A DNA stretch of 64,000 bases from Diplocarpon mali (lineage: Eukaryota > Ascomycota > Leotiomycetes > Helotiales > Drepanopezizaceae): NCBI GenBank assembly GCA_024741835.1, contig JAENRP010000133.1, positions 1 to 64,000 of the forward strand, read 5' to 3'. The translations under genes and the position numbers were made by a program. Every line of letters begins with the position of its first letter. Positions within the stretch are counted from its first letter, which is position 1. Under the pieces are notes generated by a model. It was given only the letters and a program-made list of their open reading frames with translations, was not told the origin of the DNA and ran no database searches. Positions 1 to 64,000 of the stretch are shown piece after piece.

Positions 1-1686
1 ACGGTTCATGCAGTCGTCAAAGCTGCAGTTGATGGTCGGGCAAAGGACGGAGCGCAGTCTCCCAACCGCCCACAGCACCAAGGCTCTCTGCCGAAGCCTC
101 CGAAAGGATGGCTAGACCTAGAGAAGCACCCTTTTGGCGAACGATTTAAGGAAGGAGGGCGCCAGGAGATCAGGAATTTGGAATCTCGGAGTTGCTAGAG
201 AATCGTGCAGAGGGATTACTCAAAGCCCCCGCCGATACCATTGAAATGGGTTTTTACCTATAAGGTCAATAGCTCTAGCGAGCTTCTGAAGTGCCGATCA
301 CGGCTAGTTGTGCGAGGGGATCTCCAAGACGAAGCTTCAATTTTCTCAACCTACGCAGCCACGCTCGCAGCGAGGTCTTTCAAGGTACTAATGGCGCTTG
401 CCGCGTACTTCGATATAGAAGTAAAGCAGTTCGACGTCGTCAACGCATTCGTCAACGCTCCTAGAGACCCAAGGAGTGCTCCAGTCACGTGCTTCCTACC
501 AGATGGCTTCAAGCGCCCTGGTATGGTAGTAGAACTGGACCGCGCGCTCTACGGGCTGAAAGACTCTCCGGCGCTATGGTATGGGAACTTCGCAGGAACG
601 CTCAAGGGCCTTCAACTCGAGCCACTAGGCGAGGAGCCTTGTATTTTCACGACAAAGGATCGCACAGTCTTCGTAGCGTTTTACATCGACGATATTCAAG
701 TGTTATATAAGGCCTCCAACCTAGATCGGGCGACTCGTCTGATTAAAGACCTAAAGAGGGCGTACGAGCTTACTATCATGGGAGATATCTCCTGGTTCCT
801 TGGAGTAAGGATTATTCAGGATAGGAAGGCAAAGAGGATCTCCTTAGTTCATGATACCTATATTAAGAAGATCGCTCAAAAGTTCGGAGCTGATATAGGG
901 AGAGTGCCTAGTACTCCACTGCCAAAGAAGGAGTTTGTCAAAAACTCAAGGCAAGCTTCCCTAGAAAAGGTAAAGGAGTACCAAGAGAAAATAGGCTCTA
1001 TTCTCTATACGGCGATTATAATACGCCCAGACGTTGCGTTCGCAGCCTCCCAACTGTCTTTCTTCCTGACTAATCCAAGCTCCAAGCACCTCTCAGCCGC
1101 GGACTAGACGCTTCGATACCTATACGGCACGCGCTTCTTAGGAATTGCCTATAGCTTCAAGGCCAAGGAACACCAATTGGTCGCGTCTTCAGATGCTTCT
1201 TTCGGAGATGACCGAGAGACCCGCAGATCCTCCCAGGGATATGTCTTCTTCCTATTTAAAGGACCGATTATTTAGAAAGCGAATCGCCAAGCGACTGTCA
1301 CGCTCTCCTCTACTAAAGCAGAACTCTATGGCATGGTTTCTACTGCGAAGGAGATAATGGCTATAAAACGCCTCTTCAAGGAGATTCGCATAGACTCCCT
1401 CTTTAAATAGAACATATATTGCGACAACCAACAGACGATTCGGCTAATTATCACGGAGAACGAGAAGATCAAGACGAGCCTCCGACATATCGAAATCAGT
1501 AATATATGGATCCGCCAGGAGTACCAGAAAGGAAGCTTCCAGATAATCTACCTCCCTACTAAGGAGATGCACGCAGATAGGCTTACTAAGAACCTGGACC
1601 GCTAGAAGTTTGAGAGCTTCGTTCGTTTATTAAACCTCCAGAGCTTCCAAACAATCGTTCAACAACTCGCACTCGCCAGCGAGTAG
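1..1686 (+). pseudogene. pol: Alpha-1 pol: copia reverse transcriptase and RNase H, partial, five TAG stops
   Basis: Codon frame 1 from base 1 to the TAG at 1684-1686. The stretch 205-1107 is open for 300 codons and is a copia-type RVT_2 domain: PLKWVFTYKV near 240, LKCRSRLVVRG near 285, AALYGLKDSPALWY-like LYGLKDSPALWY near 550, and the catalytic YIDD at 682-693 intact. RNase H follows (SSDASFGDD near 1190; TVTLSSTKAELYG near 1300; HADRLTKNL near 1570). Stops are at 196, 1105, 1273, 1408 and 1603; each is TAG where a Trp is expected (for example ...ADxTLRYLYGT and PIIxKANRQ). That is one RIP-type G-to-A change each. Integrase, protease and Gag are off window. Family assignment is firm; activity is not possible without readthrough of the stops. 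Confidence 0.95.
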
Positions 1687-2240
1687 TCACTCATTACCAA
1701 GAGACTCGTACTTACGAGCTCCTACTCTCTTACAGTTACGTTCATTTGTTTTCTCTTACAAAGTGCACCGCAGAAGCTTCTCCTTTTCTAAAAATACAAG
1801 AATGGGTAACGTTCCCAAGCCGCTATTACAGGGCGCGACCCTTCCTCAGATCCTCCCAGCTAGGGCTAGGAGCCGCGAAGCCACAGCCATAAGCTCCGCA
1901 CGGATCTCCTCCTAAGAGAGGCCCGGAGGCACTCCCTCGGCCAGAGGCCCGCCGGCGAATACACCAGCGACGGCGGGGGCGAAGGCAGGGGGTGCGGCAG
2001 GGGCGGCGGCGAAGGCGGGAGCGGCGACGGCAGGGGCCGGGAAGACGAAGGGAGACACAAAGGGGTCGGCGGCGGCGGCGGCAGGGACAGGAGTGGCGGC
2101 GGCGGCAAGCGGGGGAAACGGGGCGGCGGAGGACGGGCCGGCGGCGAACGCGAACGGGATGCCAGGAGCGGGGGAGGCAGCAGCACCACCACTCGCAGGA
2201 GTGGCGGGCCCTCCTAGCACCAGGGTCCGATCGCTCCCAT

Positions 2241-2286
2241 CTTTTAAAAATCAGCCTGGAACTCAACGAGACTCAACAAGACGTAC
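2241..2286 (-). other. Intron 2 of the Alpha-1 antisense gene (46 bp, phase 1)
   Basis: Donor GTACGT, branch-like GGCTGAT, acceptor AAAAG. Splicing joins exon 2 ...SFR plus one base to exon 3, giving Asp then GSDRTLVLGG. This is the frame that stays open in the three best copies. Length varies 44, 45, 45, 45, 46 bp between copies, always with multiple-of-three exons around it. The AAG acceptor is less common than CAG or TAG. Confidence 0.75.
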
Positions 2287-2585
2287 CACGGAAGCTCCGA
2301 AGCGCACCCTTCACTGCATTTAGCAGTGGCGCCACCTCCTCCTTAGAGGCGCCGCGGGCGCGGGCCGACACGACAGCCTCCCAGAAGGCGAGGAGAGGTC
2401 CGCTAGCCTACTGGCAGCCGTTGCTCAGCACCGCACAACGAACGCAACGCGCACCGAAGGTACTATTGAAGCACCGACAATCGAGATTGCCAGTGCTCCC
2501 GCGTGCGATGCAACGCACGCACGCGTCGTCGCGCTCTATCGTGGGCTCAGGCATACGGCGCGCAGCGGGGGCAGGGCTCTCAGGT

Positions 2586-2611
2586 GGCGGCGGCGGCGGC
2601 GGCGGCGGCGG
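2586..2611 (-). repeat. GGC/CCG trinucleotide run
   Basis: Eight CGG/CCG units. On the antisense gene they encode the core of its polyproline tract. Alpha-4 and Alpha-5 have different unit numbers here, so this is one source of in-frame length variation. Confidence 0.9.
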
Positions 2612-2692
2612 GGACAGCGGCGGCGGCTCGTTACCCAGCAGGCGCTGGGAGGACTGGGACAGGGTTCCAGCTCCCGCAGGAGCGCCAGCGAC

Positions 2693-2742
2693 CTAGCGCA
2701 AAGTCAGTACAACGCAGGGTACAGGGACTCCAAGGGTCTTAC
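2693..2742 (-). other. Intron 1 of the Alpha-1 antisense gene (50 bp, phase 0)
   Basis: Donor GTAAGA, branch-like ACTGACTT about 10 nt before the end, acceptor CTAG. Removing it joins codon AAA of exon 1 to GTC of exon 2 in frame. In Alpha-5 the same intron is 51 bp because of a single-base indel inside it, which would be frame-breaking in an exon. Confidence 0.82.
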
Positions 2743-2841
2743 TTTGCGAGGGCGGCCAGGGCCACAACAAGCAGGAGTTCCTTCCATATTCAAAATTATT
2801 AGTATGAAGACGATATTTTAAATAATAAAGGAGGGTTGTTT

Positions 2842-3072
2842 TTAAAAGAAGGGAAGGAGAACCTCCGCAATGGAAATACTCTATGGGAAGCCCAATGGAG
2901 CACTAGCGTGGAATCGCGAAGATTCCTAAGCGCGCTTGTTGCCTATGGCGACCCTTCTCATTCTAGAAGGAACGACCTCTAAAGGGGCAATACGTAAGAT
3001 GGAGCCTCTTTTCTTCACAACTGCCATTCTTTCTTTTATTTTATCTACATAGCTAAGCGATTCTGGGAGCAT
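2842..3072 (-). other. Small antisense ORF between the 3' LTR and the antisense gene
   Basis: From an ATG at 3070-3072, just inside the LTR boundary, it reads MLPESLSYVDKIKERMAVV and is open to TAG at 2926; with two RIP-type TAGs read through it would reach TAA at 2842. The same reading is kept in Alpha-5 and Alpha-6 with mostly conservative changes. One-base indels between copies in the following AT-rich stretch break its frame relative to the main gene, so it is not simply a longer N-terminus. It may be an upstream ORF or leader of the antisense transcript, or a separate small protein. Function unknown. Confidence 0.4.
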
Positions 3073-3080
3073 CGCCCAAC

Positions 3081-3089
3081 TAAGGGGTA
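3081..3089 (+). other. Polypurine tract of Alpha-1
   Basis: TAAGGGGTA immediately before the 3' LTR. This is the expected site for plus-strand priming. The same position has AGGGGTA or its RIP derivative in the other Alpha copies. Confidence 0.7.
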
Positions 3090-3287
3090 TGTCGTATAGA
3101 ATGGGCGGAGTCTCCACTTATTCTAGAGACCCTCCACGTGACTCCTGCTGAGTCATAGACTCTCCCTTTTCTTTCCAAAGTCTCCTTACCAGACATACAC
3201 TAGAGAACAATACAATCAATCATCTTCATCCATATCAGCGAGCCTCCTGAGCGACCCAATGAAGGCCCTCCAGCCGACCGCACCACA
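3090..3287 (+). repeat. Alpha-1 3' LTR
   Basis: Begins TGTCGTATAG and ends GCACCACA, 198 bp. Boundaries were fixed by comparison with the complete Alpha elements, where 5 bp target duplications lie exactly outside TGTCGTG and CACCACA. Confidence 0.92.
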
Positions 3288-6200
3288 TAGAGTTATATAA
3301 GGAATGAGTTATTACTCCTTTTAAATAATCGTCTTCCTTGCATTAGATAAATTAAAGCTTTAGCTTTGAATTTTTAAAAATCCTTAAGAGCAACTGTCTT
3401 TAATTATTTAAATGTAATTAAAAATTTCGCGATTTCTTTAGAGTTACTTAAGTAGTTAGGTAATAAAATTCTCTTATTTGACTCGCGGGCTAGGACTAGG
3501 AGTCGAGTCCCTTTAAGGCGATATATTAATAGATAACTAACTTTATTCTCTACCTATTTATCAATATCTATTTCGTCTTTTTTAATTAAATTAAAGGAGT
3601 AGAGGCAAGTTCTTTTTAAAAGGCTATCTATAGTAGTGTTTTTCATTCTTAGAATATATTTGACTTCAAAGTCTATTAGTCTTATTTAAGCAATCTATTT
3701 TATTAGCAAGGCTTTAGGTAGGTCGCTTATAGCTCTATTCAATTATTCTATTAATACTTTGGCATTAGTTTTAAAGATGAAGTAAGTGCTATAAAGGTCG
3801 CTTCTTATCTTTTTTATTACTTTTAAAGCTCCTTTGCATTCCTATTTAATAGTATTATACTTAGTCTTTATTGGATTTTAAAGACTACTTTTAAAGCGAG
3901 CTAGATATCTTTTCTATTAGCTATTAGCTTATTAAAGGATAGTACCCTATTCGATTAAGCTTGCGTCAACTATTAGTATAATTGGCTTAGCGTTAGCTCT
4001 ATAGTCTATTTTAATCAGATATAGCACTTTAAGTAACGCTTACTTTAGTTGTTTTATAACCTTTATTTAAGGTTCCTCTTATTGAAACTCAGCCCCTTTT
4101 TAAAATAAGGAGTAAATAGGTACTGCCTTTTTAGCAAAATCCTTGATCTATATATGATAGTATACTATAATACTAATAAACGCGCGAGCTTCTGCTATAT
4201 TATTATACCTCTTCCATTTGTCGATTTTAAGTACTTTAGCCCTTTAAGGACTTCGGCTATTGGAATTAGTAATAAAACTAATAATTTCCATTAATAGAAG
4301 ATAGTATTATAACTTTAGACCAACTATTGCTCTTACCCTTTTGAATTATATAAGCACCTGGTTTAGGTTCTGAATGTATTCTATTATAAATCGTTATATG
4401 CTAAGGAGAACTTCTTTATAGTTATAGAATGATCTTGATCCTTTTACTCTTATATTATTTATATAAGGGAGCGTAATATTAGGTATGCAATCTACTAGTA
4501 TCTTATAAATTACTTAAACAAATTGAACAATCGAATTTATAGCCTTTTAAGGTAATCTTATCATTTGAAGTAGCCTAAGAGGGGTTTGAATTACTATTAT
4601 ATCTTTTGATTTAACGTTAAGAATAAATTGATTATATCTAAAGAAGAAGTTAATAAGAGAGCTATAGGTTAATCCTGCGAATTTATTTGAGAACTCATCT
4701 ATATTCAAAGGAATGTTAGCATCCTTAATAGTTACTCGGTTCATCTTTACTACTACTATTATTAGTTTATAAGTTCCTTTCTCTTTCTTAGCAATTAGGA
4801 ACTATTTATTCTTATAAAGGCTATTATAAAACTCGAGAATACCTTACTTTAGCCTGTCCTTTAATATTTCAATTACCTTTTCTTAAAGAGCTTTAAGGAC
4901 CTTGAATATTTTCTTTTACTAGGCTTTGTAAGATATTATCTTAATCTTAATATAAGGTATAACCTCTTTTTAAATCTAGCTAAGTTTTATCTATTTAAAA
5001 GTTAAGGCGTCCTTTCGATTTATTAAGGTTTTATAAAGTAGTTCGCGTTCTTATTCTATTAAGTCATTTTTAATTTTTAATATATTAAAATGTTCTTTTA
5101 TTAGACGATATCCAATAGGTTTATTAGAAAATCTACCTATAATAAACTTATCGAATTTGCTACCTAGCTTTAGAGGTTAAAGCTTCTTATCTTATTTAAA
5201 CTAATTATCTAATCCTTTAGGCTTTAAGCTATTAGAGATTCCCTAATCCACCGGTTGTACTTTATCGGCCTTGCTTTTATATATAATTCGAATATTAGCT
5301 AGTACTATGCTTCTCTACTTCTTTCCTTTTTTATTAAATCTTATAAAACAGTCCGAATTTTCCTTTTTAAAAACAAATAAAAGATTTTCTAAGTTATTAA
5401 TTTAAAGTATATAAATGGAAATGTTATTAGTAATTTTATTATTTTTCATTTGTAGGTCTGGCTTATAAGTGGTTTTTAATTTTTTTAAAATGATTAGTAA
5501 ATTATCGAAATTTATAAAACAAACTCTCTTTTCTACCTTATTTTTCTTTTTTCTTAATTATTAAGCTGATAAAACGCCGATTATACTATTTTTCAAAATT
5601 CTAGATTTAACTCTTAGTCTAGGACTGCAAGTCAAATCGCTATTATTTAAAATCGGCAAACTTACCTTTCTTTTACTATAACTCCTCGCTAGGTGCCTTC
5701 CTTTACTAGCATTAAGCCTAGCCCTTATATTAGCTAATTGTTTCCTAAAACCTTATTTTAAAATTCGGCTATATCTCTTATAATAACTATTTATCCTTTT
5801 AAAGATCGATCTATATTTTAAAGACTAGCTTTTATAAGACTATCTTTAAGATAGTTAAATGTTAGCTAAGATTCTAAAATGAAAGGCATTCTTAAAAGAA
5901 TGTCGTTTGAAGAATTCTCTATTATTAGAAAGTTAGTATAATTAATAATTCCTCTAACTTTAACCTTTACGTTTTTCACCTATCTATCAAAATTGTATTT
6001 CGATTTAAAGATAGTTGAATAAATAAGGAGTCGATTGCTAATAATTGTTAATTAAGCTATTTCTACAACCTTTTTAATTATTATATTAATTTCTAAATTA
6101 TAATTGATTAGAGCCTTTGCTTTAATTAATTCTTTTATAAAATAAATAATAATAGGGCTTTTTATTATAATTGCTAAACAATTTCGGTTGATATTCTAAG

Positions 6201-8286
6201 ATATTAAAGCTATTACTATAATATTATAGTACCTTTGGGTTCCTTTGTCTTTTATAATCTAAAGATATTTAATTAAGGCTAAGTGCTTTTTAAAGTTCTT
6301 TTATATTACAATTTCCATTTCCTTATTATTATTCAAATCTTTAAAGGCAATTGGGATATGCTTTCTTAATACTTTATTAAAGCGTTTAGTTAAACTAAAT
6401 AGGTCTTTAAATATAAGGTTAATTTGCTAGGCTATGATATTCTTTATAGCTTTCTCTATTGCAGTTGAACTAGCGTATTTATTAACGAATTTTTCCTATT
6501 TTAATATCTGTTTCTTTCGCTTAAGGTCAAGGGTTTGCGCAATAACTTCAACTTCTTGATCTTTAAGCTTAAAGCCATCTTTATCTATTATATTTCTAAT
6601 CAATTTGTTTATTATATTAGCTTTATCCTTATCTACTATAGTTCTAGATTATTAGGTATCTTTTAGCGTTTGGATTCTATATTGAGATTCTTAAGTTGCA
6701 CGCATTGATTTCTGGACCTTAGCTGGTTTTATTAGTATTAAAGGAGTGGTAGATCTAGAAGGACGCTAAGTATTTTAAGGGTTTTTAGATATAGAAGTAG
6801 CATTAATATTAGCAGATATATTATTATTAACCTACTTTAAAATAGAGATACCTTTGATTTTAGTAGCAGTCTGGTTCGAAGTTTGGTTAGTAAGCACTCC
6901 CTTAGGTAGATTGCTAGCTAGACCTATATATATATAAGTTAGGACCTTAGAGTTGATTTCAACGATATGCTTCTGTTCGGCCAAATCCTTATTCTACTTT
7001 ATACTATATATTATTATTCGAATAGTCTATAGTTATAAACGATTCTAGTATTTTTTAATAGGGATAGCGTCTAATCTAGGATCTTTAATGCAAAGCATCC
7101 TATACTTATTAATATATATAATCCTAGTGTTAATAAAATAAAGGAAAAGAGGATAATCGTTGCAGTACTTATATAAAGCGCAGTTAGGTTTTTCGTTATT
7201 ACAAAAGTTGCAGGTTAATCGTCTTCTATTGCCGTTTCCTTAATACCTTATAGCATTGATATTGGTAGAGTACTGGTTAGGATCAATTCCTCCTTCTTTA
7301 GCCAGCTATTGCATTCTTATATTAGCTAGTTATTCCGAATAATAAGAAGCAGGAGTCTGGTAATAGGAACTATTAAGTTAGCTTATAATAGCTGAGTTTT
7401 ATCTATTACTAAACTAAAGAATATACTATTTTTCTTATAAGAGATTATTAATTCTAATTTCTAAGCTTTAGATTTAGAGTTTTATAAATTAGGTCTTAAG
7501 TTCCTTAATTCTAAGGTTGGATTTTACTTTTAAATCGGGCCCGCAAGTGAAAGGTATGACTACTAAGTTCTTTTTTACTTTTTCTATAACTTTCAGAGCT
7601 TTCGAGTATTCTTAGACCAGGCTCTTAAGGTCTTTAGTATAAGAGGGAGTAGGGGCTTTTTCCTACTTTATAGTATTAATAGTTCTCTTATTAAGATCTG
7701 ATTTTAAAGCAAAGGCCGAGAATTCCTTAAATAAGGCGAAGGTTATAAGGTCTTGCTTATTAATCTTAAAATGCTTAATAATCTTATTTTAAAGGCTAAT
7801 AGGTAATTTAAATAAGAAAAGGCGGCCTCTTTCAACTTCGCTAAGTATTTTCTAGCTAATTAAGATATTTGATATATAAGTAAAAGTCCGATAGTAGTTC
7901 TTAAGTTCCTTAGGAGTATAAGTGACTAGAATAAATTCCTTTAAGAAAGCCAAGGTATTGCGAATCTGCTATCTATCAAATTTGCGGAATTTAAATTTAA
8001 AGGCCTTAATAAGGAGTTCCTATAAACTATAAGTTTTCTATTTAAAGAGGGACTTGATAATATCTTTACTTATATAATTATAGTAGTAAGGAAGTTGAGA
8101 AATCATATCCTTTTATATAATACTAAAATCGTAATAAGTTTCCTTATATTACTTAAGGAAATTAGTAATATTAGTACCTATAAAGTGAGGAGCGCCAGGG
8201 GAATTAAGGAAGGGAAAGTGACTAATAATAGCCTTAAATGCGGCCATTATTATTTTATACTAACTGTCTAAGTTAATAGAATCCAT
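3288..8286 (-). pseudogene. gag-pol: Gypsy-1 gag-pol, RIP-degraded
   Basis: A conceptual frame starts at ATG 8284-8286 (MDSINLDSQYKIIMAAFKAI) and continues with TAG/TAA interruptions. A Cys knuckle-like CNFCNNEKPNC lies at about 7178-7213. Weak protease similarity is near 5900. RT begins near 5100 and shows NRVTIKDANIPLNIDEFSNK and LINFFFRYNQ near 4600-4740; the catalytic YIDD is altered to YINN (LPYINNIRVKG, 4446-4478), both Asp changed by G-to-A. RNase H of the gypsy type (QIRLIDFEVKYIL) ends near 3590, followed by the start of integrase (ALIYLMQGRRLFKRS) near 3330, where Alpha-1 cuts it. Ty3/gypsy assignment is from RT/RH order and sequence. Confidence 0.88.
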
Positions 8287-9479
8287 AAGGAGTAAAGGGG
8301 AAGCTTTAATATTATAAGATTAATTGTTAAGAGGAGTATTTCGAAATTCAAAAGGGCTTAAAGAATATTCAGAATCCGAGTCAATCTTAAAGTAATTAGG
8401 ATAAGTTTGAAAAGATTTAAATAAAGGGTTAGTAAAAAGTTTAAAATTGTTATTATTTTCAATATTTTCTAATATCGATATTAAAAAAGTAGGTAATAAT
8501 CTTAAGTTGTCTAAGGACGTCTTTTTATCTTCTTACTTATAAGCTAGGCCTAAGAGTAGAATTCCAAATTTTACTAAAAGTTTAATCCGAGTTTGCTAAG
8601 AGATTTTAAGTAAGTGCTAAATAGCTAATAGGAGCATTGCAACTAATCGTAATAAGATAAGGTTTACTTAATTAAAGACTAATTTCTAAGATAAGGTTTA
8701 TATCTAAGATTCTTCTTAGCCTTTAGGCCAATTCCTATTAGTCCTTAAAATAAAGGGGTCTTTAGAGACGATTTTAAGGCAATTTTTAAAGTTCTATTAA
8801 GCTAAGGCAGCTGAATTATCAAATTCGGATTTCTAAAGATTCTAAGGAGGCACTTCCGATTAGAGTTTGCATTTAATATTACTTAAGTACTCGAAACTAT
8901 TACTATTAGAGATTACTATTATAGGGTTCGCCAAACTTTTTATACTAAGAAGCCGAAAATTCCGAAAATCTCGGAGTTAAGGAAGAAAAATAGGGGTTTT
9001 CAAAGCAGAGCCGAAAAGGGAAAATCTAAAGTTATTAATAGTTGCTAAATAAAAATCGATAGTTCTAAGTAATTAGGCGATTAAGGATAAGGTTTTTAAA
9101 GTTGATTAAAATGGTATAAGTATTTTAAAGATATATTTTTCGAAAGGCCGGTCTCTTATCTGCGAACTAAAAGATCAATAAGGTCGTATAAGGATGGAAA
9201 TCTTAAGAAATCGGTCCTTGCATAAGTTACTAATATAAAAGAGGAAAGGGAGACAATATAAGAATAGGCCTAAGGAAAGACCTAAAAATAAGAGGAGGAA
9301 GTACTATAAGCAGGCTCTCTTAGATAAGATGTTAGGAACAAGTCCTAAGTATAGGGTATATTTAGTACTTATGGCAACGCGCGCTGTCTCTATATATAGA
9401 AGATGGCCCTTTTATCCTCCTACTGTCCTGCGCCGATCATGTGATATATGTCACGAGACCTATCCTTCTTAGGTCTCCA
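8287..9479 (-). other. Gypsy-1 leader and probable 5' LTR
   Basis: No coding sequence seen. It contains a TATA-like CTATATATAGAAG near 9390, as expected for an LTR promoter reading left, and CATGTGATATATGTCACG near 9440. The inner LTR boundary cannot be set because the partner LTR is off window. Confidence 0.5.
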
Positions 9480-12400
9480 TATTAGTTATCGCAATATATA
9501 TTCCATTTAAAGAGGGAGTCTATGCGAATCTCCTTAAAGAGGCGTTTTATAGCTATTATCTCCTTTGCAGTCGAAACCATACTATAGAGTTCTGCTTTAG
9601 TAGAAGAGAGCGTGATAATTGCTTAGCGATTCGCTTTTTAAATAATTAGTCCTTTAAATAAGAAGAAGACGTATCCTTAAGAGGATCTGCAAATCTCTTA
9701 GTCATCTTTAAAAAAAGCATCTAAAGACGCAACTAATTAGTATTCCTTAGCCTTAAAGCTATAGGCAATTCCTAAGAAGCGCGTGCTATATAGGTATTAA
9801 AGCATTTAATCCGCAGCTAAGAGGTACTTAAAGCTTAGATTAATTAGAAAGAAAGATAATTAAAAGGCTGCGAACGCAATATCTAAGCGTATTATAATCG
9901 CTATATAGAGAATAAAGCCTATTTTCTCTTAGTACTCCTTTACCTTTTCTAAAGAAGCTTATCTTAAGTTTTTAATAAACTCCTTCTTTAATAATAGAAT
10001 ACTAGGCATTCTCCTTATATTAGCTCTGAACTTTTAAGCAATCTTCTTAATATAAGTATTATAAACTAAAGAGATCCTCTTTGCCTTCTTATCTTAAATA
10101 ATCCTTACTCTAAGGAACTAGGAGATATCTCTTATAATTGTAAGCTTATATGCCTTCTTTAAGTCTTCAATTAGACAAGTCGCCTAATTTAGGTTAAAGG
10201 CCTTATATAAACTTAAATATTATTAATATAAAACGCTATAAAGACTATATAATCCTTTATTATAAAAATATAAGGCTTCTTACCTAATAGCTTAAGTTAA
10301 AGGCCCTTAAGCATTCTTATAAAGTTCCTATACTATAGCACTAGAGAGTCTTTCAGCTTATAAAGCGCGCGGTCCAGTTCTACTACTATACTAAGGCGCT
10401 TAAAGCCATCTAATAGGAAGCATATGACTAAAGCACTCCTTAGGTCTTTAAGAGCGTTAATAAACGCATTAATAACGTCGAACTAGTTTACTTCTATATT
10501 AAAGTATATAGTAAGTGCTATTAGTACCTTAAAAGACCTTACTACAAGCGTAGTTGCATAGGTTGAGAAAATTAAAGCTTTATCTTAGAAATCCCCTTAT
10601 ATAACTAGCTATAATTAGCACTTTAAAAGCTCGCTAAAGCTATTAACTTTATAAGTAAAAACCCATTTTAATAGTATTAGCAAGGGCTTTAAGTAGTCCT
10701 TTCGCATAATTCTCTAGCAACTTTGAGATTTTAAATTCCTAATCTCCTAGTGCCCTCCTTCTTTGAATCGTTTGCTAAAAGGGTACTTTTCTAAGTCTAG
10801 CCATCCTTTTAAAGGCTATAGTAAAGAGCCTTAGTACTATAGGCAATTAGAAGATTACGCTCTATCCTTTGCCTAACTATTAACTATAGCTTTAATAATT
10901 ATATAAACTATTAAATAGTCCTTCCTATTTTCCTTTATTTATTTATTCGCTTAAAAGGTTAATATAAACTCCTATATATATAAGAAGCAAGGTAAATTAA
11001 TATTACTTTAAGAGAGTATATACTTTAAAGTAGTAGTATATACTTTTAAAGTCTCCTATTGCTTAATACTTAAGTATCTTATTCTCTTTTACTTAAAAAG
11101 AGGGAGTTCCTCTTTGCGCTTTTCTTTATAAGTCTCCTCTTCTATTTTTATTATTATTAAAGGTTCTTTTAAAAGTCTAGGTAGCTCTATCTCCTAAGCC
11201 TATAGTCTTTAAGCTAGTATTACAACTTAAGGTATTATATTATTAAAGCCTGCTCCTTTTACTAGATCGCTTTTTATAAGACTATTAAAGCTTCTCTTAG
11301 ATCTTAGTAATAATGCCTCTAGCCTTTTACTAAAGTTTACTAAGGCCTGCCTTTATAATTAAAGACTCTATCTTAAAGCCCTTAAGCTATCTCTATTCCT
11401 ATATAGAATAGCAGCTAGAGATCTACCGATTGCCTTATAGAACTCGTCTTTAGAGACTCCCTTAGAGTTATCTATAGTTCCTTCTTTAATAAGGCCTCTA
11501 TAGGGAATTATCACCCTTAAGCTTTAGTCGCCATTTGCCTTTTTAAAGATTAGCGAAGTGGCTTCTAATTCGCTTACTTTTACCTTTAAGTTTTTAAGCG
11601 GGTCTTTTAAAGAATTTAGATTTAAATTAAGGCCTTTTATATTATTAGTCAAAGGCTATAGAGTAGCATTAGTCTATAATATAGGCTCTTCTTATATAGC
11701 GGCTTCTTTTGCAGCGATTGCATTCGGCTTTATAATAAGCTCCGATTCTTCGAAAATGCCTTCGAACTTAGCGTTCTAAGCTCCCTTTCCCTCTTTGATT
11801 AATTAAAGGGTTATCTTTAGTTCTTAGCGCAATATAGGATTTATACGCTTAGCTTCTGGACTATAGAAGAGAAACTTATCGAATTTAATATTATAAGTTA
11901 TTATTACTTACTAAAGCATAGGAACCTAGATTTTATAAACATTAGAGGTAATATATCTAATTAAGTAACTTAAGTGCCCTTATAGTTTAATTTTAAAGGT
12001 TCGGCAGTCCCTCCCTACCTCCCTCTCCTTAATTAAAGGGTATACGCAAGCGCTATATATATAAATGCGACTCTAATCGGGCTTTAAGCTTACTATCATC
12101 TACTTAATAAGCAGCGGCTTATAAAATCGAAAATATTGCTTAAACTAACTATAAAGAGCCTTACTTAATAAGATCATCTTCTTCCTAGTAAGTAAAGAGA
12201 TATTATAAAGGTATATAGTAGCCTTTATAACCTTTAGCCAAAGGCTTGCTAAAAGCCTGGCGTAGATCCTTATTTTAATAGAGCGTTTAATTAACTCCCT
12301 TTCTACTCGCTCCGCACCTCTATTAGATTAGTATATATAAGTAAGAGTAAGCTTAAAATCGATTCCCTTCTCTTTTACCTATCTTTAGTACTCTATTAGA

Positions 12401-12720
12401 AAGTCTTCTCTTAAGGAGATTACTAAAGTATTATTATCTTGCCTGATTTTATAAATAGAAAGCCTATATTAGCGTTTTACCTATACTTTAAAGGCCTAGA
12501 GGACCTTTATAACTATATCTTTACCCTTTGATCTTAATAGGAACGTCTAGAGTATACTACTATACTTGTCCTTAATTAAAAGAACCTATAAGTAGCTACT
12601 GTATAAGTTGTTTAAAAAGTTAAAGAGATCTTAGGAGATCTTAAAGAAGGGCCTTAGAGATCGGTTTTTAAAGGTAGCGCAAGAAATAACTTACTTAGCA
12701 GACGCTACTATATATATAAG
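9480..12720 (-). pseudogene. pol: Alpha-2 pol (RNase H, RT, part of integrase), RIP-degraded
   Basis: Aligns throughout with Alpha-1 pol and the complete copies: the RNase H segment reading HADRLTKNL-type sequence is missing, but the CDNQ-equivalent start at 9480, the RNase H core near 9700 and RT from about 9990 to 10740 can be followed on the minus strand. Very many TAG/TAA codons. The 3' end is removed by Gypsy-1 and the 5' end by Beta-1 at 12720. An open plus-strand frame at 11558-11779 is its antisense shadow. Confidence 0.88.
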
Positions 12721-12915
12721 TGTTGAGATGGGTGATACAGCCATCACTCCGATGTATTATCATGTGACCCTACTGCTTAGTCAGTAGGATATTAATACGT
12801 ATATAGCTATAGGGAAGAAAGGGGTAACCTTCCTTCCCTAACTCTTACTAATATATCGACTATCGACCTCTAGAAGTTTCCTATACCTACTGCGCCAACT
12901 CACTTAAGCTTAATA
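12721..12915 (+). repeat. Beta-1 5' LTR
   Basis: 195 bp, TGTTGAGATG...CTTAATA. The mate is 18711-18905. It is less mutated here (keeps GGGTGATACAGCC) than in the 3' LTR. Confidence 0.95.
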
Positions 12916-12926
12916 GGTTATAAGCC
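12916..12926 (+). other. Beta-1 primer-binding site (half initiator tRNA-Met type)
   Basis: GGTTATAAGCC follows the LTR directly. With one RIP change reversed it is GGTTATGAGCC, complementary to the anticodon arm of initiator tRNA-Met rather than to a tRNA 3' end, as in Drosophila copia. Confidence 0.7.
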
Positions 12927-13320
12927 TTAGATAGACCGATAACAGATTATTAACTTCCCTTAGAAAGCACTTACGCTATAACTATTAGTAGGAAGTTGAA
13001 TAAGACTTATAGTAAGAGGCAAGCAATCAGCGAATAGGAGGTATAATTCCTTATTTAGCCAACCTGTATTGCAAGAGGTATGATTCCTTGCTCTACAACC
13101 CTTTAGTACTACAAGAGGTGTGATTCCTTGCTTTACTGTGTTTTGTAAGAGGTATGATTCCCTGCGTTATAGCCTAAAAACCCTTTTCGACAAGAGGACT
13201 TCCTCCCTATTTAATACTTCTATAATACCTGCTATTTAATCATTTCAACTTTTCGACAGGAGGAGTGCCCTCAACCATTTAATTTATTTGATTTTAAACG
13301 CAATTCTATTCGAAACGGCA
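12927..13320 (+). other. Beta-1 leader with short repeats
   Basis: Non-coding leader. The phrase AAGAGGTRTGATTCC recurs about four times between 13030 and 13160 (spacing roughly 30-60 bp). No gene seen. Confidence 0.6.
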
Positions 13321-16300
13321 ATAGTATCCGATTCCGATCGAAACACCAAGCCTAAAGACCTCCAACTCTCTCGGAAGAACTGGCAACGATAGTTCGATGA
13401 TTTAGAGCTTTACTTTAAGAGCAAAGGCATTGAAATAGCGATTCAAAAGACACTTATTAAATACGCGAGAATAGCCCCCTATACTCCTTCTACCAATTTG
13501 TCTACTTCCACTTTAATAGCTAATACAACTGCTAAGGATTTGCCAAATATACTAAATAAGCTTAGCCTAAAAGCTTTAGTAGACAATAACCGAGAATCCC
13601 AAAGGCAAATTTTAAATGTAGAAAAGGAGAAGGAGTATAGGCTAGCCTTAGCCAAATGCAAGCTTAAGATTAATAGAGGTTTAAGCGATAAAGACCGAGA
13701 TTTTGTTCGAATTTATAATAACGCAAAGATAAGATAGGATACTTTAAAGGCAAAATACTCTTAGACAACTGCCCTTAACACCTAGTATCTATTATAGCAG
13801 ATCACTTCATTTTAGTATAGAAAGGACAAAGATAGCAAGGATATAGATATAAATATAGACTCTGCCTAATCCATACTATGTAAAGCAAAGAGGAGAGTAA
13901 GAGCTGCAGATCCTAGGATAGCTATAACTTTTAAGGAAACTTAGCTTTTTAATTTCCTACTTAATAGCCTCCTTCCTAAGTTCGCTATTGCAAAACAATC
14001 TCTTCTCGTCCAACCTAACCTTAAGATCTATAAGAAGATCGACCTCCTTTGAACTATCGAGCAAGACCTTAAAGGATACTCTAAATCGGCAAATGCCGTA
14101 TTATAGGGCAATAATAAGCCTAAGAAGAGGAAGGAGCGTAAGACGAGCCCTCAAGCTTATTAGGGATGCTACTTCTATAATAGTACTTATAATATTACTA
14201 ATTATAAAGTTAGAAGGCAACTGATCGATATAGTCGCTAGCTTTAATATTAAAAAGCAATTAAAGCAGAAGTTAAGAAGCAAACTGCCCTTATCCTACCA
14301 AAGGCCGCAACTACCAAGGAAAGGCAAAGGAAAAGGCTATTTAATCAGAACTTTAGCAGATACCTCTAATAACGATAGTAGGTCATCTAAACCTAAATCC
14401 ACTTCTGATAATTTAGACGATAATTATAATAAAGATGCCTACGTCTTAAAAGCCGATCTCTATAAGATCCTTAAATCTGACTGGTATAGTGATACTAGTT
14501 GCATAGCATATATGACTGACAAACCCTACCTATTTAAAGGCCCGCTTACCAAAATAAAAAGGCGCTCTATTAAAGTTGGTAGTAGAAGGTTGTATACAGA
14601 CTCAATAGGTATAGTAAAGATAAATATCGCTAGCGTTTCTTTCCTTTTGCAAAATGTTCTCCTTATGCCTAGCCTAGGTATTAATCTCTTATCTAGCCGT
14701 AAGATCTATATAGAGTTGAATTATATTAGAGTTTTTAATAATCAATTTATATAGTTTATAAATAACAATTATAAAGTGATCTTTAAGGCCAAAATCAAAG
14801 ATAGACTTTATATTATCTTAAAGGTAATATTATAGAAATTGACTCCTAGGCTAGACCTATAAGTGAATTCCTTTAAGGAAAGTGCACTCTCCGCCCTAAT
14901 ACAATTGAGTAAAGATAAGGAGAATAGATGGACTCTTAAGCTAAGATCGCAAGTAAAATTCGCGAAAATGACTCTTAAGCCAAGACTATAGGTGGATTGC
15001 AAAGTGTCCTTAAAAATGACTCTTAAGCTAGGATCATAAGTGAATTTAGTAGAAATGACTCTTAGGCTAGGACTGCGAGTAGATTTTGCAAATTCGCTAA
15101 TAACGACTCTTTAGCTAAGATTGCAAGTGAAATTCGCGGAAATGACTCCTAGGCCAGGACTGCGAGTGAAATTTGCGAATTCGTCAGAAACGACTCTTAA
15201 GCCAAGACCGCGAGTAGATCTCGCCATTTTTAGGAAATCGACTCTTAAGCCGGGACCGCGAGTGGATCTCGCGGTTTTACTAAAAACGACTCCTAAGCCA
15301 GGCTCGCAATTAGAAAACAGCAAAACCTCGAACTGCTATCACTAGTCCTTTCTAGCTGCTAATGATAAAGTATCGACTGACGATAGGCTACTAAAGCTAT
15401 TAGAAGCCGAAAGCCTATTAAGGTATCAGCTAATATATAAAAGATTCGCGTATCTAAGGCTAGAGAAATTGAAGGGCTTACATAAGGTCTTGACCCTAAA
15501 ACGGAAGATCTAAGTACTAAAGGATCGCCTAGTATACCGAATTTGCAAGCTAATAAAACTTCGAAATCAGACGCAAACTGAGCTTAGTCTATAGAAAGAT
15601 TTGATACTAGCGCTAATATCTATTGATACTACTAGACTATTTACAACCTCAATCAAAGGAAATAATTGGTTTTCTTAAATAGTAAATAACTCTACTTAAT
15701 AGATATAGACCATTTGCGCTAGGACTAAATCTAAGCTTATAGAAAAGCTGGAAACTTGGAAAGTGATAGAAGAACGCTAGACCTAGTTAAAGCTAATAGC
15801 TATTAGGTCTAATAACGCATTAGAGATTAGGGCAAAGCTTAATAAATAGGCAAAATAAGGAGTTTGTTATAAACCAACTGTAATATACAAAGGTTCCTAC
15901 TAGAATGGTATCGCTAAGCGAAGCATCTAGCAAGCAGAGACTGACTATCGCGCTCTATTATAAGATGCTGACCTACTATTAGAATTCTAGGACCTTGCGG
16001 TTAAGGCAGATATATACTTGCGAAATAGAACAGGTAGTGGACTAATAGTTAATAGCACTCGAATATCGCTATATAAGGCATATTTCAGATAGAAACCAAG
16101 CCTAGACCATATCTGCGTCTTTAGAAGCGTCTGCTACTCTTATATTAGCCTAAAGTCCTAGCCTGCAGGTATAAAGAGTAAGAAGCTGATAGACTAAGGT
16201 AAAGAGTATATATTTATTAGGTATATTAAATAGATAATAAAGTAATAGATAGTATACGCGCTAGATCTAAGGCAAGTAATCATATCTTTAGTAGTTGAGT

Positions 16301-18408
16301 TCAATGAATCTTAAAATAGGAGGGAGCTATCCTTAAAGCTCTATATACCTAGAGATTCGCAAGGTATACTACTCAACAGTAATACTATCAAGCTAAACTA
16401 ATAACCCCTTTCTCTTAGCTTAGGCATATCAAGCGCACCCGCTGATCAATAACCAGCTAGTCGTCCAAAGGCCAAATAGACTATTCCTATCGTCCGCGAA
16501 CTGCCTAAAGTATAAAACAACTTCGATATTGTTGTCCCTTTAGTTAAAGTGCCTATAGTAAAGGATATTCCCAAAATAGGTACAAGTAACAACGAGCCTC
16601 TACTACTAGAAAGCGGTTCCCCAAATGATAAGCCTACGGAACCCACAGCCGAACCTACGTCCTTAAAGAGGAATAGAGACCTAGAACCGGAAGACACCTT
16701 AAACGAACGCGAGTCTAAGCGTATCTAGGCTATAATAGCATATAAGATCTATAAGCTCGAACTTCAATAGAGCTTCAATAAAGATAATGCGTTCCTAGCT
16801 GCTAAAAGGACAATGAAAATCTCTCTTCTAAAGACGTACGACAAAGCTGTCAATGACCTAGAGAATGGAGCAGTATAGAGTGAGGCAATCCATAAGGAGA
16901 TAAGCTCTCTTACTATAAATAGTATATAGATAAAGGAACCGACGCTAAAGGACATGAACCTAGTATTAACAAAGTAGGTCTTTACAATCAAGACATATGC
17001 AGATAGAACCCTAGAGTATTATAAGGCAAGGCTTATAGCTAGGGGCTTCTCCTAACAGTATAGAGAAGACTACTTCGACACATTTGCACCAATAGTTCGC
17101 ATAGACACCCTTCGCATATTCATAGCGATAGTAGCCGCTAAGGACCTTAAATGCAAATAGTATAATATTAAAAATGCATTTACTAAAGCGATTATAAAGG
17201 AACGGATTTTTCTCTCCTAACCTGATAGTATCCCTATACGCGCTAGCCACTCTCTTCGTATACTCTGCAGTATCTATAGGCTTAAACAATCAGCCTATAA
17301 TTAGAACCTCTTATACAGCTCTACTCTAGTAGAAATAGGATTTGTTTAAAGCCTAGCTAACCCTTGTCTATTTACCTATACTAAGCGTAGAATCAAGTTG
17401 CTACTATATATCGATGATATTGCTATAGCTGCGAAAACAACCACTCAATTAGATTGGTTCTTTATAACAATTCGGAAACGTTTTAATACCAAGGATCTAA
17501 GGGGAATTTATAAGATCCTTAGTATCTGTATCATAAGGAACCGCTCCACTTGAGAACTCTGGTTAAATCAAGAGTAGTATATTAAGAAGATCCTAGACTA
17601 AATGGGACTCTCCACTTATGCTCCCAACTTCAAGCCAAAGCGTACTCCAATCAAAGGAAAGTATAACAAGTTAGAGCCTGCTAATGAAAATAAGTAGAGA
17701 GAAGATCTAAAGAAGTACCAATAGGATATTAAAGCGATTATATATGCTATAGTATACACAAGACCAGATATTGCCTTTATTACTAAGCAACTTAATTAGA
17801 ACCTAAAGGATCCAACAATTCGATACAAGAATGCAGTCAAGCGACTTAAAAGGTACCTTCGATCGATAATCATATAGAAGGTAAGATACAGACCAATGAA
17901 ATATATAAGCGCAAAGCTCAAGGTATACACCGATTCCGACTGGGCAAATATAAAAGGTCAGAAAAGTATATCTAGAAGCGTAGCAGTGCTATATAGCAGA
18001 CCTATATTGTAGGAAAGTAGGAAGCAGAAATCAATAGCTACCGCAAGCACTAAGGCCGAATATATATCAATATTGTCAAATTACAAGCAAGGATTATAGA
18101 TCGCCTAAGTTCTAAAAGATATAGGTTTTACCAAGTATATTAGATAAGATAGGAACTGTATTAACCTCTAAGTAGATAATATAAGGGCGATTGCACTTGC
18201 AAAGAATCCACACTTGCATAAGCGATCGAAACATATTAATATTACCTACTACTTTATCTGCAACCTTATTATAAAGAACAAGTTGTCGATCACCTATATC
18301 CTAACCGATCGAATAGTAGCAGATAGATTTACAAAGCCACTAGAGACGGTTGCAAAGTTCAAAGCGTTCAAAGACATACTAGGGTTGCAAAAGATAGTAG
18401 GGGCTTAG
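13321..18408 (+). pseudogene. gag-pol: Beta-1 gag-pol polyprotein, single frame, RIP-degraded
   Basis: One frame of 1,696 codons, probable start ATG mutated to ATA at 13321. Gag: LQLSRKNWQR near 13365. Zinc-knuckle remnant GCYFYNSTYNITNY at 14164. Protease-like DWYSDTSCIAYMTD at 14479. A tandem repeat follows (14841-15310). GAG_pre-integrase region YKRFAYLRLEKLKGLHKV near 15440; integrase SIDTT near 15620, with the second Asp (RSNNALEI, 15808) and the catalytic Glu (NGIAKRSI, 15908) changed to Asn and Lys. RT keeps YIDDIAIAA at 17407; RNase H TDSDWANIKG near 17930 and STKAEYIS near 18048; ends LQKIVGA-stop. Stops are TAG/TAA at Trp/Gln sites, with rare TGA. The frame at 17011-17289 minus is a shadow. 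Confidence 0.95.
14841..15310 (+). repeat. Tandem array of 10 GC-rich units inside Beta-1 gag-pol
   Basis: Units start with GACTC at 14841, 14931, 14970, 15018, 15058, 15104, 15144, 15192, 15240 and 15288; spacing is mostly 40-48 bp. Consensus begins GACTCCTAAGCC and ends CCGCGAGT. In the gag-pol frame the last units read TLKPGPRVDLA and variants. Individual spacings of 40 and 46 are not multiples of three, yet the frame is the same before and after the array. It separates protease from the integrase zinc region. Confidence 0.9.
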
Positions 18409-18710
18409 CAGGCTTAAGGACGACTCCTGGGCCTGCCCCGCAAGTTAGGTCATATAGTCTTATAGAGGAAAGTTTTTAAATCGACTCCTAGGCCTGGACC
18501 GCGAGTCAAGTCACGTAGTCTTATAAAGAAACATCTTTTAGGAAATTTGACTCCTAGTCCCGCCCTGCGAGTAGGAATAGTAATTTCAATAGAGGTTACT
18601 ATTAATTGATTGTTTTTAATTTAAAGAGATACTTAGGAGTTAGATTAGCGCAAAAGGATAATTGTTATTTTCCCAACTACAGGTCAATCGGAGTAAGGTC
18701 TGAGTAAGGG
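18409..18710 (+). other. Beta-1 3' untranslated stretch with three GC-rich motifs and polypurine tract
   Basis: No ORF. The motif of the tandem array recurs at 18420, 18482 and 18549 (GACTCCTAGGCCTGGACCGC at 18482). The polypurine tract GAGTAAGGG is at 18702-18710. Confidence 0.8.
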
Positions 18711-18905
18711 TATTAAGATAGGTGATATAGCTATCACTCTAATATATTATCATATAACCCTACTACTTAATCAGTAGGATATTAACACATATATAGCTAT
18801 AAGGAAGAAAGGGGTAACCTTCCTTCCCTAACTCTTACTAATATATCGACCATCGACCTTTAGAAGTTTCCTATACCTACTGCGCCGACTCACTTAAGCT
18901 CAATA
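18711..18905 (+). repeat. Beta-1 3' LTR
   Basis: 195 bp, begins TATTAAGATAGG (TGTTGAGATGGG before RIP) and ends CTCAATA. Followed by TSD ATAAG. Confidence 0.95.
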
Positions 18906-18910
18906 ATAAG

Positions 18911-20971
18911 GCACTTTAGCCTTTGTATTCTCCTAATCTTCACTCCTTTAGCGCACTTGACTAGCGCTTAAAGAGCCTCCGCGCTTAAGTGGCTAGCGCA
19001 AAGGTACTATATATATGCGTTATTATCCCGCACTTTAGTAGGCGTATAGCTAGACTAGAACCTATTATAAAGCGTTATCTTAGCTATAGGAAATGCTATT
19101 AAGGTAAAGAAGTTATATTAAAGTATATTTAAAAGATCTAAATAATTAATAGACTTATATTTAAAGAAAATAAGATTATAGTAACGCTTTAACTAAGCTT
19201 ATTTTATAGAATCTTTAATACTCTTAAAGCGCAAAGTAAGGTCTACCCTAAAGTATTAAAAACCCTTATCTGTAAGGAGCCTTTTTAAGATAATATTAAT
19301 AGTAAACTCCTTTATAATAGTAATATTATACAGCGTTATCCCTATAGGAGAGCTATTATACTATAAAAGAGAGTCTGCTATATATCTATTACCTCTCTTA
19401 ATAATTAGGAGTCTTAAGGTACCTACTTCAATACATTACTATAAGTCGCCAAAAGGCTTAAAGGTGCTTATAATAAGTAAATCCTTTAAATTAATAATAT
19501 AAGTAGCTGCGCAATTATTAAGGAGTATACTTAAAGAGAGCGGGTAGCGTTTTAGCTTAAAAAGGTAATAGATATTAAACGATTCTTTAAAAGTATTAAA
19601 GGCAAAGGGATCTATTATTATAAAGATTAATAAGTTCTTCCTTTTGCTTAAGCCATCCTCTTTAAAGGCTAAAGCCTTTCCTTTAAATTTATCAATTGCT
19701 ATTACTGTAATATTATTCTCCTTAAGCTATACTTAAAGACCTTTAAACTGGTCTTTTGCATTTAATGCCTTTTGTATTTATAGGACCTCCTTTTGCAAAG
19801 GGAGAACCTTTATATTTTCCTTACGCCTATCTATAGTATATAATAGTTTCTAATAGTCCTAAGGCTTCTAATAGTGGTTTTTAGAGCCTTTATAAGGGCA
19901 CTTAGGCCTAATCTCCCTTCTAAAGCTTATAGAGCTATTTCGAGAGCTGCTTTCTAAAGCTTGCGAAGGGGTTTCGGCATCTAAGAGAGACTCTTAAGTA
20001 GTAAAAACTACTAGCCCTTTATTATCAATTACTCTATTAGATTTAATACCTATTAGAGCGCGGCTTAGCTATATTAGGTTGTATTTATATAAGGTTCCTA
20101 TTTGCTTATTAGTGATTATTTCCTCCTTTAAGCGGGTCGCCTAATTTAAATTAATCTTTATTATAATTAAGTTTAAAAAGTCAATTACTCTTAGTCTTCC
20201 TTTAATCTTAGGAAGACTATATTATTCTATTAGGTAGTACGCCTCTTATCACTCCTAGATCTACTGCTAAGTGTTAGTTCTCTTAGTCTTGCCTTAGCAT
20301 AGTATATTATAGTACTAGAGCCTTGTCTAAGACTGAATAGCCTTGTTAGAAGACGTAATATTATACTTTAAAATAGATATTAAGCCTTAGAGTAAGAGTT
20401 GCTAGTTTATTAAATTAGCATATAGGTTATTAGTAGTAGTTCTACTTATAGGAGTATCTCTATCAAGTATTAAAGAGGAGAGCTTCTTAGCTTAGATTTA
20501 TACTTAAGCTATTGCAGAAGTTAAAAGCGTTTTATCGATAGTCTTAAAGACCTATTTTAATAATAGTTTATAGTATTTATATTAAGTCTTTTAAGTTTCC
20601 TTATATATAAGGTGCTCTTTTATTAGGATTTTATATTTATCTTTAATATCCTTATAAAAGGCCTATAGAGGAGGAGCCTTTAATAGATCTCTTAAGGGAA
20701 AGTAGGCGTAAATCTATTTAAATAAAGTTGCTATATACTCTTTATATAACCTTATATATACTATACAAAGGTTAGCCGTTTCTAATTCCTTAAGCTCTTA
20801 TATAAAGGGAGCTTAAGGCTTAGTCTTTATAATTGACTTAAATAAAAGTCTTAAATCGGTAAAAATAGTAATATTATAAAGCTTAGCAAAGAATATATAT
20901 TTACTAAACTACTTTACTTAAAAGGCAAAGGTATTAAAGTAAGGCTCGAAGATGCTTAAAGAGTTAAATAT
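18911..20971 (-). pseudogene. gag-pol: Alpha-2 gag and integrase start, RIP-degraded
   Basis: Reverse continuation of Alpha-2 right of Beta-1. Start codon (ATG mutated to ATA) at 20969-20971 by alignment with Alpha-5, -6 and -7. The Gag zinc-knuckle region lies near 19870-19910 and the protease region near 19450-19560. Multiple TAG/TAA. Product as for Alpha-6. Confidence 0.85.
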
Positions 20972-21175
20972 ATTAAATAGAGTTTAATAAAAAGGTTAAG
21001 TATATAAATAGAGTTTACAAATAAGGTTTGATCAGAAAATAGAGATTTGTTAATTAAAAATAAAGGTCCTTTAAGTTATTATAAATACTTGAAAAGTCGG
21101 TTAAGAGCTTAAAGGGCCCTTTAGCCAATTATATATAAAGAGAAAGTATATTAAAGTGCTTATAAGGCTTATAAC
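20972..21175 (-). other. Alpha-2 leader with primer-binding site
   Basis: Non-coding leader. GTTATAAGCC next to the LTR (minus strand, ending at 21175) is the RIPed initiator-Met half-tRNA site. Confidence 0.7.
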
Positions 21176-21372
21176 TATAGTATAGTTAGTTGGAAGGCTT
21201 TTATTAGGTCGCTTAAGAGGCTTGCAAAAGTAAGAGAAGATAATTAATTATATTATTATCTAATATATATATAGTAAGAAGACTTCGGAAAGAAAAGGGA
21301 GAGTTAATAACTTAATAGAGTTATATAAAGGGTCTTTAGAATAAGTAGAGACTCCGCCTATTTTATACGATA
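21176..21372 (-). repeat. Alpha-2 5' LTR
   Basis: 197 bp; plus-strand ends TATAGTATAG...ATACGATA correspond to TGTGGTGCGG...GCACGACA before RIP. Confidence 0.93.
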
Positions 21373-23558
21373 CTATTATATAAGTTGTTTAGAAAGTTAA
21401 AGAGATCTTAAGAGATCTTGAAAAAGGGCTTTAGAGATTGGTTTTTAAAGGTAGTATAAGAGATAATTTGCTTAGTAGATGCTACTATATATATAAGGTA
21501 CTTTAGCCTTTATATTCCCTTGATCTTTACTCCCTCAGCGCACTTAATTAGCACTTAGAGAGCCTCTGCGCTTAGGTAGCTAGCGCGAAGGTGCTATATA
21601 TATATATTATTATCTTATACCTTAATAGGCGTATAGCTAGATTAGAACCTATTATAAAGCGTTATCTTAGCTATAGGAAATGCTATTAAAGTAGAGAAGT
21701 TATATTAAAGTATATTTAAAAGATTTAAATAGTTAATAGGCTTATATTTAAAGAAAATGAGATTATAGTAATGCTTTAATTAAGCTTACTTTATAAAATC
21801 TGCAATGCTTTTAAAGCGTAAAGTAAGGTCTACTTTAAAGTATTAAAAACCCTTATTTGCAAGGAGCCTCTTTAAGATAATATTAGTAGTAAACTCCTTT
21901 ATAATAGTAATATTGCGTAGCGTTATTCCTATAGGAGAGCTATTATACTATAGAAGAGAGTCTGCTATATATCTATTACTTCTTTTAATAATTAAAAGTC
22001 TTAATATACCTACTTTAATATGTTATTATAAGTCGCCAAAAGGCTTAAAGGTGCTTGTAATAAGTAAATCCTTTGAATTAATAATATAAGTAGCTGCGCA
22101 GTTGTTAAGGAGTATACTTAGAGAGAGCAGGTAGCATTCTAGCTTAAAGAGGTAGTAGATATTAAATGATTCTTTAAAAGCGTTAAAGGCAAAGGGATCT
22201 ATTATTATAAAGATTAGTAAGTTCTCCCTTTTGCTTAAACTATTCTCTTTAAAGGCTAAAGCCTTTCCTTTAAATTTATCAATTGCTATTATTGCAATAT
22301 TATTCTTCTTAAGCTATGCTTAAAGACCTTTGAACTAGTCTCTTATATTTAATGCCTTTTATATTTATAGGACCTCCTTTCGCAAGGGGAGAGCCTTTAT
22401 ATTTTTCTTACGCCTATCTATAGTATATAATAGTTTCTAATAGTCCTAGGGCTTCTAATAATAGTTAGTAGAGCCTTTATAAGGGCACTTGGGCCTAATC
22501 TCCCTTTTGGAGCTTATAAAGCGATTTTAAGAGCTGCTTACTAGAGCTTGCAAAGGGGTTTCAGCATCTAAGAGAGACTCTTAAGTAGTAAAAACTACTA
22601 GCCCTTTATTATCAATCGCTCTATTAGATTTAATACCTATTAAGGCGCGGCTTAGCTGCATTAGGTTGTGCTTATATAAGGTTCCTATTTGCTTATTAGT
22701 GATTATTTCCTCCTTTAAGTGGGTCGCTTAACTTAGATTAATCTTTACTATAATTAAGTCTAAAAAGTCAATTACTCTTAGTCTTCCTTTGATCTTAAGG
22801 AGATTGTGTTATTCTATTAGGTAGTACGCCTCCTATTATTCTTAGATCTACTATTAAGTATTAGTTCTCTTAGTCTTGCTTTAGTATAGTATATTGCAGT
22901 ACTAGAGCCTCGTTTAAGACTGAATAGCCTTATCGGAAGGCGTAATATTATACTTTAAAATAGATACTAGGCCTTAGAGTAAGAGTTGCTAGTTTATTAA
23001 ATTGGTATATAGGTTATTAGCAGTAGTTCTACTTATAGAAGTATTTTTATTAGGTATTAAGGAGGAGAGCTTCTTAGCTTGGATTTAAGCTTAAGCTATC
23101 GCAGAAGCTAGAAGTATTTTATTAATAGTCTTAAAGACCTATTCTAATAGTAGTTTATAGTATTTGCGTTAGGTCTTCTAAGTCTCCTTATATATAAGGT
23201 GCTCTTTTATTAGGATTTTATATTTATCCTTAATGTCTTTATAAAAGGCCTATAGAAGAGGAGCCTTTAATGGATCTCCTAAGGGAAAGCAAGTGTAAAT
23301 CTATCTAGCCAAAGTAGCTATATACTCTTTATACAACCTTGCGTATGCTATATAAAGGTTAGCCGTTTCCAATTCCTTAAGCTCTTATATAAAGGGAGCT
23401 TAAGGCTCAGTCTTTATAATTAACTTAAATAAAAGTCTTAGATCGGCAAAAATGGTAATATTATAAAGCTTAGTAAAAAATATATATTTACTAAACTACT
23501 TCACCTAAGAGGCAAAGGTATTAAGGCAAGGCTTAGAGATGCTTAAAGCATTAGATAT
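21373..23558 (-). pseudogene. gag-pol: Alpha-3 gag and integrase start, RIP-degraded
   Basis: Homologous to Alpha-2 18911-20971 and Alpha-5, same frame, with start (ATA for ATG) at 23556-23558. It retains the same Gag, zinc-knuckle and protease blocks and many RIP stops. No intact domain. Confidence 0.85.
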
Positions 23559-23763
23559 ATTAAATAGAGTCTAATGAAAAAGGTTAGGTATATAAATAAA
23601 GTTTGCAAATAAGGTTCGATTAGAAAATAGAGATTTATTAATTGAAAATAAAAGTCCTTTAAGTTATTATAAATACTTGAAAAGTCGGTCAAGAGCTTAA
23701 AGGGCCCTTTAGCCGGTTGTATATAAAGAGAAAGTATATTAAAGTGCTTATAAGGCTTATAAC
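23559..23763 (-). other. Alpha-3 leader
   Basis: Non-coding; the GTTATAAGCC primer-binding site abuts the LTR at 23763. Confidence 0.65.
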
Positions 23764-23960
23764 TATAGTACGGTCGGCTAAAGGGCCTTTATTAGGTCGC
23801 TTAAGAGGCTCGCAGAAGTAGAAGAAGATGATTAATTGTATTATTATCTAGTATATATATAGTAAGGAGACTTCGAAAAGAAAAGGGAGAGTCTATAACT
23901 TAGCAGAGTCATATGGAGGGTCTCCAGAATAAGTGGAGACTCCGCCCATTCTGCATAATA
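23764..23960 (-). repeat. Alpha-3 5' LTR
   Basis: 197 bp, plus-strand TATAGTACGGTCGGC...CTGCATAATA. Abuts Alpha-4 RT sequence exactly. Confidence 0.92.
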
Positions 23961-24838
23961 AGATTATTCAGGATAGGAAGGCAAAGAGGATCTCCTTAGT
24001 TTATAATACCTATATTGAGAAGATCGCTTAAAAGTTCGGAGCTAATATAAGGAGAGTGCCTAATACTCTACTACTAAAGAAGGAGTTTATTAAGAACTTA
24101 AGGCAAGCTTCCTTAGAAAAGGTAAAGGAGTACTAAGAGAAAATAGGCTCTATTCTCTATATAGCGATTATAATACGCCTAGACATTGCGTTTGTAGCCT
24201 TTTAACTGTCTTTCTTCTTAATTAATCTAAGCTTTAAGTACCTCTTAATTGCAAACTGGACGCTTTAATACCTATATAGTACGCGCTTTTTAGGAATTGC
24301 CTATAGCTTTAAAGCTAAGGAATACCAACTGGTTATATCTTTAGATACTTCTTTTAAAGATGATCGAGAGACCTGCAGATCCTCTTAAGGATATATCTTC
24401 TTCTTATTTAAAGGACCGATTATTTAAAAAGCGAATCGCTAAGCGACTATCACGCTCTCCTTTACTAAAGTAGAACTCTATAGCATAGTTTCTATTATAA
24501 AGGAGATAATAGCTATAAAACGCCTCTTTAAGGAGATTCGCATAGACTCCTTCTTTAAATGGAATATATATTATAATAATTAATAGACGATTCGGCTAAT
24601 TATTATAAAGAATAAGAAGATTAAGATAAGCCTTTGATATATCGAAATCAGTAATATATAGATCTGCTAAGAGTATTAAAGAAGAAGCTTTCAAATAATC
24701 TACCTCCCTATTAAGGAGATATACGTAAATAGTCTTATTAAGAACCTAGACTATTAGAAGTTTAAAAGCTTCGTTTATTTATTAAACCTTTAAAGCTTTT
24801 AAATAATCGTTTAGTAACTTATACTTACTAGCAAGTAG
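23961..24838 (+). pseudogene. pol: Alpha-4 pol: end of RT and RNase H, RIP-degraded
   Basis: Collinear with Alpha-1 812-1686; terminal TAG at 24836-24838. Several added stops compared with Alpha-1 show stronger RIP. It lacks the YIDD region. Confidence 0.88.
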
Positions 24839-24996
24839 TTACTTATTATTAAGAGACTTATACTTATAAGCTCCTACTCTCTTATAATTATATTTATTTA
24901 TTTTCTCTTATAAAGCGTACTATAGAAGCTTCTCCTTTTTTAAAAATATAAAATAGGTAATATTCCTAAGCTGCTATTATAAGGCGCAACCCTTTC

Positions 24997-25925
24997 TTAA
25001 ATCCTCTTAGCTAAGGCTAAGAGCTGCAAAGCTATAGCTATAAGCTCTATATAGATCTCCTTTTAAAAGAGGCTTAGGGGCACTCCCTCGGCCAGAGGCC
25101 TGCTGGCAAATATACTAGCGATAGCAAGGGCGAAGGCAAAGGGTGCGGCAGCGGCAAAGGCAGGAGCGGCGATAATAGAGGCAGGAGAGACAAACGGAGA
25201 TATAAACGGGTCGGCGTTAGTAGCAGCAGCAAGGATAGGAGCGACAGCAGCTATAGCAAAGGGGCTAAGAGCAAACGGGAATAGTATGCCAGAAGTAAGG
25301 GAGGCAGCAGTACTACTACTCGCAGGAGTAGCAGGCCCTCTTAATACTAGGGTCCGATCGCTCCTATCTTTTAAAATTAGCTTAAAACTTAATAAGACTT
25401 AATAAGATATATTATAAAAGCTTTAAAGCGTACCCTTTATTATATTAAGCAATAGTATTACCTCCTTCTTAAAGGCACTATAGGCATAGGCCGATACAAT
25501 AGCCTTTTAAGAGGCAAGGAGAGGTCCGCTAGCCTATTAGCAGCTATTGCTTAATATTATATAATAAATGTAATGTATACTAAAGGTACTATTAAAGTAT
25601 TAACAATTGAGATTGCTAATACTCTTGCGTATAATATAGTATATATATGTGTTATTATATTCTATTATAGGCTTTGGTATATAACGCGCAGTAAGGGTAG
25701 GGCTCTTAGGCGGCGGCGGCAGTAGTAGCAGCAGCGGCGGCGGCAAGGGCGATAGCAGCGGCGGTACATTTCCTAGCAGGCGCTAAGAGGACTAAGACAG
25801 GGTTGCAGCTCCTAAGGGAGTGCTAGCAACTTAGCGCAAAGTTAGTATAACGCAAGATATAAGGACTTTAAGGGTCTTACTTTATAAGGGCGGCTAAGAT
25901 TATAATAAGTAGGAGTTCCTTTTAT
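24997..25925 (-). pseudogene. Alpha-4 copy of the antisense gene
   Basis: Same three-exon layout as 1846-2787. Exon 1 25881-25925 has ATG mutated to ATA; intron 1 is 25831-25880 (donor GTAAGA kept, acceptor TAG mutated to TAA); intron 2 is 25368-25412, 45 bp, donor mutated to ATATAT; final TAA at 24997-24999. Exon total is 834 nt, divisible by three although 12 nt shorter than Alpha-1. Cysteine codons are partly lost by RIP. No longer expressible as such. Confidence 0.75.
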
Positions 25926-26228
25926 ATTTAAAAATTATTAGTATAAAGATAATATTTTAAATAATAAAGGAAGGTTGTTTTTAAAAGAAGGGAAGGAGAA
26001 CTTTTATAATAGAAATACTTTAAAGAAAGCCTAATAAAGTATTAGTATTAAATTATAAAGATTCTTAAAAGCGCTTATTACTTATAGTAACCCTTCTTAT
26101 TTTAAAAGGAACGACCTTTAGAAAGGCGGCATGTAAGATAGAGCCTCTTTTCTTTACAACTGCTATTCTTTCTTTTATTTTATTTATATAGCTAAGCGAT
26201 TCTAAGAGCATCGCCTAACTAAGAGGTA

Positions 26229-26425
26229 TATTATATAAAATAGGCGAAGTCTCTACTTATTCTAAAGACCCTTTATATAAGTCTGCTAAGTTATAGACTC
26301 TCCCTTTTCTTTCCGAAGTCTCCTTACCATATATATACTAGATAATAATATAATTAATCATCTTCCCCTACTTCTGCGAGCCTCCTGAGCGACCTAATGA
26401 AGGCCTTCCAGCCGACCGCACCATA
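26229..26425 (+). repeat. Alpha-4 3' LTR
   Basis: 197 bp, TATTATATAAAAT...GCACCATA, RIPed. Confidence 0.92.
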
Positions 26426-26574
26426 TTACTTCATACGTTTAAGTTAGTATTTAAAGTAAGCTAGAAATATAATTAAGTACTCCTTTAAATTAAGAAAGAA
26501 TTCTTTAGTTTAATAACCTTACTATTTATAGTAAAAGTACTACTACTAATTAATATAAGTTCTATACTAGTAAT
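26426..26574. repeat. Left arm of an inverted repeat (partner 60330-60477)
   Basis: This 149 bp sequence between Alpha-4 and Beta-2 is the reverse complement of 60330-60477 with mainly transition differences (for example CTAGTATAGAAC and GGTTATTAAACT in the partner). It is truncated on the left by Alpha-4 and on the right by Beta-2. It may be an LTR or a terminal inverted repeat of an older element; identity unknown. Confidence 0.75.
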
Positions 26575-26769
26575 TATTAAGCTTAAGTGAGTCGGCGCAG
26601 TAGGTAATAGAAACTTCTAGAGGTCGATAGTCGATATATTAGTAAGAGTTAAGGAAGGAAGGTTACCCCTTTCTTCCCTATAGCTATATACATATTAATA
26701 TCCTATTAACTAAGCAATAGGATTATATAATAATATATCAAAGTGATAGCTATATCATCTATCTTAATA
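26575..26769 (-). repeat. Beta-2 3' LTR
   Basis: 195 bp; plus strand TATTAAGCTTAAGTGAG...CATCTATCTTAATA, the reverse complement of the Beta-1 LTR. Confidence 0.93.
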
Positions 26770-29700
26770 CCCCTACTTAGACCTTACTCCAATTGACCTA
26801 TAGTCGGGAAAATAATAACTATCCTTTTACGCTAATCTAACTCTTAAGTATCTCTTTAAATTAAAAATAATCAATTAATAATAACCTCTATTGAAATTAC
26901 TAAACTCTACTTATAAGGTAGGACTAAGAGTCAATTTTCCTAAAAGCGTTCCTTTATAAGACTATATAACTTAACTTGCGGTCTAGGCCTAAGAGTCGAT
27001 CTAAAAAACTTTCCTTTATAAAACTATATAACCTAACTCATAGGGCAGGCTTAAGAGTCGTCCTTAAGCCTGCTAAGCCCTTACTATCTTTTACAACTTT
27101 AGTATATCTTTAAATGCTTTAAACTTTACAACTATCTTTAATAGCTTTATAAATCCATTTGCTACTATTCGATCGGTTAAGATATAAGTGATTAATAACT
27201 TATTCTTTATAATAAGATTGCAGATAAAGTAGTAGGCAATATTAATATATTTCGATTGCTTATATAAGTATAGATTCTTTATAAGTGCAATCGCCCTTAT
27301 ATTATCTGCTTAAAGATTAATTCAATTCCTATCTTATTTAAAATACTTAGTAAAACTTATATCTTTTAAAACTTAGGCGATTTATAATCCTTATTTGCAA
27401 TTAATAATATTAATATATATTCGGCCTTAATGCTTGCAATAGCTATTGATTTCTACTTCCTACTTCTTTATAATATAAGTCTGCCATATAGTACTACTAT
27501 ACTTTTAAATATACTTTTCCAACCTTTTATATTTGCCTAATTAGAATTAGTATATACTTTAAGCTTTGCGCTTATATATTTTATTAGTCTATATCTTACC
27601 TTTTATATAATTATCGATTAAAGGTACCTTTTAAGTCGCTTAATTGTATTCTTATATTAAATCGTCAGATCCTTTAAGTTCTAATTAAGTTGCTTAGTGA
27701 TAAAGGCGATATTTGGTCTTATATATACTATAGTATATATAATCGCTCTAATATCCTATTAGTACTTCTTCAGATCTCCTCCCTACTTATTTTTATTAGC
27801 AGGCTCTAACTTATTATACTTTCCTTTAATTAGAGTACGCTTTAGCTTAAAGTTAGGAGTATAAGTAGAAAGTCCTATTCAATTTAGGATCTTTTTAATA
27901 TACTGCTCTTAGTTTAACTAGAGTTCTTAAGTAGAGCGGTTCCTTATAACGCAGATGCTAAGGATCTTATAAATTCCCTTTAGATCCTTAGTATTAAAAC
28001 GTTTCTAAATAGTTATAAAGAACTAATCCAATTAAGTAGTTGTTTTTATAGCTATAGTAATATTATCGATATATAATAGTAACTTGATTCTATACTTAGT
28101 ATAGGTAAATAGATAAGGGTTAGCTAGGCTTTGAATAAATCCTATTTCTATTAGAGTAGAGCTATATAAGAGGTTCTAATTATAGGCTGATTGTTTAAGC
28201 CTATAGATACTATAGAGTATATAAAAAGAGTGGCTAGCACGTATAAGAATACTATTAGGTTAAGAGAGAAAAATCCGTTCCTTTATAATCGCTTTAGTAA
28301 ATGCATTTTTAATATTATACTATTTGCATTTAAGGTCCTTAGCAGCTACTATTGCTATAAATATGCAAAGGGTATCTATGCGAACTATTGGCGCGAATAT
28401 ATTAAAGTAGTCTTCTTTATACTATTAGGAAAAGCCTTTAGCTATAAGCCTTGCCTTATAACGTTCTAAGGTCCTATTTGCATATATTTTAATTATAAAG
28501 ACCTACTTTATTAATACTAGGTTCATATCCTTTAGTATTAGTTCCTCTATTTATATGCCATTTGTAATAAAAGAGCTTATCTCCTCTTAGATTGCCTTAT
28601 TTTATACTACTCTATTCTCTAGGTTATTAATAGCTTTATTATATATCTTTAGAAGAGAGATTTTCATTATCCCCTTAGTAGCTAGGAACGCATTATCTTT
28701 ATTAAAGCTCTATTAAAGTTTAAGCTTATAGATCCTATGCGCTATTATAGCCTAAATATGCTTAGACTTACGTTTATTTAAGGTATTTTTTGGTTCTAGG
28801 TCTTTATTCCTCTTTAAAGGCGTAGGTTTAGCTATAGGTTCTATAGGCTTATTATTTAAGGAACCGCTTTCTAATAGTAGAGGCTTGTTATTACTTATAC
28901 CTATTTTAAGAATATCCTTTACTATAGGTGCTTTAATTAAAGGGATGATAATATCGAAGTTGTTTTATACTTTAGGCAATTCGCGGATAATAGGAATAGT
29001 CTATTCGGCCTTTAGGCAATTAGCAGGTTATCGATTAATAAGTGCGCTTAATATGCCTAAGCTAAGAGAGAGGGGTTATTAATTCGACTTAATAGTATTA
29101 CTATCAAGTGGTATACTTTGCGAATCTTTAAATATGTAAAGCTTTAAAGATAGCTCCTTCCTATTTTAAGATTCGTTAAACTCAACTACTAAGGATATAA
29201 TTACTTACCTTAGATCTAGCGTATATACTATCTATTACTTTATTATCTATTTAATATACTTAACAAATATACACTCTCTACCTTAGTCTATTAGCTTCTT
29301 ACTCTTTATCCTTGCAGGCTAGGACTTCGGGCTAATATAGGAGTAGTAAACGCTTCTAAAGATACAAATATAATCTAGGCTTAGTTTCTATTTAAAATAT
29401 GCCTTATATAGCAATATTTGGGTACTATTAACTATTAGTCTACTACTTATTCTATTTTGCAAATATACGTCTGCCTTAACTATAAGGTCCTAGAATTCTA
29501 GTAGTAGGTTAGCATCTTATAGTAGAGCGCGATAGTTAGTCTCTGCTTGCTAAATGCTTCGCTTAGCGATGCTATTCTAATAGGAACCTTTATATATTAT
29601 AGTTAGTTTATAATAAACTCCTGTTTTTACCTATTTATTAAGCTTTACCTTAATCTCTAATATATTATCAGACTTAATAGCTATTAGCTTTAACTAGGTC

Positions 29701-29867
29701 TAGCGTTCCTTTATCACTTTCTAAGTTTCCAACTTTTCTATAAGCTTAAATTTGGTCCTAGTACAAATAGTCTATATTTGCTAAGTAAAGTTATCTACTA
29801 TTTAAGAAAACCAATTATTTCCTTTAATTAAGGTTATAAATGGTCTAGTAGTATCAATAGATATTAG
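26770..29867 (-). pseudogene. pol: Beta-2 pol (RNase H, RT, integrase part), RIP-degraded
   Basis: Minus-strand homologue of Beta-1 15610-18710, including the three GC-rich motifs at 26908-27060. RT motif YIDDI lies near 28065-28080 (TTATCGATATATAATAG on the plus strand). Many TAG/TAA. The open plus-strand frame 28191-28469 mirrors the shadow seen opposite Beta-1 RT and is not a gene. It continues at 59831. Confidence 0.88.
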
Positions 29868-29872
29868 CACTA

Positions 29873-30044
29873 TGTCGTGCTGTATTTAGAGGTGGATTCT
29901 CAGTGGTAGCAGAAGCTTGTAAAATTCTACTCTAACTGTATACCTGAGCTCCTTTTATAGAAGTGCTCCGTGGCCACTTTAGGGGTATATTATATAAGCC
30001 AGTCCTTAGAGGCCTTAGCGCCTGAGGCTCTTTATAGTGCAATA
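29873..30044 (-). repeat. Gamma 3' LTR
   Basis: 172 bp, plus strand TGTCGTGCTG...GTGCAATA. Next to it TACCCCCTAGG is the complement of the polypurine tract. Confidence 0.95.
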
Positions 30045-30331
30045 TACCCCCTAGGTAAGAAGCAGCTCCTAGCTAGGCTTAGCTATAACTAGCGCCAGAT
30101 CTAGTATATAAGACTCCTTTATTATACTCCCTAGCTTTTAGAATAATGAAAATTGCTTAATAAAGCTGTAATGAATAAAAGAGGGAGCGCGGTTCCAAGT
30201 GCTTCCTCTATAGAATAGAAGCTAAATCAGGTGACAAAGGAAAGTCAATAAAGGCAGCACGCCTATAAAAGTACGCATTTTTCCCTTATAAAGCTTTCCT
30301 TCCTTATACTTCTTTAAATAATCACTTTAAA
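30045..30331 (-). other. Gamma 3' non-coding stretch
   Basis: No gene seen. It is upstream (leader side) of the antisense gene on the plus strand. Confidence 0.5.
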
Positions 30332-31255
30332 ATGGAGAATAGTAATAATAACTCTAAGGAGCGCCTTACTAGGGCTACTATTATATGCTTCCTAATTATG
30401 CTCCCTTACTCTTGCTAATAGACTTATAGCGAAGTCGTTATACTTAAATATAGCTTAGAGCTTCCTAGCGCAGTAGATAGCAAGATAATAATGCGCTTAA
30501 GACATTTGATATAGTAATACCCTTAAGAGGGAGCGCACCCCCTCCCCTCCCTGCCACTCCTTAGGCTATAGTTCCTAGAATACCGGCGGTCCCCTCTGCA
30601 GCTCCCTCCTCCTACCGCAAGCTAAAGCAAGGGCTAATAAGGAATATACTATATAAGGGGTACATTTAGAGCTTCCTAGCTAGGAAGTCGGCTGGCGTAT
30701 GCTTTAATAGCATAGTAGGAGTACGCTGCTTTTATTATACAAAGGAAGGCCACGCGTATTAAGAGCTTCCTATTAGTGCCTTAAAGGCGTAGGAAGATTA
30801 CGTATTCTTATTAAAGGAGAACGATAGTAACGCTGCAATATATTCTCAAGCTCTCTTTAAGTAGTTTGCCACTAATAAGTCGTTTAAGGCCTTGCTGCCA
30901 TTAAGAGGAAGGTAAGAGAGGAGCTTCAGAAGGCGCGCTAGAAAGAGATAGAGGAGGTAGTATTGTCGGAGGGTACATTAATTATAAGCTTTCTTATACT
31001 ATAGCTAATAGCTTCCTAGAACCAGTGGCTTAAGAGCTCCTACCGCCGATTATAGTACCTCTTAGCCTCGCCGCCCGCTTTGCAGAGGCTTTTAAGGCTC
31101 CTGCCCCTGCGGCAGCTTATGGCATACCTATAGTTATTCCCAGCGTTGCTCCCTAGGCGGCTCCTAGGGCTATGCCACCAGAGGAGTTGGTTGCTTCTTA
31201 ATAGGAATGCGCCCTTATATTGTTTGCAAAGCTATTAAAGGTTCTAATTATCTAA
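30332..31255 (+). pseudogene. Gamma antisense gene, related to the Alpha antisense gene
   Basis: On the strand opposite to Gamma pol, between RNase H and 3' LTR as in Alpha. Candidate ATG 30332-30334 (MENSNNNSKERLTRA). A Pro-rich stretch (APPPLPATP) near 30535 is followed by GVCFNSIVGVRCFYYTKEGH at about 30695-30755, matching Alpha CFNSTFGARCVRC. A charged helix REELQKARxKEIEEVV follows near 30925, then an intron-like stretch GTACAT...CTAATAG (30971-31009), then an Ala/Pro-rich C-terminus (AARFAEAFKAPAPAAAYGIP) ending MPPEELVAS..ECALILFAKLLKVLII-TAA at 31253-31255. The frame changes twice between these blocks, partly by the intron and probably by an indel, so exon limits are tentative. Alpha-5 inserted at its stop codon. 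Confidence 0.6.
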
Positions 31256-31256
31256 G

Positions 31257-31453
31257 TGTGGTGCGGTCGGCTGGAGGGCCTTTATTGGGTCGCTTAAGAG
31301 GCTCGCAGAAGTAGGGGAAGATAATTGATTGTATTATTCTCTAGTATATATATAGTAAAGAGACTTCGGAAAGAAAAGGGAAAGTCTATGACTTAGCAGA
31401 GTCACGTAAAGGGTCTTTAGAATAAGTGGAGACTCTGCCTATTCTATATAATA
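31257..31453 (-). repeat. Alpha-5 3' LTR
   Basis: 197 bp, plus strand TGTGGTGCGGTCGGC...CTATATAATA; the outer end is unmutated. Confidence 0.95.
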
Positions 31454-31756
31454 TACCCCTTAGTTAGGCGATGCTTTTAAAATCGCTTAGCTATATAGAT
31501 AAAATAAAGGAAAGAATAGTAGTTATAAAGAAAAGAGGCTCTATCTTATATGCTGCCCCTTTAGAGGTTGTTCCTTTTAAAATAAGAAGGGTTGCTATAG
31601 GCAATAAGCGCGCTTAAGAATCTTTGCGATTCTACGCTAATACTCTATTAGGCTTCCTATAGAGTATTTCTATTGCAGAGGTTCTCCTTCCCTTCTTTTA
31701 AAAACAACCCTCCTTTATTATTTAAAATATCGTCTTTATATTAATAATTTTTAAAT

Positions 31757-32688
31757 ATAGAAGGAACTCTTGCTTATCGTAGCCTTAGCCGCCCCTGCAA
31801 AGTAAGACCCTTAGAGTCCCTTATACCCTGCGTCGTACTGACTTTGCGCTAGGTCGCTGGCGCTCCCTCGGGAGCAGGAACCCTGTCCCAGTCCTCCCAG
31901 CGCCTACTAGGTAATAAGCCGCCGCCGCCGCCCCTACCGCTGCCGCCGCCACTTGAGAGCCCCGCCCCTGCTGCGCGCCGTATGCCTAAGCCTATAATAG
32001 AGCGCAATAACGCGTGTATGCATTATATTGTATATAAGAGCACTGGCAATCTCGATTATTAGTACTTTAATAGCACCTTTAGTATGCGTTGCGTTTATTA
32101 TATAGTATTAAGTAATAGCTGCTAGTAGGCCAGCGGACCTCTCCTCGCCTCTTAAAAGGCTATTATATCGGCCTATACCCGCGGTGCCTTTAAAGAGGAG
32201 GTAGCACTACTACTTAATATAATAAAGGGTGCGCTTTAAAGCTTTTATAGTACGTTTATTAAGTCTTATTAAGTTCTAAGCTGATTTTAAAAGATAGGAG
32301 CGATCGGACCCTAGTGCTAAAAGGGCCTGCCACTCTTGCGAGTAGTAGTATTGCTGCCTCTCCTGCTCTTAGTATACTATTTGCATTCGCTGCTAGCCTA
32401 TCCTCCGCCGCCCTATTCCCTTTGCTTACTACTACCGCTCCTATCCCTGCTGCTGCTATTAACGCCGACCCGTTTATATCTCCGTTTGTCTCCCTTGCCC
32501 TTATTATCGCCGCTCCCGCCTTTGCCGCCGCCTTTGCTACACCTCCCGCCTTTGCCCCTGCTATCGCTAGTATATTCGCCGGCGGGTCTTTAGCCAAAGG
32601 AGTGCCTTCGGGCCTCTCTTAAGAGGAGATCTATACAAAGCTTATGACTATAGCTTTATAGCTCTTAGCCTTAGTTAAGAGGATCTGA
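31757..32688 (+). pseudogene. Alpha-5 copy of the antisense gene, both introns recognisable
   Basis: Exon 1 31757-31801 (ATG to ATA), intron 1 31802-31852 (51 bp, GTAAGA...CTGAC...CTAG intact), exon 2 31853-32249, intron 2 32250-32293 (44 bp, GTACGT...AAAAG intact), exon 3 32294-32688 ending in TGA. Exon total is 837 nt (279 codons). Exon 3 is open apart from one TAA at 32620 where a Gln is expected (LSxEEI). Several cysteines of exon 2 are now Tyr (TGT to TAT). The open minus-strand frame 32259-32597 is the shadow of exon 3. Confidence 0.78.
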
Positions 32689-32847
32689 GAAAGGATTGCG
32701 CCTTATAATAGCGGCTTAAGAATATTACCTATCCTTATATTTTTAAAAAAGGAGAAGCTTTTATAATGCGCTTTATAAGAGAAAATAAATAAATATAACT
32801 ATAAGAGAATAGGAGCTTATAAGTACGAGTCTCTTAATAATAAGTAA

Positions 32848-35800
32848 CTACTTGCTAATAAGTGCGAGTTGCTAAACGATTGTTTAAAAGCTTTAAAGGT
32901 TTAATAAACGAATAAAGCTTTTAAACTTCTAGCGGTCTAGGTTCTTAATAAGCCTATTTGTATATATTTCTTTAATAAGGAGGTAGATTATCTAAAAGCT
33001 TCCTCTTTAGTACTCTTAGCGGATCTATATATTGCTAATTTTAATATATTAAAGGCTTATTTTAATCTTCTTATTCTTTATAATAATTAGCCGAATCGTT
33101 TATTAATTATTATAATATATATTCTATTTAAAGAGGGAATCTATGCGAATCTCTTTAAAGAGGCGTTTTATAGCTATTATCTCCTTTATAGTAGAAACTA
33201 TACTATAAAGTTCTACTTTAGTAAAGGAGAGCGTAATAGTCGCTTGGCGATTCGCTTTTTAAATAATCGGTCCTTTAAATAGGAAGAAGACGTATCCTTA
33301 AAAGGATCTATAGGTCTTTTGGTCATTTTTAAAAGAAGTATTTAAAGATGCGACTAATTAGTATTCCTTAGCCTTAAAGCTATAGGCAATTCTTAAGAAG
33401 TGCGTATTATATAAGTATTAAAGCGTTTAGTCTGCGGCTAAGAGGTACTTAGAGCTTAGATTAATTAGAAAGAAAAATAGTTAGGAGGCTGTAAACGCAA
33501 CGTTTAAGCGTATTATAATCGCTATATAGAAAATAGAGCCTATTTTCTCTTAATACTCTTTTACCTTTTCTAAAGAAGCTTACCTTAAGTTCTTAACAAA
33601 TTCCTTCTTTAGTAGTAGAGTATTAAGCACTCTCCTTATATTAGCTTTAAACTTTTAAGCGATCTTCTTAATATAGGTATTATAAATTAAGGAGATCCTC
33701 TTTACCTTTTTATCTTAAATAATCCTTATTTTAAAGAACTAGGAGATATCTCTTATAATAGTAAGCTTATATACCCTCTTTAGGTCTTTAATTAAACGAG
33801 TCGCTTAATCTAGGTTAAAGGCCTTATATAATACTTAAATATCGTTAATATAAAATGCTATAAAGATTATATGATCCTTTATTATAAAAATATAAGGCTC
33901 CTTGCCTAATAGCTTAAGTTAAAGGCCCTTAAGCGTTCTTGCGAAGTTCCTATACTATAGTGCTAAAGAGTCTTTTAGCCTATAGAGCGCGCGGTCCAGT
34001 TTTATTATTATACTAAGGCGCTTAAAGCCATCTAATAGGAAGCATATGACTAAAGCACTCCTTAGGTCTTTAGGAGCGTTGATAAATGCGTTAATAATAT
34101 CAAACTACTTTACTTCTATATCAAAGTATATAGTAAGTGCTATTAGTACCTTAAAAGACCTTACTATAAGCGTAGCTATATAGGTTGAGAAAATTGAAGC
34201 TTTATCTTAGAGATCCTTTTATATAATTAGCTATAATCGGCACTTTAGAAGCTCGCTAGAGCTATTGACCTTATAGGTAAAAACCTATTTTAATAGTATT
34301 AGCAAAGGCTTTAAGTAATCCCTTTATACGATTCTCTAGCAACTCTAAGATTTTAAATTCCTAATCTCCTAGTGCCCTCCTTCTTTAAATCGTTTGCTAA
34401 AAGGGTACTTCTCTAAGTCTAGCCATCCTTTTGAAGGCTTTGGCAAAGAGCCTCAGTACTATAGGCGGTTAAAAGACTACGTTCCGTCCTTTACCTAACT
34501 ATCAATTATAGCTTTAATAATTGTATAAACTATTAAATAGTCCTTCCTATCCTCTCTTATCTATTCGTTTACTTAAAAGGTTAATATAAACTCTTGCGTA
34601 TATAAGGAGTAGGGTAAATTAATATTGCTTTAAAAGAGTATATACTTTAAAGCGGTAGTATACACTTTTAAAGTCTCTTATTACTTAATGCTTAAGTATC
34701 TTATCCTCTTTTGCTTAGGAAGAGGGAGTTCCTTCTTACGCTTTTCTTTATAAGTCTCTTCCTCTATTTTTATTATTACTAGAGGTTCCTTTCAGAGTCT
34801 AGGTAGCTCTATCTCCTAAGCCTATAGTCTTTAAGCTAGTATTATAATTTAAGGTATTATATTATTAAAGCCTGCTCCTTTTATTAGGTCGCTTCTTATA
34901 AGACTATTAAAGCTCCTCTTAGATCTTGATAGTAGTACCTTTAGCCTTTTACTAAAGTTTACTAAGGCTTGCCTTTATAATTAAAGACTTTATCTTAAAG
35001 CCCTTAAGCCATTTCTATTCTTATATAGAATAGCAGCTAAAGATCTGCTAATCGCCTTATAGAACTTATCTTTAAAGACTCCTTTAGAGTTATCTACGAT
35101 TCCTTTTTTAGTAGGGCCTCTATAGGGAATCATCACCCTTAAGCTCTAGTTGCTATTTACCTTTTTAAAAATTAATAAAGTAGCTTTTAGTTCGCTTGCT
35201 TCTACCCTTAAGTTTCTAAGCAGGTCTCTTAGAGAATTTGGATTTAAGTTAAGGCCTTTTATATTATTAGTTAAAGGCTATAAAGCAGCGTCGGTCTATA
35301 ATATAGGCTCTTCTTATATAGCAGCTTCTTTTACAGCGATTGCGTTCGGCCCTGCGATAAGCTCCGATTCCTTGAAAATGCCTTCGAACTTAGCGTCTTA
35401 AGCTCCCTCTCCCTCTCTAATCAATTGGAGGGTTATCTTAAGTTCCTAGCGCAATATAGGGTTTGCGCGCTTAGCTTTTAGACTATAAAATAGAGACTTG
35501 TCGAATTCGATATTATAAGTTATTATTACTTATTAGAGTATAGGAACTTAGATTTTATAAATATTAAAGGTGATATATCTAATTAAGTAACTTAAGTACC
35601 CTTATAGTTCAATTTTAAAGGTTAAGCGGTCCTTTTCTACCTACTTTTCCTTAATTAAAGGGTATGCGTAAGCGCTATATATATAAATGTAACTCTAATT
35701 GGGCTTTAAGCTTGCTATTATCTATTTAATAAGCAGCAGTTTATAAAATCGAAAATACTATTTAAACTAACTATAAAGAGCTTTACTTAATAAGATTATC

Positions 35801-38406
35801 TTCTTCCTAGCGAGTAGGGAGATATTATAAAGGTATATAGCAGCCTTTACAACCTTTGGCCAAAGGCTTGCTAAAAGCCTAGTATAGATCCTTATTTTAA
35901 TAAAGTATTTAATCAACTTCCTTTCTACTTGCTTTACGCCTTTATTTAATTGATATATATAAGTAGGAGTAAGCTTTAAATCGATTCCCTCCTCTTTTAC
36001 CTATCTTTAGTACTTTATAAGAGAGTCTTCTCTTAAGGAGATTATTAAAGTATTATTATCTTGCCTAATTTTGCAAATAGAAAGCCTATATTAGCGTTTC
36101 ACCTATGCTTTAAAGGCCTAAAGGACCTTTATAACTACGTTTCTGCTTTTCAATCTTAATAGGAATATCTAAAGTATACTGCTATACTTATCCTTAATTA
36201 AAAGAACCTATAAGCAACTATTATATAAGTTATTTAAAAAGTTAAAGAGATCTTAGAAGATCTTAAAAAAGGGCCTTAAAGATCGGTTCTTAAAGGTAGT
36301 ACGAGAAATAACTTACCTAATAGACGCTACTACGCATATAGGGCACTCTAGCCTTTATATTCCCCTGATCTTTACTCCCTTAGTGCACTTAACTAGCGCT
36401 TAAAGAGCCTTTGCGCCTAGGTAGCTAGCGCGAAGGTGCTAAGTATACGCGTTATTATCCCGCACCTTAATAGGTGCATAGCTAGATTAAAACCTATTAT
36501 AGAGTGTCGTCTTAGCTATAGAGAACGCTATTAAAGTAAAGAAGTTATATTAAAGTATATTTAAAAGATCTAAATAGTTAATAGGCTTATATTTAAAGAA
36601 AACGAGATTATAGTAACGCTTTAATTAAGCTCGCTTTACAAAGTCTCTAATGCTTTTAGAGTGCAAAGTAAGGTCTACTCTAGAGTATTAAAAACCCTTA
36701 TTTGCAAGGAGCCTCTCTGAGATAATATTAGTAGTAAACTCCTTTATAATAATAATATTATAAAGCGTTATCCCTATAGGAAAGCCGTTATATTATAGAA
36801 GAGAGTCTATTATATATCTATTACCTCTCTTAATAATTAAAAGTTTTAAGGTACTTACTTTAATATATTGCTATAAGTCGCTAAAAGGCTTAAAGGTACC
36901 TGCGATAAGTAAATCCTTTAAATTAATAATATAAGTAGCTGCGCAATTATCTAAGAGCGTACTTAAGGAGAGCAGGTGGCGTTTTAGCTTAAAAAGGTAG
37001 TAGATATTAAACGATTCTTCAAAAGCGTTAAAGGCAGAAGGATCTATTATTATAAAGACTAATAAGTTCTCCCTTTTATTATTTAAACTATCCTTCTTAA
37101 AGGCTAAAGCCTTTCCTTTGAATTTGTCAATTGCTATTACCGTAATATCATTCTCCTTAAGCTATGCTTAAAGACCTTTTAACTAGTCTCTTGCGTTTAA
37201 TGCCTTTTGTATTTATAAGACCTCCTTTCGCAAGGGGAGAACCTTTATATTTTCCTTGCGCCTGTCTATAGTATATAATAGTTTCTAATAGTCCTAGGGC
37301 TTTTAATAGTGATTTTTAAAGCCTCTATAAGGGCACTTAGGCCTAATCTCCCTTCTAAAGCTTATAGAGCGATTTCGAGAGCTGCTTACTAAAGCCTGTA
37401 AAGGGGTTTCAATATCTAAGAGAGACTCTTAAGTAGTAAAAACTGCTAACCCTTTATTATTAATTTCTTTATTAAATTTAATACCCGCTAAGGCGCAGCT
37501 TAGCTGCATTAGGTTATGCTTGCATAAGGTTCCTATTTGCTTATTAGTGATAATTTCCTCCTTTAGGCGAGTCGCCTAATTCGGATTGATCTTTACTATA
37601 ATTAAGTCTAAAAAGTCAATAACTCCTAGTTTCCCTTTAATTTTAAAGAGATTGTATTATTTTACTAAGTAGTACGCCTCCTACTACTCCTGGATCTACT
37701 ACTAAGTATTGGTTCTCTTAATCTTACTTTAATATAGTATATCGCAGTATTAGAGCCTTATCTAAGATTAAATAGCCTTATTAGAAGGCGCAATATTACA
37801 CTTTAAAATAGATACTAGGCCTTAGAGTAAGAGTTGCTAGTTTACTAAATTAGCATATAGGTTATTAGCAATAGTTCCACTTATAGGAGTATCTCTATCA
37901 AGTATTAAAGAAGAGAGCTTCTTAGCTTGGATTTATACTTAAGCTATTGCAAAAGCTAAGAGCGTTCTATCGACGGTCTTAAAGACCTATTCTAAGAGTA
38001 GTTTGTAGTATTTGCGTTAGGTCTTCTAAGTCTCCTTATATATATAATACTCCTTTATTAGGATTTTATATTCATCCTTAATATTTTTATAAGAAGCTTA
38101 TAAAAGAGGAGCCTTTAATAGGTCTCCTAAGGGAAAGCGAGTGTAAATCTATTTAGATAAAGTCGCTATATACTCTTTATATAATCTCGCATATACTATA
38201 CAAAGGTTAGCCGTTTCCAATTCCTTAAGCTCCTATATAAAGGGAGCTTAAGGCTTAGTCTTTATAATTAACTTAAATAGGAGCCTTAGATTGGCAAAAA
38301 TAGTAATATTATAGAGCTTAGCGAAGAATATATATTTACTAAACTACTTTACCTAAAAGGCAAAGGTATTAAGGCGAGGCTTAAAAATACTTAAAGAGTT
38401 AGATAT
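32848..38406 (-). pseudogene. gag-pol: Alpha-5 gag-pol polyprotein, single frame, RIP-degraded
   Basis: 5,559 nt in one frame (1,853 codons with the stop), from ATA (formerly ATG) at 38404-38406 to TAG at 32848-32850, the same length as Alpha-6. Gag with variant zinc knuckle near 37300-37350, protease near 36880-36960, integrase zinc region and core near 36420-35950, RT near 34450-33490 (YIDD now YIND near 33850), RNase H to about 33000. Stops are TAG/TAA. Plus-strand open stretches such as 35150-35401 are shadows. Confidence 0.92.
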
Positions 38407-38599
38407 ATTAAATAGAGTCTAGTGAAAAGGTTAGGTATATAAATGAAGTTTGCAAATAAGGTTCGATCGAAAAATAGAGATTTGTTAATTGAAAATAAAG
38501 GTCCTTTGAGTTATTATAAATACTCGAAAAGTCGGTCAAGAGCTTAAAGGGCCCTTTAGCCGGTTGTATACAAAGAGAAAGCATATTAAAGTGCTTATA

Positions 38600-38610
38600 G
38601 GGCTTATAAC
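38600..38610 (-). other. Alpha-5 primer-binding site
   Basis: GTTATAAGCCC read on the minus strand directly after the 5' LTR; fits the initiator tRNA-Met anticodon arm after undoing one RIP change. Confidence 0.7.
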
Positions 38611-38807
38611 TATAGTATAGTCGGCTAGAGGGCCTTTATTAGGTCGCTTAAGAGGCTTGTAAAAGTAGGGGAAGATAATTAATTATATTATTCTCTAATA
38701 TATATATAATAAGGAGACTTTAGAAAGAAAAGGGAGAGTCTATGACTCAGCAGAATCACGTAGAGGGTCTCCAGAATAAGTGGAGACTCCGCCCATTCTG
38801 CACGACA
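38611..38807 (-). repeat. Alpha-5 5' LTR
   Basis: 197 bp, plus strand TATAGTATAGTCGGC...CTGCACGACA; followed by TSD CTAAG. Confidence 0.95.
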
Positions 38808-38812
38808 CTAAG

Positions 38813-41267
38813 GGAATTGGTTTTAAGCCTCCTTATATATTAGTATAAGGAAAATTGAACCCTGTCTTACGCTTCCTTCCTACTTGCTATTATAAAGGAG
38901 ATATAAAAGGATTATAAAGCATTTAAAATGCTAGCTTCTCAACTAGACCTCTTACGTCTTAAAGGTTCAAAAGCTTAATAAAGCTCTTGAACTTTTATTA
39001 AGGAAGGTTTTTAATAAGGCTATTTGCGTATATGTCTTCAGTAGGGAGATAGGCCACTTAAAAGCTCCCTTTTTAATGCTCCTATTATAGCTATATATTA
39101 TATATATCAATATATTAGAGCTTTATAGAAATCCTTTAAGAGTCTTTTATAATAAGCCGTATTATCTATTGATTATTATAAAATATAGACTATAGAGCTT
39201 CCACCTTAAGCTCTATTTCCTTAAAGAACCTCCTTAAAGCCATCATCTCCTTCGCTATATACGCTACTCTTAGGAGCTCAGCCTCTATAGTAGAAGTAGT
39301 AACTATCGGTTGCTTCAAGGCCTTCCAAACGATTGCTCCTTCAAATAGGAATATAATAAAACCGTAGGAGGAGCGCCTTATCTCTGGATCATTTGCAAAG
39401 GAAGCATTTAATAATACTATTAGGTTATTTGATCTGCTAAATCGACTATAAGTGATTCTTAGGAAGCATATACTAAAAAGGTAGCGAATTATCCAATTGA
39501 TAGCTTTAAGGTATTCGGAGCTTGGATTTATATAAAAATAAGATAGCTAGGCGATTGCAAAAGCTATATCTAAGTGTAGTATAATAGCTATATATAAGGC
39601 AGAGCCTACTTTTTCCTAGAACTCCTTAATTCTCAAGTAGGGAGCTATTTCGTAGTTCTTTTTAAGTTTAAAGTAGGGGAGCGGCGTACTAGGGAAACGC
39701 TTTATATTAAGGCCGAACCTCTTTGCCATCTTCTTAATATAAGCGTTATAGAGCAGAGTAATTATACCCTGCTTCCTATCTTAAGAGACTCTTACCCTTA
39801 AGAACCATTTAACATCTCCTATAGCTATCAATTTGTATACTTTGCGCAGTCCTTCTATAGTCTTCTAAGCTTCTTCTGTATAGGAGGAGTAGTATATTAC
39901 TTATATATTATTAATATAAAAGGCTATAAATACAGTCCTCTCCTTATTAACAAATATGCAAGGCTCCTTATTAAAAGGGGTAAGCTTTAGGGACTTTAGA
40001 GTACTAGTAAAATCCTTATACTAAAGCGCTAGGGAGTCTCAAAGGCCGTATAAGGCGCAATCGAGCTCTACTACCTTATCTTTCTACTTTTAACCATTTA
40101 ATAAGAAGCAAATAACTAGCGCGCTCTAAGGGTCTCTCTTAGCATTTATAAAGGCGTTGATAATATCGAACTGTCGGAGCTTTATATCGAATTTAGCAGC
40201 TATTGCTATTATAACCCTAAAAGATCTCGATACAAGCATTATAGCGTAGGTAGAGAAAATAGAAGCTTCCTCCTAAAGATCTCCCTTTACTACTATTCTT
40301 AACCTAAAGCGGCTAATCTCCTTAAAGGAGTTTAACTTATAATTAAAGACCTACTTTAGTAGTATAGGCCTTATAGTAGCCTTGCTTCTATCGATCACTC
40401 TTTAGCAATTGCGCGCTTTTAGGTTTCTGATCTTAGTTCTAGCCCCCTCTTTAAATTGCTCTCCGAAAGGGTGATTTGCAAGCTCCTTCTAATAAGTTAG
40501 CGCTTTAAGAAGCTTATCTTAAAGTGGAATTAGAAGGGTAGAGTTTCCTTTAGAGCTTTTAGATTAAGTCGCTATAGTAATAATGTAGTATACCACTTTA
40601 TACTCTTCTTTATCAGTTCTCGCAGGCTCTTAACTTAGCTAGAAAGTCGATATAAAGCTATTTACCTACTCTAATTGATATGTTTTAAGTTCTTTAAAGG
40701 CTAATAGGAGATCCTTAATGCATATTGCATATATAGCATTCCTACTCCCTCTTTTCCTTTTTGACCTATAGAGTAGTATAGGTACCATTTCCTGCTCCTT
40801 ATTAGGCTTCTTGCATTTTCGAAAGGCCCTTATATTAAGTAATTTAAGCTAAGCTTCTATTAGTTTCAGAGAACTCCCTCTTTTAGTATTATCCTTAAGA
40901 GCTTCTATATCCTAGCGTAGCTCCCGATCGATTGGTACTTTTAGTAAGAGCTGGCGTACTTCTTTACCAATTGCTTATAATAGAGCTTTTAGTAAATAAG
41001 AGGCCTGCTCTTGCCCTTGCGATTGCTTAGTCTATATAGTAACTAAAGGCCTGGTATTGCGCTCCTTAGCGGAACTGGCATTTATAATATCGCTTTCGAC
41101 GCTCCTTCCAACTATTGACAGTTTTCTTAAAGCGTTTAACCCTTTGCTACTAGGCAGCTGCTCCTAAGTAGCTAGAGTAGAAATGCTATAAGTAGCCTTA
41201 TAAGGGATAATAGCCCTTAATAGATCTAAGCTTAGAGCTTCTATTAGTAAAAGATTAATAGGCTTAC
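38813..41267 (-). pseudogene. pol: Gamma RT and RNase H, RIP-degraded
   Basis: Minus strand. RT start LLKxVFNYKLNSFKE near 40310-40370 parallels Alpha PLKWVFTYKVNSSSE. The catalytic block reads FYINNIQV near 39900-39930 (YIDD before RIP, both Asp to Asn). RNase H runs to ...GSFxVAYLPTEDIYANSLIK near 39000-39060; pol ends near 38900. TAG/TAA stops throughout. The N-terminal side (integrase to RT linker) reaches the Alpha-6 insertion at 41267. Confidence 0.88.
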
Positions 41268-41272
41268 CTTCT

Positions 41273-41470
41273 TGTCGTGCAGAATGGGCGGAGTCTCCAC
41301 TTATTCTAAAGACCCTCTACGTGACTCCTGCTGAGTTATAGACTCTCCCTTTTCTTTCCGAAGTCTCCTTACCATATATATACTAGATAATAATATAATC
41401 AATCATCTTCTCCTACTTCTGCGAGCCTCTTAAGCGACCTAATAAAGGCCCTTTAGCCGACCGCACTATA
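41273..41470 (+). repeat. Alpha-6 5' LTR
   Basis: 198 bp, TGTCGTGCAGAATGGGCGG...GCACTATA. Confidence 0.95.
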
Positions 41471-41481
41471 GTTATAAGCCC
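41471..41481 (+). other. Alpha-6 primer-binding site
   Basis: GTTATAAGCCC immediately after the LTR; half initiator tRNA-Met type. The leader continues to 41674 without coding sequence. Confidence 0.7.
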
Positions 41482-41674
41482 TATAAGCATTTTAATATGC
41501 TTTCTCTTTGCATGCAACCGGCTAAAGGGCCCTTTAAGCTCCTAACCGACTTTTTAAGTATTTATAATAATTCGAAGGACCTTTATTTTCAATTAACAAA
41601 TCTCTATTTTCTAATCGAACCTTATTTGCAAATTTCATTTATATACCTAACCTTTTTATTAAACTCTATTTAAT

Positions 41675-44600
41675 ATATCTGACTCTTTGAGTATCTCTAA
41701 GCCTTGCTTTAATACTTCTACCTCTTAAGTGAAGTAGTTTAGTAAATATATATTCTTTGCTAAGCTTTATAATATTACCATTTTTGCCGATCTGAGACTC
41801 CTATTTAAGTCAATTATAGAGACCGAGCCTTAAGCTCCTTCTATATAGGAGCTTAAGGAATTGGAAACGGCTAACCTTTGCGTAATATATGCAAGGTTAT
41901 ATAAAGAGTATGCAGCGACTCTATTCGAATAGATTTACGCCCGCTTTCCCTTAAGAGACCTATTAAAGGCTCCTCCTTTATAGGCTTTATATAAGGATAT
42001 TAAGGATAAATATAAAATCCTAATAAAGGAGCACCATATTCGTAAGGAGACTTAGAAGACCTAATGCAAATACTATAAACTACTCTTAGAATAGGTCTTT
42101 AAGACTATTAATAGAACGCTCTTAGCTTTTGCAATAGCTTAAGTATAAATCTAAGCTAAGAAGCTCTTCTCTTTAATACCTAATAGAGATACTCCTATAA
42201 CTGGAACTACTGCTAATAACCTATATTCTATTTTAATAAACTAGCAACTCTTACTCTAAGGCCTAGTATCTATTTTAAAGTATGATATTACGCCTTCTAA
42301 TAAGGCTATTCAGTCTTAGATAAGGCTCTAGTATCGCAATATACTATACTAAGGTAAGACTAAGAGAACTAATACTTAGCAGTAGATCTAGGAATAGTAG
42401 GAGGCATACTGCCTAGTAGAATAATACAATCTCCTTAAGATTAAAGGGAGACTAGGAGTTATTGATTTTTTAAATTTAGTTATAGTAAAGATTAATCTAA
42501 GTTAAGCGATTCGCTTAAAGGAGGAAATCATTACTAATAAGCAGATGAGAACCTTATACAAGTATAACCTAATGCAGCTAAGCTACGCCCTAGCAGGCAT
42601 TAAATCCAATAGAGCGATCGATAATAAAGGGCTAGCAGTTTTTACTACTTAAGAGTCTCTCTTAAATGCCGAAACCCTTTCGCAGGCTCTAGCGAGCAGC
42701 TCTTAAAATCGCTCTATAAGCTCTAGAAGGGAGATTAGGCCTAAGTGCCTTTGTAGAGGCTTTAAAAATCACTATTAGAAGCCTTAGGACTATCGGAAAC
42801 TATTATATACTATAGATAGGCATAAGGAAAATATAAAGGTTCTCCCTTTATAAGAGGAGGTCTTACAAATACAAAAGGCGTTAAACGCAAGAGACTAGTT
42901 CAAAGGTCTCTAAGCATAGCTTAAGGAGAATAATATTATAGTAATAGCAATTGATAAATTTAAGAGAAAGGCTTTAGCCTTTAGGGAAGATGGTTCAGGC
43001 GATAAAAGGGAGAACTTACTAGTCTTTATAGTAATAGATCCTTTTGCTTTCGACGCTTTTAAAGAATCGTTTAATATCTACTACCTCTTTAAGCTAGAAC
43101 GCTATCCGCTCTCCTTAAGTATGCTCTTTAATAATTGCGCGGCTACTTATATTATTAATTCGAAGGATTTACTTATTGCAAGCACCTTTAAGCCTTCTGG
43201 CGACTTGCAGCAATATGTTAAAGCAAGTACCTTAAGACTCCTAATTATTAAGAGAGGTAATAGATATATAGCGGACTCTCTTTTATAATATAATAGCTCT
43301 CTTATAAGGATAACGCTTCGCAATATTACTATTATAAAGGAGTTTACTACTAATATTATCTTAAAGAGGCTCCTTGCAGACAAGGGTTTTTAGTACTCTA
43401 AAGTAGACCTCACTTTATGCTCTAGGAGTATTAGAGATTTTATAAAGCAAGCTTAGTTAAAGCGTTACTATAATCTCATTTTCTTTAAATATAAGCTTAT
43501 TAACTATTTGGATCTTTTAAATATGCTTTAATATAACTTCTCTACTTTAATAGCGTTCTTTATAGCTAAGACGACGCTCTATAATAGGTTTTAGTCTAGC
43601 TATACACCTACTAGGGTATAGGATGACGATGCATACACTTAGTACCTTCGCGCTAGCCACTTAAGCGCAGAGGCTCTTTAAGCGCTAGTCAAATGCACTA
43701 AGAGAGTGAAGATCAGGAGAATATAAAGGCTAAAGTGCCTTATATGCGCAATAGCATTTGCTAAGCAAGTTATTTCTTATGCTACCTTTAAAAACCGATC
43801 TTTAAGGCCCTTTTTCAAGATCTCCTAGGATCTCTTTAACTTTTTAAATAACTTATATAATAGTTTCTTATAGGTTCTTTTAATTAAGGATAAGTATAGT
43901 AATATACTTTAGACGTTCCTATTAAGATCGAAGGGCAGAGACGTAGTTATAGAGGTCCTTTAGGCCTTTAAAGCATAGGTGAAATACTAATATAGGCTTT
44001 CTATTTGCAAAATCAAGTAAGATAATAATACTTTAATGATCTCTTTAAGGGAAGACTCTCTTATAGAGTACTAGAGATAGGTAAAAGAGGAGGGAATCGA
44101 TTTAGAGCTTACTCCTACTTATATATACTAATTAAATAGAGGCGCGGAGCGAATAAGAAGGGAATTGATTAAACGCTCTATTAAAATGAGGATCTACGCT
44201 AGGCTTTTAGCAAGCCTTTAGCCAAAGGTTGTAAAGGCTACTATATACCTTTATAATATCTCCCTACTCGCTAGAAAGAAGATGATCTTATTAAGCAAGG
44301 CTCTCTATAGTTAGTTTAAGTAGTATTTTCGATTTTATAAGCTGCTGTTTATTAAGCAGATAATAGCAAGCTTAAAGCCTAATTAGAGTTGCATTTATAT
44401 ATATAGCGCTTGCGCATACCCTTTAATTAAAGAGAGGAAGGCAGGGAGGGACTGCCGAACCTTTAAAATTAAACTAAAAGGGCACTTAAGTTACTTAGTT
44501 AGATATATTACCTCTAATATTTATAGAATCTGGGTTCTTATGCTCTAGCGAGTAATAACGACTTATAATATCGAATTCGATAAGTCTCTCTTCTATAGTC

Positions 44601-47233
44601 TAGAAGCTAAGTGCGCAAACCCTATATTGCGCTAAGAACTTAAGACGACTCTCTAATTGATTAAAGAGGGAGAGGGAGCTTAGGACGCTAAGTTCGAAGG
44701 CATTTTTAAGGAATTAGAGCTTATTATAGGACTAAACGCAATCGCTATAGAAGAAGCCGTTATATAAGAAGAGCTTATATTATAAACTAACGCTACTCTA
44801 TAGCCTTTAACTAATAATATAAAAGGCCTTAATTTAAATCTAAATTCTCTAAGAGACCTGCTTAAAAACTTAAGGGTAAAAGCAAGCGAATTAGAAGCCA
44901 CTTCGCTAGTCTTTAAGAAGGCAAATAGCGACTAGAGCTTAAGGGTGATAATTCCTTATAAAGGCCCTATTAAAGAAGGAACTGTAGACAACTTTAAGGG
45001 AGTCTCTAGAGATAAGTTCTATAGGGCGATCGGCAGATCTTTAGCTGCTATTCTATATAAGAATAGAGATAGCTTAAAGGCTTTAAGATAGAGTCTTTAG
45101 TTATAAAGGTAGGCCTTAGTAAACTCTAGTAAAAGGCTAGAAGTACTATTGCTAAGATCTAGGAGGAGCTCTAATAGTCTTATAAGAAGCGACCTAATAA
45201 AAGGAGTAGGCCCTAATAATATAATACCTTAAGTTATAATACTAGCTTAAAGACTATAGGCTTAGGAGATAGAGCTACTTAAACTCTTAAAGGAACCTTT
45301 AATAATAATAAAAATAGAAAAGGAAACTTATAGAGAAAAGCGCAAGGAGGAACTCCCTCTTCCTAGGCAAAAGAGGATAAGATACTTAAGCGTTAAGTAA
45401 TAGGAGACTTTAAAAGTATACGCTACTGCTTTAAAGCATATGCTCTCTTAAAGCAATATTGATTTACCTTACTCCTTATATATATAGGAGTTTATATTAA
45501 CCTTTTAAGCGAATGAATAGATAAGGGAGGATAAGAAGGACTATTTAATAGTTTATATAGTTATTAAAGCTATAGTTGATAATTAGGCAAAGGATAAAGC
45601 GTAGTCTCTTAACCGCCTATAGTACTAAGGCTCTTTGCTAAAGCCTTCGAAAGGATGGCTAGACTTAGAAAAGCACCCTTTTAGCAAACGATTTAAGGAA
45701 AGAGGGTATTAAGAGATTAGGAATTTGGAATCTCAAAGTTGCTAGAGAATCGTATAAAGGGATTATTCAAAACCCTTACTAATACTATTAAAATAGGTTT
45801 TTACCTATAAGGTTAATAGCTTTAGCAAGCTTCTAAAGTGCTGATTATAGCTAGTTATGCAAAGGGATCTCTAAGATAAAGCTTTAATTTTCTTAACCTA
45901 TATAGCTACGCTTATAGCAAGGTCTTTTAAAGTACTAATAGCGCTTGCTATATACTTTGATATAGAAGTAAAGTAGTTCGATATTATTAATACATTTATT
46001 AATACTCTTAAAGACTTAAGGAGTGCTTTAATCATATGCTTCCTATTAGATGGCTTTAAGCGCCTTAGTATAGTAGTAGAACTGGACCGCGCGCTCTATA
46101 GGCTAAAAGACTCTTTAGCGCTATAGTATAGGAACTTTATAGGAACGCTTAAGGGCCTTCAACTTGAGCTATTAAGCAAGGAGCCTTGTATTTTTATAAT
46201 AAAGGATCATATAGTCTTTATGGCATTTTATATCGACGATATTTAAGTGTTATATAAGGCTTTTAACCTAGATCGGGCGACTCGTCTGATTGAAGACCTA
46301 AAGAGGGCGTACGAGCTTACTATTATAGGAGATATCTCCTAGTTCTTTAAAGTAAGGATTATTTAAGATAGGAAGGCAAAGAGGATCTCTTTAGTTTATA
46401 ATACCTATATTGAGAAGATCGCTTAAAAGTTTAGAGCTAATATAAGGAGAGTGCCTAATACTCTACTATTAAAGAAGGAGTTTATTAAGAACTTAAGGCA
46501 AGCTTCTTTAAAAAAGGTAAAGGAGTATTAAAAGAAAATAGGCTTTATTCTTTATATAGCGATTATAATACGCTTAGATATTACATTCGCAGCCTTTTAA
46601 CTATCTTTCTTCTTAACTAATCCAAGCTTTAAGTACCTTTTAACCGCGGACTAGACGCTTTGATACCTATATAGTACGCGCTTCTTAGGAATTGCCTATA
46701 GCTTTAAGGCTAAGGAATACTAATTGGTTGCGTCTTTAGATGCTTCTTTTAGAAATGATTAAGAGACCCGCAGATCCTCTTAAGAATACGTCTTCTTCTT
46801 ATTTAAAGGACCGATTATTTGAAAAGCGAATCGCCAAGCGACTGTCACGCTCTCTTCTATTGAAGCAAAACTCTATAGTATAGTTTCTATTGCAAAAGAG
46901 ATAATGGCTATAAAATGCCTCTTTAAGGAGATTCGCATAGACTCCCTCTTTAAATAGAATATATATTGCAATAACTAATAGATAATTCGGCTAATTATTA
47001 TAAAGAATAAGAAGATTAAGATAAGCCTTTAATATATTGAAATTAGCAATATATAGATCTGCTAAGAGTACTAAAGAGGAAGCTTTTAGATAATCTACCT
47101 CCTTACTAAGGAGATATACGCAGATAGGCTTACTAAGAACCTAGACTACTAGAAGTTTAAGAGCTTTATTCGTTTATTAAACCTCTAAAGCTTTTAAATA
47201 ATCGTTTAGCAACTTGCACTCGCTAGTAAGTAG
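41675..47233 (+). pseudogene. gag-pol: Alpha-6 gag-pol polyprotein, single frame, RIP-degraded
   Basis: Best full-length reading of the Alpha polyprotein: 1,853 codons with the stop, from ATA (formerly ATG; reads SDSLSISKPCFN) to TAG at 47231. Gag to about 42,900 with KCLCRGFKNHYxKPxDY at 42743 (Cx1Cx5Hx6C once C-to-Y is undone). Protease region ATYIINSKDLLIASTFKP near 43145. Integrase zinc region SHLSAEALxALVKCTK...CLICAIAFAKQ near 43,655-43,765; core RPFFKISxDLFNFLNN near 43,810. RT from about 45,760 with YIDD intact at 46,229-46,240. RNase H near 46,700-47,200. Stops are TAG/TAA at Trp/Gln. Frames at 43147-43383 and 44680-44901 minus are shadows. Confidence 0.93.
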
Positions 47234-47392
47234 TTACTTATTACTAAGAGACTTATACTTATAAGCTCCTACTTTCTTATAGTTATATTTATTTGTTTTC
47301 TCTTATAAAGTATACTATAGAAGCTTCTCCTTTTTTAAAAATATAAGAATAGGTAACGTTCCTAAGCCGCTATTATAAGGCGCGACCCTCTC

Positions 47393-48360
47393 TTAGATTC
47401 TCCTAGCTAAGGCTAAGAGCTGAGACGCCATAGCTAAGAGCTCTATATAGATCTCCTCTTAAGAGAGGCCTACTAGTACTCCCTTGGCTAAAGGCCCGCT
47501 AGCAAATACACTAGCGAAGGCGGAAGGTGCGATAGGAGCGATAGGAGCAAGGGCGCTAGGGGCGGCAGTAAGGACAGGCGCAGCGATAGCAAAGGCTAGG
47601 GAGATAAACAGGGAGACTATAGCAGCGGCTGCAATAGCAGAAGCGAAGGAGACGGGAGCGGCGGCGGCGGCGATAAGGGCAAATAGGTCTAAGCTAGAGG
47701 GGCTAAGAGCAAATAGGAATAGTACGCTAAGAGCGAAGGAGGCAGTAGCACTACTACTTATAGGAGTGGCAGGCCCTTCTAGCACTAGGGTTCGATCGCT
47801 TCCATCTTTTAAAATCAGCTTAAAACTTAATAAGACTTAATAAGATATACTATAGAAGCTCTAAAGCGCACCCTTTACTGCATTTAGCAGTAGCGCCACC
47901 TCTTCCTTAAAAGCGCCGTAGGCGCAGGCTAATACAATAGCCTTTTAAGAGGCGAGGAGAGGTCTGCTAGCCTACTAGCAGCCGTTGCTTAGCACTATAT
48001 AATAAACGCAATACGTATTAAAGGTACTATTAAAGTACTAACAATCGAGATTGCTAGTACTCCTATATGCGATATAATGTACGCACGCGTTATTGCGCTT
48101 TATCATAGGCTTAAGTATATAGCACGCAGCAAGGGCAAGGCTCTTAAGTAGCAGCGGCAGCGGCAAGGGCAGCGGCAGCAGTAGGGACAGCAGCAGCAGC
48201 TCGTTACTTAGTAGGCACTAAGAGGACTGGGATAAGGTTCCTACTCTTATAAGAGTGCTAGCAACCTAGCGCAAAGTTAGTATAACGCAAGGTATAGGGA
48301 CTTTAAGGGTCTTACTTTGCAAGGACAGCTAAGGCCATAATAAACAAGAGTTCCTTCTAT
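47393..48360 (-). pseudogene. Alpha-6 copy of the antisense gene
   Basis: Exon 1 48316-48360 (ATG to ATA); intron 1 48266-48315 (GTAAGA, branch CTAAC, acceptor CTAG all intact); exon 2 47851-48265; intron 2 47806-47850 (45 bp, donor GTATAT); exon 3 47393-47805 ending TAA. Exon total is 873 nt (291 codons). Exon 3 is open for 108 codons, then TAA at 47459 where Gln is expected, then EEIYIELLAMASQLLALARR. The plus-strand frame 47484-47840 is its shadow. Confidence 0.78.
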
Positions 48361-48664
48361 ATTTAAAAATTATTAGTATAAAGATAATATTTTTAAATAA
48401 TAAAGAAGGGTTATTTTTAAAAGAAGGGAAGGAGAACCTTTGCGATAGAAATACTCTATAGGAAGCCTAATAGAGCACTAGCGTAGAATTATAAAGATTC
48501 TTAAGCGCGCTTATTGCCTATAGTAACCCTTTTTATTTTAAAAGGAACGACCTTTAGAAGGGTAGCATATAAGATAGAGCCTCTTTTCCTTACAACTGCC
48601 ATTCTTTCTTTTATTTTATCTATATAGCTAAGCGATTTTAAAAGCATCGCCTAATTAAAGGGTA

Positions 48665-48862
48665 TATTATGCAGAATAGGCGGAGTCTCTACTTATTCTA
48701 AAGACCCTTTATATGACTCCTACTAAGTCATAGACTCTCCCTTTTCTTTCCGAAGTCTCCTTACCATATATATACTAGATAATAATACAATCAATCATCT
48801 TCTCCTACTTCTGCGAGCCTCCTAAGCGACCCAATAAAGGCCCTCCAGCCGACCGCACCATA
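48665..48862 (+). repeat. Alpha-6 3' LTR
   Basis: 198 bp, TATTATGCAGAAT...GCACCATA; TSD CTTCT follows. Confidence 0.95.
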
Positions 48863-48867
48863 CTTCT

Positions 48868-50212
48868 ATTAGGTTATCCGCAGGCTGCTTATCTAAAGCT
48901 CCCTCTATATTCTTAACAATTAACTCAGCGTCCTAAGCTTCCTCCTCCTCCTCTTTAATCATTTACATAATCTCTTTAATAATTAGAAGCAGGTGGCCAG
49001 CTACCTTTTTATACTCCTTAAAGTAGAATTTGGACTTATCGAACTTAACGTTTCAAGAGATTATAACCTTTCAGAGCTTAGGCACCTAGATCTTATATAT
49101 ATTAATAGTATAATAACTAACTAGGTATCTAATATACCCTTATAGTATAGTTTTAAAAGCTCTCTTATTCTTTAAAGCTTTCCTTTCCTTCGCTAATAAG
49201 TACGCGCGCGCTCTATACGCTTTTATACCCCCTTATTCTAGTCTTAAATCAGTAGTAAGCTTTATAGTAATCTGCGGATTATACTACCTAAAGTATTATC
49301 TAAACTAGAGCTAGAGCACCTCATTTGGACTCTTCTATCTCCTGCGCTTTAATAGGCCGGTATTATAAAGGTATATTACTGCTAGTACGACTTTAGGCCA
49401 TAGGTGCTCCAGGAGGTTAGTAGAGATAAGTATAGTAAGTGCCTTTTTAATAATCTCTGCTCCTCCTCTTTCGAAAGCTCTATTTGGTTTATAAGTATAA
49501 GATAGAATGACTTCTACCTCTATGCCTTTAGCTTTGCACTACTCTTTATATTTCGATACTCCTTATAGGGGAAATACTAAGGTATTATTATCGCTCCTTA
49601 GAATATATAGGAAGAGGTAGTAATAGCACTTTACCTATACTTTAAAAGATTAAAGAGCTCTTAGAACTAGCGTTAGGGACTTATAGAGCAGAGTATATTT
49701 AAATAACTTCCTATTAAATTTATCTTTAATTAGGAGAAGCCAGCTTTCTAAGGAGAGGCTTAATGTACTATAGTTAAATAGGTCTTAAGAGCACTTAAAG
49801 AACGGTCTTAGAGCCTTGAAATCTGACTCTCTCTTAAAAGGCTTTTGCTTAGCTTTTGCTTAAGCGCAAGCTTTACAATTGATTTATAGCTTCCCCTTGA
49901 TCTTTACCCCTTTTACATTTAGTATAAGCTTCTTAAGCGCCTTAGCTCTTAGATAGCCTGATTAAAGGTATTAAATATCTGCTAAATCGTTTCTAACTCT
50001 TAGGAATATACTGCTCCTTAGGGATTTATATTAGCTTTACAAACGCTATTATAAAGTAGGGAAGGCTAGGTAGGTTGGTTAAGTATAGTATAGCAAGTTA
50101 GGAGTATTATAAAAGTTGATAGGCTTATATTTAAACACTATGATATTCAACCTACACTCAAGCTGCTTTATAACTACGTTATTATCTACTATACCCCTTT
50201 AAAGCGTTGCGT
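48868..50212 (-). pseudogene. pol: Gamma integrase region, RIP-degraded
   Basis: Minus strand. GAG_pre-integrase zinc region reads SGYLRAKALKKLILNVKGVK then NCKACAxAKAKQ near 49,990-49,860, followed by the core RPFFKCSxDLFNYS near 49,800. The pattern parallels Alpha (HLxAEALxxLV...CxxC). It is bounded by Alpha-6 on the left and Alpha-7 on the right. Catalytic acids could not all be placed. Confidence 0.82.
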
Positions 50213-50217
50213 CTAGG

Positions 50218-50414
50218 TGTCGTGCAGAATAGGCGGAGTCTCCACTTATTCTAGAGACCCTCCACGTGACTCTACTTAGTCATAGACTCTCCCTTTTCTT
50301 TCCGAAGTCTCCTTACTATATATATACTAAATAATAATATAATTAATCATCTTTATCCATATTAGCGAGCCTCTTAAGCGACCTAATAAAGGCCCTCCAG
50401 CTAACCGCACTATA
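50218..50414 (+). repeat. Alpha-7 5' LTR
   Basis: 197 bp, TGTCGTGCAGAATAGGCGG...GCACTATA. Primer-binding site GTTATAAGCCC follows at 50415-50425 and the non-coding leader runs to 50620. Confidence 0.95.
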
Positions 50415-50620
50415 GTTATAAGCCCTATAAGTACTTTAATATGCTTTCTCTTCGCATACAACTGGTTAAAGGGCCCTTTAAGCTCTTAACCGACTTTTCA
50501 AGTATTTATAATAACTCAAAGGACCTTTATTTTCAATTAATAAATCTTTATTTTCTAATCGAACCTTATTTTACAAACTTTATTTATATACCTAACCTTT
50601 TTCACTAGACTCTATTTAAT

Positions 50621-53600
50621 ATATCTAACTCTTTAAGCATCTCTAAGCCTTACTTTAATACTTCTGCCTTTTAAGTAAAGTAGTTTAATAAATATATATT
50701 CTTCGCTAAGCTTTATAATATCACTATTTTTACTAATCTGAGACTCCTATTTAAGTCAATTATAAAGACTGAGCCTTAAGCTCCTTCTATATAAGAGCTT
50801 AAGGAACTGGAAACGGCTAACCTCTGCATAGTATACGCAAAGTCTTATAAAGAGTATGCAGCGACTCTATTTAAATAGATTTACGCCTACTTTCCCTTAG
50901 GAGATCTATTAAAGGCTCTTCCTCTATAGGCTTCTTATAAGGATATTAAAGATAAATATAAAATCCTAATAAAGGAGTACTATATTTATAAGGAGACTTA
51001 GAAGACTTAACGCAAATACTATAAGCTACTATTAGAATAGGTCTCTAAGACCGTCGATAGAACGCTCTTAGCTTCTGTAATAGCTTAAGTATAAATCCAA
51101 GCTAAGAAGCTCTCCTCCTTAATACTTAATAAAGATACTCCTATAAGTGGAACCCTTGCTAACGACCCGCATATTAATTTAGTAAATTAGCAACTCTTAC
51201 TCTAAGGCCTAGTATCTATTTTAAAGCGTAATATTGCGCCTTCTAATAAGGCTATTCAGTCTCAAACAAGGCTTTAGTATCGCAATATACTATACTAAGG
51301 CAAGACTAAGAGAACTAATACTTAATAGTAGATCTGGGAGTAGTAGGAGGCATACCGCTTAATAGAATAATATAGTCTTCCTAAGATTAAAGGGAGATTA
51401 AGAGTTATTGACTTTTTAGACTTAGTTATAGTAAAGATCAATCCGAGTTAGGCAACTCGCCTAAAGGAGGAAATCATTACTAATAAGTAAATAGGAACCC
51501 TATATAAGCACGACCTAATATAGCTAAGCTACGCCTTAGCAGGTATTAAATCTAATAGAGCGATTAATAATAAAGGGCTAGTAGTTTTTACTACTTAAGA
51601 GTCTTTCTTAGATACTAAGACCCTTTCGCAGGCTCTAGCAAGCAGCTTCCGAAATCGCTCTATAAGCTCTAAAAGGGAGATCAGGCCTAAGTGCCCTTAT
51701 AAAGGCTTTAAAAATCACTATTAGAAGCCCTAGGACTATCGGAAACTATTATATACTATAGATAGGCGTAAGGAAAATATAAAGGTTCTCCCTTTGCAAA
51801 AGGAGGTCCTATAAATACAAAAGGCGTTAAACGCAAGAGACTAGTTTAAAGGTCTTTAAGCATAGCTTAAGGAGAATAATATTATAATAATAGCAATTGA
51901 CAAATTCAAGGAAAAGGCTTTAGCCTTTAGAAAGGATAGTTTAAGTAAAAAGGAGAACTTACCAATCTTTATAGTAATAGATCCCTCTACCTTTAATACT
52001 TTTAAAGAATCATTTAATATCTACTACCTCTTTAAGCTAAAACGCTACCTGCTCTCCTTAAGTATACTCCTTAATAATTATATAGCTACTTATATTATTA
52101 ATTCAAAGGATTTACTTATTATAAGCACTTTCAAGCCTTTTGGCGACTTATAGTAATATATTAAAGCAAGTACCTTAAGGCTTTTAATCATTAGATAAGG
52201 TAATAGATATATAGCAGACTCTCTTTTATAGTATAACGGCTTTCTTATAAGGATAATGCTTTGCAATATTGCTATTATAAAGGAGTTTACTACTAATATC
52301 ATCTTAGAGAGGCTCCTTATAGATAAGGGTTTTTAGTACTCTAAAGTAAACCTTACTTTACGCTCTAGGAGTATTAGAGATTCTATAAAGCAAGCTCAAT
52401 TAGAGCGTTACTATAATCTCGTTTTCTTTAAATATAAGCCTATTAACTATTTAGATCTTCCAAATATGCTTTAATATGACTTCTTTACCTTAATAGCGTT
52501 TCCTATAGCTAAGACGACGCTTTATAATAGGTTCTAGTCTAGCTATGCACCTACTAAGGTATAGGATAATAACGCGTACACTTAGCACCTTTGCACTAGC
52601 CATTTAGGCGCAAAGGCTCTTTAAGCGCTAATCAAGTGCGCTAAAGGAGTAAAGATCAAAGGAATATAAAGGCTAGAGTGCCTTATATACGCAGTAGCGT
52701 CTGCTAAGTAAGTTATTTCTTATACTACCTTTAAGAACCGATCTTTAAAGCCCTTCTTTAGGATCTCTTAGGATCTCTTTAACTTTTTAAACAACTTATA
52801 CAATAATTGCTTATAAGTTCTTTTAATTAAGAACGAATATAGTAGTATACTCTAGATATTCCTATTAAGATCGAAGGGCAAAGATATAATTATAAAGGTC
52901 CTTTAGGCCTTTAAAGTATAAGTGAAATGCCAATATAGGCTTTTAATTTGCAAGATTAGGTAAGATAATAATACTTTAGTAATCTTCCTAAGGGAAGACT
53001 CTCTTATAAAGTACTAAAGATAGGTAAAAGAGAAGGGAATAGATTTAGAGCTTACTCCTACCTATATATACTAATCCAATAGAGGCGCGGAGTAAGCAAG
53101 AAGGGAGTTGATTAAACGCTTTATTAAAATGAGAATCTACGCTAGGCTTTTAGCAAGCCTTTAGCTAAAGGTTATAAAGGCTGCTATATACCTCTATAAC
53201 ATCTCCCTACTTACTAGAAAGAAGATGATCTTACTAAGCGAGGCTCTCTATAGTTGGTTTAAGTAGTATTTTCGATTTTATAAGCCGCTGCTTATTAAGC
53301 AGATGATAGCAAGCTTAAAGCCTAACTAAAGTCGCATTTATATATATAGCGCTTGCGCATACCCTTTAATTAAAGAGAGGAAGGTAGAAAGGGATTGCTA
53401 AACCTTTAAAATTAAACCACAAAGGCACCTAAGTTACTTAATTAGATATATTACCTCTAATATTTATAAAATCTAAGTTCCTATGCTTTAGCAAGTAATA
53501 ATAACTTATAATATCAAATTCAATAAGTCTCTCTTCTATAATCCAGAAGCTAAGCTCGCAAATCCTATATCGCGCTAGGAACTTAAGACAACCCTTTAAT

Positions 53601-56173
53601 TAATTAAAGAGGGAAAGGGAGCTTAGGACGCTAAGTTCAAAGGCATTTTCGAGAAATCAGAGCTTATCGCAAGGCTAAACGCAATTACCGCAGAAGAAGC
53701 CGCTATATAAGAAGAGCCTATATTACAGACCGACGCTGCTCTATAGCCTTTAACTAATAATATAGAAGGCCTTAACTTAAATCCAAATCCGAGAGACCCG
53801 CTTAAAAACTTAAGGGTAAAAGCAAGGGAATTAAAAGTTACTTCGCCAATCTCTAAGAAGGCAAATGGCGACTAAAGCTTAAGGGTAATAATTCCCTATA
53901 GAGGCCCTACTAAAGAAGGAACTATAGAAGACTCTAAAGGAGTCTCTAAAGACGAGTTTTATAAGGCGATCGGCAGATCTCTAGCTACTATTCTATATAG
54001 GAATAGAGATGGCTTAAGAGCTCTAAGATAGAGTCTTTAATTATAAAGGCAGGCCCTAATAAACTTTAGTAAAAGGCTAAAGGCACTACTACTGAGATCT
54101 AAAAGGAACTTTAATAGTCTTATAAGAAGTGACCTAGTAAGAGAAGCAGGCCTTAATAATATAATACCTTAAGTTATAATACTAGCTTAAAGACTATAAG
54201 CTTAAGAGATAGAGCTATTTAGACTTTTAAAGGAACCTTTAGTAATAATAAAAATAAAGGAGAAGACCTATAGAGAAAAGCGCAAAGAGGAACTCCCTCT
54301 TCTTAGGCAAAAGAGGATAAGACGCTTAAGTATTAAGTAATAGGAGACTTTAAAATTATATACTACCGCTTTAAAGTATATACTCTCTTAAAGCAATATT
54401 AATTTACCTTACTCCTTATATACTTAAGAGTTTATATTAACCTTTTAAGTGAACGAATAAATAAAAGAGGATAGGAAGGACTATTTAATAGTTTATATAA
54501 TTATTAAAGCTGCAATTAATAGTTAGGCAAAGGATAAAGCGTAGTCTCCTAACCGCCTATAGCACTAAGGCTCTTTACTAAAGCCTTTGAAAGGATAGCT
54601 AGACCTAAAGAAGTACCCTTTTAGTAAACGATTTAAAGAAGGAGGGCGCTAGGAGATTAGGAATCTAAAATCTCAAAGTTGCTAAAGAATCGTATAAAAG
54701 GATTACTTAAAGCCCTTGCCAATACTATTAAAATAGGTATTTACCTATAAGGTTAATAGCTCTAGCGAGCTTCTAAAGTGCCGATTATAGCTAGTTATAC
54801 AAAGGGATCTCTAAGATAAAGCTTCAATTTTCTCAACCTACGCAGCCATACTTATAGCAAGGTCTTTTAAAGTTCTAATAGCGCTTACCGCATACTTTAA
54901 TATAGAAGTAAAGCAGTTCGACGTTATTAATGCGTTTGTCAATGCTCTTAAAGACCTAAGGAGTACTCTAATCATATGCTTCCTATTAAATGGCTTTAAG
55001 CGCCCTAGTATAATAGTAGAACTGGACCGCGCGCTCTATAGGCTAAAAGACTCTCTAGTGCTATAGTATAAGAACTTCGCAAGAACGCTTAAAGGCCTTT
55101 AACTTAAGCTATTAAGCGAAAAGCCTTATATTTTTATAATAAAGGATTATATAGTCTTTATAGCATTTTATATTAATAATATTCAAGTATTATATAAGGC
55201 CTTTAACTTAAATCAAGCGACTCGTCTAATTAAAGACCTAAAGAGGGCATATAAGCTTACTATTATAAGAGATATCTCTTAGTTCCTTAAAGTAAGGATT
55301 ATTCGAAATAGGAAGGTAAAGAGGATCTCTTTAATTTATAATACTTATATTAAAAAGATCGCTTAAAAGTTTGGAACTAATATAGGAAGAGTGCTTAATA
55401 CTCTACTATTAAAGAAGGAGTTTATTAAGAACTTAGGGTAAGCTTCCTTAGAAAAGGTAAAGGAGTACTAAGAGAAAATAGGCTCTATTCTTTATATAGC
55501 AATTATAATATACTTAAATATTGCATTTACAGCCTTTTAACTATCTTTCTTTTTAATTAATCTAAGCTTTAAGTATCTCTTAGCCGCAGACTAAACGCTT
55601 TAATACCTATATAATACGCACTTCTTAAGAATTGCCTATAGCTTTAAGGCTAAGGAATACCAATTAGTCGCATCTTTAAATGCTTCTTTTAAAGATGATT
55701 AAAAGACCCGCAGATCCTCTTAAGGATATGTCTTCTTCCTATTTAAAGGACCAATTATTTAAAAAGCGAATTGCCAAGCGACTATTACGCTCTCTTCTAC
55801 TAAAGTAGAACTCTATAATATAGTTTCTACTATAAAGAAGATAATAGCTATAAAACGCCTCTTTAAAGAGATTCGCATAAACTCCCTCTTTAAATAGAAT
55901 ATATATTATAATAACTAATAGACGATTTAGCTAATTATTATAAAGAATGAAAAGATTAAAATAAGCCTTTAATATATTAAAATTAGCAATATATAAATCC
56001 GCTAAAAGTACTAAAGAGGAAGCTTTTAAATAATCTACCTCTTTACTAAAGAAATGCATATAAATAGGCTTATTAAAAACCTAAACCGCTAGAAGTTTAA
56101 GAGCTTTATTCATTTATTAAACCTCTAGAGCTTTTAAACAATCATTTAGCAATTTGCACTTACTAATAAGTAG
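50621..56173 (+). pseudogene. gag-pol: Alpha-7 gag-pol polyprotein, single frame, RIP-degraded
   Basis: 5,553 nt in one frame, ATA (formerly ATG) at 50621 to TAG at 56171, collinear with Alpha-6 but two codons shorter. Zinc knuckle KCPYKGFKNHY near 51,690. The RT catalytic block reads FYINNIQVLY near 55,165-55,195. Heavy TAG/TAA load. The minus-strand frame 52090-52302 is a shadow equivalent to 43147-43383 opposite Alpha-6. Confidence 0.92.
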
Positions 56174-56330
56174 TCACTTATTACTAAAAGACTTATACTT
56201 ATAAGCTCCTACTCTATTATAATTATATTTATTTATTTTCTCTTATAAAGCGTATTGCAAAAGCTCTCCTTTTTTAAAAATATAGAATAGGTAATATTCC
56301 TAAGCCGCTATTATAAGGCGCAACCCTCTC

Positions 56331-57307
56331 TTAGATTCTCCTAGCTAAGGCTAAGAGCTAGGACGCTATAGCTAAGAGCTTTATATAGATCTCCTTTTAA
56401 AAGAGGCCTACTAGTACTCCCTTAGCCAAAGGCCTGCCGGCGAATATATTAGTAATAGCAGGGGCAAAGGCAGGAGGTATAGTAATAAGGGCGGCAAGGG
56501 CAAGGGCGGCAGGAGCGAGGACGGGCGCGGCGATAGCAGGGGCTAGGGAGACGAATAAAGAGACTATAGCAGCAGCTGCAATAGCAAAAGCAAAAGGGAT
56601 AGGAGCAGTAGCAATAATAGTAAGGGCGAATAGGTCTAAGTTAAAAGGCCTAAGAGCGAATAGGAATAGTATACTAAGAGTAGAAGAGGTAGTAATACTA
56701 CTACTTATAAGAGTAGCAGGCCCTTTTAGTACTAGGGTCTAATCGCTCCTATCTTTTAAAATCAGCTTAAAACTTAATAAGATTTGATAAAATATATTAT
56801 AAAAGCTTTAAAGCGCACCCTTTATTATATTAAGCAATAACGCTACCTCCTCCTTAAAGGCACTGCAGGCATAGGCTAATACAATAGCCTCTTAAGAGGT
56901 AAGGAAAGGTCCGCTAGCCTATTAGCAGCTGTTGCTTAGCACTATATAATAAACGCAACGCGCACCAAAGGTATTATTAAAGTACTAATAATCGAGATTG
57001 CTAGTACTCTTATATACGATATAATATACGCACGCGTTATTACGCTCTATTATAGGCTTAGGCATATAGCGTATAGCAAGGGCAGGGCTCTTAGGCAGTA
57101 GCGGCAGTAGCGGTAGCAGCAAGGGCAGCAGGGATAGTAGCAGCGGCTTATTGCTTAGCAAGCGCTAGGAGGACTGCGCTAAGGTTGCAGCTCTTATAAG
57201 AGCGCTAGCAACCTAGCGCAAAGTTAGTATAACGCAAGATATAGGGACTCTAAGGGTCTTACTTTACAAGGGTAGCTAAGGCTATAATAAGTAGGAGTTC
57301 CTTTTAT
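56331..57307 (-). pseudogene. Alpha-7 copy of the antisense gene
   Basis: Exon 1 57263-57307; intron 1 57213-57262 (50 bp, GTAAGA...CTAG intact); intron 2 56753-56797 (45 bp, donor mutated to ATATAT, AAAAG acceptor kept); TAA at 56331-56333. Exon total is 882 nt (294 codons), the longest of the five copies but still a multiple of three. Cysteine codons and the start are RIPed. Confidence 0.75.
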
Positions 57308-57611
57308 ATTTGAAAATTATTAATATAAAGACGATATTTTTAAATAATAAAAGAGGGTTATTTTTAAAAAAAGGGAAAGAGAACCTCCGCAATAGAAATA
57401 CTCTATAGGAAGCCTAATAAAGCACTAGTATAGAATCGCGAAGATTCCTAAGCGCGCTTATTACCTATAGCAACCCTTCTTATTTTAAAAGGAACGACCT
57501 TTAAAGGGGTAGTATATAAGATAGAGCCTCTTTTCTTTATAATTGCCATTCTTTCTTTTATTTTATTTATATAGCTAAGCGATTCTAAGAGCATCGCCTA
57601 ATTAGGGGGTA

Positions 57612-57808
57612 TATCGTATAAAATAGGCAAAGTCTCCACTTATTCTAAAGACCCTCTATATAACTCTACTTAGTTATAAACTCTCCCTTTTCTTTCCGAA
57701 GTCTCCTTACCATATATATACTAGATAATAATATAATCAATCATCTTTATCTATATCAGCGAGCCTCTTAAGCGACCTAATAAAGGCCCTCCAGCCGACT
57801 GCACCATA
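57612..57808 (+). repeat. Alpha-7 3' LTR
   Basis: 197 bp, TATCGTATAAAAT...GCACCATA; TSD CTAGG follows. Confidence 0.95.
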
Positions 57809-57813
57809 CTAGG

Positions 57814-59653
57814 CCTATATACTATACCTTAGCCTTCTTTAAAAGAGGCTCTAAGATAATATTAATATTAAACCTATCTATAAGTACTATATTCCTAAGC
57901 TCTAAGTCTCTTTTATTAGTAAGAACCCCTTTTATCAGACGTATACTCCTTCCCCTTATTAATAGACTTAAGCTCCCTGCCTTTATATAGTCCTAAGGAT
58001 ATGCGATTTTTAATAATCTAAGAACTAAAAGCTCCTTTCGATTAATAAGGTGCGTTATAGCGCAGTTATCAAGTAGGGTTATATTTAAAAGAGCGTAGGG
58101 AGCTCTAAGGGTAGAGTATATTCCTGGGGTAAAGTCTTTAAAGAGAGTTAGATCTAAAAGGGCGGCTATAATCTTAGATTTGCTGCTCTTTAAAGCTTTA
58201 GCAAATGTTTTTTCCTTAAATTGATCTATAAGAGCGTATTTAATATAAGAGAGCTTAGCTTAAAGCTCTCTCTATTTTAAGGAAGTAAGGTTTTTATACA
58301 TTCTTTTAACCTTATTATAGCTAGGAAGGTTTCGAAGTGTATCTTCCTTAGCGCTAGTTAAAGCGTATTTCAGCCTATTACACTCCTTTAGGTTCTAAAA
58401 GTGATTTTTAACCTAAGGGCAAGGGCACTTTTTAACGCTCTCTTTAATAGTCTTCTTTGCCTTGCCTTTACTTAATGCTCTTAGATTAGTATAATCGCCT
58501 ACTCCTTTAAGCGAGGCGTATACTCTAAGGGTTGCCTTTAATAAAGAGCTTGCGAGGCTTCGCTCTATTAAGCTTAAGAACTAATTAATATAATAGACTA
58601 TATCTTTTCTATGCTTTAAGCTTAGCTTATTATCTTTAATAAGCTTTGCCTAAGTCTACTAGGACTAAGTAGGAGCCTAGTAGTAAATCGACTATAGAAA
58701 CTTTATAATTGTAAGGGAGCTTTGAACCTTTAGGATTCTATAAGTTCGAGCTTCCTAGTAGATCTCCTTAAAGCTAGTAAGCTAGGTCTTCGGGTCCACT
58801 TTACTACTCCTTATTTCAAAGAGTATATTATTATAATCTTCTTAAATTGACTCTATTATACTAACCTTAGAAGGGGCTAGTTCCTTGCGCAAGTGCTTTA
58901 TGATCTATTAAATTAACAGTTTCCCCGCTTCCTTATAGTTATATTACATTACTTAAAGTAACGTAGGGTATACTATCTTAGTAATCCAATAGTATAACTG
59001 AGTATAAGAGCTCCTATTCCTTTTCTACATTTCTACTATAAGATTATATTACGTTACTGCTATTTTATACTCTAGCTCTACGTCTTTAGCTATTATCTTC
59101 GCAGGTAGTAGTAGAGCTGGTGTTTATTAATCAGTAGCTTCCTACTATTAGTATAACTTATAGTAGCTTTATAATATTCTTTAGTCCTATCTTTCTACAA
59201 TTTTTTCAAGCTGCGGCAGTTCTATTTCTAGATCCAGTAGATATAGAGCTTTATTCTTATAAAGTAGAGCTTGATTTCCTATCTCTATAGTATATAATTT
59301 AAAGTTATTAACCTATCTTAACTTCTTTATATACTTCTAAAGCTGCAGAAATTCGGCCTGAAACTCTAGCTTAGCATACCAAATGCGCTATGACTTCCTA
59401 TCCTAGAGTATAACTCTACTAAAGCTAAGCTCTTAAGCTTCTTTTTACTAGTATTCACTTATATTAACTGGGATAGTAAGGAGTATAGGTTCTATTAGTT
59501 AGCTGGGAGCGTTATAACGTCGAATCTGATTGTATAACGCGTATAGGCGAGGGAGAATGGATGAAAAATAGTAGTAAAACCTCTTTAAGAAGTCTCTAAA
59601 TATAGTAGATTTTTGATCGTTTGCTCCTAAGAGTCGCGAATAGTACTGATAAC
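57814..59653 (-). pseudogene. gag: Gamma gag and protease region, RIP-degraded
   Basis: Minus strand, next to the 5' LTR. A zinc-knuckle remnant KKCPCPxVKNHFxNLKEC lies at about 58381-58435, with the same unusual spacing as Alpha (Cx1Cx5Hx6C). The first part toward 59653 is leader; the start codon could not be fixed. Bases next to the LTR read GTTATCAGTACT on the minus strand, a primer-binding site different from that of Alpha and Beta. Confidence 0.75.
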
Positions 59654-59825
59654 TATCGTGCTATATTTAGAGGTAGATTCTCAGTAGTGGCAGAAGCTTG
59701 TAAAATTCTACTCTAACTGTATACCTGAGCTCCCTTTATAGAAGTGCTCTATGGCCACTTCAGGGGTACATTACATAAGCCAGTCCTCAAAGGCCTCAGC
59801 GCCTAAGGCTCCTTATAGCGCAACA
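59654..59825 (-). repeat. Gamma 5' LTR
   Basis: 172 bp, plus strand TATCGTGCTATATTTAGAGG...GCGCAACA, mate of 29873-30044; TSD CACTA follows at 59826-59830. Confidence 0.95.
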
Positions 59826-59830
59826 CACTA

Positions 59831-60056
59831 GTATTAAATCTTTCTATAAACTAAGCTTAGTTCGCGTCCGATTTTAAAGTTTTATTAGCTTGCAAATTCG
59901 GTATACTAAGCGATCCTTTAGTACTTAGATCTTCTATTTTAAGGTTAAGACCTTATACAAGCCCCTTAATTTCTCTAGCCTTAAATGCGCGAATCTTCTA
60001 TACATTAGCTAATACCTTAATAGGCTTTCGGCTTCTAATAGCTTTAATAGCTATTA
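59831..60056 (-). pseudogene. pol: Beta-2 integrase start, continuation
   Basis: Reverse homologue of Beta-1 from about 15,390 to 15,610 (GAG_pre-integrase and start of integrase). Similarity to Beta stops near 60056; the Gag, protease and 5' LTR equivalents are absent. Confidence 0.82.
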
Positions 60057-60329
60057 GTACGCAGATTCCTATGCAGGAGGCAAGCTGCCCTCGTTCCTAA
60101 GGTCATCCTATACAGCTATACCATATGCGATATAAGGGGTTTCGTATATATTTCGGACGGCTGTTTAACTAAGAGACCTTAGAAGGATATCTATATACGG
60201 CTAAGAGGGACTATAGGAGGGAGGATATTCATAGGTATAAAGGTACTATCTCAGTTATATAAAGATAGATAGATATTATAATAGATTCTTTTTAATAATA
60301 AGTACTTAACTATATTTATATAAATATTA
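60057..60329. other. Unassigned sequence between Beta-2 and the inverted repeat
   Basis: No ORF and no match to other parts of the window seen. It contains TTATATAAAGATAGATAGATAT near 60257, a possible promoter-like TATA stretch. Confidence 0.4.
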
Positions 60330-60477
60330 ATTACTAGTATAGAACCTATACTAATTAGTAGTAGCACCTTTACTATAGATAGTAAGGTTATTAAACTGAA
60401 GAATTCTTTCTTGATTTAAGGAGTACTTGATTGTATTTCCGGCTTACTTTAAATACTAACCTAAATGTATAAAGTAA
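60330..60477. repeat. Right arm of the inverted repeat (partner 26426-26574)
   Basis: Reverse complement of 26426-26574 and less mutated than it (keeps GCACCTTTACTATAG, CTTGATTGTATTTCCGG). The sequence continues beyond 60477 without a counterpart because the left arm is cut there by Alpha-4. Confidence 0.75.
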
Positions 60478-60933
60478 TATTAGTTACTATTAGAGGGGAA
60501 AAGGCGAAAGGTACGCGAATTAAGCTAGAGTTATTACTTTAAAGGTAGATACTATCCTCTTTTACTTGCGTTCTATTACGCATTATAATTAAGGTAAAAC
60601 CGGAGTGCAATTAGTATCGTAACTATAATTAGATAATAGCGTAATAATACGTAAAATATAATTATATCGGACTTCTTTCGGACCCTATTAGGGCGTAGAG
60701 CAATATCTGGATAATATTAGAAAATGACTAAGGGGAGACTATTAATACTACTTAATCTAAGGCAACCCTAGATACTAAGGAACCTTAAAAGGAATACAAG
60801 ACCTTAGGAGGATCAACCTAGCGAAAAGGCCCTTGGATTAAAAGACCTTTACACAGAGAACTTCCGAAAGATACTATAAGACAGCAAAAGGAGAGGGTTA
60901 TACCTCGCTAAGGACTTTTAAAAGGAGTTCTAA
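60478..60933. other. Unassigned non-coding sequence
   Basis: No ORF above about 60 codons and no similarity to the other elements seen. Less RIPed than most of the window in places (AAGGCCCTTGGATTAAAAG near 60828). Confidence 0.4.
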
Positions 60934-62130
60934 TATTACGGCCGCATTACGTGCACGGTCATATCACGTGTCGAAGTCAGGTGCACGCTAAGGTAGCGAG
61001 GTGGCTGGATCACGTGTATGCTAGTAAAGCACCTGTACTTATTCTAAAGGAGCTTTACTAAAGACTCTTTCTTCTTTATCTTTTCTTCTTTATTATATAG
61101 CGTACCTCTTAAGGTAATACAGTTAGTATTACTCGATTATCGCCCCTTTATACGCTTTAAAGCAAGTTATAATATAAGAAAAGATCAACTCAACTTTTGC
61201 TAAGAAGCTTAATATCTACCCCTTTTAGAATTATCACTTCGAACTGCCTTAAGTAACTCGATCTCGATTCTCTTACTATAAACTGCCTTAAGCAACTCGT
61301 ATATAGCGCTTAGATCTTACTAATTTAGTTTTTAAAGAAAGCTAAATAACAACCTTCGAATATAAGATTAGCTCGTTTTTTCGACCCTTTACCTACTCTA
61401 TTTTGCAAATGGAAATTCACCTTTAATTTTAATTCGAAAAGAAAAAAAAATTATTTACTATGCCTTCGCTTTGCTAGTATAGGCTATTGCCTAAAGCAGT
61501 ATAATAACTTTTCTCTTCTTAACTCTCTCCTTCTCTTATAAATACTCTATACTATATCGACCTATATTTATCGATAACTCTCCTTTTACTCTTCGAAGCT
61601 CCTCACTCCTTTAAAACCCTTAAATACAACTCGACTCTTCGAAAAACCCTCTTTGCAAATAAGTTATCGACCTTCTTTATACTTCCCGTCGACCTATACT
61701 TATCGACAATTCTCCTTATACTCTTTAAAGCTCCTTACTCCTTCCTTCGAAATACTTAAATACGAAACTAAGGGACTTATACCTATATATACATATAAAG
61801 ACTTAATTAGCTTTAATAGGTTATACTATACCGTTAGAGATTAGGTCAACTTTAGTAGAGTAATAAGCTTTAGATCCTCAGACCCCACTTCCCCGGATTT
61901 GCACTATACCCTTAAACAACCTTATTACAACTCCTAATTAATGAAAAGACGTGATCCCGAAGTAAAACCTTCTTTCTTAAGATCTATAAACTTATAATAC
62001 CTTAATATATATTCTATTAAAAGGCTTTAAAAATATATATAGCTCTGCCTATACTAATCTTCCCCCTTTTAAATAGGTCACTATTTAGTATTAGGTCCCT
62101 TTAGACTAAACTAGATAATATAAAAAGAGT
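60934..62130 (+). other. Gypsy-2 LTR/leader with short direct repeats
   Basis: Non-coding. Two CACGTG palindromes (60965, 61011). The phrase AACTGCCTTAAGYAACTCG occurs at about 61235 and 61281. A block of about 80 bp starting TCGACCTATA, then CTTATACTC/TTTTACTC and CTCCT.ACTCCTT, is repeated at about 61558 and 61690. A poly-A run AAAAAAAAA lies near 61443. The 63-codon frame 61653-61844 has no supporting features. Confidence 0.55.
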
Positions 62131-64000
62131 TAATACTTATAACCTTTAATCTTATACCACTTAAGAGAAGTGAAAGGTTAACCGCACCTCTACTACTAGG
62201 CCTTACTACCACCAGTTCTCTAGGCTTTACTGCTACTAGTTCTTTAAGCCTTACTACCAACCCTAGTCCTAGAGATATTTCTCCTCCTAAGCCTACTTAA
62301 AAAGAAACTTCCCTTAATATAGATTCTACTCTTAAGCCTAGCTTATAAGTAGATTCTTAAAATACTCTATTGCTATCGATTGAAGTTAAAGAAGAAGATA
62401 CGCTCTCCTTAACGATATCTACCTTTACTATATCGGCCCCTCTCTTCTCAGCTACTTAGCAGGCTGAAATCGCAAACCTTATTAGCGCTATTATAGCCGC
62501 TACTCTTTAAAATAATACTACTACCCCTTCTTCCTTAAGTATTAGCCTTTAAAATACTCAGTCCTTTACCGCCAACTTACTACCTCCCTTAGACTATTAC
62601 CTCTTAATCATCCGACATTTAATCCTAGCTATCGACTCTTATCAGATTAAGTACCTTTAAACCCATTTTAGCAACTATTAGGGTAAAATCACCTATAACG
62701 CTTAAAAGATAATTATAAAGGTATTTATTTAAAAGTAATTAAGCAACTTCACTTTAAAAGAAGACTAAATCACTATCTACTTTAAGTATATAATAGGTAA
62801 AGCTTAAAACCTAATCCTATAATATATAGATCCTATCTTTACTAATAAGTTTATATGCGCTATTAATATCCTTAAGGTCTTAGATTAAAGGTTCTTTAAT
62901 TATAATTATATTTAATTCGCTAAGCTTAAATATAATAGGCTAACTATAGGTTTAATATTATATTATAAGTTCCGATTTAAGTTTATTACCCTTACTATAG
63001 CTAGTAAGATCGATTAGTCTTACTAGTTCGATAATATTTATAAAAAGGTCTCCTTAGCCTTAAAGAATAACCTTTAAGTAGAGAAGTATAAAATAAATAA
63101 TGATTATACTACTTTAAATAAGTTCTTAACTATTGCGGACCGCAAGGCCTATAATATTAAATAAAAAGAAGCCTATAACGCTTGATAAGTCGCCCTTACT
63201 ATCGCATTCTCTCCTTTAAAAGACCGCGTCCCTAGCATATTAAAAAGGGAGTTATAAAGACCTATAGCTATAGCTACCTCCCTAGCTCCCTGCACTTATT
63301 TCCCCTCGCCAGCGGCCTACTAAGAAGGGTCTGCTAGCCTAAAGCCGTCGTCTGGTCTCTACTATAATTACAAAGCCCTTAGTTATCATATAATAAACTG
63401 CCTTAAGCTAAAGAAGCAAGGCAAGTTTATAATAGCTAAAGTTGAAATAGAAAACGACTTACTATTAGGAAACTGCTAAGCTATAGTAAAGACTCCTACT
63501 ATAGTATAGGTTATAATTTATAAAAAGACTTAGATTTTGATTCCTACCTATTAATAGGCGGCTGCTAGTTCTTAATTCTTATAAAACTAGCTTAAAATGG
63601 ATTATTTATTAAAATAGTTACCTATATTAATAGTAGAGCTAATATTTTTAATATTATTAAGACGTCTCTAATATACTAGCTCTCTTAAAGACTTAAGGTA
63701 AAGTTTATTAAACTGCTTAAACCAATTACCCCTATTAGCTATAATAGCCTTAAGAGAAAAACTATTCGATTTACTATCTTACTTACCTTTATAATCGATA
63801 GGCGATAAATAAACTTCCCTTTCCTAATTATAAGCTTAAGAGCAACTAATATTTTAATTAATAGGAAGTTCCTAAAGCACTATAACTTTAAATAATCCTA
63901 TAGAAAGGGGAAAAATAGTATCTCTTAGCCTAAGGATATGCCTATTATCTCTTACTTTAATCGATATATATTAATCGATCTCTTATAGCTAATAAAACCC
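62131..64000 (+). pseudogene. gag-pol: Gypsy-2 gag and protease, RIP-degraded, 3' end off window
   Basis: Gag frame (codons starting at positions divisible by three) can be followed from about 62,130 through a Ser/Thr-rich N-terminus (LTTTSSLGFTATSS), the capsid-like ITYNAxKIIIKVFI and NKFICAINILKVLD near 62,690-62,860, to a zinc knuckle YYNYKALSYHIINC at 63,360-63,403 (CYNCxxxGHxxxxC before RIP). Protease lies in the -1 frame: INSRANIFNII at 63,626, where the DSGA motif is now NSRA, then FPFLIISLRATNILINRKFL near 63,810-63,870. Start codon not fixed. One copy of the GC-rich Beta motif lies at 62,328 in frame (STLKPSLxVDS). Confidence 0.85.

What the first reader, a model, noticed from the sequence alone, without database searches (positions are those of the whole stretch)
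1846..2787. A copia retrotransposon family carries an antisense gene with two spliceosomal introns
Opposite to gag-pol, between RNase H and the 3' LTR, a reading ATG - GTAAGA...CTGAC...CTAG - exon - GTACGT...CTGAT...AAAAG - exon - TGA gives one 281-residue protein with just two RIP-type TAGs. Introns inside a retrotransposon should be lost at reverse transcription unless they are antisense to the element RNA, so the orientation explains their survival. I know of antisense ORFs in some plant LTR elements, but not of an intron-bearing antisense cargo gene in fungal copia elements. The protein (GRPRK, polyproline, seven-Cys cluster, C-terminal helix) is not one I recognise. It may be a captured host gene or an element regulator.
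Basis: partly seen in the sequence, partly recalled or inferred. Interest (0 to 1): 0.92.

Follow-up and report, generated by a model that had tools for sequence, protein, structure and literature searches.

The report
Spliced antisense gene in fungal retrotransposons
A high-copy jumping element of a fungus carries, on its reverse strand, a small protein gene with two introns; reverse-strand passenger genes are known in other elements, but one with introns in this class looks new and may help control the element.

Summary
Window 1846-2787 (-) lies between the RNase H end of a copia pol gene and a ~198-bp 3' LTR, and reads as three exons and two introns, 281 codons with two internal TAGs. Among 42 aligned copies from the same genome, exon lengths differ only by multiples of three while intron lengths vary by single bases. 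Of 253 in-frame stops at 11 codon sites, 252 are derivable by C>T/G>A (RIP) from another copy. Intron 1 has a stop in all three antisense frames in 42 of 42 copies. 40 of 40 top-scoring RNase H copies keep the gene or a part of it; at least 150 exon-2 copies exist. The only protein relatives found are Diplocarpon (Marssonina) coronariae hypothetical proteins. I read it as a resident, spliced antisense accessory gene ('aORF-3R'), perhaps encoding a nuclear DNA-binding protein. The kind is known (Botrytis Boty brtn, maize Grande gene23; HTLV HBZ is spliced). A two-intron antisense gene in a fungal copia family is, as far as I could search, a new variant. Transcription, splicing and function are untested; a host-captured origin has no support here but is not excluded.

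The parts
2743..2787 (-). exon 1 of the antisense gene, ATG to GRPRK
   Evidence: 45 nt in 42 of 42 copies
2693..2742 (-). intron 1, GTAAGA...CTGAC...CTAG
   Evidence: stop in all three antisense frames in 42 of 42 copies
2287..2692 (-). exon 2: Pro-rich stretch, seven-Cys cluster, predicted helices
   Evidence: helices from a low-confidence model
2241..2286 (-). intron 2, GTACGT...CTGAT...AAAAG
   Evidence: length 44-46 nt among copies; same junction in 4 of 16 public gene models
1846..2240 (-). exon 3: Ala/Pro-rich stretch, conserved C-terminal segment, TGA
2788..3089 (-). stretch between the ATG and the 3' LTR, low in transversions; candidate promoter region (inferred, not tested)
   Evidence: 9 of 300 columns with transversions in 41 copies
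199..1107 (+). copia reverse transcriptase part of pol, RVT_2
   Evidence: PF07727 E 1.7e-31
1210..1686 (+). RNase H end of pol (by position and frame; no family search of this piece)
3090..3287 (+). 3' LTR
   Evidence: boundaries by eye
24652..26426 (+). second copy of the pol end - gene - LTR region in the window
31257..33033 (-). copy of the region, inside a full-length element about 31257-38807 (-)
47048..48860 (+). copy of the region, inside a full-length element about 41273-48868
55988..57821 (+). copy of the region, inside a full-length element about 50218-57821

Best explanation
This is a resident accessory gene of a high-copy Ty1/copia family, lying antisense between pol and the 3' LTR and expressed as its own spliced mRNA. 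SHOWN by sequence comparison: the three-exon reading is the ancestral open frame of the family, it is kept family-wide, and both introns stay in the copies. INFERRED: transcription starts in the conserved 300 bp between the ATG and the 3' LTR, or in the LTR; the spliceosome removes the introns; the protein (AT-hook-like GRPRK, seven-Cys cluster, helices) acts in the nucleus on element DNA or chromatin, most likely tuning sense transcription or helping integration. The introns persist because the packaged genomic RNA carries only their reverse complement, which is not spliced. RIP has damaged all 42 copies examined.
For: Exact exon-intron structure. Exon length differences are multiples of three in 42 of 42 copies while introns vary by single bases. 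252 of 253 stops are derivable by C>T/G>A, with CpA and CpG the mutated contexts. The gene frame has fewest stops in exons 2 and 3; intron 1 is closed in every antisense frame. Exon 2 transversion columns at codon positions 1, 2, 3: 3 of 136, 4 of 135, 15 of 135. 40 of 40 top RNase H copies carry the gene or a part (34 by exon-2 match; 6 examined singly). Four of 16 public D. coronariae models use the same exon 2-exon 3 junction.
Against: No RNA evidence was available. None of the 42 copies is free of internal stops in the joined frame. Exon 3 shows weak constraint (transversion columns 23 of 131, 5 of 132, 19 of 132 at positions 1, 2, 3). Triplet-repeat slippage gives gaps of three without coding. 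One sense frame over exon 2 is also nearly RIP-explicable (389 stops, 1 unexplained). 12 of 16 public models enter or start exon 3 differently, and none contains the exon 1-exon 2 junction. No Pfam, PDB or DUF3716 relationship supports a nuclear role; the fold model is poor (mean pLDDT 49.7).
Confidence: 0.72

Rival explanations
1. A host gene with its introns was captured in antisense orientation, by insertion or template switching, and spread with the element; the protein keeps a host-like role. This is a statement on origin and does not exclude the accessory-gene reading.
For: Introns of ordinary fungal size and signals; the host has Cys-cluster genes of a loosely similar look (DUF3716).
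Against: No homologue outside the element was found: 16 protein hits, all of them fitting pieces of the element gene, and the 30 best exon-2 loci are all in element context. hhalign against five of the six host DUF3716 sequences gives probability 0.3%. The lists were capped, so absence is not proven.
Confidence: 0.2
2. The antisense transcript works as RNA (pairing with genomic RNA, small RNAs, silencing) and the protein is secondary or lost.
For: Antisense non-coding transcripts of retroelements and a dsRNA role are discussed in PMC7264820; exon 3 is weakly constrained; all 42 copies have internal stops.
Against: Frame conservation and RIP-only stops point to a protein while the family was active; transversions in exon 2 sit mainly at third positions.
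Confidence: 0.12
3. Artefact: the GC-rich, triplet-repeat stretch is open by chance in several frames, and introns were fitted to it.
For: A 267-aa sense frame is open too; exon gaps are mostly in triplet repeats.
Against: Stop pattern in 42 copies by frame and region, the multiple-of-three exon lengths beside single-base intron changes, and the independent public models that share the second junction in 4 of 16 cases.
Confidence: 0.07
4. A sense-strand gene (env-like position) occupies the stretch.
For: Open 267-aa sense frame in the window copy; one sense frame over exon 2 has only 1 unexplained stop of 389.
Against: That frame runs through intron 2, whose length varies by single bases, and the longest sense frame is shorter in the 13 other copies printed of 41; the sense frames have more stops than the gene frame in exons 2 and 3.
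Confidence: 0.03

Closest known systems
Boty brtn (Botrytis cinerea; Zhao et al. 2011, Virology; paper not held, known here only from citing papers)
   Same: Fungal (also Helotiales, recalled) LTR element with an additional antisense gene, listed by the review PMC7264820 among antisense ORFs between pol and 3' LTR
   Different: Boty is a gypsy element (BcGypsy1 in PMC8365987, passages; chromodomain-bearing in PMC4227169, passages). I could not compare sequences or learn whether brtn has introns.
Plant antisense additional ORFs (aORF-3R): maize Grande gene23, rice RIRE2, Silene Retand, bean PvRetro13
   Same: [quoted passage not shown] Grande gene23 has its own promoter and a nuclear product (PMC7264820, parts 1 and 2 of 3 read, that is the main text; the rest of the references not read)
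   Different: Plant elements; the text I read mentions no introns in these genes; no sequence comparison made
HTLV-1 HBZ and HTLV-2 APH-2
   Same: Antisense transcript from the 3' end of the element, spliced; HBZ and APH-2 act on sense or host transcription (PMC3185765, passages)
   Different: Retrovirus; HBZ is a bZIP protein with its start codon in the LTR; here the ATG lies about 300 bp inside the LTR edge, and no relationship of the proteins was tested directly

Membership tests
aORF-3R (antisense additional ORF between pol and 3' LTR) | Antisense to gag-pol, between pol and 3' LTR | tested here: met
   pol to about 1686, gene 1846-2787 (-), LTR from 3090
aORF-3R (antisense additional ORF between pol and 3' LTR) | Present in most copies of the family | tested here: met
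   40 of 40 top-scoring RNase H copies (of 362 candidates) have the gene or a part; at least 150 exon-2 copies
aORF-3R (antisense additional ORF between pol and 3' LTR) | Antisense transcription | not testable with these tools
   no RNA data available
Ty1/copia LTR retrotransposon | copia-type reverse transcriptase (RVT_2) | tested here: met
   PF07727 E 1.7e-31 at window 199-1107
Ty1/copia LTR retrotransposon | integrase before reverse transcriptase in pol | not tested
   the window element is cut at the contig start; gag and integrase of other copies were not examined
Boty brtn family | sequence similarity to brtn | not testable with these tools
   paper not held; the three protein searches returned no Botrytis protein
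HBZ-like spliced antisense regulator | spliced antisense transcript | tested here: inconclusive
   introns supported by comparison, RNA not seen
HBZ-like spliced antisense regulator | regulates sense transcription | not testable with these tools
   needs an experiment
DUF3716 Cys-cluster proteins | profile match to PF12511 | tested here: not met
   no Pfam hit; hhalign against five of six host DUF3716 sequences probability 0.3%
AT-hook proteins | basic GRP core | tested here: inconclusive
   GPGRPRK read by eye (motif recalled); in the 17 copies printed departures look RIP-type by eye; no Pfam match

The most novel reading that the evidence does not exclude
The first intron-bearing, protein-coding antisense gene in a Ty1/copia family: an HBZ-like nuclear self-regulator whose Pro/Ala-rich segments diversify between subfamilies (transversions in 70 of 846 exon columns in 42 copies against 5 of 469 RNase H columns in 41 of them), for example as a subfamily-specific control of copy number.
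Probability: 0.2. Interest if true: 0.75.

Novelty: new variant of a known kind. Interest (0 to 1): 0.52.

Why it matters
The function of antisense genes in LTR elements is described as unknown in the review read here (PMC7264820). A spliced one gives a strand-specific signature that reverse transcription cannot leave behind by itself: spliced antisense reads would prove transcription independent of the genomic RNA. If confirmed, retrovirus-like spliced antisense accessory genes also exist in fungal copia elements. It also shows annotators that such loci turn into misleading 'hypothetical proteins' in fungal genomes.

Tried and rejected
Tried without result: Pfam on the read-through protein and on public models (no credible family); PDB sequence search (best E 0.26, CD44 and a CDK5 activator, chance level); Rfam on 1-4300 (none); intron-less copies by RIP-degenerate junction patterns (none); DUF3716 as host source (no relationship); AlphaFold2 on exon 2 (helices at 91-96, 98-112 and 117-134, Cys part unresolved, so no fold search was made); species assignment by seeking public D. 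coronariae copies in the genome (best identities 89, 86 and 82% for P0006, P0003 and P0011 among the best 150 scored candidates each; one search used too strict a threshold and says nothing). A captured host gene, an RNA-only role, chance and a sense ORF were weighed and are listed as rivals.

Literature: ten searches. None listed a title or abstract on an intron-bearing antisense gene in a fungal copia element. The library lacks most subscription papers, including Zhao 2011, and the supplementary figure of PMC8365987 that draws further additional ORFs of Botrytis elements was not seen, so an earlier report cannot be excluded.

Full report
1. What is there. The window is bases 1-64000 of contig C133 of a held genome of 49.37 Mb in 676 contigs. 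Its first 3.3 kb are the 3' part of a copia element: RT (PF07727, E 1.7e-31), the end of pol near 1686, the antisense gene at 1846-2787, and a 3' LTR at 3090-3287. Three full-length relatives in the window have ~0.2-kb LTRs and 5-bp target duplications (read by eye).

2. Is it more than chance? I aligned 44 copies of the region: the window element, four more in the window, and 39 others of the 40 matches scored (306 candidates). Two truncated rows (L039, L040) were dropped, leaving 42. Exon 1 is 45 nt in all 42. Exons 2 and 3 vary (397-418 and 371-422 nt) but always by multiples of three, whereas intron 1 is 50, 51 or 53 nt and intron 2 is 44, 45 or 46 nt. Distinct gaps: 20 of 20 in exons are multiples of three against 1 of 14 in introns and flanks. 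This is partly confounded, because exon gaps fall largely in triplet repeats.

3. The strongest test uses RIP. Mutations are C>T or G>A, mainly at CpA (52-65% of sites in three comparisons) and CpG (32-37%), against 7-14% at CpC and CpT. In the joined frame the 42 copies hold 253 internal stops at 11 codon sites; 252 of them, at 10 sites, can be derived by C>T/G>A from a codon seen in another copy. In exon 2 the gene frame has 211 stops with 1 unexplained. The two other antisense frames have 306 and 482 stops with 108 and 72 unexplained; the three sense frames have 438, 271 and 389 with 65, 24 and 1 unexplained. In exon 3 the gene frame has 42 stops against 65 to 525 in the others; there the test of unexplained stops does not discriminate, since all frames have 0 to 6. 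Intron 1 has a stop in all three antisense frames in 42 of 42 copies, so the frame can only be read if it is removed. Intron 2 is not closed in the gene's own continuing frame in every copy; its support is its length variation, its signals and the public models.

4. Against my reading: no copy among the 42 is free of internal stops. One sense frame over exon 2 is almost fully RIP-explicable. A 267-aa sense frame is open in the window copy, though it passes through intron 2 and the longest sense frame is shorter in the 13 other copies printed, of 41. Exon 3 shows little constraint.

5. Selection. RIP makes only transitions, so I counted columns with transversions. Exon 2: 3 of 136, 4 of 135 and 15 of 135 at codon positions 1, 2 and 3. 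Exon 3: 23 of 131, 5 of 132 and 19 of 132. Exon 1: 0, 1 and 0 of 15 each. Introns: 1 of 96. RNase H, in 41 of the 42 copies: 5 of 469; upstream stretch, in 41: 9 of 300. Exon 2 therefore looks constrained as protein. Exon 3 and the first third of exon 2 are much more variable than the rest of the 3' half, in blocks shared by sets of copies. Misalignment in repeats may add to this.

6. Family-wide presence. Of 40 top-scoring RNase H copies (362 candidates), 34 have an exon-2 match 0-1500 bases downstream in antisense, checked against 46 of the 150 rows that I picked by contig. Of the other six, examined singly, one has the whole gene, two are cut by a contig end after part of exon 3, one breaks off within exon 3, one has an internal deletion, and one keeps exon 1 with exons 2 and 3 deleted. 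Of the 30 best exon-2 loci, 27 have a pol match (one, L066, short and inverted) and 29 the LTR. At least 150 exon-2 copies were scored from 322 candidates.

7. Relatives. Three searches of 5.8 billion proteins found only D. coronariae (Marssonina coronariae) proteins: 4, 3 and 16; the first and last scored only the ~8000 candidates sharing most words. Four of the 16 join exon 2 to exon 3 at the predicted junction, e.g. SFR|DGSDRT; seven reach exon 3 from another upstream sequence, four start just before it and one starts inside it. None contains the exon 1-exon 2 junction. They look like automatic gene models on mutated copies (inference). The public copies P0006, P0003 and P0011 have at best 89, 86 and 82% identity in this genome, so the host is not shown to be the same isolate or species. 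D. coronariae DC1_JKI is reported as 20.74% LTR/Copia (PMC11527701, passages).

8. Protein. GPGRPRK near the start (AT-hook-like, recalled), a Pro-rich stretch, seven cysteines (C-x2-C-x10-C-x-C-x8-C-x2-C-x6-C), predicted helices (low confidence), an Ala/Pro-rich stretch and a conserved C-terminal segment. No Pfam, PDB or DUF3716 relationship.

9. Known context. Antisense additional ORFs between pol and the 3' LTR are an established, functionally unexplained kind: the review PMC7264820 (main text read) lists Grande, RIRE2, Retand, PvRetro13 and the fungal Boty, and calls for a look at antisense and spliced transcripts. HTLV antisense genes are spliced (PMC3185765, passages). The finding is therefore a new variant: copia rather than the gypsy-type Boty, fungal, two introns, no detectable relative outside D. 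coronariae. Whether brtn is spliced I could not check.

10. Mechanism. Shown by comparison: the spliced frame is ancestral and family-wide. Inferred: independent antisense transcription, splicing, and a nuclear accessory role (regulation of sense transcription or help in integration). I put the coding, spliced accessory gene at about 0.85-0.9 and the regulatory or DNA-binding role at about 0.4; the statement as a whole gets 0.72, weighted to its shown part.

Noticed in passing
window 1846-2240 and about 2600-2680, and the same stretch in 41 other copies: The antisense exons are the most variable part of the 3' half examined (70 of 846 columns with transversions against 5 of 469 in RNase H), in mosaic blocks shared between copies, suggesting recombination or diversification between subfamilies.
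   Followed up: partly
L071-L076 (G000 contigs C37, C48, C8 twice, C6, C99): Six host loci match the fungal Cys-cluster family DUF3716 above its cut-off, with no stops in the matched frame; five of them compared by profile showed no relationship to the element protein.
   Followed up: partly
42 element copies of G000: RIP-type mutation affects CpG (32-37%) as well as CpA (52-65%) in these copies.
   Followed up: no
public proteins P0001-P0004 and P0006-P0017: Sixteen public D. coronariae proteins are pieces of this transposon gene; one (P0016) bears the name of a PTS trehalose transporter subunit, which does not fit.
   Followed up: partly
L080, L082, L052: Copies with deletions within the GC-rich exons 2 and 3 while the pol side and the LTR-side stretch remain.
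   Followed up: no
window 14164-14754 (+): The only stop-free frame of 130 aa or more in window 3300-64000 (196 aa); it looks to me like a copia protease-region piece (recalled, untested).
   Followed up: no
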